A DNA stretch of 64,000 nucleotides from a virus. Shown here piece after piece: positions 1 to 64,000 of this stretch (positions are counted from its first letter, which is position 1; the number at the start of each line of letters is the position of its first letter). The notes under the pieces were generated by a model. It was given only the letters and a program-made list of their open reading frames with translations. It made no database searches and had not been told where the DNA came from. The DNA lies in the IMG/VR virus record IMGVR_UViG_3300042291_001557, positions 1 to 64,000 of that record. One strand, written 5' to 3'. Position numbers and translations under genes: made by a program.

Positions 1-2071
1 CATCGCCGTCTTCTGAGTCGTCGTATGAGTCGTCCCTATTTCGTCTGTCGACCTTGGCCCAGATATACCCAGTAAGCAAACCCGCTAGGGCTGGGTTGTC
101 AGCAATCGTTTGCAGCAATCCAGAAGAGAACCTATCATCCCTGTCTCTCCATGTTTCTTCGTCCTGCCATGCTGCATAGTCGGCAGCTTCCTCGGGAGTC
201 ATATCAGCAAGATTTATGTTGCTTCCTGTGTCAATAGTTTCTTTTTTGGGAGCAGGCTGTTTCCCTATTGGGTTTGTCGCGTTTTCTCCTCTTGCCCTAT
301 CTGCTTCTCGCTGCTTTGCAAGCTCACGAGCGTATTCAGCATCATCCCTACCAGAAGAAAGCCTTGTAGCCTTCTTTGGGGCGTTTGACACTTTAGGGGC
401 TTTAGCCTTTGGGGTCTTTGGAGTCTTTGGCCCGTCGATTGAATTAGGGCCATCCGGTGTTGGGTCCGGCTGGGACAGGGACATGCCACGACCATCGGTA
501 AGGCCTTCGCCTACAATGCCGTTATTGTTCCTGTCCGGTGCGTTTTTTGGGTCCCACATCGTTCCATCACTGAGTCTTACTACAGCTCCCCGTGAACCAA
601 TACCGCGACTTCTTGATGCGAGGTTGGGATTCGTATCTCTTCTATTGCGCCCACTGCCGATATTTGGTCTATCTACAGCTCTGTCAACCATGTTGCCGAT
701 GCTGCGAAATACGCCCTTTGTAGCGATGTCCATTGCATCAAGGAATTCACTATCAAGCGACTTGACAATGATTCCATCTTCGGTAACCGTTGCGTCAACT
801 CTGTAGTAATCAAGAACTGGGTCAATGGCTTGCTTGACCTGAAATGCGTTTTCAATATCGACAGGGATTATGTACGTTGACTTCTCTTCAATAATCTTCT
901 CAAGGTTACTGATGACGCTATTCAGGGTTGAGGTGTCAACTTGCTGAGCAGGTATTTGCTGACCAAAACCACCCCCCCAGCTTGTATCGTCAAAAGAGAT
1001 TAGCGACTTTCCTGCGTCGAACATATCTGGATTGCTGTATCCAGCAACTTGAGGCATAGCGCCTGGCATGTCGGGAACGCTTGATTCTGGGTTCATCTGC
1101 ATGTTGATTTTTTCTGGCTTACCAAACATGAACTCGCCGTTCATGAAGTGGTAAGGAAGCTTGTATGTGCTTGAAACTCCATCAGAGGTAATTCTGTCGA
1201 AAACAACATTGTTCTCAGCTGCCGAGCGAACAATTATGTTCGAGCCGGTTCTGGCAACAAGTTCTCTTCTTATTGCTACAAGCATTGGGTTCTCTGGCAT
1301 TGATGGGACTTCTGGCTTAACAGCATCTCTTGGTGCCTGAGTTTGCATTGGCTTTGGTGCAGACGGCATCCCTGGTCCGCCGGAAGGCATCCCCACGGGC
1401 ATGTTCATGGGCATTGTTGGTCCGCATTTTTCGTCAGTTGCTACTGCCATTGTCTTGAGAGCATCAAGTACAGAAGAGAGTTCGTTTACGTTAAGACCAT
1501 CAATGGTCGGCTGCTCGTTTACTAAAACTGACGAAGACTGGTCTTCGGACTTTATTGAAATTGTTCCTGTCAGCTGATTTGCACCATGAAGGACTGGAGA
1601 AACTTCGTAAAGTTCAACTTCGTACAAAATATTTGCTTGCATTTGGGGGTCGAACTTGGCGTTAATAGTCTTGTAGCCAATTGACCACTCTTGTTCTTCG
1701 CCAAAGAATGCCACGTTTGCAAAAGCTTCACGGCCCTTTTCCGACTTCAAGTTGAACTGAACACGAGCATACAAACCGCCAATACCGGCAGCTTTCATTT
1801 TGCCAGGAAGACGAGGGTCGCTAGGCGGAACCTCATACATATCAAGGACTTTACCGATTGGGTCGTTCCAGTTGTGACCCCAAACAACGCGAGGCTTGCG
1901 TCTAATCAGGCTCTTACCAAAAGCTCCAGGGGCACAAACATCGCCTACTGAGTCTTTGTTTCCAATACCTGCGACAAAACACTCAACGATGCCTTCGGCC
2001 TCGTCAAGATTGACCATCCCTTGCGGTGCGGCCTTGTACTGAATGTCAGAATTTTTTTTCGAAGAGGGCAT
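1..2071 (-). CDS. Prohead (capsid maturation) protease with long C-terminal extension, partial at left edge
   Basis: Reading leftward from an ATG at 2071 the frame stays open to the window edge, about 690 codons, and the gene continues outside. The first 170 residues look like the HK97-type prohead protease (peptidase S78 family), which trims capsid scaffold during head maturation. Visible signs are the catalytic His66 in VVWGHNW, the catalytic Ser130 in EWSIGYK, and the trailing EVSPVLHGANQ strand. Single-domain family members usually stop near 200 residues. Here about 500 more follow: a Met/Pro/Gly-rich linker near residues 225-265, then a charged, Pro/Lys-rich part and a DRNNNGIVGEG stretch. 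I infer a protease-scaffold or other protease fusion. The start has a good ribosome site, AAGGAG six bases before the ATG. Protease identity is firm; the extension has no assigned function. Confidence 0.85.
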   Translation of the reverse strand, partial: MPSSKKNSDIQYKAAPQGMVNLDEAEGIVECFVAGIGNKDSVGDVCAPGAFGKSLIRRKPRVVWGHNWNDPIGKVLDMYEVPPSDPRLPGKMKAAGIGGLYARVQFNLKSEKGREAFANVAFFGEEQEWSIGYKTINAKFDPQMQANILYEVELYEVSPVLHGANQLTGTISIKSEDQSSSVLVNEQPTIDGLNVNELSSVLDALKTMAVATDEKCGPTMPMNMPVGMPSGGPGMPSAPKPMQTQAPRDAVKPEVPSMPENPMLVAIRRELVARTGSNIIVRSAAENNVVFDRITSDGVSSTYKLPYHFMNGEFMFGKPEKINMQMNPESSVPDMPGAMPQVAGYSNPDMFDAGKSLISFDDTSWGGGFGQQIPAQQVDTSTLNSVISNLEKIIEEKSTYIIPVDIENAFQVKQAIDPVLDYYRVDATVTEDGIIVKSLDSEFLDAMDIATKGVFRSIGNMVDRAVDRPNIGSGRNRRDTNPNLASRSRGIGSRGAVVRLSDGTMWDPKNAPDRNNNGIVGEGLTDGRGMSLSQPDPTPDGPNSIDGPKTPKTPKAKAPKVSNAPKKATRLSSGRDDAEYARELAKQREADRARGENATNPIGKQPAPKKETIDTGSNINLADMTPEEAADYAAWQDEETWRDRDDRFSSGLLQTIADNPALAGLLTGYIWAKVDRRNRDDSYDDSEDGD

Positions 2072-2170
2072 GTGGCTCCTTGTGTATTCTTCGATAATAA
2101 ACGACAAAGACTGCACCAAACGGCAAGTATTAGGGTTTTTCGGTTTGTTTACTAAAACCAAATACTAAAA

Positions 2171-4258
2171 CTATACTGTGATGTACTTTCCGTATGTCCA
2201 TGCCCGACGAGCTTCTTCTTCGGCAATTTCAGGAATTCTCTTTGCAAGCACATTTGTGTACAAAGAAACAATGTTCGACCTGAACGCTCCGGCTCTCTGG
2301 TCTTCATCGGAAATGTTCATCGAAGAAAGCATTAGTGATGTTATTTCATCCGTCAAATCCTGGTTGAGGCTTTTCATTCTCGACATTTGAGATTCAACTT
2401 GAGCAATAATGTCTGCTTCTGTATTTGAATTCTTTGCGGACTTCTTACCAACAGGAGAAGAGGCCTTCAGGGATTCTTTAACAATTGCAGTCACAACAGG
2501 CTTGATGTCTTCATCAAACTGCCTGTCCCATGTCTCCGTCGAGAGAACTGAAGGGATATCAAGAGTTCCAGCAAACAAAGCCTTCTTGGCCTTTGCTCCA
2601 CTCGACTTCTCTAGAACAACCCTTTGCTGTCTTTCAAGAACTCTTTCCATGCTTCTGACGAGAATTTCTTCCCATCTTTCCATCTCTAATTTCTGAGAAC
2701 TGTTTTCAGCCTCAAGAGACTTTGTCTCAAACTCGGAAGATTCAGCGCTTGTTGCACCCATAGGTAAAGGCTCTGCGCCAGTCATCATGCCGGGAGGCAT
2801 TCCAGGAATCGGAGACTGAGCCAACTCGCCACCCGGAGGTGCGGTTGAGCCGACTTCTGCAAGTGCTCCTGCCATTGTGTTTGGGTCCACAGGCGGTTCC
2901 CCGGGTGCTGGAGGCATGCCTGGCATTGCAGGGGCACCTGGTGGCATGCCTGGTACTCCTGGCTGTCCTGGGGCTCCAGGGACCTGAACCTGAGATGGGT
3001 CTGGCATCTTCTTCTTTGTGTTGGAGATTGGAATCAGGTTTGGGTTAGCCAGCAACGAGTCAGCCAAATCACTTTCGGTCTCTTTACGACCTGAGCCAAT
3101 TCGGTATTCGTTGTTGCTGATTAGACCTGCGTTAAACTCATCCATCAAGTAGCGATGACGCTCCTGTTCGTAGAGCATCAAAATGGGCACTTGGTCCACG
3201 TTGAAGTCAACGTAGTTGTCTACATCGAGTTCGTCTAAGGCGCGAGACAAAATTTCCAAGTGAGGAAGCATTGTCTCCATCCAGAAAACGCGGATTTCTT
3301 CAGAAGCGTTGCTGAATGTTCTTCCTGCAGCGTTTCCGATTACGGATTCAGGAACACCAAACGAAGCAAGAATTTCTTCTTTTGTAAGTTGGCGCATTTG
3401 GATGTAAGCAGCATCTCTTGGGTTTGCTGATGTGTCGATGTAGTCAACTCCATCGTCTGATGCAATAACGGAGGTATATCCAACACGAGACAAGTTTCCA
3501 CGGAATCTGCTTCTTAGCTCTTCTTTGTCATCATCATCTATTTCTCCCTTGAGAACAAGAAGACCACCAGGTCTGCCGTCATTGAGAAGATAGTTTCTGT
3601 TGTAAAGCTTTGCTAGGTTTTCTATTTCAATCGCCACTCCGCATGCTTCAAGAGGAGTTAGTGAGAGATACGGGTCAATTGGGTGAGGTCTTCTTACCCA
3701 GCAAACATCTTCTGGTTTTAGGAATATCTTATCCCCGGCAGGCATTTGGACTTCATAGCCAGAAACAAACTTTTTAGGGTCAGGGATTGGGGATGTTGAC
3801 TGTGGCGGCAGAAGGTTGAGACCGATAATGCTTCCATCACGTCCTCTTACTTTTTCAATAAAGGCACCTCTAGTGCCGAGAAGAAGCTGAGCAGAAAGCC
3901 TATATCTAAAGATGTAGGAGTTCTCACCGATGTTTGACTTGCTGTTCAAGATGTTAAGCAATGGCATCTTTTTGGCTTCTTTTATGGAAATAATTTCACC
4001 GTGCGGCGAGTTGTCTTTCCTAAGAATGATTGGGAGCCTGGCTTGGTTGCCGGCAATAGCATCAATACACCTAGAAACCCAGGTAACTTTCTGCATTCCT
4101 TCTCGATATGCGCGCTCAATATCCCATGAGTCTCTGTACGGCTTGCCTGCATATCCAGGGTTTTGGGCTACTGGCGCACCAGGTCCAATGTCTTTTTGTG
4201 CTTGGTTGTTTAGCGATTTGTTTGTGGAGGGATTCCATGCCATATTTTTTTTACTCAC
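2171..4258 (-). CDS. Portal protein with Pro/Gly/Met-rich C-terminal region
   Basis: 695 residues from a GTG at 4258; an ATG at 4243 (MAWNPSTNKS) is a reasonable alternative and neither has a strong ribosome site. Residues 30-430 resemble the HK97/SPP1 phage portal superfamily, the dodecameric ring through which DNA enters the head: an N-terminal segment with WVSRCIDAIAG, then the stem and wing region around YIQMRQLTKEEILASFGVP and a conserved FSNASEE segment. Residues 430-510 are a low-complexity Pro-Gly-Met run with repeated PG(M/V)P units. The last 180 residues are predicted helical and charged. The adjacent downstream protease gene and the divergent terminase support the call. The long Pro-rich insertion is unusual for portals. 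Confidence 0.85.
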   Translation of the reverse strand: MSKKNMAWNPSTNKSLNNQAQKDIGPGAPVAQNPGYAGKPYRDSWDIERAYREGMQKVTWVSRCIDAIAGNQARLPIILRKDNSPHGEIISIKEAKKMPLLNILNSKSNIGENSYIFRYRLSAQLLLGTRGAFIEKVRGRDGSIIGLNLLPPQSTSPIPDPKKFVSGYEVQMPAGDKIFLKPEDVCWVRRPHPIDPYLSLTPLEACGVAIEIENLAKLYNRNYLLNDGRPGGLLVLKGEIDDDDKEELRSRFRGNLSRVGYTSVIASDDGVDYIDTSANPRDAAYIQMRQLTKEEILASFGVPESVIGNAAGRTFSNASEEIRVFWMETMLPHLEILSRALDELDVDNYVDFNVDQVPILMLYEQERHRYLMDEFNAGLISNNEYRIGSGRKETESDLADSLLANPNLIPISNTKKKMPDPSQVQVPGAPGQPGVPGMPPGAPAMPGMPPAPGEPPVDPNTMAGALAEVGSTAPPGGELAQSPIPGMPPGMMTGAEPLPMGATSAESSEFETKSLEAENSSQKLEMERWEEILVRSMERVLERQQRVVLEKSSGAKAKKALFAGTLDIPSVLSTETWDRQFDEDIKPVVTAIVKESLKASSPVGKKSAKNSNTEADIIAQVESQMSRMKSLNQDLTDEITSLMLSSMNISDEDQRAGAFRSNIVSLYTNVLAKRIPEIAEEEARRAWTYGKYITV

Positions 4259-4488
4259 GACCTAACAGAAAACCAAACAGGCCACACGAAACCCCTCCGA
4301 CCAGTAAACCGGAAGGGAGGTATATAAGTGCCGCACCAATACTAGATAGTATTATAAATGAAACCATGAAAAAATAAGCGAACAATGACCTGTTTAACTT
4401 GCTTTTAAATCGTAACCAGAAAATTTTCATATGCTGCCAGACTAGCGCATTGGAGTATCATCAGGCCTAACAAAGCTGGAGATTATAA
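4259..4488. promoter_or_regulatory. Divergent intergenic region between portal and large terminase
   Basis: These 230 bases separate leftward head genes from rightward packaging and recombination genes, so they should hold promoters for both directions. On the minus strand a TATAAT hexamer lies at 4351-4356, inside a partly palindromic stretch (ATACTAGATAGTAT at about 4341-4354). No good -35 box stands 17 bases upstream of it. On the plus strand I see no convincing promoter. The AACAAAGCTGGAGATTATAA just before 4489 contains the terminase ribosome site (GGAG). Exact promoters are inference. Confidence 0.35.
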
Positions 4489-5805
4489 ATGTCAGAACCA
4501 CAAACTAACTGGGAAAACGTTCTTGAGTATCTCCAGCCAAAGATGTCTGACTATTGCCCAGAAGAGCCTTCCCTGCCCCAGAAGGTGTTCCTGAGAACCA
4601 ATGGACTAGAGGCGCTTTTTGGTGGGGCGGCAGGTGGAGGCAAGTCTTCAGCCCTCCTAATGTCTGCCATGCAATTTGTTGACATACCAGCCTATTCAGC
4701 CATTCTCTTCCGCCGTACGTTTGCCGACTTATCTCTCCCTGGAGCCTTGATGGACCGTTTTAAGTCATGGATGTCCAACTATGACGATGTCCATTGGAAC
4801 AACAATAGTTTCGTTGCCACGTTCCCGTCAGGAGCGAGAATCTCCTTTGGTTACCTAAATAATCAGTCTGACTACCTTCGCTACAAGGGTTCGGAATTCC
4901 AGTTTATTGGGATGGACGAAGTCACCGAAATTCGTGAATCTGACTATAGGTATATGTTCTCCCGTCTGCGTCGTCCTGCGACTGGACCGCTTTCTGAGGT
5001 GCCACTTCGCATGAGATGTGCCTCCAACCCCGCCCCCAACTGGGTCAGGCAAAGATTTATCGTGGAAGGAATCTCGGAGGGAAGAATCTTCGTTCCTTCG
5101 AAGCTGACCGACAACCCCGGAATCGACGTAGATTCATACCGTCAAGCCCTGCAGGCCCTCGACCCCATTGAGCGCAGGCGTCTTGAAGAGGGAGACTGGT
5201 GGAGCACCACTCTGGGAAGCCTATTTGAGCGGGAATCTGTTGTTATTATCGACCAATCCGAGGTCCCAACTATCTCAAATACAGCAAAAGTAGTCCGTTT
5301 TTGGGACCTTGCAGCCACCGAGCCAAGCGCCAACAACCCTGACCCCGACTATACGGTAGGCACATTGATGATGTTTGACGAAGGAATTGCCTACGTTATG
5401 GACGTAAAACGGGCAAGGGTCAAGGGTGAAAAGGTTGAGCAATTGATTGCCCAAACAGCCTACGAAGACGGCCTAAATACCCCAATCCTGATGGAAATGG
5501 AGCCTGGCTCTTCAGGAAAGGCTCTAGTGGACCAGTACGCCAGATACGTACTTCCTGGCTACAGTTTTGCTGGGGTGAGGGCAACGGGGGACAAGGTGAC
5601 AAGAGCCCGCCCATTCGCTGCCGCCATGGCCAATGGCAATGTCAGGGTTGTCAGAGGACCATGGCTAACTCACTGGCTTGACGAGTTCTCGTCTTTCCCT
5701 GAGGCTTGCGACCATGACGACCAAGTCGACTCCGCCGTAGGAGCTTTTACACATTTGGCAGGTTTGGGGTTGCAACAGAGAAGAAGAATTGCTATCGTCA
5801 TCTAG
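4489..5805 (+). CDS. terL: Terminase large subunit (ATPase and nuclease)
   Basis: 438 residues. The motor that cuts phage DNA and drives it into the prohead through the portal. The N-terminal ATPase has a Walker A loop GGAAGGGKS at residues 45-53 and a Walker B with catalytic acid, FIGMDEVTEI, near residues 138-147. The C-terminal RNase-H-like nuclease shows an acidic FWDLAATE near residue 270 and HDDQVDSAVGAF near residue 408. Length matches compact terminases. The ribosome site is GGAG about nine bases before the ATG. It opens the rightward block, divergent from the portal. No small-terminase gene is recognised here. Confidence 0.95.
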   Translation: MSEPQTNWENVLEYLQPKMSDYCPEEPSLPQKVFLRTNGLEALFGGAAGGGKSSALLMSAMQFVDIPAYSAILFRRTFADLSLPGALMDRFKSWMSNYDDVHWNNNSFVATFPSGARISFGYLNNQSDYLRYKGSEFQFIGMDEVTEIRESDYRYMFSRLRRPATGPLSEVPLRMRCASNPAPNWVRQRFIVEGISEGRIFVPSKLTDNPGIDVDSYRQALQALDPIERRRLEEGDWWSTTLGSLFERESVVIIDQSEVPTISNTAKVVRFWDLAATEPSANNPDPDYTVGTLMMFDEGIAYVMDVKRARVKGEKVEQLIAQTAYEDGLNTPILMEMEPGSSGKALVDQYARYVLPGYSFAGVRATGDKVTRARPFAAAMANGNVRVVRGPWLTHWLDEFSSFPEACDHDDQVDSAVGAFTHLAGLGLQQRRRIAIVI

Positions 5806-5843
5806 TAACGGGAAACCAATTACTAGATAGGACGGTATTAGAA

Positions 5844-6341
5844 ATGTCTTTAGAAAAAATTGCAGAACTTAGAGTTTTGATTTTTAGTCTTGAAGAAGAA
5901 ATAATGAAAACCATCGACGATGGGGCAACGCTTGAAGAGGCTGGAAACATGCTTCTTCAACTAAACCTCACCAAGCGTGACATGGGCACTGCGTATGACG
6001 CTGTTGCTCATCGCTTTGGACAAATGATGGACATGGAGTCGGTTGTTCCTCTTTCGGGAAACGCCGTAATCGAAAAGAAATCTTCGTATGAACGCAAGGC
6101 GTGGCAACACAAAGAAATAGCCCGAGCCGTTATTAGCAGGTTGGGCCAAATGTCGGTTGACATGGACACTGGCGAAGTTGTAAAGTCCCCAGAGGATATT
6201 GCAATGGAGTTAATGACTTACTGCGCTCCTTCTTACTGGAGAATCAAAGAACTAAACGGCATCGGCATTAACCCAGATATGTACTGCGAAACAGGTCAAC
6301 TAAAAACAAGCATTATCGTCAGAAAGGGCGACTCAGAATGA
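5844..6341 (+). CDS. Unknown protein upstream of Rad52-like annealing protein
   Basis: 165 residues, family not recognised. The N-terminal 60 residues are strongly helical and Leu/Glu-rich, likely a coiled coil (EKIAELRVLIFSLEEEI). No catalytic motif or membrane segment is visible. Its stop overlaps the start of the next gene (ATGA at 6338-6341), so the two are translationally coupled. That placement suggests a partner in single-strand annealing recombination, but this is inference from position only. Confidence 0.7.
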   Translation: MSLEKIAELRVLIFSLEEEIMKTIDDGATLEEAGNMLLQLNLTKRDMGTAYDAVAHRFGQMMDMESVVPLSGNAVIEKKSSYERKAWQHKEIARAVISRLGQMSVDMDTGEVVKSPEDIAMELMTYCAPSYWRIKELNGIGINPDMYCETGQLKTSIIVRKGDSE

Positions 6342-6994
6342 ACACCAACATAACCCAGCTACTAGCAGAACCATTCCCACGGGAAATGGAAAAAATCCTC
6401 AAGAAGGGTGGAGCTTCTCTTACTTACATTCCAGTGAGCGAAGTTATTACGCGCCTCAACAAGGTTCTTGGAATTGACTCATGGTCGTTCAACATCCTCT
6501 CTTGCGACAGAGACTCCCTTGACCCTGAGTACATCGTTGCTCATGTTCGTTTAATATGGCACACAGACGCAACCCGTCCTGAAAGCACTGTCGTTCGTGA
6601 TGGGTTTGGTGGGCAAAAAATCAAGCGCACCAAAACCGGAGACATTGTTGACCTTGGAGACGAGATGAAGGGTGCCGTATCTGATGCACTTAAAAAAGCC
6701 GCTCAGACTCTTGGCGTAGGTCTTTACCTTGCCCGCAGTGAAGAGGCGATGGATATTGAAGAAGCAATGAGCATTTCTCCAGCAGAGCAAGGACGACTTG
6801 ACAAGTGGGAACAGTTTGCAGGACTTGCAAAGGCTCTTAACGCTGGTCAAAAAACAGAACTTAATGATTTCTGGGAAAAGCATGCTGGTGGTCGTCCAAA
6901 GCCAACTAAGTCAAACGCAACCGACCAAGACTTAGATGACCTGATTGCGGAAATTGTCCGCATCCAGTTCGGTGGCACTCTTGTCTCAGAATGA
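6338..6994 (+). CDS. Rad52/22-like single-strand annealing protein
   Basis: 218 residues. The first 130 match the phage Rad52/Rad22 (DdrA-like) annealing family, which binds single-stranded DNA and pairs complementary strands in phage recombination and repair. Recognisable elements are PFPREMEKILKKGGASLTYI, WSFNIL, the central RDGFGGQKIKRTKTG and the helix SDALKKAAQTLGVGLYLA, which is highly typical. The last 80 residues are a poorly conserved helical tail. It is coupled to the upstream gene by ATGA and overlaps the nuclease downstream, giving an annealase-exonuclease pair as in other phage recombination modules. Confidence 0.85.
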   Translation: MNTNITQLLAEPFPREMEKILKKGGASLTYIPVSEVITRLNKVLGIDSWSFNILSCDRDSLDPEYIVAHVRLIWHTDATRPESTVVRDGFGGQKIKRTKTGDIVDLGDEMKGAVSDALKKAAQTLGVGLYLARSEEAMDIEEAMSISPAEQGRLDKWEQFAGLAKALNAGQKTELNDFWEKHAGGRPKPTKSNATDQDLDDLIAEIVRIQFGGTLVSE

Positions 6995-7766
6995 GTTAAC
7001 GCCACCCCCTCACCTTTCTGCTTCTTCTATTGGGACATTTCATCAGTGCCCACTGAAGTTTAGGTATAACAAGATTGACCAAATACCCGACGTTTCTGGA
7101 GAAGCGGCAATCATGGGCAACTTTGTCCACGATGTTCTAGAGGAGCTTTACAAACTTCCGGCAATAGACAGAACTCTTGCTAATGCTAAGTTTCTTGCAA
7201 AGCAAGTATGGGATGAAGTCTGGGTTGACAAAGCAACTGCTTCTGTTAAAAATGAAAAAGAAGTTCGTCAATTCAGGTGGCGCTCATGGTTCTGTATTGA
7301 GAATCTATGGACTCTCGAAAACCCACAAGAACTAGAACCGGGCGGTCTTGAGTTTGAGGTTGTAGGAAACATTGAGGGCGTTGTAATCAAGGGCTTTATT
7401 GACCGATATTCAACACTTGGTGATGGAGAGTCGCTTATTGTAAGCGATTATAAAACTGGCAAAACACCACGCCCCCAGTATCAAGCAGACAAGTTCTTTC
7501 AGCTTTACATCTATGCCTACATGTTGGAAAAGATGGGTAAGGGAACCGCCAAGGAACTTGAGCTTCTCTATCTAAAAGATGGCGTAAGACTAAAGAAACA
7601 CGTAACCAGTCGTGAGTCAAAGAACATGATTGAACATGTTATTGAAACAAAACAACAAGTAGATGAGTGCTGTCGCACAGGAGAATTTGAGGCAAGAAAA
7701 TCGATACTCTGCAACTGGTGCAGTTATCAAGAAATTTGCCCCATGTTTGGTGGAAAAAATGATTGA
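6981..7766 (+). CDS. PD-(D/E)XK nuclease, RecB/Cas4-like exonuclease
   Basis: About 261 residues from a TTG at 6981, chosen because GGTGG lies five bases before it; GTG at 6972 or TTG at 6945 are alternatives, and no ATG is available. The LSASSIGTFHQCPLKFRY opening, the GNFVHDVLEELY motif, the core IVSDYKTGK with catalytic Asp and Lys, the QLYIYAYML motif and a C-terminal Cys set (CNWCSYQEICP) together match PD-(D/E)XK nucleases of the RecB/Cas4/AddB type, where four Cys hold an Fe-S cluster. The likely Cys ligands are one near FHQCP and three at the end. It probably resects DNA ends for the Rad52-like protein upstream. It overlaps both neighbours. Confidence 0.85.
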   Translation: MSQNELTPPPHLSASSIGTFHQCPLKFRYNKIDQIPDVSGEAAIMGNFVHDVLEELYKLPAIDRTLANAKFLAKQVWDEVWVDKATASVKNEKEVRQFRWRSWFCIENLWTLENPQELEPGGLEFEVVGNIEGVVIKGFIDRYSTLGDGESLIVSDYKTGKTPRPQYQADKFFQLYIYAYMLEKMGKGTAKELELLYLKDGVRLKKHVTSRESKNMIEHVIETKQQVDECCRTGEFEARKSILCNWCSYQEICPMFGGKND

Positions 7767-8277
7767 TGAAGTTACTTTTGCTCAGATGGTTGCAGAGGAG
7801 GTCAAAAATAAACTGTCCCCCATACAAAGAGACATGCTTACAGACCCTGCGAACTGGAGTAGATGGAAGGACCACCTACAGGCCCTTGTAGACAACCTTG
7901 ATGACCAGATAGGCGACATCGAGTTTGACAACCAATCGGACATTGAGAGATTTGAGTCAATGGGTCGTGATGGGAAAATCCTTGCTCAGGAAGCGTCTAA
8001 AGCGTACGACGCAAGGAAGAAGAAGATTATTCGCTTCAGGTTTCATGTAAACAATCGTTTAGACGAAGTGTCTGCAATGATTGATACTGGAGAAACTCCA
8101 GAATCAAACGGTTGGCAGGAGATGGAAACATTTAAGAAAGCGATTATTAAACATCGTGCTCTTTTGCGTGAGTTTGACCTAGAAGAGACATCAATAGACA
8201 GGGCCTTGTGGGCTGTTCTCAATAACGAGTGGTTGTTTGATTCGATTGACGAGTCAAGCCTTTTCCCAGCAGAGTGA
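7759..8277 (+). CDS. Unknown helical protein in the recombination operon
   Basis: 172 residues from the ATG at 7759, preceded by GGTGG and overlapping the nuclease stop by eight bases; an in-frame ATG at 7663 lies deep inside the previous gene and is less likely. The sequence is predicted almost entirely helical and charged (HLQALVDNLDDQIGDIE, YDARKKKIIRFRFHVNNRL), with no known catalytic motif. I do not recognise the family. Coupling to the nuclease and to the HNH gene (GTGA at 8274-8277) suggests a role in DNA metabolism. Confidence 0.7.
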   Translation: MIDEVTFAQMVAEEVKNKLSPIQRDMLTDPANWSRWKDHLQALVDNLDDQIGDIEFDNQSDIERFESMGRDGKILAQEASKAYDARKKKIIRFRFHVNNRLDEVSAMIDTGETPESNGWQEMETFKKAIIKHRALLREFDLEETSIDRALWAVLNNEWLFDSIDESSLFPAE

Positions 8278-8648
8278 ATCGCAAGCCCTTAAAGCGGTCG
8301 GACAAGCCGCTAAAAAGAACACCCCTCAAGAAATCTTCAAAGAAGATAAATAATCGTTCTAAGAAGACTGAAGAAAAATACAAACTTCGCAGACCGTTGG
8401 TTGAAAAGCTTTTAGGGGAACGCCCGTGGTGTGAGGCTTGTCCTGTCTTTGCCCAGCATGATGAACTTGCTGTCTATCAGCAAAGACCATCATCGGATGT
8501 TCACGAACTGGTAAGACGCTCGCAGGGTGGCTCCATCCTTGATGAATCAAACCTGATGTGTGTTTGTCGTCCGTGCCATACCCGCATAGGTAATTATCCC
8601 CAGCTTGCTTTTGACCTTGGACTATCCAAGCATTCGTACGACGAATAG
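8274..8648 (+). CDS. HNH endonuclease
   Basis: 124 residues from a GTG that overlaps the previous stop. The first 40 residues are Lys/Arg-rich and may grip DNA. The HNH fold is visible as a zinc-binding Cys pair (WCEAC, Cys53 and Cys56), catalytic VHELVRRSQGG with His77, an Asn in DESNLMCVC, and CRPCHTRIG with Cys98, Cys101 and His102. Phage HNH proteins often assist terminase cleavage or process DNA ends; which applies here is open. It is the last gene of the rightward block and meets the leftward ferredoxin gene within three bases. Confidence 0.85.
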   Translation: MNRKPLKRSDKPLKRTPLKKSSKKINNRSKKTEEKYKLRRPLVEKLLGERPWCEACPVFAQHDELAVYQQRPSSDVHELVRRSQGGSILDESNLMCVCRPCHTRIGNYPQLAFDLGLSKHSYDE

Positions 8649-8651
8649 ACT

Positions 8652-8897
8652 CTATGGCTCTATAAAGATGCACTCGCCAGGGCATTCTTCTGCTGACTCA
8701 ATTACGTCATCAAGTCTGTCGTCCGCAAAAGATGCTAAACCGGCTGCGCCTTCTGGGTTTCCCACAGATGAGGCAAATATCTTGTCGCCTTCTTTTACGT
8801 ACGCTAAGCCATCGTCCATCATCGTAAATACATCTGGAGCTATTTCTGCGCACAGGCCATCCCCGGTACATAGGTCTTGGTCAATCCATACTCTCAT
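8652..8897 (-). CDS. 3Fe-4S type ferredoxin, actinobacterial-like
   Basis: 81 residues. A small electron carrier. The order Cys10-x5-Cys16, then Cys72-x3-Cys76 near the end (ECPGECIFIEP), and the opening MRVWIDQDLCTGDGLC closely recall single-cluster ferredoxins of actinobacteria that feed electrons to cytochromes P450 and similar oxygenases. Cys72 followed by Pro is typical, and the x5 spacing suggests a [3Fe-4S] or unusual [4Fe-4S] cluster. No reductase or P450 gene is near. It is probably an acquired host gene (auxiliary metabolic gene). Its start overlaps the upstream gene stop by four bases. Confidence 0.85.
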   Translation of the reverse strand: MRVWIDQDLCTGDGLCAEIAPDVFTMMDDGLAYVKEGDKIFASSVGNPEGAAGLASFADDRLDDVIESAEECPGECIFIEP

Positions 8898-9556
8898 TTT
8901 TCTACCTCCGGCTCCAATTTTACTACAGAGCCAATACGTGGTTGTATTCGGTCGTTGTCACTAGGGTATATGTCTCGTAGTTTTTCTCCGTCCGCTGTAG
9001 TAATTGCACCACCATGAAGGACCATGCCAGGACTGAATCCGTAACATGCATTTACAACATCGCAGACGCCAAACATCATGACCGAAAGTCTCCTACGACG
9101 CCATTTTTCGGCTGTGGTTATCTGTTGAATCATTGGGTCTCCAGCACGCCAATTAATCATGGCTGCCCATGTGGACATGTACCCCTTTTCGAGAACACGA
9201 GAGGCTTCTGAGCCTTCCACTACGGTGCCCCAAGGATATCTACCATCTGCAAATCCAAGAAGTATTAAATGAGGAGGCTGAATATGTCGACCATCAAGAA
9301 GAACAAACCAAAGTTTAGTTACTTCGTCTTCTGTTCCGAAAACTTCTTCGCGGTAATACTTAACCACCAAACGGCCTTCTGCGTCGACTTCACCCCAGCC
9401 CCACTCAGTCAGGTCTTCGGTGGGAAGTTCTTCACTATTTGTATACCACCTTTTAGGGGGCGGACGCATGCCAGCAGAAAGCCAACGAATATCAAAGAAA
9501 TTATCGCTTAATTTGTTTCCAGTATCAAGCGCAAATGTTGAGGGTAGTTTTGCCAT
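8894..9556 (-). CDS. Unknown protein coupled to ferredoxin
   Basis: 220 residues, family not recognised with confidence. The protein is Trp-rich (WLSAGMRPPPKRWY, LTEWGWGE, STWAAMINWRAGD). The segment near residues 145-200 (AEKWRRRRLSVMMFGVCDVVNACYG ... GGAITTADGEKL) faintly resembles the acetyl-CoA loop and following helix of GNAT acetyltransferases, but the R/Q-x-x-G-x-G/A signature is absent. It overlaps the ferredoxin start (8894-8897), so the two are co-translated. It lies directly downstream of two likely virion genes. Confidence 0.65.
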   Translation of the reverse strand: MAKLPSTFALDTGNKLSDNFFDIRWLSAGMRPPPKRWYTNSEELPTEDLTEWGWGEVDAEGRLVVKYYREEVFGTEDEVTKLWFVLLDGRHIQPPHLILLGFADGRYPWGTVVEGSEASRVLEKGYMSTWAAMINWRAGDPMIQQITTAEKWRRRRLSVMMFGVCDVVNACYGFSPGMVLHGGAITTADGEKLRDIYPSDNDRIQPRIGSVVKLEPEVEK

Positions 9557-9565
9557 ACGGCAAGA

Positions 9566-10267
9566 CTAGTCGTTCCACCATGCTGTCCATGGCTTGGCTG
9601 AGGCAGATTGTGCCTCTACGTCATGAATGCCAGTGTAAGCGACCGAGATTGTGACTTTCCCTTCATTGTTGTAGTCCGTCCAGTCCCCATCGGCGTTGTA
9701 GACGAACAACTGCAACATCTCGTCTGTGTTCATAATCGCAACATCTGCGAGATAGGTATTGGCGTTGTAATCTGTTTCATTCCAACTGCTGTTTGTGGCG
9801 TGGGCTTTGTCAATAGGTGCTACTGCGGTACTGCGAAGACTTGGTGCGGAGCCAAATATGCCACCAGATGTAGAGAATGCGCCGAATTTGCCAATTCCTT
9901 CATCTGGGTTGCCGAGCCACATTGTTGGCTTTAGGGTTTCGTCAATGTTGCCGTTATATCCTGCATCGTTGAATACAGTCATTAATTCTGTTGGGTTATC
10001 GTAAATTCCGTGCTGTGTCTTGGAGTTCTTAGACTTAAATGCCGCAAGACGCAATAGTCTTTCGGTTGTCTCAAGGTCTACGGAAATGTCTCCGCCTTCA
10101 CCGTTCAGGGTATGCCAAAGACCCCATCCGTTGCTTGGTGCCTGAGTGGTAAACCAGATTTTCTCAATCTTGACTCGAAACGGGAAAGACACATTCAAGA
10201 AAGAAGGGTCTGTTTGTCTGACCGTCCAGTCGTAGTTGACGATTGACGGTGCGATGATTCCAGACAT
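9566..10267 (-). CDS. Putative virion structural protein
   Basis: 233 residues from an ATG with GGAG seven bases upstream (AGGAGACAAAATG). The composition is beta-rich, with many Asn, Thr, Trp and Tyr, and no signal or membrane segment. Features include FPFRVKIEKIWFTTQ, NGWGLWHTLNGEGG and a C-terminal KPWTAWWND. There are no known enzyme motifs. It follows a small beta-rich protein gene and the terminator at 10307-10347. I infer a capsid decoration or minor virion protein from composition and neighbours. Confidence 0.6.
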   Translation of the reverse strand: MSGIIAPSIVNYDWTVRQTDPSFLNVSFPFRVKIEKIWFTTQAPSNGWGLWHTLNGEGGDISVDLETTERLLRLAAFKSKNSKTQHGIYDNPTELMTVFNDAGYNGNIDETLKPTMWLGNPDEGIGKFGAFSTSGGIFGSAPSLRSTAVAPIDKAHATNSSWNETDYNANTYLADVAIMNTDEMLQLFVYNADGDWTDYNNEGKVTISVAYTGIHDVEAQSASAKPWTAWWND

Positions 10268-10306
10268 TTTGTCTCCTGCTGTTGGGTAACGTTAATATTG
10301 TGACAT

Positions 10307-10347
10307 AAAAAAACCACCCCGCCCATTAAGAGCGAGGTGGTTTTTTG
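10307..10347. terminator. Bidirectional rho-independent terminator
   Basis: An inverted repeat with arms AAAAAACCACC-CCGC and GCG-AGGTGGTTTTTT around a short CCATTAAGA loop. A GC stem flanked by an A run on one side and a T run on the other gives a terminator in both directions. It stands just after the leftward gene 10363-10713 and would limit read-through into the gene at 9566-10267. Confidence 0.8.
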
Positions 10348-10362
10348 TTGAAAAAGTTTTAT

Positions 10363-10713
10363 TTAGCCTTCAACAACCGTGAATGCAACTGTCATGTTTG
10401 TACCGGCACCACCAGAACCAACTGCTGAAACATCAAGGCTAATAAGGTCGCCTGCAACGAAGTCTGTGTTGGCTGCTGTGAGTGTTCCTGCACCAACATA
10501 TCCTGCTGCTGCAATTGAGAAAGCTGCTGCTACATCCGAGCCAACCTTGAGGTCTGCAGTAAGTGCCGAACCTTGTGGTGCGCCAGTAACTGCGACGTAT
10601 GCTCCAGTGATTCTGCCATTGAAAGGCAAAGCTACAGATACGAGGCTTGAGGTTGAAAGGGTTCCTGGGATTCCAAGAACGATGGTTGTTGGGGCAAGGA
10701 CTGCTGTTGACAT
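10363..10713 (-). CDS. Small beta-rich virion protein, possible capsid decoration protein
   Basis: 116 residues from the ATG at 10713, chosen for its AGGAG six bases upstream; an in-frame ATG ten codons earlier lacks this. It is Ala/Gly/Thr/Val-rich with alternating hydrophobics (SLVSVALPFNGRITGAYVAV, TADLKVGSDVAAAF), a pattern of jelly-roll or Ig-like decoration or fibre proteins. A strong own ribosome site and an own terminator (10307-10347) suggest abundant expression, as expected for a structural protein. Function is inference. Confidence 0.65.
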   Translation of the reverse strand: MSTAVLAPTTIVLGIPGTLSTSSLVSVALPFNGRITGAYVAVTGAPQGSALTADLKVGSDVAAAFSIAAAGYVGAGTLTAANTDFVAGDLISLDVSAVGSGGAGTNMTVAFTVVEG

Positions 10714-11082
10714 GTTTTCTCCTGTGAAGGTCGTTGTATACAAATAATAACACGAAGTGATTTTCGTTTTTTGAATTATTAAGAGAATTATTTATTGTTT
10801 GTTTATTATTAACTCATGTATTCTTGAACTTAGGTACCTACAACTCGCTGTCAGAAAGGAAAGGACGGTGGTCAATGTCTAGTGGCCTAACCACGGCAAT
10901 CCGGAGATTAATTTTTTAACTTCTCTACAACCGCCAGTCTCTGCAGGACAGGCGGTTGTTTGCTGTATGGGCACTGTTTGTGGTTGTTGTACAATTGTTT
11001 TAACACAAGAGAATTGTGACCGTTATAGGTGAAGGTCGGGTAGGACGAGTCCTGCCCGATTTTCATGTAGTAGGGTCTTTTT
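10714..11082. other. Structured non-coding gap between divergent blocks
   Basis: 369 bases without a credible gene. 10714-10800 is AT-rich and carries the upstream region of the leftward small virion gene. On the plus strand a weak promoter can be drawn near 10793-10824 (TTGTTT, 18 bases, TATTCT). Downstream lie a GTGG-CCTAA-CCAC hairpin, an 8-bp hairpin at 10928-10958 (CAACCGCC/GGCGGTTG) and an 11-bp hairpin with T run at 11036-11063. A short non-coding RNA or a structured leader for the resolvase operon would fit; neither is shown. Confidence 0.4.
11036..11063 (+). terminator. Rho-independent terminator-like hairpin before resolvase gene
   Basis: TCGGGTAGGAC pairs with GTCCTGCCCGA (one G-U pair), followed directly by TTTT. 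It lies only 20 bases before the GTG of the next rightward gene, with no protein gene upstream on this strand. It may therefore end a small RNA, or act as an attenuator of the resolvase operon. Confidence 0.6.
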
Positions 11083-11625
11083 GTGCCTGATATAAAGCTA
11101 ATAGGACTAGACCTTTCTCTAACCTCTACCGGCGTATCAATAAATGGAAAAACTTCGATTGTTTCCACTAAGGCCAAGGGCCCTGAAAGACTTTCTTACG
11201 TAAACAAGACATTGCTCCAGATATGCCTAGACGAAGAAATCGACTGCGCCATCATTGAGGGCTACTCGTTTGCGTCACGCAACTCACAAGCCCATAGTAT
11301 TGGGGAGCTTGGTGGGTGCATTAGGATGACCTTCTGGGAATGCGGGATTGCCTACGTAGAGGTCCCCCCAACCTCCAGAGCTAAATTTGCTACTGGAAAA
11401 GGCAACGCAGGAAAGACTGAAGTCATATCTGCAATCTCTTCCAAAACAGGCATGGTTTTTTCTGGCTCTGGTGCAGATGATGAATGCGATGCGTGGATTC
11501 TTGAACAGATGGGGCTTGCATATTTAGGAAAAAGCCAATACGATTGGACGGCAACACAACTCTCTTCTCTAGAAAAGATAGATTGGTCGTCGATGGATAA
11601 TACAAAGGATTCAAGTGAAAAATAG
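11083..11625 (+). CDS. RuvC-like Holliday junction resolvase
   Basis: 180 residues from a GTG preceded by AGGG. RNase-H-fold resolvase that would cut branched DNA before packaging. The acidic site is visible: Asp10 in IGLDLSLTSTG, Glu59 in CAIIEGYSF, and the acidic cluster Asp132/Asp133/Asp136 in GADDECDAW. The GNAGKTEVI segment with Lys is also typical of RuvC relatives. It heads a tightly overlapped rightward operon that continues to 14772. Confidence 0.85.
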   Translation: MPDIKLIGLDLSLTSTGVSINGKTSIVSTKAKGPERLSYVNKTLLQICLDEEIDCAIIEGYSFASRNSQAHSIGELGGCIRMTFWECGIAYVEVPPTSRAKFATGKGNAGKTEVISAISSKTGMVFSGSGADDECDAWILEQMGLAYLGKSQYDWTATQLSSLEKIDWSSMDNTKDSSEK

Positions 11626-11956
11626 AAACCAGCCAATTAGTCAAGTTGATATTGAGAACGAACTTCTTCGCTTATTAGGAATGCTCGAAGAAGAAACAGA
11701 AGCCTTCGAGGTTCTTGCTATAGACAACGCCAAGAAAGAAGCACTTCACAAATCAAACTGGGCCAAAGAATATCTTTCAGCAAAAGGCTCAATCAAGGAA
11801 CGCGAAGCATGGGCCGACTACAAGTTGGACGAATCTTCGTTTGATTACAAAATCTCCGAAGCTCTTGTTAAATCAAAAAGAGAAAAACTACTGTCTCTAC
11901 GAACATCGGTAGATGCAATGAGAACGCTTAACGCTAACGTAAGGCATCAAGTATGA
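11615..11956 (+). CDS. Unknown coiled-coil protein
   Basis: 113 residues from a GTG overlapping the resolvase stop by 11 bases, with AAGGAT upstream. Predicted almost all helix, rich in Glu, Lys, Ala and Leu (ELLRLLGMLEEETEAFEVLA; SKREKLLSLRTSVDAMRTL). No enzyme motif. Actinophages often carry such a small helical protein beside RuvC or recombination genes, and a DNA-associated role is plausible but unproven. It overlaps the next gene by ATGA. Confidence 0.7.
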   Translation: MKNRNQPISQVDIENELLRLLGMLEEETEAFEVLAIDNAKKEALHKSNWAKEYLSAKGSIKEREAWADYKLDESSFDYKISEALVKSKREKLLSLRTSVDAMRTLNANVRHQV

Positions 11957-12759
11957 GCAATGGTATTCATCCGTCACTTATAGGAATGGCTGTTGATATC
12001 AACACGCTTCTCCCACTTGAGAAGAACCCAAGAGTTGGGGACGTTGATGCTATTACTGCTTCCTATGCCGAGTTTGGACAAGTCAAGCCAATCGTTGCCA
12101 AAAGAAATGACGACGGAACAGCGACCGTCATTGCTGGTAACCACCAACTAGAAGCCGCCAAGATTCTTGGCTGGGACCAGATTGCTGTTATCTATCTCGA
12201 AGGTGACGACTCTCGCGCCGTTGCGTTTGCGCTTGCCGACAATAGAACAGTTGAGCTTGGTTACTCTGAGCCAGAAATTCTTTACGAACTAATCAGTTCT
12301 GTCAGTGAAGACTACCCAGAACTTTTAGAAGGACTCGGTTGGGATGAATTTGAGATTGCTGAATACGAGCAAGAGGCTTACAGAAACAGCAGCGAGATGT
12401 CAACTAGCGGAAGTTATGTTCCGCCAGTACTAATCGATAGAAACACAGAGATTCAAGGCTTTGACGATGTCCCTGAATTGCGTCCACAGGAGTTCACTGT
12501 CACTAGGGATAGCGAAGGTGAGAAAAGAATCGTTGCGCCTTCGTCATCTGACCAAAACGACATAGCTGTTCGTGGTTCCACAATGGCTGCAGGTGCAGCA
12601 CAACAAGCCGTGGTTCAGTTCACGCTCGTTTTTGATAACCCTGCCCAACAGTCTCGTTGGTACGACTTTATCCGCTGGCTAAGAAGCGATGTTTCGATTG
12701 TTGGTAACACAACCGCAGAACGGTTAATGGACTTCATCGGTCAGCACTCGGAGATTTGA
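11953..12759 (+). CDS. ParB/sulfiredoxin-like domain protein
   Basis: 268 residues. Residues 10-110 match the ParB N-terminal (ParB/Srx) fold: LLPLEKNPRVGDVDAITASY, FGQVKPIVAK, then the VIAGNHQLEAAKILGW motif that stands where ParB has G-x-H-R-x-x-A. It lacks the helix-turn-helix of true partition ParB. The C-terminal 90 residues, with QQAVVQFTLVFDNPAQQSRWYDFIRWLR, look like a separate conserved domain seen in phage ParB-like proteins. It sits two genes before a PAPS-reductase-like protein, an association that recalls IbrB-IbrA pairs. ATGA-coupled on both sides. Confidence 0.8.
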   Translation: MSNGIHPSLIGMAVDINTLLPLEKNPRVGDVDAITASYAEFGQVKPIVAKRNDDGTATVIAGNHQLEAAKILGWDQIAVIYLEGDDSRAVAFALADNRTVELGYSEPEILYELISSVSEDYPELLEGLGWDEFEIAEYEQEAYRNSSEMSTSGSYVPPVLIDRNTEIQGFDDVPELRPQEFTVTRDSEGEKRIVAPSSSDQNDIAVRGSTMAAGAAQQAVVQFTLVFDNPAQQSRWYDFIRWLRSDVSIVGNTTAERLMDFIGQHSEI

Positions 12760-12980
12760 TGAGTCTCTGGTCGTGGGTTTTAGGAACTCTTGGAGTTACT
12801 GGTCTATTGATTGCCGGCAACAGGGTTTGGTGGGGTTGGTTAATAAACTTTGCCAATGAAATTCTCTGGGTTGTCTATGCAGTCAAAACAAAGCAGTACG
12901 GCTTTATTCTGATGGCTGCCGCATACGCTTTGGTTTACGCAAGAAACGCTAGAAATAGCTGGAAATACAATGAGTCCTGA
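12759..12980 (+). CDS. Small membrane protein with two or three TM segments
   Basis: 73 residues from the ATG at 12759, which overlaps the upstream stop (TGATG). Hydrophobic segments at about residues 3-20 (WSWVLGTLGVTGLLIAG) and 25-62 (WGWLINFANEILWVVYAV ... FILMAAAYALVYARN) span the membrane, followed by a basic end. The Trp-x-x-W-x-x-x-N pattern faintly recalls a half PnuC-type transporter unit, as seen in small phage membrane proteins. Function unknown. Confidence 0.7.
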   Translation: MSLWSWVLGTLGVTGLLIAGNRVWWGWLINFANEILWVVYAVKTKQYGFILMAAAYALVYARNARNSWKYNES

Positions 12981-13089
12981 AGAAGTAATTGAACTTGAAA
13001 AACTAATAGCCGAGCGTGATGAACTACGTCGCATCGTGGATGAACTACGTGCCGAGGTTAGTCGGCTCTCACAGATTGCAAAATACTAA
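12970..13089 (+). CDS. 39-residue coiled-coil mini-protein
   Basis: ATG at 12970 (overlapping the membrane protein stop) to TAA at 13087-13089, which itself overlaps the ATG of the next gene (TAATG). The product has a clean heptad pattern of Leu/Ile with charged residues (VIELEKLIAERDELRRIVD, then ELRAEVSRLSQ), a parallel coiled coil. Coupling on both sides in a gapless operon supports a real gene despite its size. It could multimerise or bind the neighbouring ParB or PAPS-reductase-like protein. Confidence 0.6.
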   Translation: MSPEEVIELEKLIAERDELRRIVDELRAEVSRLSQIAKY

Positions 13090-14228
13090 TGACTAGACAA
13101 AGAATGTTTCTTGACATGAGTTGCATTGATGCAGCCCGCCAAAGAATAAGGCACGTATACGACACGTTTGACACGGTGTGCGTTCAGTTCTCTGGAGGCA
13201 AAGACTCCTCTGCTGTCATGTATCTTGCCAAAGAAGTTCACGAAGAACGCGGCCTCGGTCCTGTAAAAGTCATCTTCAGAGACGAAGAAATGGTGAGCCC
13301 CAAGACGATTGAGTATGTTGAGAAAGTTCGTAACTACGACTGGGTTGACATGGAGTGGTATTGTCTTCCTTACCCAGCAGAGATATGGGTTCTTGGTCAA
13401 AGAGTAACTACGGTGCTCTGGAGCAACATGCGAAAGAACCAAGGACGACTTGTAAGAGACATACCGCCTTGGGCTATCACTGGGGAAGACTTTGGACTAA
13501 CCCACGACGTTTCTCTTCCAGAACAAACCGACTACTACACCATGCAAGGCAAGAAAGGAAACGTTGCCTTTATTACCGGTGTCAGGGCGAGCGAGTCAAT
13601 GGTCCGCTATAGGTCGTGCGTTCAGAAGCTTCACGAGAACTACATCGTTACTCCTTACAAACTTAAAACTGGAATTCCGATGAAGTTTGCCAAAGTGATT
13701 TATGACTGGAATACAAATGACGTATTCAAGTTTCTAATCGAAGAGCATGGGTCCGAGTACTGCGAGTACTACGACCTCGCTGCACAGACACAAAGCAATA
13801 CAAGAATCGGTATCCCTCTTCACAGCATTGCAATTCGCAGAATTGGTGACGTAGTCGCTACGGAGCCGGAGTTCTACGACAGGCTTGTTGAGTGCTTCCC
13901 ACACATAGACGCTCAGCGTAGATGGTGGCCTGAGTTTGATATTGAAAAACTCATAAATGAATACTCCGGGCTTGGCCTAGAGGGTGCTTCAATGTTTATT
14001 GAGGACTACCTTGTTGGCGAGCGCAGGCAAATGGAAGCGAAGGCATACGTGTCCAAGTTTCGCAAAAAACATTTGGAAGACCAGCGTGGATACCCAATCA
14101 GTCTTCTAATTAGAACCCTTGTCCTAAATGAGATAGATGGTGGTTCACCTTCACCAGTTGGACCAGGGACCAGGGCCTACACAGTAAGAAACAATGACGA
14201 AGAAATGGATGCAACTTATGAAGTATGA
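13089..14228 (+). CDS. PAPS-reductase-like (ATP pyrophosphatase fold) protein, IbrA-like
   Basis: 379 residues. The N-terminal domain has the PP-loop signature VQFSGGKDSSAVMYLA near residues 31-46, which binds ATP or an adenylylated substrate in PAPS reductases, DndC and tRNA thiolases. FRDEEMVSPKTIEYVEKV follows, and a FITGVRASESMVR segment matches the conserved G-x-R-x-x-E/D of the family. The full sulfate-assimilation reductase end (ECGLH) is missing, so sulfite production is unlikely. Encoded between two ParB-like proteins, it resembles IbrA/DndC-like phage proteins. A nucleotide or DNA-modifying role is inference. Confidence 0.8.
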   Translation: MTRQRMFLDMSCIDAARQRIRHVYDTFDTVCVQFSGGKDSSAVMYLAKEVHEERGLGPVKVIFRDEEMVSPKTIEYVEKVRNYDWVDMEWYCLPYPAEIWVLGQRVTTVLWSNMRKNQGRLVRDIPPWAITGEDFGLTHDVSLPEQTDYYTMQGKKGNVAFITGVRASESMVRYRSCVQKLHENYIVTPYKLKTGIPMKFAKVIYDWNTNDVFKFLIEEHGSEYCEYYDLAAQTQSNTRIGIPLHSIAIRRIGDVVATEPEFYDRLVECFPHIDAQRRWWPEFDIEKLINEYSGLGLEGASMFIEDYLVGERRQMEAKAYVSKFRKKHLEDQRGYPISLLIRTLVLNEIDGGSPSPVGPGTRAYTVRNNDEEMDATYEV

Positions 14229-14772
14229 AATAGAGGAAGTTGACCCATCAACGCTAGTTGTTCCATCATGGAGGGCGACCTACATACTGAGACCGGACCT
14301 TTTAGTTCTTTCTGCATCACTTACCGATTTTGGCTTTATCCAACCAATCCATGTTTCTTCAAGGACTGGAGAAATCATCGACGGCTCTGAACGTTATTTA
14401 CTGGCTACAAACGTAAAGCAAATAATGGACATAGTCGGAAGAACAATCCCGGTCATAAAGCACGACATTGGAACCATGGAAGCAATGGAAATGCATCTTC
14501 GCCTCAATAGGGGGCGAGGTTCGGTGGTTGCCAAACCAATGTCTTCGATAATTAAAAAACTCGTTAGGTCTAGGGCCGCCACCCAAAAGAGCCTGGAAAG
14601 AACGCTGTGCATGAAGGGCAATGAATATTCTTTAATGATTGACGGAACAATACTGAAGTCAAGAAATATTAAGGAATATACCTACTCAAGAGCATGGGTT
14701 CCGGTTGAGGCTCCTCCAGGAACTCTTGACAAGGGGCCAGCAATAGAGTCCCCACCAAACAGCGACAGATAG
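14218..14772 (+). CDS. Second ParB/sulfiredoxin-like protein
   Basis: 184 residues from the ATG at 14218, which overlaps the upstream stop and has GGATG seven bases before it; ATG 14194 is the alternative. The ParB N-terminal fold is visible: VDPSTLVVPSWRATYILRP, ASLTDFGFIQPIHV, then EIIDGSERYLLAT in place of G-x-H-R. It also has the MHLRLNRGRGSVVAKPM segment common to phage ParB-like partners of PAPS-reductase-like proteins. The C-terminal 70 residues are basic. It is the last gene of this operon. Confidence 0.75.
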   Translation: MKYEIEEVDPSTLVVPSWRATYILRPDLLVLSASLTDFGFIQPIHVSSRTGEIIDGSERYLLATNVKQIMDIVGRTIPVIKHDIGTMEAMEMHLRLNRGRGSVVAKPMSSIIKKLVRSRAATQKSLERTLCMKGNEYSLMIDGTILKSRNIKEYTYSRAWVPVEAPPGTLDKGPAIESPPNSDR

Positions 14773-14803
14773 GCCCTTGTTGGCGCGGCTATTTATTAAT
14801 AGC

Positions 14804-14832
14804 TTGGCGCTGTATGGTAAACTTCTTTAAAA
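14804..14832 (+). promoter_or_regulatory. Candidate sigma-70-like promoter for head-tail operon
   Basis: TTGGCG at 14804-14809, a 17-base spacer and TTAAAA at 14827-14832. The spacing is optimal and it lies just upstream of the first head-connector-block gene at 14858. A GCTATT/AATAGC hairpin and a second TTGGCGC copy lie immediately upstream. By-eye call only. Confidence 0.4.
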
Positions 14833-14857
14833 TGTTTCTCAAAGGAGTTGGCTTATT

Positions 14858-15472
14858 ATGCCTAGAGTAAGATACGGCCCGGACATTACAGACGACGCAG
14901 ACTCACTATTGCTCGATGATAGTCGAATCAAAAATCAGCTTAGAGGCGCAACTGGTCCAAAAAGGGTAAAACTCCTTAAAGAAAAGGACCTCGTAAACAA
15001 GGCAATCAAGGATGTTTTTGGTTCTAGAGCCAATGCCAGAAAATTGGCTGCAGAGTCAGTTAGACGACAGGGCTACATGTCGTCCGCGGATGCTAGGGCC
15101 ATTGGAGCCAAAAGAAACCAGAAACTCAAGGGCAAGGGACCACTTGGTCTTGCCGCTACCCCAGGCCGTGGCAGTCAGCAGATTGGTCGCAAGAAGGGCT
15201 ACAAGGTTCGTCAAGGTACAAATAACGAGGACCTCTTTAGGTCGGCAACGGCAAAAGCCAAGTCTTCTGACATCATGCGCCGCGTAAAGGCTCAGAAAAC
15301 TCAAGCTCAAAAATCCAAGAGCAGTGCTCAAAAAGCTGCCAAAAAAATTGGTGGAGCAAAGAAAGCCGCGCCGGCTAAAAAAGCAGCACCAGCCAAGAAG
15401 GCAGCAGCAGTTAAAAAAGCAGCAGTCAAGAAGGCTCCAGCCAAGAAGGCCACACCAAGAAAAAAGCGTTAA
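14858..15472 (+). CDS. Basic, histone-H1-like head-region protein
   Basis: 204 residues with AAAGGAG ten bases before the ATG. Residues 1-140 are basic and helical. From about residue 145 the chain becomes a KKAAPAKKAA-type repeat (Lys/Ala/Pro with almost no acids) ending in TPRKKR, much like the C-terminal tail of histone H1 or bacterial HU-like and Hc1 proteins. Such tails bind DNA without sequence preference. Position just before the head-tail connectors suggests an internal head protein that condenses packaged DNA or is injected with it. This is inference. Confidence 0.75.
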   Translation: MPRVRYGPDITDDADSLLLDDSRIKNQLRGATGPKRVKLLKEKDLVNKAIKDVFGSRANARKLAAESVRRQGYMSSADARAIGAKRNQKLKGKGPLGLAATPGRGSQQIGRKKGYKVRQGTNNEDLFRSATAKAKSSDIMRRVKAQKTQAQKSKSSAQKAAKKIGGAKKAAPAKKAAPAKKAAAVKKAAVKKAPAKKATPRKKR

Positions 15473-15513
15473 GTCGGTCCTTGTGACTGATTAACGCCTA
15501 ATGGAGGTATCAA

Positions 15514-16161
15514 GTGCTAGCAACCAGAGCAGACCTTATTAACTATATGGACATAAAGCTGTCCCTGCGTCAGCAGGATGCGGCCGACATGATTCTTGCA
15601 GGACTCCAATCCGAGATGGAGGCGTACCTTCGTCGACCTGTTGAGGTTGAAGAATTTGAAGAACAGCATGTTATTGAGTCAATGTTTCATGGAGTGCCGA
15701 TGGGAACCTTTCTAAGTGCCCCTTCCGGTGCCTATACCGACTCGTTCTCTGAGTCAAGCATGGTCGACAGCACAACATGGGCAACCCCTCCAAATACTGT
15801 CTATTTGCGCAACTCTCCCGTAGTTGAAGTTACATCAGTTACGGTAAAGCCGGTAGACGGTGTACTTAGGACTCTTGTGGTCGATGAGGAATACATAGTT
15901 CGTAGATTCGGAATTGACTACTTTTACGCCCTGGATGGCGACATTGTCACTGTTACTTATACTGCGGGTCTGGATGGTTCAGCCATCCCAATGTTCAAGC
16001 TCCTCATCCTGAGGGCTGCATCTAGAGAGATGCAGAACATGCACGACGATGTTGTAGGGCTTAAAGACATCACAACACGAAACGTTGGCCCCCTGGTCAC
16101 TGGATTCCTAGATACTGAACTTATGTCCTTGAGAAAGTACAGACGAAGTAGAATAGCGTAA
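15514..16161 (+). CDS. Head-tail connector (gp6-like adaptor)
   Basis: 215 residues from a GTG with GGAGG seven bases upstream. The N-terminal helical pair (RADLINYMDIKLSLRQQDAADMI; LQSEMEAYLRRPVE) and a later GLDGSAIPMFKLLILRAASREMQ segment follow the pattern of gp6/gp15-type adaptor rings that dock below the portal. A middle beta region (NSPVVEVTSVTVKPVDG) is also typical. It is followed by tail completion genes in the conserved order of contractile phages. Confidence 0.75.
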   Translation: MLATRADLINYMDIKLSLRQQDAADMILAGLQSEMEAYLRRPVEVEEFEEQHVIESMFHGVPMGTFLSAPSGAYTDSFSESSMVDSTTWATPPNTVYLRNSPVVEVTSVTVKPVDGVLRTLVVDEEYIVRRFGIDYFYALDGDIVTVTYTAGLDGSAIPMFKLLILRAASREMQNMHDDVVGLKDITTRNVGPLVTGFLDTELMSLRKYRRSRIA

Positions 16162-16163
16162 TC

Positions 16164-16637
16164 ATGTCGGGAGTCAGAATAGACGTTGAGGTCAGGATTG
16201 AAAAAGTCCAGAACCTCATTGACGACATTGGTGATAGATGCACGGACGTCAAGCCCGTGTTTCAATGGGCGCATCAAGTATTAAAGAAAACTTTTGCGGA
16301 GAACTTTGCCAGCAATGGCCTCCCTGTTGGTGGCTGGTCTCCTCTTGATGCCGAATACGCCGCATGGAAGGCTAGGGCGCTCCCAGGCAGAACAACGCTC
16401 ATTCGTAGCGGAGAGCTGTTTAGAAGCCTCTCCGAGCTCTCTGACCCCTCTGTGAACGAAATAAACAAGCTAAGCGCAACATTCGGAACTGGATTAAACT
16501 ATGCTCCGTTCCACCAGAATGGAACCCCAAACATGCCTAAGCGTCAAATTCTTTTTATTCCACAATCCTTCATTAGCGAGTTTGCAGAGAAAGTGGCAAA
16601 CTACATCGTTGAAGGCAATGAAGGGTTGACAGCTTAA
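16164..16637 (+). CDS. Virion morphogenesis / tail completion protein (gpG/gp10-like)
   Basis: 157 residues. It resembles the phage virion morphogenesis family (Mu gpG and HK97 gp10 relatives), which joins head and tail. Signs are a helical N-terminus, GGWSPLDAEYAAWKAR, LIRSGELFRSL, FGTGLNYAPFHQNGT and PKRQILFIP near the end, all in family order. Its stop overlaps the next start (TAATG at about 16635). Confidence 0.8.
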   Translation: MSGVRIDVEVRIEKVQNLIDDIGDRCTDVKPVFQWAHQVLKKTFAENFASNGLPVGGWSPLDAEYAAWKARALPGRTTLIRSGELFRSLSELSDPSVNEINKLSATFGTGLNYAPFHQNGTPNMPKRQILFIPQSFISEFAEKVANYIVEGNEGLTA

Positions 16638-17257
16638 TGCCTACAGTTCCTGGATATCCGTTAATGCATGGCGCTCAGTTCGCCAAGCAGTACGTAAATA
16701 ATTATCTTTCAGAAGACATTCCCGTGAGAATCATTGATTATCGCAACGGATGGAGTGTTGATGACATTACCCTCCCAACCCCTGAAGGTTTTACAACATA
16801 CGAGCCGTTCGCTATCGACACGTGGCCCCTTGTTATCACTGTAGTTATTGCTTCTACGGCTTTTAACCGCATTGGTTTTGACGGTCCGGACCCTCTTTAC
16901 AGAGTTTCATACTCAATGCGAACCTACGTCTGGGTCAAGACGGAAGGCTCCGAAGAGTGCACAATCATGCGAGACAGGCTCACGACAGTCTTGAGGTCGG
17001 CTCTTCTCGACTATCCGTGCCTAAAAGCGTATGACGAGAGAGCATCTTTTAGGGTAGTAATTGACGAGGGTTCACTTCGTGAAGAGTTTTCTGATTTAAC
17101 ACTGCTTAAAGGCGACAGAATCATGGCTGGAGCATATATTTCCTACAATATGGAGATAGATGAGGTCGTTTCTCGTAAGCCAATTGGCATTGTGTCAAGC
17201 ATTGATTTAGAAATAGATGGCGGCGGCAACTCGGCCACGCCGCTTCCGGTTCTGTAA
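16637..17257 (+). CDS. Putative tail terminator / neck protein
   Basis: 206 residues, not assigned to a family by motif. Mixed alpha/beta sequence with PLVITVVIASTAFNR and YRVSYSMRTYVWVKTEGSEE, then a helix (MRDRLTTVLRSALLDYP) and two strands. Its place between the morphogenesis protein and the tail sheath is where contractile phages keep the tail terminator. The role is inferred from gene order. Confidence 0.65.
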   Translation: MPTVPGYPLMHGAQFAKQYVNNYLSEDIPVRIIDYRNGWSVDDITLPTPEGFTTYEPFAIDTWPLVITVVIASTAFNRIGFDGPDPLYRVSYSMRTYVWVKTEGSEECTIMRDRLTTVLRSALLDYPCLKAYDERASFRVVIDEGSLREEFSDLTLLKGDRIMAGAYISYNMEIDEVVSRKPIGIVSSIDLEIDGGGNSATPLPVL

Positions 17258-17382
17258 TTGACTATGTCGTATTTTATTTATACAGCATTCTTTTTAACAG
17301 TTGCAATAATCAACCTCAAATCATCTGTACAATATAAACCGTTGGCGGCATTGTCACTCAACACGAACCACAGGAAGGTCTT

Positions 17383-18900
17383 ATGCCAGGCGTAGTTATC
17401 TCCACAGCAGTCAGAACAGGCCCATCTTCCGCGACAGTGCGCGAATCTTCGCAGCTTTTTGTTGTCGGATTAGCGGAACGAGGAGCTTCTGGTGAAGCAA
17501 TCCTTGTTCAGAGCCTCGCAGAATTTGAACAAATGTTCGGCGGATACGTTTCGTATTCGTACCTACACCCAACAGTCGAGACCTTCTTTGAAGAGGGTGG
17601 CACTCAGTGCTACATCTCCAGAGTTGTAGGCCCTGACGCAACAGCAGGAACACTTGTTCTTGAAGATGCCACAGACCCAGTCATGACAGTTGACGCCAAT
17701 GGCGCAGGTGCATGGAGCGCAGATGTTGAAGTTACTGTTACTCACCCAACAGCAACAACATTTACAGTTTCCGTCTCTTACGATGGCGACGTTGTCTACA
17801 CCACAGGGAACGTTACCTCGGTAGCGCAAGCTGCTGGTCGTATCAACTTGAGCTCAGTTGCTTCTCGCTACGTAACAGCAACAGCTGTCACCGGTGCAAC
17901 AACTAGACCAGTGGTTCTAGCCTCAACGCCCCTCTCGGCAGGCGACGATGACCTTCTTGCCGTAGACGACGACGTTCTAATCGCCGGCCTTGATGTCTTC
18001 AACGACTCTCTCGGAACTGGTGCGGTTGCAATCCCAGACGCAGAAACGGCTACTCGCCTTACTGTTGGTGGTCCGGTAACTGACTACGACGGCACGCTGA
18101 AGGCCACACAGGACGTATCAACCGCCCTTATTGCTCACGCAAACACCAACAACAGAATCGCCATCTTGCATGGTGGTGTTGCTGACACTCCAGCGTTCGT
18201 AATTGCTAAGGGTGACACACTCAAAGCTCTTGACTCTACCGAGCATGCTGCAATGTACTACCCATGGGTTTTCGTTCCAACAACCACCGCCGGTGTAAGC
18301 AGACTAATCCCGCCAGACGGCTATGTTGCCGCCAAGCGCGCCCTGGCCCATAACCAAGGTGGAGCACATGTTCCAGCAGCCGGTTTGATTTCTGTAGCAA
18401 AGTTTGTTTCAGGAACCGCTCGCGACATCAACAAAACAGATGGTGACGCACTTGATACCGACCAGATTAACTCAATCAGAATCATTCAGAACTCTGTGAG
18501 AATCTACGGTGCTCGTTCATTGTCGGTTGACACTGAAAACTTCCGCTACATCACGACTCAGGAAATCATCAACCACATCGTTGTTGCTTCCCAGCGGTCC
18601 CTCGAAGACCTTGTCTTCGGTGTAATCGACGGACGCGACACAATCTTCTCGGCAATTACGTCAAGATTGATTGCAATCCTTGCGCCATTGCGTGAAGAAG
18701 GTGCCTTGTTCCAGGCTTTTGATGCCAACGGCAAGAAAGTCGACAATGGATACACAGTCCGTTGCGATGCCTACCTCAACCCAGTCAGCCAACTAGCAGG
18801 CGGTACCGTCAAGGCCAAAGTTGGTGTTCGCACCAGCGGTGTCGGCGACAAAATCGAAGTCGACATTATCAAGTCGAATCTGACCGCCAGCGTCGTCTAA
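17383..18900 (+). CDS. Tail sheath protein
   Basis: 505 residues. It forms the contractile outer tube. Typical signs are the opening PGVVISTAVRTGPSSATVRESSQLFVVGLAERG, the LAEFEQMFGGY motif with FFEEGGTQCYISRVVG, and a C-terminal domain with LSVDTENFRYITTQEIINHI and the final beta strands used in the sheath handshake. An Ig-like insertion fills residues 85-200. AGGAAGG lies before the ATG. The 125-base gap upstream holds a possible TTGACT at about 17257 but no well-spaced -10. This gene shows that the phage is a myovirus. Confidence 0.93.
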   Translation: MPGVVISTAVRTGPSSATVRESSQLFVVGLAERGASGEAILVQSLAEFEQMFGGYVSYSYLHPTVETFFEEGGTQCYISRVVGPDATAGTLVLEDATDPVMTVDANGAGAWSADVEVTVTHPTATTFTVSVSYDGDVVYTTGNVTSVAQAAGRINLSSVASRYVTATAVTGATTRPVVLASTPLSAGDDDLLAVDDDVLIAGLDVFNDSLGTGAVAIPDAETATRLTVGGPVTDYDGTLKATQDVSTALIAHANTNNRIAILHGGVADTPAFVIAKGDTLKALDSTEHAAMYYPWVFVPTTTAGVSRLIPPDGYVAAKRALAHNQGGAHVPAAGLISVAKFVSGTARDINKTDGDALDTDQINSIRIIQNSVRIYGARSLSVDTENFRYITTQEIINHIVVASQRSLEDLVFGVIDGRDTIFSAITSRLIAILAPLREEGALFQAFDANGKKVDNGYTVRCDAYLNPVSQLAGGTVKAKVGVRTSGVGDKIEVDIIKSNLTASVV

Positions 18901-18914
18901 AGAAGGATATAAAC

Positions 18915-19394
18915 ATGCCAAAAGTATCTCAGCGCCAAGTACTCGCATCGGTCGTACCGGTCGAAGCAGCGAAGCACCCGAAGTGGACAGGTTTTTACTT
19001 TGCCCAGGTTTCTGGTGGAGAAATTACTGCATCCGTAGAAAAGATTTACGAAGGCGGCAAGCTCCGTCCTACCGTTCTCTGTGCCCCATCTGAAGTTGGC
19101 GACATTACGCTGACCGCTCATTATGACGACGACAGAAACGCAGCAGACGGCCCAACAGGAATTGCAGAAAAAATTGCAACACTCCGCCCGTTGGTTGGTC
19201 GCGCTTCGTATGACATTACGATTGAGACCTTTGACTGTGACCTCAAGGTTCCAGGCACTGACCGCGTGTACTCAAAGGCCCTCTTGGTCGGTATCACAGA
19301 GCCAGACGGCGACTCATCTTCGGGTGCTCCTGCGACTTTCTCGCTAACATTTGCCATCTCGGACGTTGAGTCCGGTGCTGGCGCAGCTGGCTGA
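18915..19394 (+). CDS. Tail tube protein
   Basis: 159 residues from the ATG at 18915, preceded by AAGGATAT; longer in-frame extension upstream lies inside the sheath gene and is rejected. It is beta-rich with the tube-protein style FYFAQVSGGEITASVEKIYEGG, IATLRPLVGRASYDITIETFDCD and FSLTFAISDVE. It directly follows the sheath, as in nearly all contractile phages, and would stack into the inner tube through which DNA passes. Confidence 0.85.
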   Translation: MPKVSQRQVLASVVPVEAAKHPKWTGFYFAQVSGGEITASVEKIYEGGKLRPTVLCAPSEVGDITLTAHYDDDRNAADGPTGIAEKIATLRPLVGRASYDITIETFDCDLKVPGTDRVYSKALLVGITEPDGDSSSGAPATFSLTFAISDVESGAGAAG

Positions 19395-19451
19395 TAAATC
19401 TTCTCTTCTGAGTTCCATCACTGGCATGAGTGATGTGCTAGGTTTTCTGTC

Positions 19452-19991
19452 ATGACAGAAAACTCTGAACTCTACACAACATCCACAGAAGATTCTTCTC
19501 CTAAGGGCAAGCAGAATAAACCTGCTGTTACCGTAGAAGAAACTCCACTTCAGAAGCTTACGAGCATCGTGAAGAAAAAGGTTGAGCGCCAGGTTGTGCT
19601 TATTCCTGTTCCAGAACGTCCTGGCGTAAAAATCAAAATCAGTCCAAACATTACCCAGAATCAAATGAAGAACTGGCGTAAGCAAGCTGGTGAAGACACC
19701 CGTAACGGCATGGACGGAACTCGTTTCGCCTGCTCAGTTATTGGTCATACAACCGTTGGAATCTTGTTTGATGACGAAGAAGTATTCGATGATGCCGGTA
19801 ACGAGCTGTCATTCGCTTCTCCAGTCATTCTTGAAATGACCAACACTACTCGCCCGCTCCCTGACTGTGTCAAGGAATTCTTTGGAGTTGACCCTCATAT
19901 CGAGGCTGCCGCTCTTTCAATTCTTGACGCTGCTGGATATTCTGATTCGGTGGACGTTGAGGACCCTACGAAGGGGTCTTCGACGAACTAG
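19452..19991 (+). CDS. Tail assembly chaperone, short (G-like) product
   Basis: 179 residues. It lies between tail tube and tape measure, the conserved spot for tail assembly chaperones that coat the tape measure. The sequence has an acidic, low-complexity start, a beta segment around QVVLIPVPERPGVKIKISPN, and a helical DCVKEFFGVDPHIEAAALSILDAAG end. The frame closes at TAG 19989-19991, but a second frame continues to 20155 and should be joined by frameshifting (see next entry). A CATCACT/AGTGATG hairpin lies just upstream at 19416-19435. Confidence 0.8.
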   Translation: MTENSELYTTSTEDSSPKGKQNKPAVTVEETPLQKLTSIVKKKVERQVVLIPVPERPGVKIKISPNITQNQMKNWRKQAGEDTRNGMDGTRFACSVIGHTTVGILFDDEEVFDDAGNELSFASPVILEMTNTTRPLPDCVKEFFGVDPHIEAAALSILDAAGYSDSVDVEDPTKGSSTN

Positions 19992-20155
19992 TTGAAGACC
20001 CGCTCGTCATCTCGGCAGCAAGATTAGGCGAACTGTTCGGGACAGACCCAGTCAGACTTTTGGATTCAACAGAAACTGAATGGCTCATAAGGCTTGCTTG
20101 TGCTAAAGTAATAAGTAACGACCGCGAAGAGCAGGAACGCAAATCTAGGCAATAA
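19961..20155 (+). CDS. Tail assembly chaperone, frameshifted (GT-like) extension
   Basis: In the -1 frame relative to the chaperone, a frame opens after a TGA at 19958-19960 and runs to TAA at 20153-20155. It encodes FDELVEDPLVISAARLGELFG, then LLDSTETEWLIRLACAKVI and a basic end. It has no start codon or ribosome site of its own. Such an overlapping second frame between tube and tape measure is the classic mark of a programmed -1 frameshift giving a long chaperone of about 235 residues. The likeliest slip is at GAAGGGG (19970-19976), where the glycine codon can re-pair perfectly. Confidence 0.7.
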   Translation, partial: GPYEGVFDELVEDPLVISAARLGELFGTDPVRLLDSTETEWLIRLACAKVISNDREEQERKSRQ

Positions 20156-20174
20156 ACTAGATTTCCTTCCTACA

Positions 20175-20215
20175 CTCACGCGATTTTCCCAAAAATCGTC
20201 AGATGAGCGTGTGAG
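20175..20215 (+). promoter_or_regulatory. Stem-loop before tape measure start
   Basis: A perfect 7-bp hairpin CGATTTT/AAAATCG with a four-base loop (20181-20198) is nested in a looser outer pairing of CTCACGC with GCGTGTGAG (to 20215). The outer arm contains the GAGG that would serve as the ribosome site for the GTG at 20224, so the structure could limit tape measure translation. No T run follows, so a terminator is unlikely. Confidence 0.45.
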
Positions 20216-20223
20216 GTCTATAC

Positions 20224-23200
20224 GTGGCCAGGGCTGAAGGTACAGTCAATATTGAGGTTAAGGGTGCCCTACAGGGTGCCCTTGAAGTACGCACCCTAAG
20301 CAAGGCTCTCGACAAGCTTGATAACTCAGGCAAGAAGCTAAGTAGCGGCGCTAAAACAATACAGACTTACACCCAAAATCTGACGACCGCAGGAGTAAAA
20401 ACCCGTAAAGTTTTTGACTCCATGGACAAGGGCATAAAGATGATGGGCATGGGCTTAACCAAGGGCCTCATGCTTGCCCTAAAAGCTACAGTTCTTCAGT
20501 TTGGTGTATTTTCCCTCGCCCTAATGGGTGTTCATGCGTTATTCATTGCAGGAAAGTATCTACATAAAGCCTATTCATGGGGAATGACTGCAATGGCCGG
20601 CGCGGCCGCTAGCGCTGCAGTAGCACTTGGAACAGCCGCTGCTGCTATCCGTGAACAACAAGCAGCAATGTTCGCGTTCACAAAGGGTGGAGCTGGAGAG
20701 TTTATTTCTGGGACAAATCAGGCCAGAAACGCAATGAGAACATTGCAAGCTGATTCACAGTTGGCAGGACTTGGCGTAGCTGCCTTAAACAAAGCCTACG
20801 CATCAATGGCTAAGTCAATGAAGTCTTCGCAGATTGCGCAAAGCGGAGCAATGCTAAAGAACCTCATGGACTTTGGTGCTGCAGGGCAAGACCCAGCAGC
20901 AGCAGCCGACAAGGTTGGAGCACTTATTGAAGCCCTCAACAACTCCAAGACAAGCATGGCAAGCGTTAAGCAAGCGGCAAAAGCGCTTGGCCCACAAATG
21001 GAACAAGCTCTCAAAAAAGCAAAAGTAACCAGCAAAAAACAGATGAAAGAACTCATCATGTCTGGCGAGCTTGCTAAAGCTGGTGGAGTCGCTGGACAAT
21101 TTGAAGCGGTCAACTCAACGCTGATTGGGCAAGCCAAATCTTTCTTTACTCAAATAAAAGGCGAATTTGCAGACTTTGGTCAACAGTTTCTTGAACCAGC
21201 AAAAGTTGCAATGCAAAAAATCTTTAAGATTATTAGAACTGACCTTTTGCGTGTCAGTGGTTCTTTGGGTGAATTCGGAAAAGGCGCTTTCTTTGACGGA
21301 CTTGTAAGCGGAGTTGAAAAAATATCAAACTTTTTTGTAAAACTCATGAGAGAATGGTTGCCAAAGACTGATGGCTTTTTCAAAAACATGTCTGGCGGCT
21401 GGGAAAAGTTTGCTAGATGGTTCAGAATTTCAAGAGAACAACTTAGACCGTTTGTTGAAGGTGCCAAAGCCGTAGAGGGAATCTTTAAGCCGATTCTTTC
21501 GGCTTTGAAGTCTGGGTTTCTAGATTCATTCAAAGACTTCAATGAAGGTGCTATTAGCAATAAGGAAACGTTTGCCGAAATAGGACAAAGCCTTGGTGGC
21601 TTAATTACTGAGCTATTTAAACTTTCAGACATATTCAGTACGGCATTTATGGATGCATTGCCTTTCCTTAATGATGTTATTAAAGGCATAACCAGTGTCG
21701 TCAGTATGATGACTGGTCTTCTTTCCAAGTTCAGTGGGATTCTTGGCGGACCAATGGCTTACATGGCTCTACTCATGATGGGCCGCAACATGAAGAACAA
21801 CAAGGGTGGGTTCCTTGGCAAAGAACGCGCCCCCGTAAACACGATGAACGTTACTGCCACCAACGTAAACATTGGCGGCAAACCAATACCCGGTGGTCCT
21901 GGTGGACCCCCACCCGGCGGCCCTGGTGGACCAAAACCCATACCTACTGGCCCAAGACCAATTGGTCCAGGAGGAAAGCCGATACCAATTGGTCCAGGAA
22001 GACCACCACTTGCACTGGGCCCTGCCAAGGGCAATATCAACTACGACGTACATGGGAGCCCTCTATACGGAGGTCGCAGATGGGGCGGAGATTCAAGAAC
22101 AGGAGAATTCGATGCCCACGGAAGACCTGTTACATGGGGGAAGGATTACCCCAACCCTGATGCAAAACTTGTAGGAAGAGCTGGTGGCTGGAGAACAAGA
22201 AAAGACGGAAGCAGATACTTCAACAAAGGTATGTGGACAAAAAAAACCCCAGGCACTGGCGACGTTGGAATAACGGGTCGAGGTGGCATGCCTTACTCTG
22301 GTTCCCCAATGCTCGCCATAGGTGCAGGACCAACCGCAGCAGGAACTGCTGGAGCAACAGACGGAGCCATTCAGGCAGCAAGTGGCGCAAATGCTCGCCG
22401 GGTATTGTTAATGCAACAGAGATACCAGAACTTAGGACCAGGCGTAGAAAGAGACCAAGCAGCAGCATGGCTTTCTGGTCGTGGTCACGCATTAACCCCA
22501 CCGGCCGGTGGCGGTGGAGGAACAAGGTTCTCTTCTGGCGCAACACCCGGACCTAGCGGCGGCGGTGGTGGAATGCCAGGTCCTGGTGGTCCAGGCACGG
22601 CACCTCCAGGAGCTGGTGGACCAGGAACCCAAGGCGCATACAGAAGGAACGGCCTATGGGCTCGCATGAATGCCGGTGCCGCCCAGCAGGCTCAGGGCAA
22701 TACTGGACTTGGTAATGACTTGTTCAGAACAAAAATTACTGGTCGTCGATTTGCAACAGCAGAAACTGATGCAAACGGTGAATACACCGGCCGAGTAATG
22801 AATCTAAGTAGAAAAATTGACCCAATCACGGGCAATAGGATTACAACCGGTCAAGGCGCTACTTATGACCCACAAACAGGCTTTGTTTCCACAAAAGGCA
22901 TGAGCGTTGGAAACAAGATTAAGTACTCCGGCATGACTACCCGCTCAATAAGAAACGGTGCTCTTGGTTCTGCAGTTCTTGGGAATGCCGAAAAAGGTAT
23001 TGGCGGATTAAATAACAGCATGGGTGCGAAGATGGCTGTTGGTATGGGTATGTCAGCATTGTCTCAAAAGATGCCAGAAGAAGCACAAGGGGCAATGGCT
23101 CTTGGCGGAATGGTTGGTCAATTCAACCCACTGGCGGGTATGGCAGTTGGCCTTGGTGGGGCTGCTCTCAAATCAAGAACTGCTGGCGGTGGAGCGATGA

Positions 23201-25431
23201 CTGGTGCTGGGGCTGGTGCAGCAATAGGAACAATGATTGCTCCAGGAATTGGTACTGCCGTGGGTGCAGCGCTTGGTGCAATAACTGGCGCGCTCGCTGG
23301 TTTTGTTGGAGGAATGCGACAAAGGGCAAAAGAAGCAAAAGACGCAATGGGGTCTTTCTTAAACGGAATAGCAACACGCGAATTTGTTAATGCTCAGGGT
23401 GCAATCGTTAGTCAAGAAAAAGCTGCAGCTGCTGGAGAAAATTTATCTGGACGAAGTGGAGCGCTTGAAGGCGTTGCTGGAAGAACTGCTGAAAAATACC
23501 AGAAACTGAGCAACACTCTCAAAGCAAAAAACTTTGGTGGGAAATACAGCACAGAAACAGGCGAGTCAGCGGTTAGTGGCGCAAAAGGTGGCGCTTTGGC
23601 TGGAATGACATTGGGTGCTGGTGCCGGAGCAATCGTAGGAACAGCAATACCAATACCTGCGATTGGAACACTCACCGGCGCCCTAATAGGTGGAGCAATT
23701 GGTCTTGTCGGCGGAGCTCTTGTGGGTGGTGTTGGTGGCGCAATAAAAGGATGGCTTGGTAGCGGCAAGCGGAAAAAGCAACAAGCAAAAGATTTTAGCA
23801 TTCTTGAGGAAATAAATAAAGACCCTGCGTTTAAAGGAATTATTTCCGATACTGACATGAAATCTATTAGGAAAGATAAAGGCGCTGCCCTTGAAAAAAT
23901 GGGCAAAGACCTTCCAGAAAAACTAGCAGCAGCCACAGAGGTAAGTGACCAACAAGCCAAACGTATGGAACTGCTTAAAAAAATGAGTGGCAAGTCAGGT
24001 GCGGAACTTGAAGTTCTAGCCAAGAAGATGGGCGTCAATCTTTATGATGCGGCAGCAAAGACTAGTGACATCGTTGAAAAACTTGGAATGACAATGGTTA
24101 AAACGGCTAACGAAATGAAGGACGCAAACATTGACGTGTCCGTTAATTCAATTAATACCGCTTTTGATGACATCATAAAAAGAGTCAACGCCCCTAAGAT
24201 TTACAGCGAGAGAGGGCGGCAAGTAGGCGACGTAATTAGGGGTGGAGGAGATGCTGGCTCTATTCTCGAGGCATTAAAAGGGTTCCAAGAATCGTCGCTC
24301 GGAATGGGCGATAGCCCCATAGATTCCTTCTACGGGCAAATGGAGCAAGTTGGGTCACTTGCCAACCCAGGAAAACTTTTCCAAAAAGGTGGCGCATGGG
24401 ATGATATTGACCCAGCCAAATTCTTTACCCCTGAAGTTTCAGCAGCGCTAGCCAAACAAGCGCAAGAAACCGAAAAAGGATTTACGACAAACGCAACCGG
24501 ACAAATTTCTGGAATGATGGCCAAATCTGGAATGTATGCAAACGAAAACCAGATGAACGCCATGATTGGGAGCATGGACGCCCCAAACAAGGAAAGATTC
24601 CTCAGAGACATGGAGTCTGGGGCTTTCAACATAACAGACCCGTTTGCAAACAAAACCGACGAAGAAGCTAAGAAAATATATAGCGCTAAAGGTTTTGACA
24701 GCAAAGAAGCATATATGTCGGCTGAAGTAAACTCCAAGTTTGCTTCTTATGGTGTAAATAATCCGAAGCTTGATTTTGCAAGCATCGATAAAGATACCAA
24801 TGCTGTTGCCGACAAGATGAGTACCGCCTCGGATACTTTTGCTGCTGCTGTTACAACATTCTCTACCAATATGGGTTCCTACTTTACTGACTCTGCCGGA
24901 AAACCTGAGTGGTGGACCAAAGAAGCCATGAAGGAAATCATGAATGGCGACACAAGCACCCCTCGTGGTGGCTCTATAGGAGATACAACTTCATCAAGAC
25001 TTAGTCAGACAATGGCTAGACACAATTCTATTAACGGTTCAATTGCTGGCAACAGGTCAATAACCTCTTCTTATAGAACCTACGGTCTTGGCTCTCTGAA
25101 CTCCGACCATGTGACAGGAAGAGCAATAGACCTTGTTGGGCAAAACCTCGGCTCCTATGCTGTCGCCACTCGTAATGCTGGTGGATTTGCGGAGTTCCAC
25201 GGAAGCGGAAACGCAAGACACCTTCACGCGGTCCCAGGAGCTGGAGCAATCGGCGACACGCTTACTCCAGTTTCTAACCAAACAGGTGGGGCAACTAGCG
25301 CTACTGTTACGTCCGGAAGTAACTCGTTTACCTTCCATATCAATGGTGGACAGAATAACCCTGAAGAGATAGCAAACATGGTGATGGCGAAGATACAGAA
25401 CTCTGAACAGAGAATTAGAGAGAGAATCTAA
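20224..25431 (+). CDS. Tape measure protein with C-terminal M15-like peptidase motif
   Basis: 1735 residues from a GTG; sets tail length. Residues 1-80 are helical and coiled; 80-140 hold hydrophobic helices. Residues 150-480 are long amphipathic helices with repeated AKAL/KQAAKALG motifs. Two low-complexity stretches (about 555-620 and 760-800) are rich in Gly and Pro (GGPGGPPPGGPGG). Around 960-1025 and 1118-1180 lie Gly-rich membrane-like segments (GAIIGTAIPIPAIGTLTGAL type). Near 1600-1675 SDHVTGRAIDL and RHLHAVPG match the zinc site (H-x6-D ... H-x-H) of M15-type D-Ala-D-Ala carboxypeptidases, suggesting peptidoglycan cutting at infection. It overlaps the next gene (TAATG). Confidence 0.9.
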   Translation: MARAEGTVNIEVKGALQGALEVRTLSKALDKLDNSGKKLSSGAKTIQTYTQNLTTAGVKTRKVFDSMDKGIKMMGMGLTKGLMLALKATVLQFGVFSLALMGVHALFIAGKYLHKAYSWGMTAMAGAAASAAVALGTAAAAIREQQAAMFAFTKGGAGEFISGTNQARNAMRTLQADSQLAGLGVAALNKAYASMAKSMKSSQIAQSGAMLKNLMDFGAAGQDPAAAADKVGALIEALNNSKTSMASVKQAAKALGPQMEQALKKAKVTSKKQMKELIMSGELAKAGGVAGQFEAVNSTLIGQAKSFFTQIKGEFADFGQQFLEPAKVAMQKIFKIIRTDLLRVSGSLGEFGKGAFFDGLVSGVEKISNFFVKLMREWLPKTDGFFKNMSGGWEKFARWFRISREQLRPFVEGAKAVEGIFKPILSALKSGFLDSFKDFNEGAISNKETFAEIGQSLGGLITELFKLSDIFSTAFMDALPFLNDVIKGITSVVSMMTGLLSKFSGILGGPMAYMALLMMGRNMKNNKGGFLGKERAPVNTMNVTATNVNIGGKPIPGGPGGPPPGGPGGPKPIPTGPRPIGPGGKPIPIGPGRPPLALGPAKGNINYDVHGSPLYGGRRWGGDSRTGEFDAHGRPVTWGKDYPNPDAKLVGRAGGWRTRKDGSRYFNKGMWTKKTPGTGDVGITGRGGMPYSGSPMLAIGAGPTAAGTAGATDGAIQAASGANARRVLLMQQRYQNLGPGVERDQAAAWLSGRGHALTPPAGGGGGTRFSSGATPGPSGGGGGMPGPGGPGTAPPGAGGPGTQGAYRRNGLWARMNAGAAQQAQGNTGLGNDLFRTKITGRRFATAETDANGEYTGRVMNLSRKIDPITGNRITTGQGATYDPQTGFVSTKGMSVGNKIKYSGMTTRSIRNGALGSAVLGNAEKGIGGLNNSMGAKMAVGMGMSALSQKMPEEAQGAMALGGMVGQFNPLAGMAVGLGGAALKSRTAGGGAMTGAGAGAAIGTMIAPGIGTAVGAALGAITGALAGFVGGMRQRAKEAKDAMGSFLNGIATREFVNAQGAIVSQEKAAAAGENLSGRSGALEGVAGRTAEKYQKLSNTLKAKNFGGKYSTETGESAVSGAKGGALAGMTLGAGAGAIVGTAIPIPAIGTLTGALIGGAIGLVGGALVGGVGGAIKGWLGSGKRKKQQAKDFSILEEINKDPAFKGIISDTDMKSIRKDKGAALEKMGKDLPEKLAAATEVSDQQAKRMELLKKMSGKSGAELEVLAKKMGVNLYDAAAKTSDIVEKLGMTMVKTANEMKDANIDVSVNSINTAFDDIIKRVNAPKIYSERGRQVGDVIRGGGDAGSILEALKGFQESSLGMGDSPIDSFYGQMEQVGSLANPGKLFQKGGAWDDIDPAKFFTPEVSAALAKQAQETEKGFTTNATGQISGMMAKSGMYANENQMNAMIGSMDAPNKERFLRDMESGAFNITDPFANKTDEEAKKIYSAKGFDSKEAYMSAEVNSKFASYGVNNPKLDFASIDKDTNAVADKMSTASDTFAAAVTTFSTNMGSYFTDSAGKPEWWTKEAMKEIMNGDTSTPRGGSIGDTTSSRLSQTMARHNSINGSIAGNRSITSSYRTYGLGSLNSDHVTGRAIDLVGQNLGSYAVATRNAGGFAEFHGSGNARHLHAVPGAGAIGDTLTPVSNQTGGATSATVTSGSNSFTFHINGGQNNPEEIANMVMAKIQNSEQRIRERI

Positions 25432-27077
25432 TGGCAGTTTTAGCTCAGCCCATTCAGAATACTTATTTCTATAAAGAAATTCGCAAAACACAGCCCGGGG
25501 TTGGGGTCATTTATCCCGGCTACCCTGTTTACCACTTGTATAAAAACATTCCAGATGGTGCGCCGTATAGGTTGGACGAAATTGAATACTGGATGCCCCT
25601 TCCAGGACTAAACGTATACAAAGAATACACATCCGGCGATGAAAACGTTTTAGCCGAAAGAACTAAGTACGAGCCACGACTTGAACTAGGAGTTAAAAAA
25701 GGTCGTAGGTATTACTCGGACAGGTTTGATGTTTACACTCATAAGTATTGTGGGACCAAGCTTTACGTTGCAACTGGAAGAACCCGTCTTTATCCTCTGT
25801 CTCCAGATACAAATCCATATTCGTATAGAAATATTCAGATTTGGATTGAGAGTCCAGAGACATACGTAAATACGTATGACAGTTATGGAACGTTAATCGT
25901 TCCGTCCTATTGGTATCACCCTTTCAACAACATGTTTTACCCTTTTGGCAACCTGCAGACTTTTGGAATCACAGACAGTCAGTACCTTATTGACAGCCTG
26001 TTCACTAGGGATACGTCTGGCAAGAGCGACGAAGCCTTGATGGCCAATGCTGCAGAATCGATAAGAATTGCCCAAATAGACGAACTGATGTCCAAGGGGA
26101 GCAGTAGGGAAGAAGCAGTTGCGTTGATTAATGCCAATGCTCAATCTGCCCTAACAACAAGAGCAGCGCAATCATTGATTACCCCAAACTCAATAACAGC
26201 AAGACGCCCAGTAAAAAGTCAAAACATAGCAGTGAACGTCAGAGCATCCTCCCTCAGGGGTGTTTCGGCAAGTTCGGTATCTATTTCAGCATCACAAAAT
26301 CCAAAACTTGTTCAGACGACAACTTCGGGACAAGAGCCATTAGTGTACGAGTTCCTTCATAGACCAAATCAAATTTCATACAGCAACATAGGTTCAGAGT
26401 GGTCGCCAATAGACAGGGCGGCAAATAGGCCTATGATTGACTGGAAAGCATACAAGCTTATGAATGTCTCCTTTAGTTTCATTGTTGCCGCTGATGGCGC
26501 GGGAAGCCTTGATACGGCAATAGATGGCAAGGTAATAACAACAAGCATTGATGCAGAACTTAAAACTTTGCGTCAAATGGCAACAAGCCCATTCCCTGTT
26601 GTTTTTATGGGATTTGACAAACTGTTGGAAGAGCCAGTCAGGTTTCCATTTAATAACGATGCCGGAAAAGGTTCCTTGTTTGTTATAGCCGACTTTAGCG
26701 TTAGCTCTATCTATAGAAGCTCTACTGGGGCAATAAGCCGCGCATCATGCGACATAACGCTTACCGAGTATCCAAAAGAAATGATAAAGCTAATTGAGTT
26801 TCCAAAACTCAAACCAATACCGGAAATACCGCCACCACCGCCAGGCAACAAGGGCATGTGCGATAGTACCCTTGCAGAGACAACATGGAATAGAAAAACA
26901 GTTAGTGAGGACTTGTTAGCAGAAATGGCAAGACTTGGGTTCATAACGTACAACGGAAAATGCAGCAGCATAATTCCTTTCAATCAAGATGTGTATCAAA
27001 AAATTGTCAATAACCCTAGTCTTATCTACAGAATTGATAAAGCGGGCAACACCGGCATGGGGGGCCGTTTAACATAA
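25431..27077 (+). CDS. Baseplate hub adaptor-like protein (LysM/gp53-like family by position)
   Basis: 548 residues. The N-terminal 170 residues are Tyr-rich (YFYKEIRK, YPGYPVYHLYKN, YEPRLELGVKKGRRYYSDRFDVYTHKY), then a helical linker with Ala/Ser. The C-terminal half has EFLHRPNQISYSNIGSEW and MIDWKAYKLMNVSFSFIV, a pattern I associate with the phage LysM-type baseplate adaptor that links hub and tape measure. A Pro-rich IPEIPPPPPG stretch is followed by a small Cys-containing end. Exact role uncertain; context (tape measure before, hub after) supports a baseplate part. Confidence 0.65.
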   Translation: MAVLAQPIQNTYFYKEIRKTQPGVGVIYPGYPVYHLYKNIPDGAPYRLDEIEYWMPLPGLNVYKEYTSGDENVLAERTKYEPRLELGVKKGRRYYSDRFDVYTHKYCGTKLYVATGRTRLYPLSPDTNPYSYRNIQIWIESPETYVNTYDSYGTLIVPSYWYHPFNNMFYPFGNLQTFGITDSQYLIDSLFTRDTSGKSDEALMANAAESIRIAQIDELMSKGSSREEAVALINANAQSALTTRAAQSLITPNSITARRPVKSQNIAVNVRASSLRGVSASSVSISASQNPKLVQTTTSGQEPLVYEFLHRPNQISYSNIGSEWSPIDRAANRPMIDWKAYKLMNVSFSFIVAADGAGSLDTAIDGKVITTSIDAELKTLRQMATSPFPVVFMGFDKLLEEPVRFPFNNDAGKGSLFVIADFSVSSIYRSSTGAISRASCDITLTEYPKEMIKLIEFPKLKPIPEIPPPPPGNKGMCDSTLAETTWNRKTVSEDLLAEMARLGFITYNGKCSSIIPFNQDVYQKIVNNPSLIYRIDKAGNTGMGGRLT

Positions 27078-27078
27078 A

Positions 27079-28680
27079 ATGGAGGTAGACAACAGAATCC
27101 CCATTGAATTATGGAAGCAGATTCCGCGTTCTCTTGAGCGCCAGTACGGCGGCGTTATATTCTTCATGGACGAAAAAAAAGAAGAGATAGCTGATGTAAG
27201 AGAACGTCTTATTAGTGTAAACGTAAGCTACACGATGAACATGGCTAGCGAGCTGTCGTTTACGGTTCTTGACGAAGGTCTTAAAATGATTTCCAAGAAC
27301 TATTTTAATATAGGTCGTGTTGTTGCCTATGTTAGCGAGACATTCGGAACCATAGAAAAAACAACACTTCCAGAAACATCACAACGCCAATTACAGCTCT
27401 TTGAGATATCCAACGTTGGCGTATCTCAGGGTTCTGGCGAAAACCCCGTAATAACAGTTACATGTTATTCCCGTGCCGTACAGCAAATGAAGAGAGATAG
27501 AAAACCTGGAACTATTGGTGGTTCCGGAACCGAGTTTGTAAAAAGGGCCGCAAAAAAATATGGACTCAAATTTTGGGGTGAAACCACTTCAAAGTCGCAA
27601 CACATAAATAAGGCTTCAGCAGGCTCTAAGGCCGAATCTCTTTGGGATGTCATCGGTAGCCTTGCGAAAGATGCAAAGTTTGTTGTTTACGAAGTGGATG
27701 GATATTTAATATTTGCATCTCAAAAATACATTCTCAAAAGATGGGGAACCCATGAAGCGCCATTAACTGACGCTCAAAAGAAAAGTAAAGACAAAAGAGT
27801 AAAAACTCAAAACAAGTACATACCTCTTACATGGAAAAACAAAAAACTTGACTCTGCAGACCTAAGAGAAGACCTTCAGCTTCTCGAAATTCCAAGCATT
27901 ACAATTACTGAAAATAACCCATGGGATGCTTCCGGTTCGGCACTGATAGATAGATTTAATGCTGTTCGTCTCAGGCCCGGGATGACAATAAAACTTGGTG
28001 GGATGTCCGACTACAACGGCTACTACTTAATAGAATCTGTTTCTTTTTCAGACATATCCCCAGACCCAGTGAGTATTTCATTTAAAAAGCCTGAACCAGC
28101 TAAAGCCACAGACGTTAAGGACCTTCCAATTGGGGCACGTGGCCCTCAGGTAATTGACATAACCGACCAAATTGGAATAACGGCCAGAGATAGAACATAC
28201 GAGGTAACTGAGGCTGGGTCAAAGTTCTTTAGCAAAAGAACTTACAAAGGCATATTCCCATTACCGGACGCCGACAATAGAACCAGCCGTTATCCATTAG
28301 CCACAACAGGAGTATTCGCACAGGGGAATGTAGACCTCTACGGAAGACCAGTGCTTGTATCTGGTTCTAACGTAAAGACAACACATTCGATAACTATCTA
28401 TCCATGGACCGAAGCAGGGGTGAATAATGGTAAACCGTTCTCTCTTCTCCTAACACCAATATGGACAGTTGGTGGTGTCCCTGTGGAGTTAAACCAAGCC
28501 CAAACTATTGCTAAATATCAATCTGATGGAAAGTTTTTGGCAAAAGCAAGAGGAAAATCTAAAGTAGAATCTATTTTAAATGCTGGGGTTTACGGGGAGC
28601 TAATACACGGTCAACAGCAAGAGATAATGAAAAAAAAATTCCCTAACGGAAAATACGTCACCACTGCTGGGAGCGAATAA
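27079..28680 (+). CDS. Baseplate hub protein (gp27/gpD-like)
   Basis: 533 residues. The protein begins with a short strand region ([25 protein letters not shown]) followed by beta-rich domains and a later [40 protein letters not shown] segment. This order resembles the XkdQ/gpD family of contractile tails, in which a trimeric hub carries the spike. A Lys-rich linker lies near residues 225-255. Its stop overlaps the ATG of the spike gene (TAATG). Confidence 0.75.
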
Positions 28681-30683
28681 TGCTTACTCCTCCACAGCCA
28701 CAGACAGTACGTAGAGACAATGCCTTCTCTGTTCGCAAAGACCCGGGCGAAATATTTAACTGTATTGTTACGCGAGTAACTGCGGATGGGCGCGTTCACG
28801 TTCACGTTCCTGAACTTGGTAGCGATTTGGGCCCAATTCTTCCTCTTGATACAGACCTAACCAAGAAGTACAAAGTAGAAGACACGGTTGTTGGCACTTT
28901 CCTGACGTCAGCAATGAGTAGCTTTGTCATCTTTGGATTAAGCAAGTCATCTAATCGTTCTTCTATCCTTATTTTTGCAACAGAAGCAGAAAGAACCGCA
29001 TCGCTTGGTACATCTCCAAGTACTGGAATATTCACATACGTGACTGCTACTTCCGCTGTTCAATACTGGAATGGTTCGGCATGGATGTCGATAGGTGGAG
29101 GCGTAAGAGTATCCGACACCGCACCAACGTCTCCAATGCAGGGTGATTTGTGGTTTGAATCAGACACAAGCCTTACGTTTGTTTACTACGATTCAGCATG
29201 GGTCGAGGTTGGACCACAGCCAGCAACTGGCCCCACTGGACCCACTGGACCCTCCGGCGGGCCAACAGGACCAACTGGCGTAACCGGTGCAACTGGACCG
29301 GCAGGAGCAACAGGAGCAACAGGCGCAACGGGCGCAACAGGTCCTGTCGGCCCTACTGGCATTACGGGTCCTACCGGTCCTGCAGGTGCAACTGGGGCAA
29401 CCGGCCCCCAAGGGGACCCAGGATTTAATGGTCTACCTGGGTTGGATGGAGCAACCGGGCCAACTGGTCCTGCTGGAGACACGGGAGCAACGGGTCCTTC
29501 TGGTCCCTCCGGTCCTGCAGTTGTTTCTGTTGGAACAGTAAGCGACGGTGCTACTGGTTCTGTTGTAAATAGCGGAACAGCTGGGGCTGCGATACTCGAC
29601 TTTGTGTTGCCTATTGGGGCTACTGGGAATACTGGCCCAGTAGGTGCCACTGGTGCAACGGGTTCCGGCTACTCGGGCGTAACATCAACAACTCAACACA
29701 ATATAGCCGTTTCAGGTGTAAAAGCTTTTACACTTAACACCGCCAATAGCGCATTTACCACTGGACAAAGAGTTCGTGCTGCTACTCCATTAGCTCCAGC
29801 AAACTACGTTGAAGGCATTGTTACTGTAACAAGCACGACCTTAACAATGACAGTAGACACCACCGGTGGCGCTGGTATTTACAACTCGTGGGCATTTTCT
29901 ACTGCAGGAAATGTTGGGGCAACTGGACCTTCTGGAGTCCCAGGTTCAAACGGTGTAACCTCACTAACGGGCGGTACAGGAGTTTCTGTATCTAGTTCTA
30001 CAGGTGCAGTAACTGCGAGTATTGGGCAATCAGTTGCCACCACGGCAAATCCAACTTTTGGAAACATAACCGCATCAGGTTCCGGAGATACGAGTGTCAG
30101 AATTAACTCTACCAGTGGTTATGCCATTCAGTATTTTTCAATAAATGGCACCAATAGATGGCATTATGAAGTCACCCCTTCTTACCAATCGTGGGGGCTT
30201 GTTGAAACTGGTATCGCTCAACGAATGACGGTTAACGCTGGTACCGGTAATGCAACTTTTACTGGAGCCGTAACAGCTTCTGGTGCGGCATCAATGGGTG
30301 CACTCCGTAGTACTGATTTGTCGTATAACAACTCTTCCCAAAATGTGCCTATAAGATTTGACCAAATTGGTTACAATATTGGCAGCCACTACAACGCTGC
30401 CACTGGATTACTGACCGCCCCCCTTGCTGGCGATTATGCTGTTTCGTGTGGCGTTTACAATGCCGCAAACGTAGACGTAAGTCAATTATGGAGCGTACAA
30501 AATGGTGCACGAGGACCAAGCATTGCTTTGACCAGTTCCGCAAATGGCAACCTGGCCGGTTCCGGAGTATTCCGTCTGGCTGCGGGCGACACCCTGGGAA
30601 TGGCCGCATGGTTTGGTGGCGCTACAGTAACAATTACGTCTAACTACTTCCATACTTTTTTGAAAATTAGATACATAGGATAG
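28680..30683 (+). CDS. Baseplate spike-like OB protein with collagen-like region and C1q-like head
   Basis: 667 residues in three parts. Residues 1-95 resemble a gp5/gpV-type OB fold ([36 protein letters not shown]), which trimerises on the hub. Residues 183-278 form a collagen-like run of Gly-x-Thr/Ala triplets with many [10 protein letters not shown] units and one [13 protein letters not shown]. The last 120 residues, [32 protein letters not shown] and KIRYIG, look like a C1q/TNF-type jelly roll. A spike carrying a collagen stalk and C1q-like head is unusual and suggests receptor binding at the baseplate. Domain order is seen; function is inferred. Confidence 0.75.
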
Positions 30684-30689
30684 GAAATA

Positions 30690-30977
30690 ATGAACACTTT
30701 TACAGTAACTCTTACAGACGCAGAACTTAAAGCATTGGCCCATGTTGCCTATGAGCCGCAAGACTGGATTGATAATGTTGTCCATGAACGCTGCCGTATC
30801 GCCATGGAAGAAATATTTGCAGCAGAGGTGGCCCGAATGGTTGCAGACCCGACCACGACCTCAATCCCTGCCGACCGTGAAGAAGTTGTTCTAGCGGCGG
30901 ACATCAAGACAGCTAAAGAAATACACGAAGAGAACATGCTCCCCCCCGTCACACAAACACCAGACCCTATGGGATAA
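30690..30977 (+). CDS. Small helical protein between spike and baseplate wedge
   Basis: 95 residues with AGGAAATA before its ATG. Mostly helical: LTDAELKALAHVAYEPQDW and ERCRIAMEEIFAAEVARMVAD, then an acidic middle and a Pro-rich end. This helical style is common in small proteins that follow fibre or spike genes in phages with large tails. Family not recognised. A role in spike or fibre assembly is inferred from place. Confidence 0.65.
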   Translation: MNTFTVTLTDAELKALAHVAYEPQDWIDNVVHERCRIAMEEIFAAEVARMVADPTTTSIPADREEVVLAADIKTAKEIHEENMLPPVTQTPDPMG

Positions 30978-30983
30978 TTGAAT

Positions 30984-31280
30984 ATGGACACTATTAAATT
31001 CCCAATTAAATTTGACACATCTGGCGTCCAGAAGCTCTATGACGGCACTTACGATTTCTACTCTCAACTATTGACAGTTGCCTTATTGACCGAGCCTCGA
31101 AGCCATCCGTTTACTCCAAGATTTGGAGTTAGCGACCCGACCTTCACAACTATAGATAAAGGCCTATTTGTTCTCAATGCTTCTCGTTTTGTCCCAGAAG
31201 TTGAAATAACATCACTTAACATATCGGAAGACAATGGGACAATAGGTGTTCAGTTTTCTTTTGTAATAACGGAAGAGTAA
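30984..31280 (+). CDS. Baseplate wedge protein gp25-like
   Basis: 98 residues from the ATG at 30984 with GGGA nine bases before it; TTG 30978 is the alternative. Shows the gp25/lysozyme-like fold pattern of Pfam GPW_gp25: an N-terminal strand, YDFYSQLLTVALLTEPRSHPFTPRFGVSD, and a C-terminal EVEITSLNISEDNGTIGVQFSFVI. The conserved EPR (usually PG-x-R) turn is visible. It joins the wedge to the sheath in contractile tails. It stands directly before the gpJ-like gene, as expected. Confidence 0.8.
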   Translation: MDTIKFPIKFDTSGVQKLYDGTYDFYSQLLTVALLTEPRSHPFTPRFGVSDPTFTTIDKGLFVLNASRFVPEVEITSLNISEDNGTIGVQFSFVITEE

Positions 31281-31284
31281 ATCC

Positions 31285-32772
31285 ATGCCAGCAGATTTTT
31301 CACAATACGTAGACCTAACTATCTACGACAAAGAGCCAGGCGACATGTACTTGGAAGCCATAGAGATGGCTCGCTTAACCCTGCCCGAATTCTCCCTTAG
31401 AACAGGAACTGTAGAAGACGCCATATTCCAGGCGATGGCATGGATTGGTTGGGTTAACGCAACCTCTGTAAATAGAATCCCGGACAGATTAATGGCCGGA
31501 ATACTTTCAATGATGGGCGTCACCATTAACTTGTCGTCTTCAGCGCAAATGAACATTACCGTCACGGCCGACTCCTACGAAGGTGCGACTATCCCGGTCG
31601 GAACAGTATTCGGATACACCAGTATTTTTGAAGACGAAGTAATCGAGTATGTATTTATGACGGTTGAGGCGCTTGAGATTGCAGCAGATGAATCACCTGC
31701 TCCTGGTGACCCTTTCCCGTCAGGGGTCGTTCTTGCTGAATGTATAACCCCAGGAGTTATTCCGTCAATTACCCCGGCAACTCCGTTAACCCTACTCACC
31801 CCGTCGACTTCTATTATTAGTGCAGAATCCAGTTCTGGTGTAAGCACCTCTGGCGCACCTCTTGCATATTTCCAAAATGGAGTAAATAACGAAACATCGT
31901 CTGGTTTCCTATCTAGGGCGGTTTCGTATCTGTCATCTCTTTCGTCAACATTGGTTAAAGCCAGCCAGGTTGATTCATTCGTTGCCAATACATATTCTGG
32001 TTTAGTTGGACGAGTTCGCACATACGACTTGACAGATGGTGACCCAGACACTGGAGACATCGCAACAAGTAAAACCAAAACAATTACAAACGTTTCCAGA
32101 GTTGTATCCCCCAGTCAAATTGCAACAGTAACAATTGGCTCCAATCATCAGTTCCAAGCAGGAGACAGGGTTGATATTTCTGGATTAACAAATACCACAT
32201 ACAACGGTGTTGGTATTGAATTAACGAGTGTTAGTGCAACAACTATATCTTATGCCAATTCTGGTTCTATACAGACTTCTACTGCTGACTCTGGAACCGT
32301 CACTAAGGGAATTGAGTCAGTTGGAAATATTGCTGTTTTTGTTTACGGAAACGGCGACTTCGTGGATACGTTGATTCAAATACCGGACATACAAAGCGCA
32401 ATCATTGACAAAGCACTTCCGGGTCTTATCGTAAACGTGAGCAACTTTGAACTTCTTTCCGCCACGATTGTTGCGTCGGTTGTTCTTGATTCAAACTACG
32501 ACCAGGAACCACTGGAGCAAACAGTAGAAAACTCGATTATCGAGTACCTGAGTCCTGGTGTTTACCCAACTTCGGAAGACGTCCTTAGGGCCAATCAAAT
32601 CATTGCTTTGATTAGTGCTATCCCAGGCGTTAGATACGTTTCATCATTCGCGCTAACCCCAGGAACCAGTAACTGGCTTCCTCAGATTGATGAAAACTTA
32701 GAACCAGCAAACAAGGGATGGGCTCCAAGAATCACGCCCGGCGATTTAACTATCTCATACACGGTGGTATAG
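31285..32772 (+). CDS. Baseplate wedge protein, gpJ/gp6-like
   Basis: 495 residues. The N-terminus (DMYLEAIEMARLTLPEFSLR) and AMAWIGWVNATSVNRIPDRLMAGILSMMGV match the baseplate J family, followed by the strand NITVTADSYEGATIPVGTVFGY. The C-terminus has SAIIDKALPGLIVNVSN and EQTVENSIIEYLSPG, the conserved dimerisation part. An Ig-like beta insertion (NVSRVVSPSQIATVTIGSNHQF) sits near residues 265-345. This protein forms the wedge ring of the baseplate. The stop is two bases before the next gene start. Confidence 0.85.
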   Translation: MPADFSQYVDLTIYDKEPGDMYLEAIEMARLTLPEFSLRTGTVEDAIFQAMAWIGWVNATSVNRIPDRLMAGILSMMGVTINLSSSAQMNITVTADSYEGATIPVGTVFGYTSIFEDEVIEYVFMTVEALEIAADESPAPGDPFPSGVVLAECITPGVIPSITPATPLTLLTPSTSIISAESSSGVSTSGAPLAYFQNGVNNETSSGFLSRAVSYLSSLSSTLVKASQVDSFVANTYSGLVGRVRTYDLTDGDPDTGDIATSKTKTITNVSRVVSPSQIATVTIGSNHQFQAGDRVDISGLTNTTYNGVGIELTSVSATTISYANSGSIQTSTADSGTVTKGIESVGNIAVFVYGNGDFVDTLIQIPDIQSAIIDKALPGLIVNVSNFELLSATIVASVVLDSNYDQEPLEQTVENSIIEYLSPGVYPTSEDVLRANQIIALISAIPGVRYVSSFALTPGTSNWLPQIDENLEPANKGWAPRITPGDLTISYTVV

Positions 32773-32774
32773 CC

Positions 32775-34745
32775 GTGGCGAAAACTTTTAACAGGCTTTC
32801 TCAGTTCAACGGCCTAGAGACAAACGACAGGCTTACCGGTCTTTCTATACCGCTAACAAGCAATGCTTACCCTGTTGTTCAGTGGTCTATTGACGAAGAC
32901 GTGTCCTATACAGAAAACCACCTAGTTTTAAAGATTCTTAAAACTTATCTACCAAGCATCGACGACCCGATAACCGTCTCGGGTATAGCGTTTGAAGATG
33001 TTGCCGGGTACACCCCAATTAGCACCGACCCAAACCCAGTAGCACTAAACAAAAACTACAGAATTGTAGATATAGATATAGACTCAGACCCTACCCATTA
33101 CTACCTTCACTGCGAAACCGAACTGGACTGGTCGATGGGTGAAATATTCTCTACCCCCCACGGCTCGTATGCGGTATCTGTTTATTTCCTGTATCCCCAG
33201 AGATGGGAATGTGACGGTGGAACAATATCTACAGTTGCAGATACTTTTGACGTAAAGTCCAGATACGCAATAAAAATAAACCCTTCAACATCTGGGCCCG
33301 TAACCCTAAGACTAGTTGGCCACAGCCCCATGCTTCTTGAAGACAACGGCAAGGACTTTTCTTTTAACGGCAAAATTTACTGCACAGAGCAAACTAGTGT
33401 TATGTGCAGGCTTGTTTACTCGGAATGGATTGGCGTAGAAGAAGAAGAGCCCGGTTTTGCAACTATTTATCCAGGAAGATTTGCCGCGTTTAGAAGCAAC
33501 GTGGAAATGCTGCCTTTATCCGAAGAAGATACTTATGGTTTTGACGTAATAATTACACTGACTAATCATGGTGGACAAGTCGTGTATCTAACTTCTCCGC
33601 ACTTAATAGAAGACTTTCTTTACTATTCAAACCCATACGTTTATAGCGCTCGCAGTTCTATGCCTGACTTTTACTGGGAGATGGACTCAAACCAAACAAA
33701 CCCATCAGCTCCATTGCATAGGTTTATTGACTGCCTGATGACCGGCGCTAGTGATGTTTACGAAGAATACCTGCGCATTTATCACTACGAACCTAGACAA
33801 CTAGGAATACTTGCAGAGCAGTACGAATCAAACGACACCCACAGTACTTTGGTTAATCCACAATATGTTGACTCAAGGTACGCTCCGTGGCTTTCTCAGT
33901 TCAACGGCCACAGACTAAAGAAGAATATTAAATACCTGTACAACGGCTTAACGGACACTACATACGCGACAAACCAAGACATGTTTACGTCTACTGGGGC
34001 AGTTGAGTCTTATGTTCGGTGGCAGCTTTCCAATGGCTACTACGGTCGAGCAGCAGGGACAACCGAAGCAATTAGAGAGGCCGCCAAACAGGTGCTTCAC
34101 TACACAAAAAACGGAAATAACTCAACCTATTTTGTTTCGATAACCGCCCACTACCAGAGCGACCCTTTCAAAATTCTGATTCGCACCCTACTGAATGAGA
34201 CCTTTGACTGTGAATCAAATGGTGACGAAAGCTACGCATTGCTTGACGCAGTAGAGATGGCAAAACCTATGGGTTACAAGATTTATCACGAGGCCGTAGC
34301 TGTTGTTGAGTTTAGAATCGGCGACGTAATCCCGGGAACAAAAACAGACGGAACCGAGCTCCCAGGAAACCCAATAGGCAACACCTCGGACGGCATGTAC
34401 CCACTAGGAAACGTCGTCCCCAATGACGCAACAGGAACCCCTGAATCAGGAATAGTTATTGCCTCGGTGACCTCAGCGGCGTTCACCATGCTGGCCGGCG
34501 ATACGTCGGTAACGATTACGCTTACTGGTGGAACGTTTAAAGCTGGCGCAATAGTTGCAGGCGATTTCACGTTTGCAGGCACGGACGCAACGGCTTTAGC
34601 GGCCGGAATATTCACTAGAACTGGTAACACTGTTGTGACAATTACTGGCCTTAGCGGGCTTGTCGGAACGGACAATACCGTGCTCGTCAAGACTTCTACG
34701 CAAGCAACTCAGGCAAGTGCCGTTGTTGGCGCAGGAACTACATAA
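32775..34745 (+). CDS. Baseplate / tail protein (gpI-like by position) with Ig-like C-terminal domain
   Basis: About 656 residues from the GTG at 32775 with GGTGG upstream; longer frame start at 32718 lies inside the gpJ-like gene and is rejected. Beta-rich N-terminal half, then HRFIDCLMTGASDVYEEYL and a helical region with TTEAIREAAKQVLHYTK, seen in wedge proteins that follow gpJ. The C-terminal 100 residues (VTSAAFTMLAGDTSVTITLTGG ... NTVVTITGLSG) read as a bacterial Ig-like domain. Position supports a baseplate wedge or fibre-attachment protein. Confidence 0.7.
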   Translation: MAKTFNRLSQFNGLETNDRLTGLSIPLTSNAYPVVQWSIDEDVSYTENHLVLKILKTYLPSIDDPITVSGIAFEDVAGYTPISTDPNPVALNKNYRIVDIDIDSDPTHYYLHCETELDWSMGEIFSTPHGSYAVSVYFLYPQRWECDGGTISTVADTFDVKSRYAIKINPSTSGPVTLRLVGHSPMLLEDNGKDFSFNGKIYCTEQTSVMCRLVYSEWIGVEEEEPGFATIYPGRFAAFRSNVEMLPLSEEDTYGFDVIITLTNHGGQVVYLTSPHLIEDFLYYSNPYVYSARSSMPDFYWEMDSNQTNPSAPLHRFIDCLMTGASDVYEEYLRIYHYEPRQLGILAEQYESNDTHSTLVNPQYVDSRYAPWLSQFNGHRLKKNIKYLYNGLTDTTYATNQDMFTSTGAVESYVRWQLSNGYYGRAAGTTEAIREAAKQVLHYTKNGNNSTYFVSITAHYQSDPFKILIRTLLNETFDCESNGDESYALLDAVEMAKPMGYKIYHEAVAVVEFRIGDVIPGTKTDGTELPGNPIGNTSDGMYPLGNVVPNDATGTPESGIVIASVTSAAFTMLAGDTSVTITLTGGTFKAGAIVAGDFTFAGTDATALAAGIFTRTGNTVVTITGLSGLVGTDNTVLVKTSTQATQASAVVGAGTT

Positions 34746-34794
34746 CAAATCAAATTGCCTTAGATGGTAAAATTAGAGCAATAACGGAGGAAAA

Positions 34795-35694
34795 ATGGCT
34801 GGCGCAGGAATAAAGAAGTTCACGGTGGGGGAAACCCTTTCGGATGCTGAGATTAATACATACCTCATGGACCAGACCGTCCCTGTTTTCGTAAACGCTG
34901 CAGCCAGGGACTCGGCTTTTGGTGGGGCAGGAGAACCAACCCTTTCCGAAGGACGTCTTTGCTACCTACAAAGCACCAAAAAGGTTCAATACTACAACGG
35001 CGTTACGTGGAGCGACTCTGGGCAGTTCACCGTTGCTGACGGCGATATTACTACAGACAAGCTATATGGGGTTGCCGGTTCAGAGGCGGTAACAACAGCA
35101 AAGATAAGAAACAGTGCTATCACTACGGACAAGCTAGATGGAACCGCCCTATCCGAAGCCGTTACTACGGCAAAGATTAGAAATGGTGCTGTCGATTCAA
35201 GCAAGCTTGCATCAAACCTGACGCTTACTGGAACAACCGTAATTGCGGCTACAGGAAAAGTTCAGCAACTTTTGGAAAAAGCTGTTTACTCAGCTACTCC
35301 ACTTACCACTACACCGACAACGCTCATCAACGTAATAAACGGAGCCGTCTACTATTACTACGCCGAATCAGCCCTTGATTTCTCAATAAACATTACCGCC
35401 ACAACAACCGGAGTTGCAGACCTTAACGCGCTTATGTCGGTTCAGGAAGCGCTGACCATTGTTGTGTTTACTGCACAAGGTGCTGCTGCAAAAAGACTGA
35501 CAGCCATAACAGTGGACGGTCTCACTTCCGGCATTCCGGGTACACCGGGCGTACAAGTTGGGGTTCGTTGGTTTGGTGGAGTTTCCTACCCATCGGGAAA
35601 TGCAAGCTCTGTTGACGCCTACACAATTACCATTCTCAAAACCGGTACTAACGCTTTCGAAGTTTTTGCTAGCCAGTCCTCATTTAAGGCATAA
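34795..35694 (+). CDS. Tail fibre-like protein with repeated ITTDKL motifs
   Basis: 299 residues with a strong GGAGGAAAA ribosome site. The N-terminus (GAGIKKFTVGETLSDAEINTYL) and RLCYLQSTKKVQYYNGVTW are standard for phage fibre attachment segments. Residues 80-140 hold repeats DITTDKL, EAVTTAKIRN and AITTDKL, typical of triple-stranded beta-helix shafts. The C-terminal 150 residues are beta-rich (receptor head or trimer cap). Likely a short tail fibre. Confidence 0.75.
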   Translation: MAGAGIKKFTVGETLSDAEINTYLMDQTVPVFVNAAARDSAFGGAGEPTLSEGRLCYLQSTKKVQYYNGVTWSDSGQFTVADGDITTDKLYGVAGSEAVTTAKIRNSAITTDKLDGTALSEAVTTAKIRNGAVDSSKLASNLTLTGTTVIAATGKVQQLLEKAVYSATPLTTTPTTLINVINGAVYYYYAESALDFSINITATTTGVADLNALMSVQEALTIVVFTAQGAAAKRLTAITVDGLTSGIPGTPGVQVGVRWFGGVSYPSGNASSVDAYTITILKTGTNAFEVFASQSSFKA

Positions 35695-35696
35695 CA

Positions 35697-38186
35697 ATGC
35701 CTCTTCTTGGAGCTAGAGCTACAGCCTCTAGGGGATATTTTGGTGGAGGGACCAAACCTGGTGCACCCATAATTACCAGCTCTACGCAGGGTGTTGCTTC
35801 GTTATCTATTGCTTTTACTGCTCCAGTTTTTAACGGCGGCCTTTTAATTAGCAAGTATGAATACGCTGTTTCGATAAACAACTCCACATGGACTACGTTC
35901 GCTACTGCTGTTTCGGGAACTAACCCACCAACATCTCCGGTGACTATTTCTGGTTTAACAAACGGGCAGCCGTACTACGTAAAACTTAGAGCAGTCAACG
36001 GTCTAGGTTTTGGACCGGATTCAAACGTCTGGAGCACGACCACCACTCCAAGAACAACGCCCGATGCACCAACACTAACTTCTGTTACTCGTGGTTTTAG
36101 AAGACTCACTGCGGCATTTACGGCCCCAGCTTTTAACGGTGGAAGTGCAATAACAGACTATGAGTACTCAATAAACGGAGGTACGACATGGGCATCAATG
36201 GTGCAGGCAACAACTGCTGATTATCCGATTACTGGTCTCTCCGACTTTACGTCCTACGATGTGCGTGTGAGAGCCATGAACGTAGCTCCAGGCGGAGGAA
36301 CGCGCAGCGCCTTAATAAACGCTTACACTGCTGGAATCCCAGGAACCGTAACTGGCGTTAGTGGAACATCCAACGCTAACGCAGCGTCCGTGGTTTCATG
36401 GACTGCGCCAGATGCAAACGGTGACGGGATAGATGACTACACGATTCAGTACTCAACTACTTCAGACTTTTCTTCTGATATAAATACTTTTGCCCATACG
36501 GCATCCGCTGCTACTTCACAATCTATTCCACTCACAAACGGAACGACTTATTATTTTAGAGTTAAAGCAGTAAACGCAGTTGGTTCATCCCTTGACTGGT
36601 CAGCTATTTCGGGAGGTGCAAGACCAGCAATTATTGCAGGAATACCAACTTCGATTACTCAAAGCTCAGGAAATGGCTCTTACACAATCGGATGGACAGC
36701 CCCAACGGGCACTCCGCCATTCTCTTATGTTGTTCAAATAACCACCGCAAACGAGACCGCATGGGACACGGCAAAAGAAGTTACCGTAACGTCTCTTAGT
36801 AAAACCTTTACTGGCCTGTCTAACGGTTCTTCTTACCGAGCCAGAGTTTATGCTTACAACGCTGCGGGAGCAACTGCTCCGTATTGGGTTGAAAGCACGG
36901 CGCAAACGCCATCCACGGTTCCTGACAACGTCGCAACTCCTACATCGTCTGCAGGAGATAGATTCTTTAAAATTGACTGGGTAGCACCAACAGGAACTGG
37001 AACTGGTGGCTCACCAATAACAACGTATTGGGCTCAATATTCTACTGACAATGTCAATTGGGTAGGGACTGTGGATGTTGGAAACGTTCTTACCAAAACA
37101 TGGACCAGCAATGGTACCACTTTCAAAAATGACGGAACAACTTATTATGGACGTGTTATAGCATTTAACGTCAGAGGCAATAGCGTTGCATGGTCGGCTG
37201 GGTCACCTGGAAGAGCGCCAGCAATGGTTATTCCAACAATGAACTGGGTTGATTCTTCAGCTACAAAATATTCAGACTGGAGCATGTCCTGGTCTGGAAC
37301 AACTGGATATACGTACCAAACTCAGAAGTATTACACCTCATGGGCAGACTTCGGGGGCTCACAAAGCGGTTCTGGTGCAAAAACAAGCGACTCGTTTACT
37401 GTTGGGTATGGGGCGTCTGTTTATGGCAGAGTAAAAGTAACGGACCCTGATGGTGTTGTTGATTACACGAACCAAAGGTATGTTACCGCCGGAAGAGCTG
37501 CCGGTTCAGATACCGACACATATAGCTGGAATGACTGGGTGTACACAAACGGAACTGCTACCGGGAGTGTCATTGCTTCCAATCGGAGCTACGATACTGA
37601 GGAACAGTTTAACGGAGAATCCTCCACAAATGTCTATCCCATTTCGTACCCTCACGTTTTTGATGACAACACCGACGGAACGCTTGGCTCCACCAACGGT
37701 AACATAGTCTATGTTTATGCCGTAAGAATAAGAATGACCCGTGCCAACAGTGAGGTATTTGACCTCACAGCCAATACTCAAACTAACACAACTGGAAGAA
37801 AAGTTTTCTTCTATGGTCCTGGAAGTCTCGGGATGCGCCTCTGGAAACAGACCGATGGTACACCAGTGGGCCAAAGCTGGGGAACCCCAGACCAAACAGT
37901 CAACTCCTTCTGGACCGGAACGGCCCAAAAGGAGCACACATGGAATGTCGACAATACCGTTACCGGTAACGTACTTGTTAATGGCGTGCGCTGTTTGCGA
38001 GCTCCCGGTAATGAATGGTTTATATCCGGGAGCAATGCCGCTGGAACTGTATACTCCACCAACTGGGGTACCGTTGTGAGCGGTGCAGCAACAACCGTAG
38101 CGCTCACCGTGTATTATTTCCGTGCCACCAGGACATTCACTACATACGCCAATGATTACGGCGCAACAAATTCAACCTATGGCTGA
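35697..38186 (+). CDS. Tail protein with fibronectin type III repeats
   Basis: 829 residues. At least four or five FN3 domains in tandem can be read by PDAPT/VPDNVAT starts and the YYVKLRAVNGLG, YDVRVRAMNV, YYFRVKAVNAVG and YRARVYAYNAAG strand signatures (about residues 20-125, 125-215, 215-310, 310-405, 405-500). The C-terminal 300 residues are Trp/Tyr/Asn-rich without FN3 motifs and may form the receptor-binding head. FN3 domains in tail proteins are thought to bind host surface sugars weakly. Confidence 0.8.
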   Translation: MPLLGARATASRGYFGGGTKPGAPIITSSTQGVASLSIAFTAPVFNGGLLISKYEYAVSINNSTWTTFATAVSGTNPPTSPVTISGLTNGQPYYVKLRAVNGLGFGPDSNVWSTTTTPRTTPDAPTLTSVTRGFRRLTAAFTAPAFNGGSAITDYEYSINGGTTWASMVQATTADYPITGLSDFTSYDVRVRAMNVAPGGGTRSALINAYTAGIPGTVTGVSGTSNANAASVVSWTAPDANGDGIDDYTIQYSTTSDFSSDINTFAHTASAATSQSIPLTNGTTYYFRVKAVNAVGSSLDWSAISGGARPAIIAGIPTSITQSSGNGSYTIGWTAPTGTPPFSYVVQITTANETAWDTAKEVTVTSLSKTFTGLSNGSSYRARVYAYNAAGATAPYWVESTAQTPSTVPDNVATPTSSAGDRFFKIDWVAPTGTGTGGSPITTYWAQYSTDNVNWVGTVDVGNVLTKTWTSNGTTFKNDGTTYYGRVIAFNVRGNSVAWSAGSPGRAPAMVIPTMNWVDSSATKYSDWSMSWSGTTGYTYQTQKYYTSWADFGGSQSGSGAKTSDSFTVGYGASVYGRVKVTDPDGVVDYTNQRYVTAGRAAGSDTDTYSWNDWVYTNGTATGSVIASNRSYDTEEQFNGESSTNVYPISYPHVFDDNTDGTLGSTNGNIVYVYAVRIRMTRANSEVFDLTANTQTNTTGRKVFFYGPGSLGMRLWKQTDGTPVGQSWGTPDQTVNSFWTGTAQKEHTWNVDNTVTGNVLVNGVRCLRAPGNEWFISGSNAAGTVYSTNWGTVVSGAATTVALTVYYFRATRTFTTYANDYGATNSTYG

Positions 38187-38198
38187 TAATGTTTTGTC

Positions 38199-38417
38199 AT
38201 GCGTGAACAAATAGGCAAAAACCAAAAATCTAGTCCTACTGACTTTTTAAAATCAGATACAGAATTTGCGCCGACTACACTTCAACGCGAGCGTTACTCA
38301 ATCTGCAAGGAATGCCCAGAACTTACGAAAGTTACAAAGCAATGCAAGCAATGTGGTTGTTTTATGAACTTAAAAGTGAAGCTTGGTCATGCAGTCTGCC
38401 CACTAGGTAAGTGGTGA
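38199..38417 (+). CDS. Small Cys-rich zinc-binding-like protein
   Basis: 72 residues. Six Cys in a zinc-ribbon-like spacing: SICKECPEL (C-x2-C), then KQCKQCGCF and HAVCPLGKW at the end. Similar short proteins occur beside tail genes in T4-like cyanophages; their role is not known to me. It closes the rightward block and its last 15 bases overlap the end of the leftward glycosyltransferase gene. Confidence 0.65.
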   Translation: MREQIGKNQKSSPTDFLKSDTEFAPTTLQRERYSICKECPELTKVTKQCKQCGCFMNLKVKLGHAVCPLGKW

Positions 38418-39473
38418 TTTCAGCTCGTAGAAACCTTTGCCCCACAAAGTCATAAGGCGAGTGAAGTACTTTTCATAGAGAAGCGCATTTGTTTCCAAGC
38501 CGAACCTATCGACCGCATACTCACGAATGGCCTTGCGGTCCAAGCTCGGTGCCGCAACTGCTGCGTCAATGAATTCCTGCAATGTCCTGCAGCGAAAGCC
38601 GTTGACCCCATGAACTACGTTTTCGGGAAAAGCGCCCCAATCGGTTGTGATAACCGGAGTGCCACAGGCCATCGCCTCAGCCACAACTAAACCAAAAGGC
38701 TCGGTGTAAATAGTTGGCACAAATGAGGCAATTGCCCCACCCATGAGCCTTGCTCGCTCTTCGGTTCCAACCACCCCAACATACTCTCCGTAAGCAGGCG
38801 GAGTTCCCTGTCCAGCGACCACCAGACGCTTCCCAAGGGCCTTACAGACGTCTGCGGCTATCTGATAGCCCTTTCGCTCTATAAGGCGTCCTATGAACAA
38901 ATAGTAGTCATCTGGGGTTTCCCTGAATGGGAAGTCATTGATGTCCACATGGCCCGGAATTACGTCGTCATAGAACTGCCCGTCTACGTCATGTGGGTTG
39001 GTGACCGCTGCTCCGTAGCAGACATGCATCCATGCGTAGGACTCAAAAACCTTGTATTTGGCAAAGATGCCACCATAGCCAACCTCAAACTCCACGGTCA
39101 TATTGTTGGGAAAGGCGTCGGCTACTCCCTTGTGTGCCAGCCCGCCAATAACGCAAATAAAGTCTTTTGGTTGGATTCTTTTACCTATCTCGGCAATGAT
39201 GTTCTTATTCATATTCTGCCAATGGGGCAAGGAATAGTCAAAAGAGGCGAGAGTGTAGTGGTTCCCGTTTAAGGACTGAAGACGCTCTTCTTCGGTGATG
39301 CACATAACGTGCTCAGTGCAGGGGGCTTCATTAAACTCCCCGCTGTACAAGAAAACTTCATGACTCAAAGACGTCATCATTATTGCAAACTTACGGACAT
39401 TCTCCGTAAACGCACATGACGTAAATTCTTTTGTCGTATTTGTGTGGGGGAGGCTAATTAGGTGAAATCTCAT
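38403..39473 (-). CDS. GT4-type (GT-B fold) glycosyltransferase
   Basis: 356 residues. The C-terminal half carries family-4 signatures: YYLFIGRLIERKGYQIA, RLVVAGQG, then FVPTIYTEPFGLVVAEAMACGTPVI with the conserved Glu pair (E-x7-E), and the usual NVVHGVNGF end. It would move a sugar from a nucleotide-sugar to an acceptor. With a second transferase and three oxygenase genes upstream it may decorate hydroxylated virion proteins, or alter host surface glycans. That link is inference. Overlaps the convergent 72-aa gene by 15 bases. Confidence 0.85.
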   Translation of the reverse strand: MRFHLISLPHTNTTKEFTSCAFTENVRKFAIMMTSLSHEVFLYSGEFNEAPCTEHVMCITEEERLQSLNGNHYTLASFDYSLPHWQNMNKNIIAEIGKRIQPKDFICVIGGLAHKGVADAFPNNMTVEFEVGYGGIFAKYKVFESYAWMHVCYGAAVTNPHDVDGQFYDDVIPGHVDINDFPFRETPDDYYLFIGRLIERKGYQIAADVCKALGKRLVVAGQGTPPAYGEYVGVVGTEERARLMGGAIASFVPTIYTEPFGLVVAEAMACGTPVITTDWGAFPENVVHGVNGFRCRTLQEFIDAAVAAPSLDRKAIREYAVDRFGLETNALLYEKYFTRLMTLWGKGFYELKSPLT

Positions 39474-39498
39474 TTATGACCTCGATTAAACATTTCTA

Positions 39499-40185
39499 TC
39501 ACGGCATTAGAACTGATGATTTGAAATGCCCGACTTTAACCGCAGTGTCAACAACCGCATCAAAACCTGCATCTTTGGCTCTTTTAAACATTGCCGTATC
39601 TTCTGAAGTGACTATTCTCTTCATTACCCTTCCGTCGCTCGTTATGGTTTCTTCTTCTGCGTCGGCAAAATATGGGTTGTGGATGTTCTCGAAGACGCCC
39701 TGCTTGAAGCATACAAACCCAAAGCCGGCAGCATCTATGTTTACGTACTTTACGCTGGTGTTAAAATCTTCCATCTTTGCAAACCTGTAATCAAATATTG
39801 AGGCTTCCGAATCGTTGGCTGTTTCTTCCAAAATCTGCTGAGGGCTCTTCTTCACGACAACAGACAGGCTTCCGTCGCCCCTAATTACATAAATTCCACT
39901 AGTAATCGTGTGTGGAGATTCAATAAGCGAACAAAAATCAGACACAGACCATTCGATGTCGCTATCTATCCAGAACATGTGGGTGTAGTCAGGGTGCTCA
40001 GTGAGGGCGCGAAATGCCAACTTGTCACGCAGTTGACCAACATGGGCTCCGCTTTCGTGAAGAAAGCTTAGTTCTATATTGTTTTGCGAACAGTATTTAA
40101 CCGTGTCAAAAAAAGACCTTACATAACATGGGGAAAATTCTCGGGCAGGAGTGACGATAACGACATTCCTATTGCTCTGAATCAT
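39499..40185 (-). CDS. Putative GT-A fold glycosyltransferase (DxD type)
   Basis: 228 residues. The N-terminus VIVTPAREFSPCYVRSFFDT, a helix, HVGQLRDKLAFRALTEH, then THMFWIDSDIEW with the DxD metal site, recall GT-A transferases of the Anp1/GT62-like group found in phages and giant viruses. The C-terminal VTSEDTAMFKRAKDAGFDAVVDTAVKVGHF includes the usual ED...H end. Lies between the GT4 enzyme and an oxygenase, and overlaps the oxygenase stop by 17 bases, so the three are likely co-expressed. Confidence 0.75.
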   Translation of the reverse strand: MIQSNRNVVIVTPAREFSPCYVRSFFDTVKYCSQNNIELSFLHESGAHVGQLRDKLAFRALTEHPDYTHMFWIDSDIEWSVSDFCSLIESPHTITSGIYVIRGDGSLSVVVKKSPQQILEETANDSEASIFDYRFAKMEDFNTSVKYVNIDAAGFGFVCFKQGVFENIHNPYFADAEEETITSDGRVMKRIVTSEDTAMFKRAKDAGFDAVVDTAVKVGHFKSSVLMP

Positions 40186-40954
40186 CTGTCAAATCTTTGC
40201 TTTGGGCTTCCGTCCATGTGAACTCGGTTTTTGGTTCCTCAAACACTTCGTGGTTAATAGTATTTACTGGCGTGTCGTCAGTATTTTCCTCAAAGTCCAA
40301 ACTCGTCGTGACAAAACAGCTAATTATCCACTTGTCCGAAGAATAAGGGACCAATCCCATGTGTGGGTGAGTCCAACTTGTAGGAAACAAAACAATTTTA
40401 CCGATTTCCGCATCGACAGAACAATCATGAATTCTAAAACTTGTCCCCCCGCCATCGGTAACGGTATTTAGGTAGACGACGACAGCTAAAACTCTTGTGT
40501 GGTTTTTGCCGTTTTCGTCCGGCCTTGGATAGTCCCATGGTAAACCGTCGACATGCTCTCTATAGAAACCGTCATTTTTAAAGTACCTCTGAATTCTTAA
40601 TCCAGTAATGTCCAGATTCGGGACAGACCAGAATTGTGGAAACATTTGGATGTAATCATTTATGCACGACCATATGCGCGCATAGAGGTACTCACTGACT
40701 GCCGCATACTGGTGGTAATACTTGGTGGAATCAACCGTGTATATATTTGGGTCCATCAACCCAGTGTCCATACAGCGTTTAATGCCTGTATTCACGCCAC
40801 CTATAGTCGGCCCCTGAGTAAAAAAGCCAACGTTTAAAAAATCTTCCAAAAGGTTAGACACTAAAGATTCACATCTTTCTGCATCTAGAGCCTCCTTGTA
40901 TTCGGCTATATATGAATATTTTCCAAGAGGAAAAGATGCTTTGGTTAATCCCAT
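40169..40954 (-). CDS. 2-oxoglutarate/Fe(II) dioxygenase, prolyl-4-hydroxylase-like
   Basis: 261 residues from the ATG at 40954 with AAAGGA nine bases upstream; an upstream in-frame start at 40990 lies inside the next gene. The double-stranded beta-helix iron site is visible: His and Asp in FYREHVDGLPWDY, the distal His in SWTHPHMGLVPYSSDKWIISCF, which also supplies the 2-oxoglutarate-binding basic residue. RVLAVVVYLNTVTDGGGTSF is the conserved strand of P4H-type enzymes. It could hydroxylate Pro, Lys or Asn in virion proteins. This enzyme has no counterpart in the other cassette. Confidence 0.85.
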   Translation of the reverse strand: MGLTKASFPLGKYSYIAEYKEALDAERCESLVSNLLEDFLNVGFFTQGPTIGGVNTGIKRCMDTGLMDPNIYTVDSTKYYHQYAAVSEYLYARIWSCINDYIQMFPQFWSVPNLDITGLRIQRYFKNDGFYREHVDGLPWDYPRPDENGKNHTRVLAVVVYLNTVTDGGGTSFRIHDCSVDAEIGKIVLFPTSWTHPHMGLVPYSSDKWIISCFVTTSLDFEENTDDTPVNTINHEVFEEPKTEFTWTEAQSKDLTDDSEQ

Positions 40955-41724
40955 TTGCGTTGTTCCTTTCTGTATTTGCCCCTGCGCCAACTAGGGAGAA
41001 GAGGAATTGGTCCACCAAAACCTCTTTCGTAAATAAGCTTAAATACGTTCTCGTCACCAACGTGCATTTTTGAAACATTATCAGAACGTTTAAAAAAAGT
41101 CATTTGGGCAATAGGGGTCCCCTGAGGAATGTAGAACTCTTTGTCCGTCAACACGTTTAAAATTATATTGACCGTATGGTAATAATCCGTGTTTATTACT
41201 CCCGGGATTACGTCAAACTCGGGCCTTGGATTAAGAAGCGAACCAGTCAGAATGCTTGAATATCCTTTTGGCGTCATAAAGCAAAACGGATTCCCAAGCT
41301 TTATGTATTGCCCTTCGCCAACAGATGGGTTTCTTCTTTCCGTAAACGGACAGTCCCCTGTTTGTTTTCTTTCAAAATGCTGTATTGAGCCCATAATTTT
41401 TATGTTTTTTCTGTCGACATTAAACTCAGACTGAATGTCAATACCATTGGGATGAGGCCTTACTCGTAGGTCGGCCCACAATGGGATGGTCACACCGTTA
41501 TGCATCAGGTCTTGTCCGCCAGGGCAATACCTATAACCGTCCTCTAGAGGGGTTTTGGTCGTCCAGTCGTCTTTGGAGAACTTGTTCATGTAGGGCATAA
41601 TATCTTCATCGCCTAACAACCTATTGTCTTCTGCGGTTATTAATATTTCCCCTGGCTTCAACTTGGGTAACTGGTTTACCCTGGATACGCCATCTAGATA
41701 AACAACATTTTTAGAAGATTTCAT
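40945..41724 (-). CDS. Halogenase-coupled protein, dUTPase-like C-terminal pattern (copy B)
   Basis: 259 residues from the ATG at 41724, which overlaps the halogenase stop by 14 bases. A paralogue lies in the same place after the other halogenase (50916-51710). Shared parts: LKPGEILITAEDNRL/VKPGQIRFTPMDNRL, GVTIPLWADLRV, TGDCPFTERR, and PGVINTDYYHTVNIILNVL with QGTPIAQMTFFKR. The last two resemble motifs III and IV of the trimeric dUTPase/dCTP deaminase fold, but the motif III Asp is Asn here, so dUTPase activity is unlikely. A structural or substrate-presenting partner of the halogenase is inferred. Confidence 0.7.
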   Translation of the reverse strand: MKSSKNVVYLDGVSRVNQLPKLKPGEILITAEDNRLLGDEDIMPYMNKFSKDDWTTKTPLEDGYRYCPGGQDLMHNGVTIPLWADLRVRPHPNGIDIQSEFNVDRKNIKIMGSIQHFERKQTGDCPFTERRNPSVGEGQYIKLGNPFCFMTPKGYSSILTGSLLNPRPEFDVIPGVINTDYYHTVNIILNVLTDKEFYIPQGTPIAQMTFFKRSDNVSKMHVGDENVFKLIYERGFGGPIPLLPSWRRGKYRKEQRKWD

Positions 41725-43147
41725 GGTGGTATACGGTTTCAAGGTTCATGTTTGATTGTCTTATTTCGGAGAGACTAGATGAAGCATAGTGCCGATTCTG
41801 ATAATAATCAAGAGACCGAGAACATGATTCCTTTGTTATCAAACCCTGCCCTTGCGCCACATGCCAGAAGTGCGCTATCTGAAAAAGTTCATATCCACTC
41901 TGAGGGACGTCATTGGTGGAAGGGGGCCTTTCTGACCACAACTCTAAGAGCTCGGAAAGCAAAGGGGACCTTGGGGCACTTGCTGCGTCTTTCCAGAAAC
42001 TGGTATCCCTTCTGTCCGATATGTAATGCATGCTCACCATGGCTATGAGGTTCTCGTGAAAACTTTCCATAATCGAATTGTACTTTCGGGAAAGAGACGT
42101 AGAGCCGGGTTTGAAAAATGGAATAAAACTAGATAGCGCCTTAGCCTGCTGAATTGCCGTAGAAATACTCGTAGCCTCAAGTGGCTCCATAAAAGAACTG
42201 CTCAACCCAATGGCAACACAGTTGTTTACCCACTGCTTACTGGTGTACCCAGGATTAAACTTTATAACTCTTGGCTTATCGAGAACATGACCAGTGACTT
42301 GTTCTATCTCTTTTATTGCTTGCTCTTCGTCTAGATGACCAGATGAGAAGACGTAACCATTCCCACGTCTTTCCTGGGTAGGAATCTCCCACATCCAACC
42401 AGACGACATGGCGATAGCCCTGGTGTACTGCCTTATCAGACCGTTCGGGTCAGGTTTTGTCGGGAAAGGTATAGCCGTATCCGTAAGTAAATATCGTGAT
42501 GCATCCACCCATTTGGCTTCGTCAAAATTCTTAATTAGGAACTTTGAAAACCCCGAAGCGTCTATCCAGAAATCAGAATAATATGTTTCTGAATTTGACG
42601 CAACCGACTGTATGTACCCGGTTTCATCAATCAAAGAAGAGACTAAGTCATCTATGAAAATCTTTATATTTTTCCTGGAACAAATTTTTTGAAGATAATG
42701 ATTCAGCTTAAATGTGTCAAAATGATATTGATTTGTGTTTCTATGGATATGTTCTGATTTGACTACTTTTGTTTCAATAAACCCAGGATGAGTTATTGTG
42801 TTGGTGAGCAGCTTGCCTTGCTCATGAATGTATTCATACAGAGGTATGTTTTCATTTTTAATAAAATAACCACTAATACTGTGAAAATAATCAGGAGTGT
42901 GATTGGTCCATTTCTCAAACCGAATACCAAGTTTGTGCGTAGCGGCAGTTTCCCTGACCATCTCATCAATGTCTATTCCTGCTATTTCAACAAAGCTATG
43001 CCAATGCTCCGTACTACCTTCGCCAACTCCAATTATGCCAATAGTTTTTGACTCAATAATTGAAACGTCAAGCAAGGGAAGCTTGCTTTTTAGAACTATC
43101 GCCGCAACAAGACCAGCAGTCCCTGCCCCTACAACCATAACCTTCAT
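41711..43147 (-). CDS. Flavin-dependent tryptophan-halogenase-like enzyme (copy B)
   Basis: 478 residues. The family uses FADH2, O2 and halide to halogenate aromatic rings. Seen: Rossmann FAD loop VVGAGTAGL near residues 5-14, GVGEGSTEHW, the catalytic Lys72 in ATHKLGIRF at the PrnA Lys79 position, the FYSDFWIDASGFSK-type segment, GWMWEIPTQERRG matching the W-x-W-x-I-P signature, and SSFMEPLEATS holding the Glu of the EPLES motif (Ser is replaced by Ala). Length is near the usual 500-540. AGGT lies five bases before the ATG. It follows the oxygenase gene by three bases. Viral relatives are known in cyanophages. Substrate unknown. Confidence 0.9.
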   Translation of the reverse strand: MKVMVVGAGTAGLVAAIVLKSKLPLLDVSIIESKTIGIIGVGEGSTEHWHSFVEIAGIDIDEMVRETAATHKLGIRFEKWTNHTPDYFHSISGYFIKNENIPLYEYIHEQGKLLTNTITHPGFIETKVVKSEHIHRNTNQYHFDTFKLNHYLQKICSRKNIKIFIDDLVSSLIDETGYIQSVASNSETYYSDFWIDASGFSKFLIKNFDEAKWVDASRYLLTDTAIPFPTKPDPNGLIRQYTRAIAMSSGWMWEIPTQERRGNGYVFSSGHLDEEQAIKEIEQVTGHVLDKPRVIKFNPGYTSKQWVNNCVAIGLSSSFMEPLEATSISTAIQQAKALSSFIPFFKPGSTSLSRKYNSIMESFHENLIAMVSMHYISDRRDTSFWKDAASAPRSPLLSELLELWSERPPSTNDVPQSGYELFQIAHFWHVAQGQGLITKESCSRSLDYYQNRHYASSSLSEIRQSNMNLETVYHHEIF

Positions 43148-43150
43148 GAG

Positions 43151-43777
43151 CTACCTAAGCCATGTTACGAAGGCATACTTGATGCCAAAATTGTTTTCCT
43201 CTACGGGGTGAGCTGTATGTCTATACAAATAGTTTGACGGAAACAAAACCATAGAACCAGCAGAGGGAGAAACCTTTATGCCGAAATAATCAAACTCCAA
43301 TTCGCCTCCGTTGAAGTCGTCATTAAACCACCCGACACAGCTAAGAATGCGACCATTTTCCGAGCCGTAATCACAATGAGAACTGTATTCTCCACCGCTT
43401 GGGTATTTTAATACTCTGTATCCTTCGTCGGTAGACAGCTCAAGGCTGTACTTATCACGATAATGATAAACCGCTGCGTCTATGTTCTTGAATATTTTTT
43501 TCCAGAGTACTGCTGCCGGTTTCATTCTTGGAATATTTTCTATTTTGTTAGCTTGCAGGGGGTTCAACTCCATTTGTACAGACATTCTGTACGATGAAAT
43601 TTTACCGTTGTCAGTTTCTGAATTTTCCCACATCAAGTATGGCCAGTCTTCTTTTGACTCAGATTCAATAAGTTCTATGATGTTTTCAGGTGAAAATATG
43701 TTTTTGTACATAATTACGCCAGGGGCCAACTCTACTATTTCTGAGCTTTCTATAATTTCGTTAACAGACATCATCAT
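43151..43777 (-). CDS. 2OG/Fe(II) oxygenase, P4H-like (cassette B)
   Basis: 208 residues. Iron ligands in SSHCDYGSENGR (H-x-D) and the distal His in YRHTAHPVEENN, plus FGIKYAFVTWL carrying the basic residue for 2-oxoglutarate. The GGELEFDYFGIKVSPSAGSMVLFPSN strand set is typical of prolyl-4-hydroxylase/PKHD-like enzymes. It is paralogous to the gene at 53224-53805, and in both cassettes lies just upstream of the halogenase, so halogenation and hydroxylation may act on the same protein. It overlaps the gene before it by 17 bases. Confidence 0.85.
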   Translation of the reverse strand: MMMSVNEIIESSEIVELAPGVIMYKNIFSPENIIELIESESKEDWPYLMWENSETDNGKISSYRMSVQMELNPLQANKIENIPRMKPAAVLWKKIFKNIDAAVYHYRDKYSLELSTDEGYRVLKYPSGGEYSSHCDYGSENGRILSCVGWFNDDFNGGELEFDYFGIKVSPSAGSMVLFPSNYLYRHTAHPVEENNFGIKYAFVTWLR

Positions 43778-44204
43778 TTACCGTAAAATCAAAAGTGTGA
43801 ATAATCTTATCTTTATACCAAACGCAAATAGCACAATCTCCCGGCGCACCAAAATTAAGCCCAAAATGAATAGAATGCCTATTTATTTTTTTTACATCTA
43901 GAAATCTGTGCCCATTTGGCTCTCCCACAATGTAGAGAAAAAGACTAATTTTTACATCATCATCAAATACGAGAAATTCGTTTTTGTAATCAATCCGAAT
44001 TAATTGATTTACCTTGACAGGAGAATGAGAAAACTTTATTGAATGCTCTGTTGGGATAGAAATCGGACGAGGGGTGTCTCTGTCAAAAATCAAATCTTTG
44101 GTTCTCTCGTTGTCGCCGATAAGTATGGGGGCGACGTGGAGTCTAGATAATTCCTCTGCTGTGGGAAGCATTTCTTCTGTTGGACAAAAAATTACTGTAT
44201 CCAT
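43761..44204 (-). CDS. Small beta-rich protein of unknown role (cassette B)
   Basis: 147 residues from the ATG at 44204; an earlier TTG at 44216 is possible. The first 80 residues hold RPISIPTEHSIKFS and VNQLIRIDYKNEFLVFDDD, the rest is strand-rich: FLDVKKINRHSIHFGLNFGAPGDCAICVWYKDKI. It corresponds in place, size and end pattern to the 138-aa gene at 53802-54218 (both have VRQVHSLRFRSRYVSLGNW- or INRHSIHFGLNFG-like segments). Not recognised as a known family. Its stop overlaps the oxygenase start. Confidence 0.6.
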   Translation of the reverse strand: MDTVIFCPTEEMLPTAEELSRLHVAPILIGDNERTKDLIFDRDTPRPISIPTEHSIKFSHSPVKVNQLIRIDYKNEFLVFDDDVKISLFLYIVGEPNGHRFLDVKKINRHSIHFGLNFGAPGDCAICVWYKDKIIHTFDFTVNDDVC

Positions 44205-44230
44205 AAATAGACACAATAGCAGTTAATTCT

Positions 44231-44479
44231 TTATTCCGCCTGAAGTCGAGCAAGGCTGGCCCGTGTAGTCTTTATTCCTACAACCAACATTCGGAAATGA
44301 GTTGAATACATATAAGACTCGCCGTCTTCAGGAACTTCAAAAGTATCCATGTCTACGGTGAGAGGGTCTATCCCTGACTGTATGCAAGTTGTGAAAAAAT
44401 TAGAGTACGCGGTCTCTAGCGCTTTGGTAAGGAGATTTACTGTTTCTTCTGTCGTTATTTCGTCTCTTAGTTCTGGCAT
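44231..44479 (-). CDS. Small helical protein (cassette B)
   Basis: 82 residues with GAGGA before the ATG. Helical: ITTEETVNLLTKALETAYSNFFTTC, then GIDPLTVDMDTFEVPEDGESY and a last helix. It matches in size and order (a DP-x-T-x-D segment in the middle, final helix) the 75-aa gene at 54215-54442. It lies between the giant adhesin-like gene and the small beta-rich gene. Unknown function; a chaperone for the adhesin is a guess. Confidence 0.6.
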   Translation of the reverse strand: MPELRDEITTEETVNLLTKALETAYSNFFTTCIQSGIDPLTVDMDTFEVPEDGESYMYSTHFRMLVVGIKTTRASLARLQAE

Positions 44480-44488
44480 TTTTCCTCT

Positions 44489-46618
44489 TTAAGCGTTAAT
44501 TATTATTTTTGTACTAGAAGACAAGGATTGAGTAAGCCCCCATGAATCAGTAACAACAATTATACCGCCTTCTAGGCCGGTAGAACCAGCGTTACCCATG
44601 GTCCCCGCTAGACCATTGGTGCCAGCATTGGGTGCTCCATTGGTTCCGGGGTTCCCAGGGTTGCCTGCACCACCAACCGTTCCTGCGTTACCGGCAGCTC
44701 CAGGATTTCCTGCTGCGCCTCCGTGTCCAGTTCCGTTATTCCCATGATTACCTGCTACGCCGGCGTTGCCGGCAGTTCCATGGTTCCCTGCTGTTCCTGC
44801 TGCGCCGTTATGCCCATGACCATTTGTACCAGAATTACCGGCTGCGCCACCATAACTGGTCGCAACAGCATTCTGCCCGTAGTGGGTGTTATGGTTATGC
44901 CCTGCACCGTGTCCGTTGAATTCATTATGTCCTAAACCTATGAAAAAGTGGTTGACGTTTGCTGGGTTTGCGCCACGAGGCCATGTTCTGTTTGCGGGTG
45001 CACCAGTATAGTGAAAAGCATGTTCGGTCGAGTTTCTCCATGAATGTCTAGGAAAATGTGCACTGTTTGATTCGTTAGCAGGGCGACCACCGGAACCACC
45101 AAATGTTCTCATATGACTATAACCTGAGACATGGAACGCATGGGCGTTGGAAGCAGCATTGGGGTTTCCTGCCTGCGAGACATACTGGTAATAAGTGTCA
45201 TTTACTCCCGCATTGCCAGCTGCACCTGCAGTGGCCCCAGTTCCGTTAGCGGCCCCCGTTCCTGCTGTTCCATTTGTTCCTGCGTTGGCTACTCCAGGGT
45301 TTGCTCCGCCTGCGGTGGCACCGCTTCCGCCGTGGCCTCCAGTTCCTACGTTTCCGGGGTTTCCTGCATTGCCTGGGACGAGAGTTCCCACAACTCCGGC
45401 CCCACCGGACGTAGCACCAGTCCCTGCAATCCCAGGATTACCTGACGCACCTGCAGTTCCATGAGAACCAACCCCGCCAGGTTGTCCAACATTAACAACA
45501 GAGCCAGAGCCAGAAATATATTTAGCCACAATCAAAACAACGGGTCCTCCTCTTCCTCCCGTGCCACTTACTCCAGGGTTTCCTGCGTTGCCTGCGGCTC
45601 CAACAGTTCCAGCGTTGCCCGCTAAACCTGCCGCACCAAAATGTCCTGCGTTGGGCGCACCACTGTTTCCTGGGTTACCTGCATTGCCTGCGTTTCCTGC
45701 CGTACCGGCATTTCCTGCTGCACCCGCGTGTCCAGTTCCGCCATGTCCTGTTCCGTTGGTTCCTGGATTGCCATGGTTTCCTGCAGTGCCTGCGTTCCCT
45801 GCTGCACCATTGTTGCCGTGGTTTCCGGCGTGCCCATAACCATAAAGACCATAAGAATTGTGTGTGTTGCCGTGGTTCGAACCAGACGGAATGTGTATTC
45901 CACCAGCAGTAGCTCCCGTTCCTGCCGCTCCTGGGTTGGCCCCACCAGCACCTCCTGCGGTAGCTCCACTTCCTCCGTGCCCACCAGTACCGTTACTGCC
46001 ACCTGTTCCTGGGTTTCCTGCATTTGCTACTCCAGCTCCTCCAGCACCACCAAGGTTTGCTCCAGTTCCAGCAATTCCAGGATTGCCTCCCGTGCCAGGA
46101 TTTCCTGCAACCCCTGGAACTAGGGTTCCTGGATTTCCTAGCGTGCCACTGGTTGCACCACTTCCATCTGCACCCTTGTCGCCACCAGAAAGCACACGAA
46201 TCGAACCAGCATTATCTACAAAATAACCACGAATTGATTTTTCCAAATCATTCAGTGTTGCCAGGTCGATTGGATTAGCTGAAGTCTGACTCAAGCTGTA
46301 AGTAACAATAGAAGCAGCCCCACCAGCCACTGTTCCTGACGGGATTAAGGACGTATGCGAAAGAGTGGCTCCGATGGTTCCGTTGTTGGTTAAGGTCCCT
46401 TTAACAAAGACTCGAAAGCCGTTTGTGATTACAGTGCAACCGCTGTTGACCGTTAGGTTTTCGTAGTACATGTCTCTGGACAAAACAGTTGGAGTTCCAG
46501 TGTTTGAAACAATTACAGTTCCGTCTGTCCCTTGTCCATACACAGAGTCGTTTCCAAGTCTCTGTGTGTACTCTTTAGATTCCGTACCAGGTCTAAACCT
46601 GACAACTCCAATTCCCAT
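44489..46618 (-). CDS. Giant Gly-X-Y repetitive adhesin-like protein (cassette B)
   Basis: 709 residues. Residues 1-140 are shared with the 536-aa protein of the other cassette: (T)QRLGND(S/D)(V/I)YGQGTDG, DMYYENLTVNSG, NG(F/Y)RVFVK. Residues 150-480 and 600-690 are runs of glycine every third position with Asn, Ala, Thr, His and Pro (GNAGTAGNHGNPGTNG type), which fits collagen or polyglycine-II helix bundles as in T-even gp38 adhesins. Residues 480-600 hold a non-repetitive His/Trp/Tyr/Asn-rich part. It ends with GGIIVVTDSW and KIIINA. The likely role is receptor binding. It is a candidate substrate of the oxygenase and halogenase next to it. Confidence 0.75.
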   Translation of the reverse strand: MGIGVVRFRPGTESKEYTQRLGNDSVYGQGTDGTVIVSNTGTPTVLSRDMYYENLTVNSGCTVITNGFRVFVKGTLTNNGTIGATLSHTSLIPSGTVAGGAASIVTYSLSQTSANPIDLATLNDLEKSIRGYFVDNAGSIRVLSGGDKGADGSGATSGTLGNPGTLVPGVAGNPGTGGNPGIAGTGANLGGAGGAGVANAGNPGTGGSNGTGGHGGSGATAGGAGGANPGAAGTGATAGGIHIPSGSNHGNTHNSYGLYGYGHAGNHGNNGAAGNAGTAGNHGNPGTNGTGHGGTGHAGAAGNAGTAGNAGNAGNPGNSGAPNAGHFGAAGLAGNAGTVGAAGNAGNPGVSGTGGRGGPVVLIVAKYISGSGSVVNVGQPGGVGSHGTAGASGNPGIAGTGATSGGAGVVGTLVPGNAGNPGNVGTGGHGGSGATAGGANPGVANAGTNGTAGTGAANGTGATAGAAGNAGVNDTYYQYVSQAGNPNAASNAHAFHVSGYSHMRTFGGSGGRPANESNSAHFPRHSWRNSTEHAFHYTGAPANRTWPRGANPANVNHFFIGLGHNEFNGHGAGHNHNTHYGQNAVATSYGGAAGNSGTNGHGHNGAAGTAGNHGTAGNAGVAGNHGNNGTGHGGAAGNPGAAGNAGTVGGAGNPGNPGTNGAPNAGTNGLAGTMGNAGSTGLEGGIIVVTDSWGLTQSLSSSTKIIINA

Positions 46619-46620
46619 TG

Positions 46621-47355
46621 TTATACCAACTGCATGTAGTTATAAGTACCAGTATTCGCTCCGGTTACATCTGTAGAGACATTGCTCGGCAAGGAAGAAC
46701 CGCTAGAAATAACAAGAATTACTCCGCCGCCGCCAGGAGAGGTTGCTGGTGCCGCAATTTTAGCATTCACGGATACTGCTGTAGAAACAATGTAGCGAGC
46801 AGCGATTATTACTACTCCTCCGCCTGCCTGCCCTGTTCCGCCTGCTCCACCGCGAAGAAAAGTTGGTCCACCAGACGCTGTAATCGAATATCCGCGAATT
46901 GCTTGAATTGGCTGTTTGTAGTACTCAACCCCACCCATGGCGGCAGTTGGTGGCGTAGCGGTGTAAGTAGCCAAAGCGTTCCCGCCGAGACTATGGGTTA
47001 CTGAAGTAGCAGCGGCTCCGCCTTGCTCTATGGAGCCTGCAGTCGAAAACCCAGTCGTGTAACCGATTACTGAAGCCTCGCCAAGACTTAGCTGTCCCTT
47101 TACCAATATCCTGTAACCAGCCGGGTCTAGACGAATAGACGTATCGATAGATAATGAATCAAGAAACAAGTCTCTGGTCATTGTAAAAACAGAAGAAGAA
47201 TAAGTTAACCCAAGAGAAGCAGAGTACGTTCCTCCACTCCCAGACGTTGTTGACAGAACTGCAGCACCATCGGCCCCTGTTCCGTAAATGGAATCAGGAG
47301 CGTCAATGAAAGCCGAGAAGGCCGTCAACACTGGATATCTTGATACTCCGGCCAT
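46621..47355 (-). CDS. Gly-rich tail/adhesin protein, paralogue pair (cassette B)
   Basis: 244 residues. Highly similar along its length to the 235-aa gene at 56063-56770: MAGV(S/A)RYP at the start, IYGTGADG, GYRILVKGQL, SGGPTFLRGGAGG, GGGVVIIAARYI and the identical end NYMQLV. It shares the first-domain style of the giant Gly-X-Y proteins directly downstream, so it may be a shortened relative. The GGAGGTGQAGGG segment suggests a short polyglycine-II part. Presumed virion surface protein. Confidence 0.7.
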   Translation of the reverse strand: MAGVSRYPVLTAFSAFIDAPDSIYGTGADGAAVLSTTSGSGGTYSASLGLTYSSSVFTMTRDLFLDSLSIDTSIRLDPAGYRILVKGQLSLGEASVIGYTTGFSTAGSIEQGGAAATSVTHSLGGNALATYTATPPTAAMGGVEYYKQPIQAIRGYSITASGGPTFLRGGAGGTGQAGGGVVIIAARYIVSTAVSVNAKIAAPATSPGGGGVILVISSGSSLPSNVSTDVTGANTGTYNYMQLV

Positions 47356-47357
47356 GA

Positions 47358-47693
47358 CTAAAGGGTGTAGCCGTTTACCGTTACCGTAATAGCGGCATTC
47401 TCACTGACAAAATAAATAATGTCGTCTAGGGCTAGAGAAGTGTTCGTGTTGTAAGTAATCGTCTCTTTAGGGGAAACGCTCATTTGTGACAAGATTCTTT
47501 GCGCAGCAACATCGCTGGATACGGTATTAGCGGCGACACCTACTGTTATCCAGTATGCGGTACTTGCGCTTGTGTTGCAGATGATTATCTGCTTTACTAC
47601 TCCGGCAGCCGTGGCTGTATAGGCACCTGTAGCCCCAGAACTAAAAGTTGTAACGGTGGCCTTGGGACCGAACCGATAAGGAACTACTGACAT
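47358..47693 (-). CDS. Small beta-sandwich-like tail protein (cassette B)
   Basis: 111 residues, related to the 124-aa gene at 56770-57144 and more distantly to the 101-aa gene at 60148-60453. Shared pattern: a strand-rich core with VVKQIIICNTSAS / VVKQIILTNTTSA / VVTSIVIANTAG, and a C-terminal VTVNGYTL- or ISGMEIA-like strand. Such small sandwich proteins occur beside fibre genes of T4-like cyanophages. Probably a virion component. Spacing to both neighbours is under three bases or overlapping. Confidence 0.7.
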   Translation of the reverse strand: MSVVPYRFGPKATVTTFSSGATGAYTATAAGVVKQIIICNTSASTAYWITVGVAANTVSSDVAAQRILSQMSVSPKETITYNTNTSLALDDIIYFVSENAAITVTVNGYTL

Positions 47694-47933
47694 TTAGATG
47701 ACCTCCATGAGAAATATTACTTCAGTATCGTCTGCACGCACGTTAGTCGGGCCACTTGCTCCGGGGACTCCAGACGAACCTACAGGACCAGTTGGGCCTG
47801 AAGGACCTTCAGGGCCCTGGGTCCCACCAATCCCAACATTGAGTGCCCACTTGCCGTCCGTGTACGACCAGGTTTTGCCGTCAACTGTAAAGTTGTCACC
47901 GGGAGCAGGGGAGTTGGGAAAATCGATAGCCAT
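47694..47933 (-). CDS. Small FPNSPAPG-motif protein with collagen-like end (cassette B)
   Basis: 79 residues from the ATG at 47933 ([12 protein letters not shown]), chosen because the same start occurs in the gene at 48301-49317 and because the earlier frame is not conserved. It reads [29 protein letters not shown], a short N-terminal module shared with 48301-49317 and 57144-57401, then a collagen-like GPEGPSGPTGPVG run and a short end. A TATAAT lies just upstream (see promoter entry). Likely a tail-fibre part. Confidence 0.65.
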   Translation of the reverse strand: MAIDFPNSPAPGDNFTVDGKTWSYTDGKWALNVGIGGTQGPEGPSGPTGPVGSSGVPGASGPTNVRADDTEVIFLMEVI

Positions 47934-47963
47934 GCCTGCAATTATACCCTGAACTGATTGAGG
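47934..47963 (-). promoter_or_regulatory. Conserved TATAAT element before cassette B
   Basis: On the minus strand the sequence CAATCAGTTCAGGGTATAATT stands 10-30 bases upstream of the ATG at 47933. An almost identical copy precedes the ATG at 49317. The TATAAT is a perfect -10 box; I see no good -35, so extended recognition (the conserved AATCAGTTC) is possible. This marks the likely start of transcription for cassette B. Confidence 0.55.
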
Positions 47964-48024
47964 GGAACCATAAGAAACAAGGTGGCAATATAATGCCAAT
48001 TGAAGAAATCAAAAACTATGGTCG

Positions 48025-48291
48025 TTACGCTTCCAACGCTGCTTTAGCAGCTAGGTATGCTGCTCTCTGCTCATTTTGGTCATACACGGGAGCGTCATAA
48101 GCATCTCCGTTGTCCTTTATTGCTTGAATGGTTTCTTCAGCCCATTGTTCAGCGTCTTCTTTTGTCCACGGCATCCAGTTGTGAGGGAAGTTAAATTGAC
48201 TTATTGTGCGAGAAAAAGAAGAACCATTAATTTCCCCAGTCCATGTAATGGTTGCTTCATTTTTGTCGTTTACTTCATATGTGTATTCCAT
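48025..48291 (-). CDS. Small acidic protein, possible fibre assembly factor
   Basis: 88 residues with GGGAG before the ATG. A strand region MEYTYEVNDKNEATITWTGEI leads to a helical, Ala/Glu-rich end (EDAEQWAEETIQAIKDNG, QRAAYLAAKAALEA). The pattern recalls small chaperone-like proteins that follow tail fibres, but no family is recognised. It lies directly after the collagen-like fibre gene. Confidence 0.55.
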   Translation of the reverse strand: MEYTYEVNDKNEATITWTGEINGSSFSRTISQFNFPHNWMPWTKEDAEQWAEETIQAIKDNGDAYDAPVYDQNEQRAAYLAAKAALEA

Positions 48292-48300
48292 AATATCTCC

Positions 48301-49317
48301 CTAGACAACATACTCAATAATGACAGCGCCATTTGAACCCATGTTCGCAAGGGTGGTGCCTGTGTACCCATTAGCCATGCCCACGGTAAACGAGTAGACA
48401 GTTGACGGAACGGTAGTTACTTGAAAAACTTCCGTTACTCCATCCTGCCCACGACTCGCTTCTATTCTTCCCGAAACCCTAGTATAAACAAGGTCACCAC
48501 TATCCTGCTCTCTAGTCTCCACAGCAACAGCAGTTGCGACACCACCAATTCCTCCAGAGCCAGGGTATCTATTTTCTGCGTCAAAATTGGATGTATTGTT
48601 ACTTGAACTGCCACTAAGTTTAGTTCCGTAAATAATATCACCAGTAATAGTCTCGGTTTTAATCGGTCCCTGTTTGCCCCCAAGAGCGGTATATGTAGTC
48701 CCACCAGCAACAAAGGTTGTTGAGCCACCATCTTCGTAGCCCATCATGGAAGTCGCGGATACAGTAGCGTAGTTGGTTACTGTAAGTGTGGCAAATCCTT
48801 GCCCACCGCCTGCACCAATAAGTGTCAGTTTTATTTGCGTGACACCAGCAGGACAAGTCCATGTTCCGCTACCGTTTGTTGTGTACTTTGTAACATAGAT
48901 TTTGGGGTCCACAGCACTGACTCCTGGGACTCCGCTAACCCCAGGCACGCCACTAACCCCTTGCGGACCAGTTGCACCGGTCGGTCCTCCCGCAGGACCC
49001 GTGGCTCCCGTTAAGCCAGTCGGACCAGTCGGACCTGTCAGACCAGTGGGCCCAGCTATTCCTGTTGGTCCAGTAATTCCTGTTGGTCCAGCAATTCCTG
49101 TTGGCCCTGTTGCCCCAGTCAAACCTGTTGGTCCAGTTGCACCAGTAGGCCCAGTGGGACCCCCTGCAGGCCCTGTTGCTCCTGTTGGACCTGTCGGGCC
49201 AACAACGCCCATAGTGCTTACAAAAAGAGCCCATTTTCCGTCAGTGAATGTCCACGTTTTATTGTTTGTCGTAAACGATGCGCCCGGCGCAGGTGAGTTG
49301 GGGAAATCGATAGCCAT
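48301..49317 (-). CDS. Collagen-like tail fibre with glycine-rich head
   Basis: 338 residues. N-terminal module [20 protein letters not shown] is shared with two other genes here. Residues 38-130 are collagen-like triplets ([20 protein letters not shown]). The remainder starts with [33 protein letters not shown] and holds Gly-rich loops, a common pattern for receptor-binding heads of phage fibres. A TATAAT element precedes it. Pro is often in the third position of the triplets, which are potential targets of the 2OG oxygenases nearby. Confidence 0.75.
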
Positions 49318-49347
49318 AGGGCTAATTATACCCCGAACTGATTGTGA
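49318..49347 (-). promoter_or_regulatory. Conserved TATAAT element before collagen-like fibre
   Basis: The minus strand reads CAATCAGTTCGGGGTATAATT just before the ATG at 49317; the TATAAT complement is 49325-49330. It differs from the copy at 47934-47963 by one base in 21, which is stronger conservation than the flanks. Either a promoter copied with its gene or a regulator site. Confidence 0.5.
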
Positions 49348-49350
49348 GGC

Positions 49351-49635
49351 TTAAAACCACCAGAAGTGTTTAAGAATTGAAAGGCTAGCCAAAATCACCC
49401 ACATAACATTGAAAAGGATAATCGTGGGGAGCGTCTTTTCGGTAGATGACCAAATTAGGGCGATACTCGAAGCGATGGCAAATATATAAACCCACCACCA
49501 CTGGTACCCAAGAAGCAGGCCGGGAAAGATGATGGCGATTTTGGTAGCAAAGCCCCAAGCTTCTACGACGTTTGGTCTAGTCCAGTATCCCTTGTGGGAC
49601 ATTGTCTTTGTTGCCTGTATTACCTTTTTCAGCAT
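49351..49635 (-). CDS. Small membrane protein with three TM segments
   Basis: 94 residues with GCGAGGAAAA before the ATG. Hydrophobic spans: FATKIAIIFPGLLLGYQWWWV, YIFAIASSIALIWSS, and TIILFNVMWVILASLSILKHFWW. The N-terminus is basic (LKKVIQATKTMSHKG). Could be a holin or another inner-membrane phage protein. It overlaps the gene before it. No endolysin gene is close by, so the holin idea is weak. Confidence 0.6.
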   Translation of the reverse strand: MLKKVIQATKTMSHKGYWTRPNVVEAWGFATKIAIIFPGLLLGYQWWWVYIFAIASSIALIWSSTEKTLPTIILFNVMWVILASLSILKHFWWF

Positions 49636-49792
49636 TTTTCCTCGCTTTATATTCCAGTGTCAACAGGTGAAAAATTGTTAATATTGCACCGCCGGAAAAG
49701 TGTAACTTCCACCCTAACTTTTTCCAACCCTCTTCCGTATTGGGGAAGACTAAGTTATCTGTTTGATAACGGTAATCGCCAAACTTGGACAT
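49577..49792 (-). CDS. Small single-span membrane protein
   Basis: 71 residues. One hydrophobic stretch, WKLHFSGGAILTIFHLLTL, then a Lys/Glu/Asn-rich tail (YKARKNAEKGNTGNK). It overlaps the next membrane gene by 59 bases in another frame, which is unusual but compatible with coupled membrane proteins; alternatively the downstream gene starts later. Function unknown. Confidence 0.5.
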   Translation of the reverse strand: MSKFGDYRYQTDNLVFPNTEEGWKKLGWKLHFSGGAILTIFHLLTLEYKARKNAEKGNTGNKDNVPQGILD

Positions 49793-49793
49793 T

Positions 49794-50912
49794 TTAGTTA
49801 TAGGTCATATAAGAAAGAAGTGCTTTTTTTGCTGCTATTTCCTCGGCACCTGTTGGGCGCACTGTTGGAATAAGTAAGTTTTCGGACTTCTCAATAAACT
49901 CAAAAATTTCTTCTGCCGTCGTATTGCTGCTGTCTATCTTAAAATCCAAACAAGTTTTATATATAACGCCTTCTATTTTAGAATTCTCTACCGCTAAAAC
50001 GTTTGAATCAATGGTTATATCCTGTGGGTAATTTGCAACGAGGGAATTCAGGGAAATATAGCGCAGTTTTTTTCTAAGCCAGTCAAGAAATAGTGGGCTT
50101 ATGTCTATCTGTTCAATAAAGTCTTGCCTCGGGTTATCTGTTTCTAGGAGGTATCTGTAAACCGGCATGTTTTCTTGATACTCGTTAATCTCGTCAATAA
50201 CTTCTGGGGGCATTTTTATCGCCTCAAGATAACTCTTTGCATCAAGCGCTATTTCATCCGTAACGTTAAAAGGTTCTTCGGCCAAAGAAGCCCACTCGAT
50301 TACTAGTTTCATGCAGCCCATAAAAGTCTTTGACATGCCAACCACGGCAGGCCAGTCTCTATAGGAAGTTCCGATATCGGAAACCCGCATGTAGCTGACA
50401 GTAGATGTTCCAGCAACACTCAGCAAGCTTGCAACCCGTTTAATTGTGTTGTTGTTTATTTTATTTAGGTCAGCTATGAATGGTTTTATCCCATCTCCCA
50501 CCGGATACGCCATCGCCATGAATAAATGTGTTTCGCACCTGTTCTTGTAGTCCCAATACGCATTGACAAATTTTGACTCTACTTGCTGCTTCATTGACAC
50601 TGAATTATAGAAAGAAAACGTATCACTTTCAAGATGACTGGACATAAATGCATATTCATAAAAATGCTCGTAAGGCATCCACTGGACGATTGATTCGCCC
50701 TCTTCGTTAACGAGAACATAATTGTAGTCAGTCTTTCCCAGGTCGAAATTACGAAAAGCAATTATCTGGTAGTTATCTGCAATAAAGATGTCATATTCCG
50801 TATATTCAACATCTCCGTTTGGGTGTCTTATGTAAAGTTTGAAGTCGTCCAAGGATTCATGAACGTAGTAGCAACCATAAAGAGATGGGTCTATTTGAGA
50901 CGTGTTATTCAC
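49794..50912 (-). CDS. Unknown 372-residue protein after cassette A
   Basis: 372 residues from a GTG with AAGGA nine bases upstream. N-terminal 130 residues are strand- and Tyr-rich (YGCYYVHESLDDFKLYIRHPNGDVEY; NYVLVNEEGESIVQWMPY), the rest helical (KPFIADLNKINNNTIKRVASLL; ALDAKSYLEAIKMPPEVIDEI). No known motif. It follows directly after the halogenase-coupled protein and is absent from cassette B at the equivalent place. It may be another modifying enzyme or part of the acceptor complex. Not recognised. Confidence 0.65.
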   Translation of the reverse strand: MNNTSQIDPSLYGCYYVHESLDDFKLYIRHPNGDVEYTEYDIFIADNYQIIAFRNFDLGKTDYNYVLVNEEGESIVQWMPYEHFYEYAFMSSHLESDTFSFYNSVSMKQQVESKFVNAYWDYKNRCETHLFMAMAYPVGDGIKPFIADLNKINNNTIKRVASLLSVAGTSTVSYMRVSDIGTSYRDWPAVVGMSKTFMGCMKLVIEWASLAEEPFNVTDEIALDAKSYLEAIKMPPEVIDEINEYQENMPVYRYLLETDNPRQDFIEQIDISPLFLDWLRKKLRYISLNSLVANYPQDITIDSNVLAVENSKIEGVIYKTCLDFKIDSSNTTAEEIFEFIEKSENLLIPTVRPTGAEEIAAKKALLSYMTYN

Positions 50913-50915
50913 TTT

Positions 50916-51710
50916 TTACTTCCTTTTGAGTATTTTTTTAATTATACCTTTTTGTTCAGACTGCTTATCTAAAGCATTATCAACAATTACCCTATTGCGA
51001 CGATAAGGACCAGCAGTCCCATCGCTTGGGGCAACGTGCCCTGTCCCAAACCCTGTTGTAGCAACGTATTTAAAGTAAGACTCGTCGTTGAAGATTATTT
51101 CCCCAAAGTCGGAGTTGCGCTTAAACGGAACTACCTGACACATCGGTGTTCCGTATTTTATGGAAAACGGCCTATCACCAATAGGGTTAATAACCATGTT
51201 TGCTAAGTGGTAGAAATCCGTATGAACGATTGACGGAACGAGCGTGTAGTCCTCGTTTGGTTCCCAGTACGGTGGGAGAATCATCGACGACCAGCCTGGG
51301 GCTGTTTCAAAGCGCCACGGATTAATTATCTTTGGGTATTGGCCCGTTGCTACTTTTCTGACAGCAGTCATTGGGCATTCACCGGTGGAGTGAGCAGAAA
51401 ATCCTGATATTGAATTTATCCCAGCTTGTGGTGCAAAATCGTCCCCCGCCGTTTCCCATGTCTCGCCATTTGGGTCTAGACGGAATCTAAAATTTGTCCA
51501 CATAGGAATAGTGACGCCAGCAGTAAGAAAATCTATTGTTCCAGCGCATTTGCGAATGGAGCCCTGATGCTTACCAATTTTCTTAAACCACATAGGAGGA
51601 TTCTGTACTGTGTTAACAAATGGAGGCATCTCCATCAATCTGTTATCCATCGGTGTGAATCTTATTTGTCCAGGTTTTACTGGCGGCATCTTGGTCATTA
51701 TTGGTTCCAT
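50916..51710 (-). CDS. Halogenase-coupled protein, dUTPase-like C-terminal pattern (copy A)
   Basis: 264 residues; its ATG at 51710 overlaps the halogenase stop by 13 bases, exactly as in cassette B. It shares VKPGQIRFTPMDNRL, GVTIPMWTNFRF, STGECPMTAVR, and VPSIVHTDFYHLANMVINP followed by KYGTPMCQVVPFKR with copy B. The latter pair sits where dUTPase/dCTP deaminase motifs III and IV would be, but the motif III Asp is His. The end is Lys-rich. Tight coupling to a halogenase in both cassettes argues for a shared reaction or complex. The role is unknown. Confidence 0.7.
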   Translation of the reverse strand: MEPIMTKMPPVKPGQIRFTPMDNRLMEMPPFVNTVQNPPMWFKKIGKHQGSIRKCAGTIDFLTAGVTIPMWTNFRFRLDPNGETWETAGDDFAPQAGINSISGFSAHSTGECPMTAVRKVATGQYPKIINPWRFETAPGWSSMILPPYWEPNEDYTLVPSIVHTDFYHLANMVINPIGDRPFSIKYGTPMCQVVPFKRNSDFGEIIFNDESYFKYVATTGFGTGHVAPSDGTAGPYRRNRVIVDNALDKQSEQKGIIKKILKRK

Positions 51711-53206
51711 TCTTTGTCAATCAACACAATTTCCCGCAAAGCAGTAGCGTGGTCGACTTGTTCGCCACTATTCCGATTTGCTTTGTATTCTGCAATTTTT
51801 TTCTCAACGCTTTGCCGTATCCCAAGCCTATTGAGGGCAGTGGTGGCCGCATCTGGATTGATGGCGTTTTGACCTTGAGCAACATGCCACAAGTGTGCCG
51901 ACAAAAACATCTCGCCGTTTAATGCACTAAAATCAAATCTGGTTGGTGGACGCTCCGCCCATAACTCAATCATCTCCTGCAATTCTTCATTGAGTGGCGT
52001 TACTGACATTTCCCGCCAAAATGGAGTGTCCTGCCTATCCGAATAATAATGGAGACGAACCATCGTAAGAATATTGCGCATCATCAGCTTCATGCTGGCG
52101 TTAAAGTGTTTCTGAGATGCTGTGTGCCCAGGTTGATACGAAGCAAGATAGGGGACAATTTGTTTTACTTGCTGAATTGTTGAACCTATGCTAGAGGCCT
52201 CTAATGGCTCCACAAAAGAAGAAGCCAGCCCGATTGCACAACAGTTCTTTACCCATGTGTTCTTTAGATAGCCCGCGTCAAAATTAATAACACGATGGGC
52301 TTCAATCTTGTAGCCGGACATCTCTTCGGCTTCACGTACCGCTTCTTCTTCGGTTATAAATTTAGACGAAAATACGTATCCGTTTCCACGCCGTTCTTGA
52401 GTGGGGAGTTCCCAGAGCCACCCGGAAGAGGCAGCACGAGCACGTGTGTAGGGACGAATTCTTCCGTTGGGGTCAGATTCCGTAGGAAACGCAATTGCCG
52501 TATCGCACAAAAGATGGTCACTGAAAGAAGACCAATCATCTGCCCCAAGTTTTTTCATCAATATTCTGCTAAAGCCACTAGCGTCAAACCAAAAGTCTGA
52601 CGCAATGGTTTCATTTGATTTGGTTACTACGGATAGTATATTTCCGTTTTCGCTATCAAGATTAATAGAATCTACTTCTGCCTCAATAAACTCAATCTGT
52701 CTCTTGAACGCCAGAGTAATTAGATAATTATTTAGCTTATGCGTATCAAAATGGTATTGATTTGTAGACCGGTGCATTCCCGCTTTGCTGATTTTGTCTT
52801 TTACCAATGCAACGTTCGTAATCTGTGGGGTCAAAAGCTTCCCCTCTTCCAGATATTGCATATAAGTTGCGTGTGCTCCAAAAGCATAAATATCATCTAC
52901 GTCACCTACGCTATGAAAATAGTCAGGATTTTTTGTTGTCCAGTTTTCAAATCTAATTCCGTACTTATGCGTACCAGCTGTCTCGACAAGCATTTCTTCA
53001 ATAGGGATGTCACATAGGTCAGCAAACTGACGCCAGTGTTCCGTGCTTCCCTCCCCCACGCCAATAATCCCAATTTTTGAGGACGATACAACTTTTATTC
53101 CCGCTATGGGAAAGGCTTTGCGCAAAATCAAAGAAGCAAGTAGTCCTGCTGTTCCAGACCCGACGATGGTAATAATAAATGGTTTTTTTTCTTGTTTGTA
53201 ATCCAT
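51698..53206 (-). CDS. Flavin-dependent tryptophan-halogenase-like enzyme (copy A)
   Basis: 502 residues. FAD loop IVGSGTAGLL near residues 14-23, GVGEGSTEHW, catalytic-position Lys81 in GTHKYGIRF, FDASGFSRILM, GWLWELPTQERRGNGYVFS (the W-x-W-x-(I/L)-P signature) and SSFVEPLEASSIGS with the EPLE Glu. The HFDTHKLNNYL and HLWHVAQGQN segments are also found in copy B. The two copies look about half identical by eye, so the duplication is old. Both keep every catalytic residue I can place, so both are probably active. No flavin reductase gene is seen, so reduced FAD would come from the host. Confidence 0.9.
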   Translation of the reverse strand: MDYKQEKKPFIITIVGSGTAGLLASLILRKAFPIAGIKVVSSSKIGIIGVGEGSTEHWRQFADLCDIPIEEMLVETAGTHKYGIRFENWTTKNPDYFHSVGDVDDIYAFGAHATYMQYLEEGKLLTPQITNVALVKDKISKAGMHRSTNQYHFDTHKLNNYLITLAFKRQIEFIEAEVDSINLDSENGNILSVVTKSNETIASDFWFDASGFSRILMKKLGADDWSSFSDHLLCDTAIAFPTESDPNGRIRPYTRARAASSGWLWELPTQERRGNGYVFSSKFITEEEAVREAEEMSGYKIEAHRVINFDAGYLKNTWVKNCCAIGLASSFVEPLEASSIGSTIQQVKQIVPYLASYQPGHTASQKHFNASMKLMMRNILTMVRLHYYSDRQDTPFWREMSVTPLNEELQEMIELWAERPPTRFDFSALNGEMFLSAHLWHVAQGQNAINPDAATTALNRLGIRQSVEKKIAEYKANRNSGEQVDHATALREIVLIDKEWNQ

Positions 53207-53223
53207 AACTGAATCTTACTCTA

Positions 53224-53805
53224 CTAGCAAAACCATGTCACTAGAGAGTGCTTAACGCCTTCAAGGACGGGATGGGCAACATGCAAGTAGGGGAAATTTG
53301 AAGGAAACATAAGAACCGAACCTGTTTTCAGCTTGACGGTCACATCAAAGGTGGGAAACTCTAATTCTCCGCCACTTTCGGCTTCCCCAAGGGATGCGAC
53401 AATACTAAAAACACGCCTATTGTCTCTCCAGTGGTCATAGTGAGCACGATATTCTCCTCCTTGGTAGTATTTGAGGATTGCAAATTCTTCAGGGATGGCG
53501 TCCTCTATCATGAATTCTTGACGGTAATCTTCGGCGACCGCCATGCAGGGTAAAAAAATGTTTTTTTGGTAGAAATCAGATAATTCAGTTTTTTCATACG
53601 GAGGGAGCAAAGACGTAAGAACACAATTAATAGAAGTTCTAGTATCGGTCGTTGACCCTGCTCCGGTTTTACCGTAGTCCCATTCGAGGCCGGACCACTC
53701 GTTCGCAGTTTCTTCTTCTACTTTAGCTAAGAACTCAATCGCTACTGATTCAGGGAACACGTCTTCATACAGGGATACGCACGGTGCTATTTTTGTATTT
53801 TTCAT
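53224..53805 (-). CDS. 2OG/Fe(II) oxygenase, P4H-like (cassette A)
   Basis: 193 residues. Iron ligands in YRAHYDHWRDNRR (H-x-D) and the distal His in YLHVAHPVLEG, with KHSLVTWFC supplying the basic residue. GGELEFPTFDVTVKLKTGSVLMFPSN parallels the same strands in copy B. It is ATGA-coupled to the gene before it. By family these enzymes hydroxylate Pro, Lys or Asn side chains. The Gly-X-Y and His-rich protein encoded just upstream is a plausible substrate. Confidence 0.85.
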   Translation of the reverse strand: MKNTKIAPCVSLYEDVFPESVAIEFLAKVEEETANEWSGLEWDYGKTGAGSTTDTRTSINCVLTSLLPPYEKTELSDFYQKNIFLPCMAVAEDYRQEFMIEDAIPEEFAILKYYQGGEYRAHYDHWRDNRRVFSIVASLGEAESGGELEFPTFDVTVKLKTGSVLMFPSNFPYLHVAHPVLEGVKHSLVTWFC

Positions 53806-54218
53806 ATAACCCTAAATTCCCCAGAACAATAGTCTTCTGTTTCAGAAACAGTAATTTTATACTTCCAATTTCCCAGACTAACGTATCTTGAACGAAAACG
53901 CAAGCTATGAACCTGACGAACGGAAGGTTTTGTAATTACCGTTTCCCCGGTTTCTGAAGTAGCAATCAATCGAGCATCGCGTCCAAAAAAAACAAATTCG
54001 TCTGTCAGGTCAATGCAGAAAACGTATCCAGACTCAACGGTAGGCGGTATTTCTACCACTTTTTTGTATGGGACACTAACGATGCAAATATCTGTGTATT
54101 TGTTGTCTTCCCCAACCTGTATGGACAGCATTGTTTTTTTTGCCAACTCTATGGCCTTTAAGGGGATTTCATTGTTTTCCAGAAGTAGGGATACTGGAAC
54201 ATGAATAAATCTTTTCAC
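53802..54218 (-). CDS. Small beta-rich protein of unknown role (cassette A)
   Basis: 138 residues. MKRFIHVPVSLLLENNEIPLKAIEL opens the protein, then strands including VSVPYKKVVEIPP, DLTDEFVFFGRDARLIA and VRQVHSLRFRSRYVSLGNWKYKI. In place, size and the DEFVFFGRDA/NEFLVFDDDV segment it matches the cassette B gene at 43761-44204. No known family. It is overlapped by ATGA at both ends, so it is made together with the oxygenase. Confidence 0.6.
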   Translation of the reverse strand: MKRFIHVPVSLLLENNEIPLKAIELAKKTMLSIQVGEDNKYTDICIVSVPYKKVVEIPPTVESGYVFCIDLTDEFVFFGRDARLIATSETGETVITKPSVRQVHSLRFRSRYVSLGNWKYKITVSETEDYCSGEFRVI

Positions 54219-54442
54219 GACAGTTCGGTGATTTTTACTTTTACCCGATTGAGAGCATTTACTAACTCTTGAATACGAATGTACTCACCAGTGAAATTTG
54301 TTCCAGTAAAGCCAACTTCTTCATCAAAAGTTTCTGGGTCAACATTCAAACGAACAAGAAGCGTATACAGCTCTTTTTCTATTCCGGATTTTGAACTTTG
54401 ACAAAGTTCAATTTTTTCTGCTTGCGTTAAGTTGAATTCCAT
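54215..54442 (-). CDS. Small helical protein (cassette A)
   Basis: 75 residues with AGGAG before its ATG. LTQAEKIELCQSSKSGIEKEL is a helix, then LNVDPETFDEEVGF and a final helix (IQELVNALNRVKVKITEL). Corresponds to the 82-aa cassette B gene. Unknown function. Confidence 0.6.
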   Translation of the reverse strand: MEFNLTQAEKIELCQSSKSGIEKELYTLLVRLNVDPETFDEEVGFTGTNFTGEYIRIQELVNALNRVKVKITELS

Positions 54443-54450
54443 GATTTCTC

Positions 54451-56061
54451 CTACGAATTAATTAATACGTACGCTGCACCCGCGGAGGCAACATAGTTGT
54501 CTGAGTCGACCGTTAGTCCTGCGCGAGTATCGTAAGTGATTGTGTTTGCTATTGAGTCCGTGACGATAAGGATAGCACCGCCGCCACCGGCCCCACCACG
54601 TTTTCCATTTGGACCAGCAATCGCTGGCCCTCCTGCTCCTCCTGCCCCTCCTGCTCCGCCTGGATATACTGTTGGCGCAACATGTGTTGAAACGCTATTG
54701 GGGTGATGAGAATGTCTTGCGGTAGTCCCTGAGGGTCCTGCATAAAAAACGGCCCCAACGCCAACTCCGTTATTGTGATGAGGGTGGTTATTGCCAAAGT
54801 GAATATGGTTGTCACTCCCTCCGGCATTACCTATCCAATCCATGTGGTGATTATGACCCGTGGTCGCGCCGTGTGAATGGCCACCATGGCTGTTTGGTTT
54901 TTGATGATAGTGAGGAAATGGATAATGATGAGTTATCTGAAAATAAGCGTGCCACCAGTGCGGTTCCCAGTGGTGTGCTCCACCGTGGGGTCCATCGTTG
55001 TGGGGGGAATGGTGATGGCCATTGTGGTGGTGATGAGGGGTCGCGTGGTGATGCGGGGTTCCTCTATGAAAGTGGTGAGGGGTCGAGTGGGCACCATGAG
55101 CCCCATGCTTGGCGTCGGTAAGGGCATGAACATGCTCTTGAACGTTTTCGTGTTGCTGGACGTGCTGCCGAACGCCATGCTTATGCATGTTTGAGTGATT
55201 AGTGTAATAGTGATGATGGTCAGGGTTATGGGTTGCGGGATGCGCAACGTTAACGTTCGGATTGGGGTGTGAGTAAGCAGGGGCGGGTGTTCCCGTACCA
55301 CCCGCAGTACCCGCAGTACCTGCGCCACCCGCCGTTCCTGCGACACCCGACATTCCCAGTGAAATTATTTTCCCTGTTCCTACAACCGTTTTAGCTACTA
55401 CACAAACAACTGCTCCACCTGCTCCGCCAATTCCACTGACTCCGGAAGTTCCAGGCGTCCCAGCATTTCCAGTTCCACCAGTCCCCCCTCTGCCTCCGAC
55501 TGCACCAACAGTGTGTGCGTTTGGAGCGTACGAACCAGCCGCTCCTGCTGTGCCTGGACTTCCTGGAGACGGTGCGGCTCCTGCGGTTGGAGCACCAGCA
55601 GTACCTCCAACTCCTCCACCTATGTTTTGAAAACCTGACGGGGTTGGAACTAAGCCACCAGCCATCGCATCGATTGACTTAAATAAATACAGCGGGAGCG
55701 GATTGCCGCCTGGGTTTGTTCCGCCTCCGCCCACTCCACCAGCGTTGTAGGTAATAGGAACGGTGTTTGTTCCCACAGTAGTTTTAGTTGTTACTGCGGT
55801 CGGCTCTCCAACTACACCTGCAGTAACAGAACCGGAACCAATATAGCCATTTAGCGTTAGTGTGTTTTTAACAAAAACTCTGTAGCCGTTTGTCTTTAAC
55901 AAAACTCCCGAGTTTACAGTGAGGTTGTTGTAGTACATATCGCTCGTTATGGAAGTATCTGACGAAACAGTAACGTTTCCATCAGTACCCTGACCATAGA
56001 TGTCGTCGTTACCTAGTCTTTGCGAAAAGCTTTGAGTCCTAAACTTCTCTATGCCAGCCAT
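54451..56061 (-). CDS. His-rich repetitive adhesin-like protein (cassette A)
   Basis: 536 residues. The first 110 share the start of the cassette B giant protein (SFSQRLGNDDIYGQGTDG, YYNNLTVNSG, NGYRVFVKN). Residues 150-260 are Gly/Ala/Thr-rich with glycine at every third position in parts. Residues about 261-463 (54670-55280) contain some 54 His in roughly 205 residues, in clusters such as HHFHRG, PHHHATPHHHHNGHHH and HYHQKPN, with Trp and Tyr between. The end (GGGAILIVTDSI) is like the cassette B protein. Such His density suggests metal binding or pH response. The Trp, Tyr, His and Pro residues are possible sites for the linked enzymes. Confidence 0.75.
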   Translation of the reverse strand: MAGIEKFRTQSFSQRLGNDDIYGQGTDGNVTVSSDTSITSDMYYNNLTVNSGVLLKTNGYRVFVKNTLTLNGYIGSGSVTAGVVGEPTAVTTKTTVGTNTVPITYNAGGVGGGGTNPGGNPLPLYLFKSIDAMAGGLVPTPSGFQNIGGGVGGTAGAPTAGAAPSPGSPGTAGAAGSYAPNAHTVGAVGGRGGTGGTGNAGTPGTSGVSGIGGAGGAVVCVVAKTVVGTGKIISLGMSGVAGTAGGAGTAGTAGGTGTPAPAYSHPNPNVNVAHPATHNPDHHHYYTNHSNMHKHGVRQHVQQHENVQEHVHALTDAKHGAHGAHSTPHHFHRGTPHHHATPHHHHNGHHHSPHNDGPHGGAHHWEPHWWHAYFQITHHYPFPHYHQKPNSHGGHSHGATTGHNHHMDWIGNAGGSDNHIHFGNNHPHHNNGVGVGAVFYAGPSGTTARHSHHPNSVSTHVAPTVYPGGAGGAGGAGGPAIAGPNGKRGGAGGGGAILIVTDSIANTITYDTRAGLTVDSDNYVASAGAAYVLINS

Positions 56062-56062
56062 T

Positions 56063-56770
56063 TTAAACCAACTGCATGTAATTTACAGTGCCAGGATTCT
56101 GTCCAGTTACATCTGTTGTGACGTTTGCAGGAAGACCGGCTGCCGACGAAACCACAAGGACAACTCCCCCGCCAGCAGGGGCAGTTGCTTTTGCTGAAAT
56201 CTCGGCCGTGCCGCTTAGTGGACCCGAGATATACCTTGCGGCGACTATTACTATTCCGCCACCTTTTTGTCCAGCGCCACCGGCTCCACCACGAAGATAT
56301 GTTGGGCCACCCGAAGCAGTAAGAGAATATCCTAGAACCGCATTTCTTGGTTGCTGGAAATACTTAGCTCCTCCCAAGGAGTCTAATGGGGCAGTTGCCG
56401 TATAGCCAGTTGCTGAACCACCAAGAGAATGAGCAACAGCCAAGGAAGCTACCTGTCCCTGGAGTATTGAGCCACTGTCCGAATACCCAGTTATGTATCC
56501 AATACGGGAAGATGTTCCTAGTGTGAGTATGTTTTTGACAAACAAACGATATCCGTTTGGTTTTAAATGAATGTTGTCATTAATCGTTAGGTTGAACAGA
56601 TACAAGTCCGCAACCATGGAATAAACGTTTGATGCCGGAATCATCCCCAAAACAGTGGATGAGCCATTAAGGGTCGCTGAACCATCAGCCCCAGAACCGT
56701 AAACAGAATCGGCAGCATCAATGAATTGCCCAAAAGCATTCAAGGCTGGATAGCGGGCCACGCCAGCCAT
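56063..56770 (-). CDS. Gly-rich tail/adhesin protein, paralogue pair (cassette A)
   Basis: 235 residues. Paralogue of 46621-47355 throughout (start MAGVARYP, end NYMQLV). SVYGSGADGSATL, NGYRLFVKNILTLG and SGGPTYLRGGAGGAGQKGGG are the aligned blocks. It sits in the same place relative to the giant repetitive gene. Its first part resembles the N-terminus of the giant proteins, so both may attach to the virion by the same module. Confidence 0.7.
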   Translation of the reverse strand: MAGVARYPALNAFGQFIDAADSVYGSGADGSATLNGSSTVLGMIPASNVYSMVADLYLFNLTINDNIHLKPNGYRLFVKNILTLGTSSRIGYITGYSDSGSILQGQVASLAVAHSLGGSATGYTATAPLDSLGGAKYFQQPRNAVLGYSLTASGGPTYLRGGAGGAGQKGGGIVIVAARYISGPLSGTAEISAKATAPAGGGVVLVVSSAAGLPANVTTDVTGQNPGTVNYMQLV

Positions 56771-57144
56771 TATGTCTCTTCTATGCCGACGATTGTGATG
56801 TTTACCGAAGTGGCAACACTGGCAAACGCAGTCAGCTGGTCACTGTTTGTAGCATTTGCTGTCGAACCGTTATTGTTTAAAACCAACGAACAATTGAAAG
56901 CCATCGTCTCATTTGCTGCAATTGCAACAGAACTAAGAATGTCATGCGTTGCTACTTCTGCTACACCTAGCGGTTTGAGTCGCACGGTAACGGTCTTTGC
57001 TGCGGACGTAGTATTAGTGAGAATGATTTGCTTTACGACGGTCGTTGTGTCGAGCGGAACTGTGTAGTAGACAACAGACGTTGCCGACAGTTGCTGTGGC
57101 GACGGAGCCCCACTAACATAAAGACGTTTTTGAACTATGGCCAT
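56770..57144 (-). CDS. Small beta-sandwich-like tail protein (cassette A)
   Basis: 124 residues with GGAGG nine bases before the ATG. VVKQIILTNTTSAAKTVTV aligns with VVKQIIICNTSAS in cassette B, and the order of strands is the same. It ends IVGIEET. Its stop overlaps the next start (TAATG). Probably a virion component. Confidence 0.7.
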   Translation of the reverse strand: MAIVQKRLYVSGAPSPQQLSATSVVYYTVPLDTTTVVKQIILTNTTSAAKTVTVRLKPLGVAEVATHDILSSVAIAANETMAFNCSLVLNNNGSTANATNSDQLTAFASVATSVNITIVGIEET

Positions 57145-57401
57145 TAGAAAACCTCCATGGATAAGCGGATGTAGTTATCCCTAACAAGAGAGCTAGGTAC
57201 ATACTGACTTCCGTCATAAGCAACTACCTGGTCAACCGCGGCACCGGCAGTATCTATTTGAGCAAGGGTAATAGAACCGTTAACCACGGCTGTTGGAATA
57301 GTTATAACCGTCCATGCGTATCCGGTATATTTCCACGTTTTACCAGAGTCTGTAAAAGTGTCTCCCGTAGTGGGCGAGTTGGGAAAGTCAATAAGAGGCA
57401 T
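57144..57401 (-). CDS. Small FPNSP-motif protein (cassette A)
   Basis: 85 residues from the ATG at 57401 (MPLIDFPNSPTTGD), the counterpart of [12 protein letters not shown] in cassette B and in the collagen-like fibre. GKTWKYTGYAWTVI aligns with GKTWSYTDGKWAL. Unlike the others it has no collagen part. It then runs VNGSITLAQIDTAGAAVDQVVAYDG. The gene starts three bases after the previous stop. Confidence 0.65.
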   Translation of the reverse strand: MPLIDFPNSPTTGDTFTDSGKTWKYTGYAWTVITIPTAVVNGSITLAQIDTAGAAVDQVVAYDGSQYVPSSLVRDNYIRLSMEVF

Positions 57402-57403
57402 GA

Positions 57404-60148
57404 TTAAGCCTGCGCTTCCGTCCAAGAAAGACGACTAAATACGGTGGCCGACAAACTTCCCAAGTTGGTTACCGAGATTATCAACACGTCAGGACCATCC
57501 GGATAAATGCCGCTCGATGTGTCAGAACCACCTCCGCCAAGAACGCAGTTTCCCAAGTCTCGTACCGGGTTTAGGTCGATTGAGTTTGCTCCCGTGCTAA
57601 CGAAAAACCCACCCGTTACCTCACCGCCAGTAACGGTTGCTCCAGATGTAAAGTTGGCTACCTGAGCAAGACTTGATGTTGACACAGAAGGCTTAGTCCA
57701 GGTTCTTGTCTGGCTTGGCGTTCCATTCAATGTTGCAGTTACTAGCAGGTTGGCGTTACTAGTAGTTGTTGTTAAGTCAAGAGCACGCAAAATTAACTGC
57801 ATTCTATTTATCAACTCACGGCTACCAAAAACACCTGAGGTTCCGTTGTCCACCGACGGGGACACTCTAATTGCAAGAATTGCGTTAGTTGCTCCTGCGG
57901 CTACGGACACACCAGTTGACTGGCCATAGGTAAAAACCAAAGACTTATCATCGTCGAATCTGCCGTCCATGATGATTGATGTACCCCAGTGGGAGATGGA
58001 TGGGGCATATGTAGGATAAGCAAGCTCTACGTTGACAGGGTTGGTTGATGAATAGTTAAACGTAACTGGAGCACCGGCCATGGGAATGGCTGCAACAGTA
58101 GGACTTGATGCCGTTACTGCTTGGCTTAGCTCGATTGTTGTCGAGTTAGTAATTTTGGAGATAAACGTTCCTTCGGGAATGTTTAGACCAGAAAGACGCT
58201 GACCAACTTGTAAGTTTGCAATCGACGCCACGGTACACACGTTACTTCCAGTTGAAACAGTCAGAGCAAGGCTGGGGTTTCCGGTTTGTGCACGGGTAAT
58301 CCCAGTAAATGTCGTTTCTGTTTTTCCTGTGTAGTTGATAAATTCCCAACCATACAGGTTGTTCGACACCACTAATGTTCCAGCAGACGGGAAACCGTTA
58401 GTACTCGTAACATAAAGCGTTGTTGCTGACGAAGAAAATGTTTGAGTTATTTCCGTATCAGGCGGCTGAGTCATTGATTCGTATCGTCCAGGCAAGTTTC
58501 CTGAGCGCATAAACGATTCACTGTTGGTGTTGTTGTTCAACATTTTGTGACAATACGTTACGTTTCCATCTGCGGCACGAAGCCCCCATCTGACAGAACC
58601 TGCTCCATACCATGAATAGTCAATGTAAAACATTTGCATTTTACTTAAATCAAGATTGTATCCGCTAGGGCCTGTGCCGTCGAATTTATCTACGTTCCAA
58701 TTTGCTTGGGCAATTTTCGTATCTATGGTTTTAGATACGATAACCATGTCAGCAGTTGCACCTCTATATGCGGGGTTGATTGTCATGTTGGTGTCGCTGG
58801 ATATGTCCATAACTCTGTATGACTGACCGCGCAAAACAATATAGTCACCTGTTTTTAACTGTTTAGCAAACCTTGTGGGAAAAGATGCATCGGTTTGGTT
58901 TATGTCGCAACTTCCGTTAGTCGCACTAACTTTTCCGGATATCTGAAAAGTTGACGAGCGCCTTACAGCCCATAGTGTCACTCCGTCGAACTCAAAGAAC
59001 ATTCCGTTTTGTTGGTCAAAAATACCAATTCTGTTTACGCAGCCGTACCACGTGGAAACCGTAATGTAATACTGCCCGGAAGCCGTTGAAGCACTTGGAA
59101 CACTTAGTGCTATGTAGGTCAAGGTGTTGTAACCAGTAACCGTATAAACAGTAAATGTTCCGTTGTATGCGGTTTCGTTAGCGTCGTGAACGAAAATAGT
59201 AGAGCCGGGCTGAAGGTTGTGTTTTTCTTTTGTTTGTACAGTTACTGTTGTTCCGACTGAAGTTAGTGAATCCAACTGAAGGTCGGGTTTCAGCAACGTT
59301 CCTGAACTCATCTGCACACCCTTACCGGACTGGTATCGGAAGTAACGACGTGTTTGACGAATTGCTGATTCGAAGTTTGATGTTCCGTTGGATGAGAAAA
59401 TTACACCACCATCAAACGGCCTGTGCAAGAACTGAGCCTGCGGCCGTGTGAAAACTTTTCCAACCGAGAAACCAATTGTGCCTGTTGGAGCTGTAATAAC
59501 GTTGTATCTAAACGTCACCGCATCTACGATTCCCGTAACGGCAAAAGAACCGTTAGGTGCGTTGGTTGACGCAGTCAGACCCATTACGGCTATTTCGTTT
59601 CCGAGTGACAGTCCGTGAGGAACCGTAGTCACGACAAGAATCGTTGTCCCGGAATAAGTAACGCTAGATGGGGCGGCACCTATTTGGGCACCGGTATATA
59701 TTGCCCCAGTAGAGAAGATTGTTTTGTTGGCATCAAAGATGTTGATGACAGTGCTCGTGTTAACCGCTTTTGCGGTATACGTGAATGAAGTAGAACCGTT
59801 CGATGTTTCCACAAGGTAGTTTCCGTTGGCGATAGCAAGAAAGGTGTCCTGAACAGACACTGCAGTATTGACTGCAGGCGCTCCACTTGAGCAAGTTACG
59901 GTTACTGTTCGTGAACCAGTTGGCTGACTGACTGCTGTTACCGTAGTAATAGGAACCTGGGTGTTATAAACAAATGGACGGTTGTTGGTTAAACCAAGGT
60001 TTTCCCATTTTGAGATTTGTGTACCGTACTCAAAGTCAGTGTCGATAAGTGCCTGAGGCTGAGATACACGAAACCTGTTAACTGGGTCAACAAGAACAGG
60101 CGTTCCATTGACAATTGTGTCACTAGGCGGAAACTGAGATACACCCAT
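57404..60148 (-). CDS. Large tail structural / fibre protein
   Basis: 914 residues. Opening MGVSQFPPSDTIVNGTPVLVDPVNRFRVSQPQALIDTDFEYG is the style of large structural proteins next to fibre genes in T4-like cyanophages. Beta-rich with repeats of Ig-like strands (VTAVSQPTGSRTVTVTC, TVQTKEKHNLQPGSTIFVHDAN) and a central domain with ISGKVSATNGSCD. It ends LFSRLSWTEAQA-like. No receptor-binding signature is obvious. TAATG overlaps the gene before it. Confidence 0.7.
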   Translation of the reverse strand: MGVSQFPPSDTIVNGTPVLVDPVNRFRVSQPQALIDTDFEYGTQISKWENLGLTNNRPFVYNTQVPITTVTAVSQPTGSRTVTVTCSSGAPAVNTAVSVQDTFLAIANGNYLVETSNGSTSFTYTAKAVNTSTVINIFDANKTIFSTGAIYTGAQIGAAPSSVTYSGTTILVVTTVPHGLSLGNEIAVMGLTASTNAPNGSFAVTGIVDAVTFRYNVITAPTGTIGFSVGKVFTRPQAQFLHRPFDGGVIFSSNGTSNFESAIRQTRRYFRYQSGKGVQMSSGTLLKPDLQLDSLTSVGTTVTVQTKEKHNLQPGSTIFVHDANETAYNGTFTVYTVTGYNTLTYIALSVPSASTASGQYYITVSTWYGCVNRIGIFDQQNGMFFEFDGVTLWAVRRSSTFQISGKVSATNGSCDINQTDASFPTRFAKQLKTGDYIVLRGQSYRVMDISSDTNMTINPAYRGATADMVIVSKTIDTKIAQANWNVDKFDGTGPSGYNLDLSKMQMFYIDYSWYGAGSVRWGLRAADGNVTYCHKMLNNNTNSESFMRSGNLPGRYESMTQPPDTEITQTFSSSATTLYVTSTNGFPSAGTLVVSNNLYGWEFINYTGKTETTFTGITRAQTGNPSLALTVSTGSNVCTVASIANLQVGQRLSGLNIPEGTFISKITNSTTIELSQAVTASSPTVAAIPMAGAPVTFNYSSTNPVNVELAYPTYAPSISHWGTSIIMDGRFDDDKSLVFTYGQSTGVSVAAGATNAILAIRVSPSVDNGTSGVFGSRELINRMQLILRALDLTTTTSNANLLVTATLNGTPSQTRTWTKPSVSTSSLAQVANFTSGATVTGGEVTGGFFVSTGANSIDLNPVRDLGNCVLGGGGSDTSSGIYPDGPDVLIISVTNLGSLSATVFSRLSWTEAQA

Positions 60149-60453
60149 TACGCTATTTCCATTCCACTTATATGAAAGTTTACTGCGACGGAGGAAGCTC
60201 CGCCTTTGATTGTTTCGCCGGCTTCAATGACCTGCTTGACGTCAAAAACGGCCATGGAGTTACCTGCAATTACGATGTTTGGAGACATGACGATGTTGTT
60301 CAAAGTCAGGGTGTAGGTAGCCGGAGCACCTGCCGTATTAGCGATGACGATGCTGGTTACAACTGCCGTCGTGCTAGCGGGGGCAGTATATAGAACCGTA
60401 GAAAGCGTGGTCGATGCCACTCCACGAAAAAGAGGTTTTGCGGTGTTAGCCAT
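60148..60453 (-). CDS. Small beta-sandwich-like tail protein, third family member
   Basis: 101 residues. VVTSIVIANTAGAPATYTLTLNNIV and ENVFHISGMEIA-like end place it in the family of 56770-57144 and 47358-47693. It lies between two large fibre proteins. No enzyme motifs. Its stop overlaps the start of the 914-aa gene (TAATG). Confidence 0.65.
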   Translation of the reverse strand: MANTAKPLFRGVASTTLSTVLYTAPASTTAVVTSIVIANTAGAPATYTLTLNNIVMSPNIVIAGNSMAVFDVKQVIEAGETIKGGASSVAVNFHISGMEIA

Positions 60454-60471
60454 TATTGTCTTTCATAATTA

Positions 60472-62241
60472 CTAGAATGCTCCCATTATAACCGCTATGG
60501 CGGCATTGTTGCTTACCGAGTCGGCGCTTACCCACTTGAGACCCGTTGCCTGTGATGAATCGGACTGCAAAACATACCCATTCTGAATTGTTGATAAAGC
60601 AGCAACGGCACCGCTGCCTATTCCGACAACAATATCACCCTTGACAGCAAGGGGGAGCGACCCTGCAAGCGTTGCCGCACCCACTTGAACCCACGCACCG
60701 CCGTAATAAACAGACAATGTCTGACTGGTTGAGTTGTACCACGCTTGACCATTGGCAGGGTTTGGTGGAGCACTGCTTCCAGTCACCACGCCGATTCCCG
60801 AAGTTCCTATTTCAATCCAGAAACTGTCGTATCTAACGAAAGTCAAACCACTGTCAGACTCAAACCACAAGTCCCCCTCATATGGGTCCGCAGGAGGCGT
60901 AGTGGACACGGTCATCAGCGCCGAGCCAATTCTGTAGTAGTAGGTACCGTCGTTGGTGTACTCCCAGAGGTCTAGGGTTTCATTCCATCGAAGTCTTACG
61001 TCGGCGCTTGAACCGCGGTTAATCTCAATTTCACCCGTAGAAGTAGGGGCCCCTGTCACGTTTGCGTTAAGGGTGATTTTGTTGTTGGCTACGTCAAGTG
61101 TTGCCGTGGTTTGGTTGACAGTGCTACCGGTTACGGTCAGGTTTCCCCCGACCGTAACGTTGTTGAAAATTACGTTGTCGTTAGGAGAGACTGCTTGCCC
61201 AATGCTTATGGTTGGGCTAGCCGTTTCACCAGTGTTGTTGATAATCGTTACGCCGGTTCCCTCAGTTAAAGAGGCTACGTAATCTCCTGTTGTATCTGTT
61301 CCGAGGTTGATGACATCGTTAACCCAGGCTGTTCCATCCCACTTTAAGTAGTCTCCAGATGAAGGAGTAGGAACGGTCGTATCTGACAAGTTGTCTAAAG
61401 TTGCATTAAGCGCAACCTCGGCCGATGAACCCTCACCAGGCGTATGAGTGACCGTTATTCCTGTTCCTTGCGTAACGCCAGAAACATAGTTGCCTGTGGT
61501 CTGTGTTCCCAGTGCTACAGAATCGTTGGCGATTAACGTAGCAATAGATACGTTGCCGCTGAGGTCTGTATTGACCGTTCCGGTAACACTGCCTGTGAGG
61601 GCTATTGTTCTTGTGTAGAAAAGCGCTGAAGCAGTATCGGCGTTACCAATTAATGCTCCACGGAAGTTGGTTGCCTGAATATCTCCCGCAGCTCCCGATA
61701 TAACGTTTGCCGTATTTACTGCCTGAGGGATAAAGGTGAAATATCCTGTCGAGTCGTCAAACCCAAAAAATCCTGTTTTAGCTGCTGCTCCAGTGTGCCA
61801 ACGAAACTCAACACCTCTGTCTTTATTGTCATCGGAAACAAGGGTTGCCATGCCGCCGATGGTGATGATTTTGTCAGCAGTGAAGTCTGGGTCATTAACC
61901 CAACCGGTTCCGTTCCATTTAAGAATGTCACCGGTGGCGATGTTTGTTACGACTACGTCTTTGAGAGCTTCGAGGTTTGTCTCAGAGTATTGAGCCATCA
62001 CAAACGCAGTTGTGGCTACCTGTGTGGAGTTGGTATTTACGGCCGCTGTAGGGGCCGTAGGGGTGCCTGAGATGCCTTGGGGCATGGTAACGGCCCCACT
62101 GCTGTGAATCGTGAATAAAGCGGAACCATCGTGGTCTTTAACTTCAAACAGGGATACGTCAGAACCTTGTACTTTTTGAACAACTATTGACTGGTCGTCA
62201 ATGTTGAATACCGGAGCGGTGTCAAACCTTTTACGAGCCAT
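60472..62241 (-). CDS. Tail fibre protein with repeat segments
   Basis: 589 residues with AGGAG before the ATG. An N-terminal segment (RFDTAPVFNIDDQSIVVQKVQGSDVSLFEVKD) is followed by SGTPTAPTAAVNTNSTQVATTAFVMAQY, a repeat common to phage fibres. LSDTTVPTPSSGDYLKWDGTAWVND and LKDVVVTNIATGDILKWNGTGWVND are two copies of one unit. The C-terminus has [22 protein letters not shown], a module also present in the spike at 28680-30683. Likely a long tail fibre. Confidence 0.75.
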   Translation of the reverse strand: MARKRFDTAPVFNIDDQSIVVQKVQGSDVSLFEVKDHDGSALFTIHSSGAVTMPQGISGTPTAPTAAVNTNSTQVATTAFVMAQYSETNLEALKDVVVTNIATGDILKWNGTGWVNDPDFTADKIITIGGMATLVSDDNKDRGVEFRWHTGAAAKTGFFGFDDSTGYFTFIPQAVNTANVISGAAGDIQATNFRGALIGNADTASALFYTRTIALTGSVTGTVNTDLSGNVSIATLIANDSVALGTQTTGNYVSGVTQGTGITVTHTPGEGSSAEVALNATLDNLSDTTVPTPSSGDYLKWDGTAWVNDVINLGTDTTGDYVASLTEGTGVTIINNTGETASPTISIGQAVSPNDNVIFNNVTVGGNLTVTGSTVNQTTATLDVANNKITLNANVTGAPTSTGEIEINRGSSADVRLRWNETLDLWEYTNDGTYYYRIGSALMTVSTTPPADPYEGDLWFESDSGLTFVRYDSFWIEIGTSGIGVVTGSSAPPNPANGQAWYNSTSQTLSVYYGGAWVQVGAATLAGSLPLAVKGDIVVGIGSGAVAALSTIQNGYVLQSDSSQATGLKWVSADSVSNNAAIAVIMGAF

Positions 62242-62292
62242 TATGTTCTCCTAGTTGGCTTTCTAGCCAGATTGCGTATTCTTTGTAAGCCA

Positions 62293-63150
62293 TCAGAACG
62301 TAACCGTTCCTGTTCCTGCTGTAAAACTATAAACTTTATAACCTGCTGGAGTGGTTTTTGTGTAAGTTAAACCGGCACTGACAGAAGTCAAGTCAGCATA
62401 GGAGTTTGGGTAAGAAATAATAACAACCCCGCTACCACCAGCGCCACCTCCAGCAGTTTGAAAACCTGTATGTGGGTTTGATTCGCCACCTCCACCTCCA
62501 CCGCCGCCAAGGTTGGTCCCTCCGGCTGTAGGCATATCTGAGTAAGCGGTACCATTGCCCCCACCACCTGTACCGCCAAAGCCAAAAGTTGTATAACCGC
62601 CTGCACCGCCACCGCCAGCGTAAGTAATAGATGTTCCTGTAATGGAACTTGCAAGTCCGTTACCACCATTAAGAACTGAACCAGCAGCGCCTGCGCCACC
62701 GCCTCCACCACCACGGTTATTATGAATTCCTATTGCGCCGCTATTGCCTTGACCCACTGTTCCAGCCCCAGCATTTTGCTGAGAAGGCTGGTTGGTTCCA
62801 CCTCCACCTCCGCCTCCTGAACCACCGCCTGTTGCAACATCGTTTTGACCACCGCTACTACCGCCGCCGATAGAAGTAATGGAACTGAAAACAGAATTTT
62901 GACCAGCACCGGAAGCAGAATAACCACCAGCAGGCCATGAGCCCCCACCGATACCACCAGCACCGACAGTTACGGTAATTGGAACACCTGTGCTAACACT
63001 AAATCCTGTTGCGGTGCGGTATCCGCCTCCGCCTCCGCCTCCGCCTGCACCGCCAGATGCTCCTCCTCCTCCCGCTACAACAAGATATTCGACAGTAGAT
63101 GGAGGAATTCTTTTCATGACTCCGATTAGTCCAGAGATAACGCCAGCCAT
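62293..63150 (-). CDS. Glycine-rich tail fibre head / adhesin
   Basis: 285 residues. Glycine-rich loops (GGGGASGGAGGGGGGGGYR, then GGAGGYTTFGFGGTGGGG) surround short strand pairs such as VEYLVVAGGGGASGG and GVVIISYPNSY. This arrangement is typical of the Gly-rich receptor-binding proteins of phages with a beta core. It ends SFTAGTGTVTF. It starts overlapping the previous fibre (TAATG at 63150), suggesting it caps that fibre. Confidence 0.7.
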   Translation of the reverse strand: MAGVISGLIGVMKRIPPSTVEYLVVAGGGGASGGAGGGGGGGGYRTATGFSVSTGVPITVTVGAGGIGGGSWPAGGYSASGAGQNSVFSSITSIGGGSSGGQNDVATGGGSGGGGGGGTNQPSQQNAGAGTVGQGNSGAIGIHNNRGGGGGGAGAAGSVLNGGNGLASSITGTSITYAGGGGAGGYTTFGFGGTGGGGNGTAYSDMPTAGGTNLGGGGGGGGESNPHTGFQTAGGGAGGSGVVIISYPNSYADLTSVSAGLTYTKTTPAGYKVYSFTAGTGTVTF

Positions 63151-63998
63151 TAGGTCAACCCATTTCCGCTAATCATCCATGATGTTGAGGTTATTTTTAC
63201 AGCAGTTGCCATTCCAAAAGGAGCAAGAGTTCTAGAGCCAGTCGTTCCTGGGCCAGCAAGATACAGGTCGTCCGATGTGATTGCGATAGTTACCGTTGCA
63301 CCCGTGCCAGCAATAAATACAATAGTTGCGCCAATAGGCATAGCAACTGTTGCGTTGGCAGGGATAGTTACCGTACGGGTTGCAGTTGAGTAAATGTGTG
63401 TCCCAGCGTCGGCAGCAACGACCCCGTAAGCGCCTGTAGTAGTAGTGTTTTGTGGTAATCCCATATAACCAAAACCGCTAGTGCCAGTTGAAGTTGTTCC
63501 AGCGGCAGGACTGCCGGTAACCGTTCCGGTAAATATTGGGCTCGCTAAGTTGGCTTTTAAGTTATCTGCAGTTGTTACAAAAGCCGTTGTAGCAATGGCG
63601 GTTGTACTATCCGCAGCAGTCTGTGTGGTGGCGATTGTTCCGGTAGGGAGAGTCGGGGTGCCCGTAAAGGTCGGCGAGTCGGCCTTTGCCATAACATACC
63701 AAGCTCCACCATGGGCATAGTACATAAGACCCGTTGCGTTGACGTGGGCAACCATTCCGTGCCTAGTGCTAGCTATTGGCAGGTCCCCAAAGACGTCATA
63801 GACGTTCCATGCCAAATCAGCACTTGCTACTGTCCCAGAAGGGAGAACAACCGTGCCTGTAAAAGTTGGAGAGGCCAGTGGCGCTTTGGCGTCAATTTGT
63901 GTTTGGATTGAAGAAGTAACGCCATTTAGGTAGCCAATTTCGGTATCAGAAACATCAGCAACTCTTGCTTGAATCGTTGTCGTATCAACCGAAAGCAC
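63150..63998 (-). CDS. Tail fibre protein, likely partial at right edge
   Basis: At least 282 residues; the Met near the window edge is probably internal, because fibre repeats are already under way there (ADVSDTEIGYLNGVTSSIQTQIDAK). ASPTFTGTVVLPSGTVASADL and SPTFTGTPTLPTGTIATTQTAADSTTAIATTAFV repeats are standard for long fibre shafts. The C-terminus has a beta-rich SGFGYMGLPQNTTTTGAYGVVAADAGTHI domain seen in many fibres. It runs off the window. Confidence 0.7.
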   Translation of the reverse strand: MLSVDTTTIQARVADVSDTEIGYLNGVTSSIQTQIDAKAPLASPTFTGTVVLPSGTVASADLAWNVYDVFGDLPIASTRHGMVAHVNATGLMYYAHGGAWYVMAKADSPTFTGTPTLPTGTIATTQTAADSTTAIATTAFVTTADNLKANLASPIFTGTVTGSPAAGTTSTGTSGFGYMGLPQNTTTTGAYGVVAADAGTHIYSTATRTVTIPANATVAMPIGATIVFIAGTGATVTIAITSDDLYLAGPGTTGSRTLAPFGMATAVKITSTSWMISGNGLT

Positions 63999-64000
63999 AT

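Follow-up and report, generated by a model that had tools for sequence, protein, structure and literature searches.

What can a PP-loop ATPase, encoded between two ParB-fold proteins in a single viral operon, be doing for the virus that carries it? The question is raised by the first 64,000 bases (bases 1-64000, hereafter the window) of a 100,256-base IMG/VR virus record, whose WhiB and proteasome-like genes suggest an actinobacterial host. Genes resembling those of IbrA and IbrB are common in phages, where they are labelled only "co-activator" or "PAPS reductase". A literature search with subscription journals mostly outside its coverage revealed no account of the trio or of the transferases that alternate beside it.

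Organization of the Locus

Five open reading frames overlap one another between positions 11953 and 14772 on the plus strand of the window and form one operon (Table 1). Coordinates, Pfam and PHROGs matches and AlphaFold models bear out the preliminary description of this stretch, which had reported overlapping frames with an SGGKDS-bearing PP-loop protein lying between ParB-like proteins. The stop of ParB1 and the ATG of the membrane protein overlap by 1 nt at 12759, the membrane protein and the coiled coil by 11 nt (12980/12970), and the coiled-coil stop and the PP-loop ATG again by 1 nt at 13089. Depending on the start codon of ParB2, its overlap with the PP-loop gene, which stops at 14228, amounts to 35 nt (ATG 14194) or 11 nt (ATG 14218), the second start, at which most homologues begin, being the more probable one.

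Table 1. Features of the locus and its context, with positions in the window and the supporting matches.
Feature	Position	Strand	Matches and remarks
Large terminase (context)	4489..5805	+	PF17289 1.1e-12; PF03237 4.3e-6
RuvC-like resolvase (context, outside the core)	11083..11625	+	phrog_159 3e-37
ParB1	11953..12759	+	PF02195 9e-6; phrog_723 2e-36 over residues 13-264; Noc/ParB structures 1.8e-16 (profile)
Small membrane protein, 74 aa, operon passenger	12759..12980	+	phrog_2421 3e-21
Coiled-coil peptide, 39 aa, DELRAEVSRLSQIAKY	12970..13089	+	similar ORFs at the same place in loci L153 and L175
PP-loop ATPase, PAPS-reductase/IbrA (COG3969) family, 379 aa	13089..14228	+	PF01507 1.5e-10; phrog_2302 7e-75
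ParB2 (IbrB-like)	14194..14772 (start more likely ATG 14218)	+	phrog_2159 9e-22

Compared with a relative (locus L021), the three genes of the trio, encoding ParB1, the enzyme and ParB2, gave dN/dS pairs of 0.074/1.73, 0.028/1.70 and 0.039/1.15. Since dN lies far under a dS that is itself near saturation, all three genes are under strong purifying selection. The membrane protein was considered as a further component and rejected, having been detected in only one of the nine relatives tested. The coiled coil is partly conserved, in the window's clade only, with matches of 15-33 aa in several relatives.

Conservation and Distribution of the Trio

Loci were gathered by the PP-loop protein alone and their neighbours were then scored with HMMs for the three proteins, so that the ParB neighbours represent an independent observation. 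ParB1 occurs upstream in 114 and ParB2 downstream in 116 of the 121 loci with enough flanking sequence, on the same strand as the enzyme, and both proteins flank it, with the order kept, in 114/121. Complete trios amount to 154 loci distributed among 55 clusters, defined at 85% enzyme identity, many loci of a cluster being near copies. They are carried by Arthrobacter phages (Laroyevirus), Mycobacterium B3 phages, M. abscessus prophages, Bacillus phage 022DV001, Rhizobium phages, a Nocardia genome and environmental phages. The trio, which the preliminary description had proposed to seek in other phages, is accordingly widely conserved, and the triple with two ParB partners, which the same description had held to be less common, is the rule within this enzyme family.

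Among reference phages, the full-length enzyme and ParB2 were each found in 74 records, matched by their counts and taxa. The enzyme occurs with neither ParB neighbour at five loci, four of them on fragments of 15-41 kb and one on a long contig (L179, 105 kb); in the latter, ParB1 and ParB2 are both present elsewhere in the record, tens of kilobases from the enzyme, and thus still co-occur with it after scattering. The scan of bacterial genomes yielded, among the matches listed, at least two close members, from Nocardia and Kribbella, and such a small number makes the enzyme family look virus-borne. Scans of viral sequences with the single Bacillus and Rhizobium proteins recovered no or two loci, and those with alignments succeeded. 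In Rhizobium phage RHph_I4, gp114, annotated as a "DNA methyltransferase", turned out to be a second ParB1 and no methyltransferase.

Linkage to the Packaging Genes

In all ten loci checked, a large terminase gene occurs shortly downstream of the trio. These terminases belong to the Terminase_6N, Terminase_3 and TerL_ATPase/TerL_nuclease types, with a weak T7-type match in one locus (L131), and a terminase also lies downstream of the trio in the annotated Arthrobacter, Mycobacterium B3 and M. abscessus phages. The linkage is not universal, the trio of the Rhizobium phages being located in another region. In the window's clade, the trio stands between the RuvC-like gene, which is a conserved neighbour there, and the head-tail genes; the RuvC-like family is found upstream of the trio in 17 clusters.

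The PP-Loop Enzyme

The enzyme contains the motifs SGGKDS (residues 35-40) and TGVRASES (residues 163-170). Residues invariant in 51 representatives comprise R19, D28, the whole SGGKDS motif, D65, E67, W111, R115, G164, R166, E169, S170, R173, D206, W207, D211, Y228 and R239. C225 is near-invariant (49/51) and represents the only cysteine conserved in more than 60% of these representatives. The AlphaFold model (pLDDT 88.8) most closely resembles human FAD synthase (PDB code 8ron, 6e-7) and CysH (PDB code 6vpu, 7.5e-7), followed by CysD, TtuA and TilS, and its best match in BFVD is named COG3969. Because the closest solved folds, such as FAD synthase, CysH and TilS, are those of ATP-using PP-loop enzymes, adenylation of a substrate would be the most economical chemistry for the enzyme, to judge by its fold family.

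Phosphorothioate modification, which the preliminary description had proposed to look for in the phage DNA, would require a DndC/SspD-like enzyme borrowing a desulfurase from the host, and appears highly improbable. The PP-loop family is indeed shared with DndC, a weak HMM similarity to both DndC and BrxP is detectable, and Dnd systems include a ParB-family protein, DndB (PMC10853773). However, DndC is described as having three 4Fe-4S cysteines together with a further cysteine dyad (PMC10853773), all absent from the trio enzyme, and the site of C225, its one near-invariant cysteine, is likewise occupied by a cysteine in the aligned motif of the FAD synthase sequence. The enzyme reaches 19 bits on the DndC model TIGR03183, the cutoff of which is 290.4, and no match to DndD was found in the window's contig, which may be incomplete. 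The missing cysteines, the low score and the lack of a DndD match all disfavour phosphorothioation. A search for DndE gave no match in the contig and none in the controls either.

The Two ParB-Fold Proteins

ParB1 consists of a ParB/Srx N-domain with GNHQLEAAK and ADNR boxes, and a conserved C-terminal domain (approximately residues 220-265) that is common to the ParB1 family and bears no Pfam name; N25, G62 and N97 are invariant in the family. Relatives of ParB1 are also found in many phages devoid of the enzyme (357 versus 125 records). ParB2 matches PF02195 at only 0.045, and the best PDB match of its AlphaFold model (mean pLDDT 85.5) is Noc/ParB, at 7e-7. Its invariant residues are P51, G64, R67, P86, N105, E144 and W168. 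Members of the window's clade carry a substitution at the H of the GxHR motif (SER, NER, HER) and keep the C-terminal E-x-PPN-x-DR tail.

ParB folds bind nucleotides and DNA, and ParB-fold proteins behave as CTP-gated DNA clamps; by analogy, ParB1 and ParB2 are putative nucleotide- or DNA-binding proteins. The distant ParB-fold matches include sulfiredoxin, SbnI and free serine kinase. The GxHR motif also raised the idea of a His-dependent kinase role for ParB2, similar to that of sulfiredoxin or SerK; this idea was dropped, since the histidine is not retained in the window's clade. Together with the PAPS-reductase annotation of the enzyme, these distant matches could also indicate an auxiliary metabolism, with sulfate or nucleotide metabolites as substrates of the enzyme and an NTPase or small-molecule kinase function for the ParB-fold proteins. 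Such a role is decidedly improbable, however: the enzyme is devoid of an ECGLH-type catalytic cysteine motif, the histidine of ParB2 is not kept in the window's clade, as mentioned above, and linkage to a terminase would be unexpected for a metabolic gene.

An Accessory Slot for Methyl- and Acetyltransferases

Outside the window's clade, 25 of the 29 clusters possess an accessory gene that adjoins the trio operon or sits inside it, encoding either a SAM methyltransferase of the phrog_11826 family (11 clusters) or a GNAT acetyltransferase (14 clusters). Both transferases together were found in no cluster, for 5.3 expected (hypergeometric P=4e-5, a value that assumes independence and ignores ancestry). 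On the maximum-likelihood tree of the enzyme, the distribution of the two labels involves at least eight changes, of which at least five are required by branches with good support, and some sister pairs differ in their transferase (methyl in L003 and acetyl in L104, methyl in L136 and acetyl in L138). Bacillus phage 022DV001 and Arthrobacter phage Salgado belong to the methyltransferase type, whereas Mycobacterium B3 phage Phlyer does not. Such repeated swapping in a single slot suggests that the methyl- and the acetyltransferase do equivalent jobs. The [DNS]PP[YFWH] motif typical of DNA amino-methyltransferases is absent from the accessory methyltransferases, whose target may therefore be a protein or some small molecule.

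In the window's clade, neither transferase adjoins the trio, and searches of the window's contig with phrog_11826, PF00583 (GNAT), PF13847 (Methyltransf_31) and local HMMs revealed no cap enzyme, in a record that may be incomplete. An HNH-type gene is close to the trio in most of these clusters outside this clade. In keeping with a modification pathway, Microbacterium phage Hendrix carries a more distant PAPS-like protein beside glucosyl-, methyl- and N-acyltransferase genes.

The conserved location next to several families of terminase, the DNA-clamping ability of ParB folds and the nearby HNH gene would also suit an anti-defence or terminase-accessory complex, in which ParB clamps would load on the phage DNA and protect or mark its ends for packaging, with no covalent change of the bases. 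This is nevertheless unlikely, as it offers no role for the PP-loop enzyme or for the methyl- and acetyltransferases.

Proposed Function

The reading we prefer, with belief and doubt in about equal measure, is that the trio works as one unit modifying a substrate, most probably the DNA of the phage itself at a late stage of infection. From the conservation, the gene order, the transferase slot and the terminase linkage, we infer a pathway in which the PP-loop enzyme would spend ATP on adenylating a carbonyl or a phosphate of the substrate. Both ParB-fold proteins would associate with DNA, a nucleotide or the two together and would position or gate the enzyme, ParB2 as the obligatory, IbrB-like partner and ParB1 as an additional specificity factor. 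The activated group would then be capped, in many lineages, by a SAM methyltransferase or GNAT acetyltransferase dedicated to this step, and in the window's clade the core would operate with no recognisable cap gene. The modification would precede packaging. Against this reading speak the ParB1 relatives of phages devoid of the enzyme, the lack of a cap-enzyme match in the window's contig and the missing amino-methyltransferase motif noted above.

The suggestion of the preliminary description that the trio might form a modifying complex is thus plausible, on account of the conserved trio, the interchangeable transferases and the terminase linkage, and its phosphorothioate variant is disfavoured. 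The comparative evidence is good for a modification pathway and weak for the exact substrate. It is tentatively possible, with somewhat more doubt than belief, that the trio represents the core of an undescribed and widespread phage DNA-modification pathway, in which a ParB-guided PP-loop enzyme would activate a DNA group beside the packaging machinery and lineages would swap methyl and acetyl caps, perhaps escaping host nucleases that read such marks. Should this be true, a sulfur-independent PP-loop chemistry would join the phage DNA modifications. The second ParB, the usual terminase neighbour and the methyl/acetyl swapping turn an orphan annotation into a concrete modification hypothesis. 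Owing to the relatives carried by cultured Bacillus, Mycobacterium, Arthrobacter and Rhizobium phages, this hypothesis can be tested without the uncultured phage of the window.

Comparison with Known Systems

Among the enzymes of known structure, FAD synthase (FMN adenylyltransferase) has a DW...YC..YD motif in common with the trio enzyme, although identity to both FAD synthase and CysH is limited to about 13-15% and the trio enzyme differs by an extra C-terminal helical region. An assimilatory PAPS/APS reductase of the CysH type was rejected: the catalytic ECGLH motif is absent from the window enzyme, and the 51 representatives have no conserved cysteine near the C-terminus. The Noc/ParB CTPases resemble ParB2 in its N-domain and adjacent helical region (by structure) and ParB1 in its N-domain (by profile), but their GERR box corresponds to GNHx in ParB1 and to GxxR in ParB2. 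A ParABS system for plasmid or chromosome partition was rejected for lack of a ParA match, the window's contig containing no match to PF13614 of the ParA-type ATPases.

With respect to DNA-modification systems, DndC, SspD and BrxP share with the trio enzyme a PP-loop ATPase core with an N-terminal SGGKDS. The Dpd system, in which the ParB-like NTPase DpdB works with a base-modifying enzyme (PMC12839542), and other phage base-hypermodification clusters are comparable in this respect, but the trio enzyme is a PP-loop protein and no TGT.

The closest counterparts are the IbrA-IbrB pairs (COG3969 plus a ParB-like protein), such as ibrAB of E. coli ECOR-9 and the pairs of Streptococcus and Escherichia phages, in which a PP-loop protein is followed by a short ParB-fold protein. 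The resemblance to IbrB-IbrA pointed out in the preliminary description has thus proved correct. IbrA and the trio enzyme have SGGKDS, TGxRxxES and P-x-YDW...D(I/V) in common, and the ParB2 HMM matches the annotated IbrB of two loci (L089 and L092), the Rhizobium ParB2 itself being annotated as IbrB. Judged from their sequences, the enzyme and ParB2 are homologues of IbrA and IbrB over most of their length.

An IbrAB-like transcription co-activator, in which the PP-loop protein and ParB2 would turn on late genes and ParB1 would be a further DNA-binding factor, also has to be considered, since ParB folds bind DNA and the trio is placed among late genes. The IbrAB pair itself is described as co-activating the expression of prophage genes (Sandt et al. 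2002, as cited in PMC10434257), and no biochemical basis for its action was found in the literature searched. We regard such a role as unlikely, because it leaves unexplained both the conserved PP-loop active site and the alternation of methyl- and acetyltransferases in one slot.

The trio nevertheless differs from the IbrAB pairs in several respects. At four IbrAB loci (L089, L090, L092 and L196), the HMM of the enzyme scored 102-142 bits and that of ParB2 106-125 bits, whereas the trio enzymes score about 300-580 bits on the same enzyme model. C225, near-invariant in the trio enzymes, is lacking from the IbrA-type proteins, and ParB1, which precedes the trio enzyme, has no adjacent match at the three phage IbrAB loci examined. 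On these sequence criteria, ParB1 defines a three-part version of IbrAB, and the trio enzymes form a distinct branch of the family.

Sequence features of the trio and of its genomic surroundings

The E-x-PPN-x-DR peptide at the C-terminus of ParB2 (window 14194-14772), kept across the whole of the window's clade, is perhaps a docking tail. In most of the non-window clusters, the trio is adjoined by a conserved HNH-like gene (CxxC...H-x-EDY...CxxCHxxxH), possibly encoding a partner nuclease or a homing endonuclease. In the window, a small phage-encoded ferredoxin precedes the trio, which lies downstream of it. Further along, the minus strand of 38406-56061 carries tail-fibre-like genes, 2OG-Fe(II) oxygenases and FAD tryptophan-halogenase-family proteins in two parallel cassettes; to our knowledge, halogenases are uncommon in phages. 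The proteasome-subunit-like protein and the WhiB regulator of the window's contig point to an actinobacterial host.

Features of the window, its contig and other collected loci (L-numbers)
Feature	Location	Strand	Remark
Ferredoxin	8655-8897	-	Fer4_15, E 2e-17
GT4 glycosyltransferase	38406-39473	-	cassette region
2OG-Fe(II) oxygenase	40172-40990	-	
FAD tryptophan-halogenase-family protein	41714-43147	-	PF04820, E 9e-99
2OG-Fe(II) oxygenase	43154-43777	-	
FAD tryptophan-halogenase-family-like protein	51698-53206	-	likeness judged by eye
2OG-Fe(II) oxygenase-like	53224-53805	-	likeness judged by eye
Proteasome-subunit-like protein	L094 14620-15258		window's contig, within 78620-80007
WhiB regulator	L094 15678-16007		window's contig, within 78620-80007
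HNH-like gene near trio	L106, L114, L117-L122, L131-L142, L173		

Related genes in other phages

The protein gp114 from Rhizobium phage RHph_I4 (L093 4001-4699) carries the annotation of a DNA methyltransferase but has a match to ParB_N (PF02195, 3e-9); this label is likely a misannotation and the protein a second ParB1. In Microbacterium phage Hendrix (L091 1619-5167), glucosyltransferase, methyltransferase and N-acyltransferase genes follow each other in a run which ends with a more distant PAPS-like protein and looks like another modification cluster.
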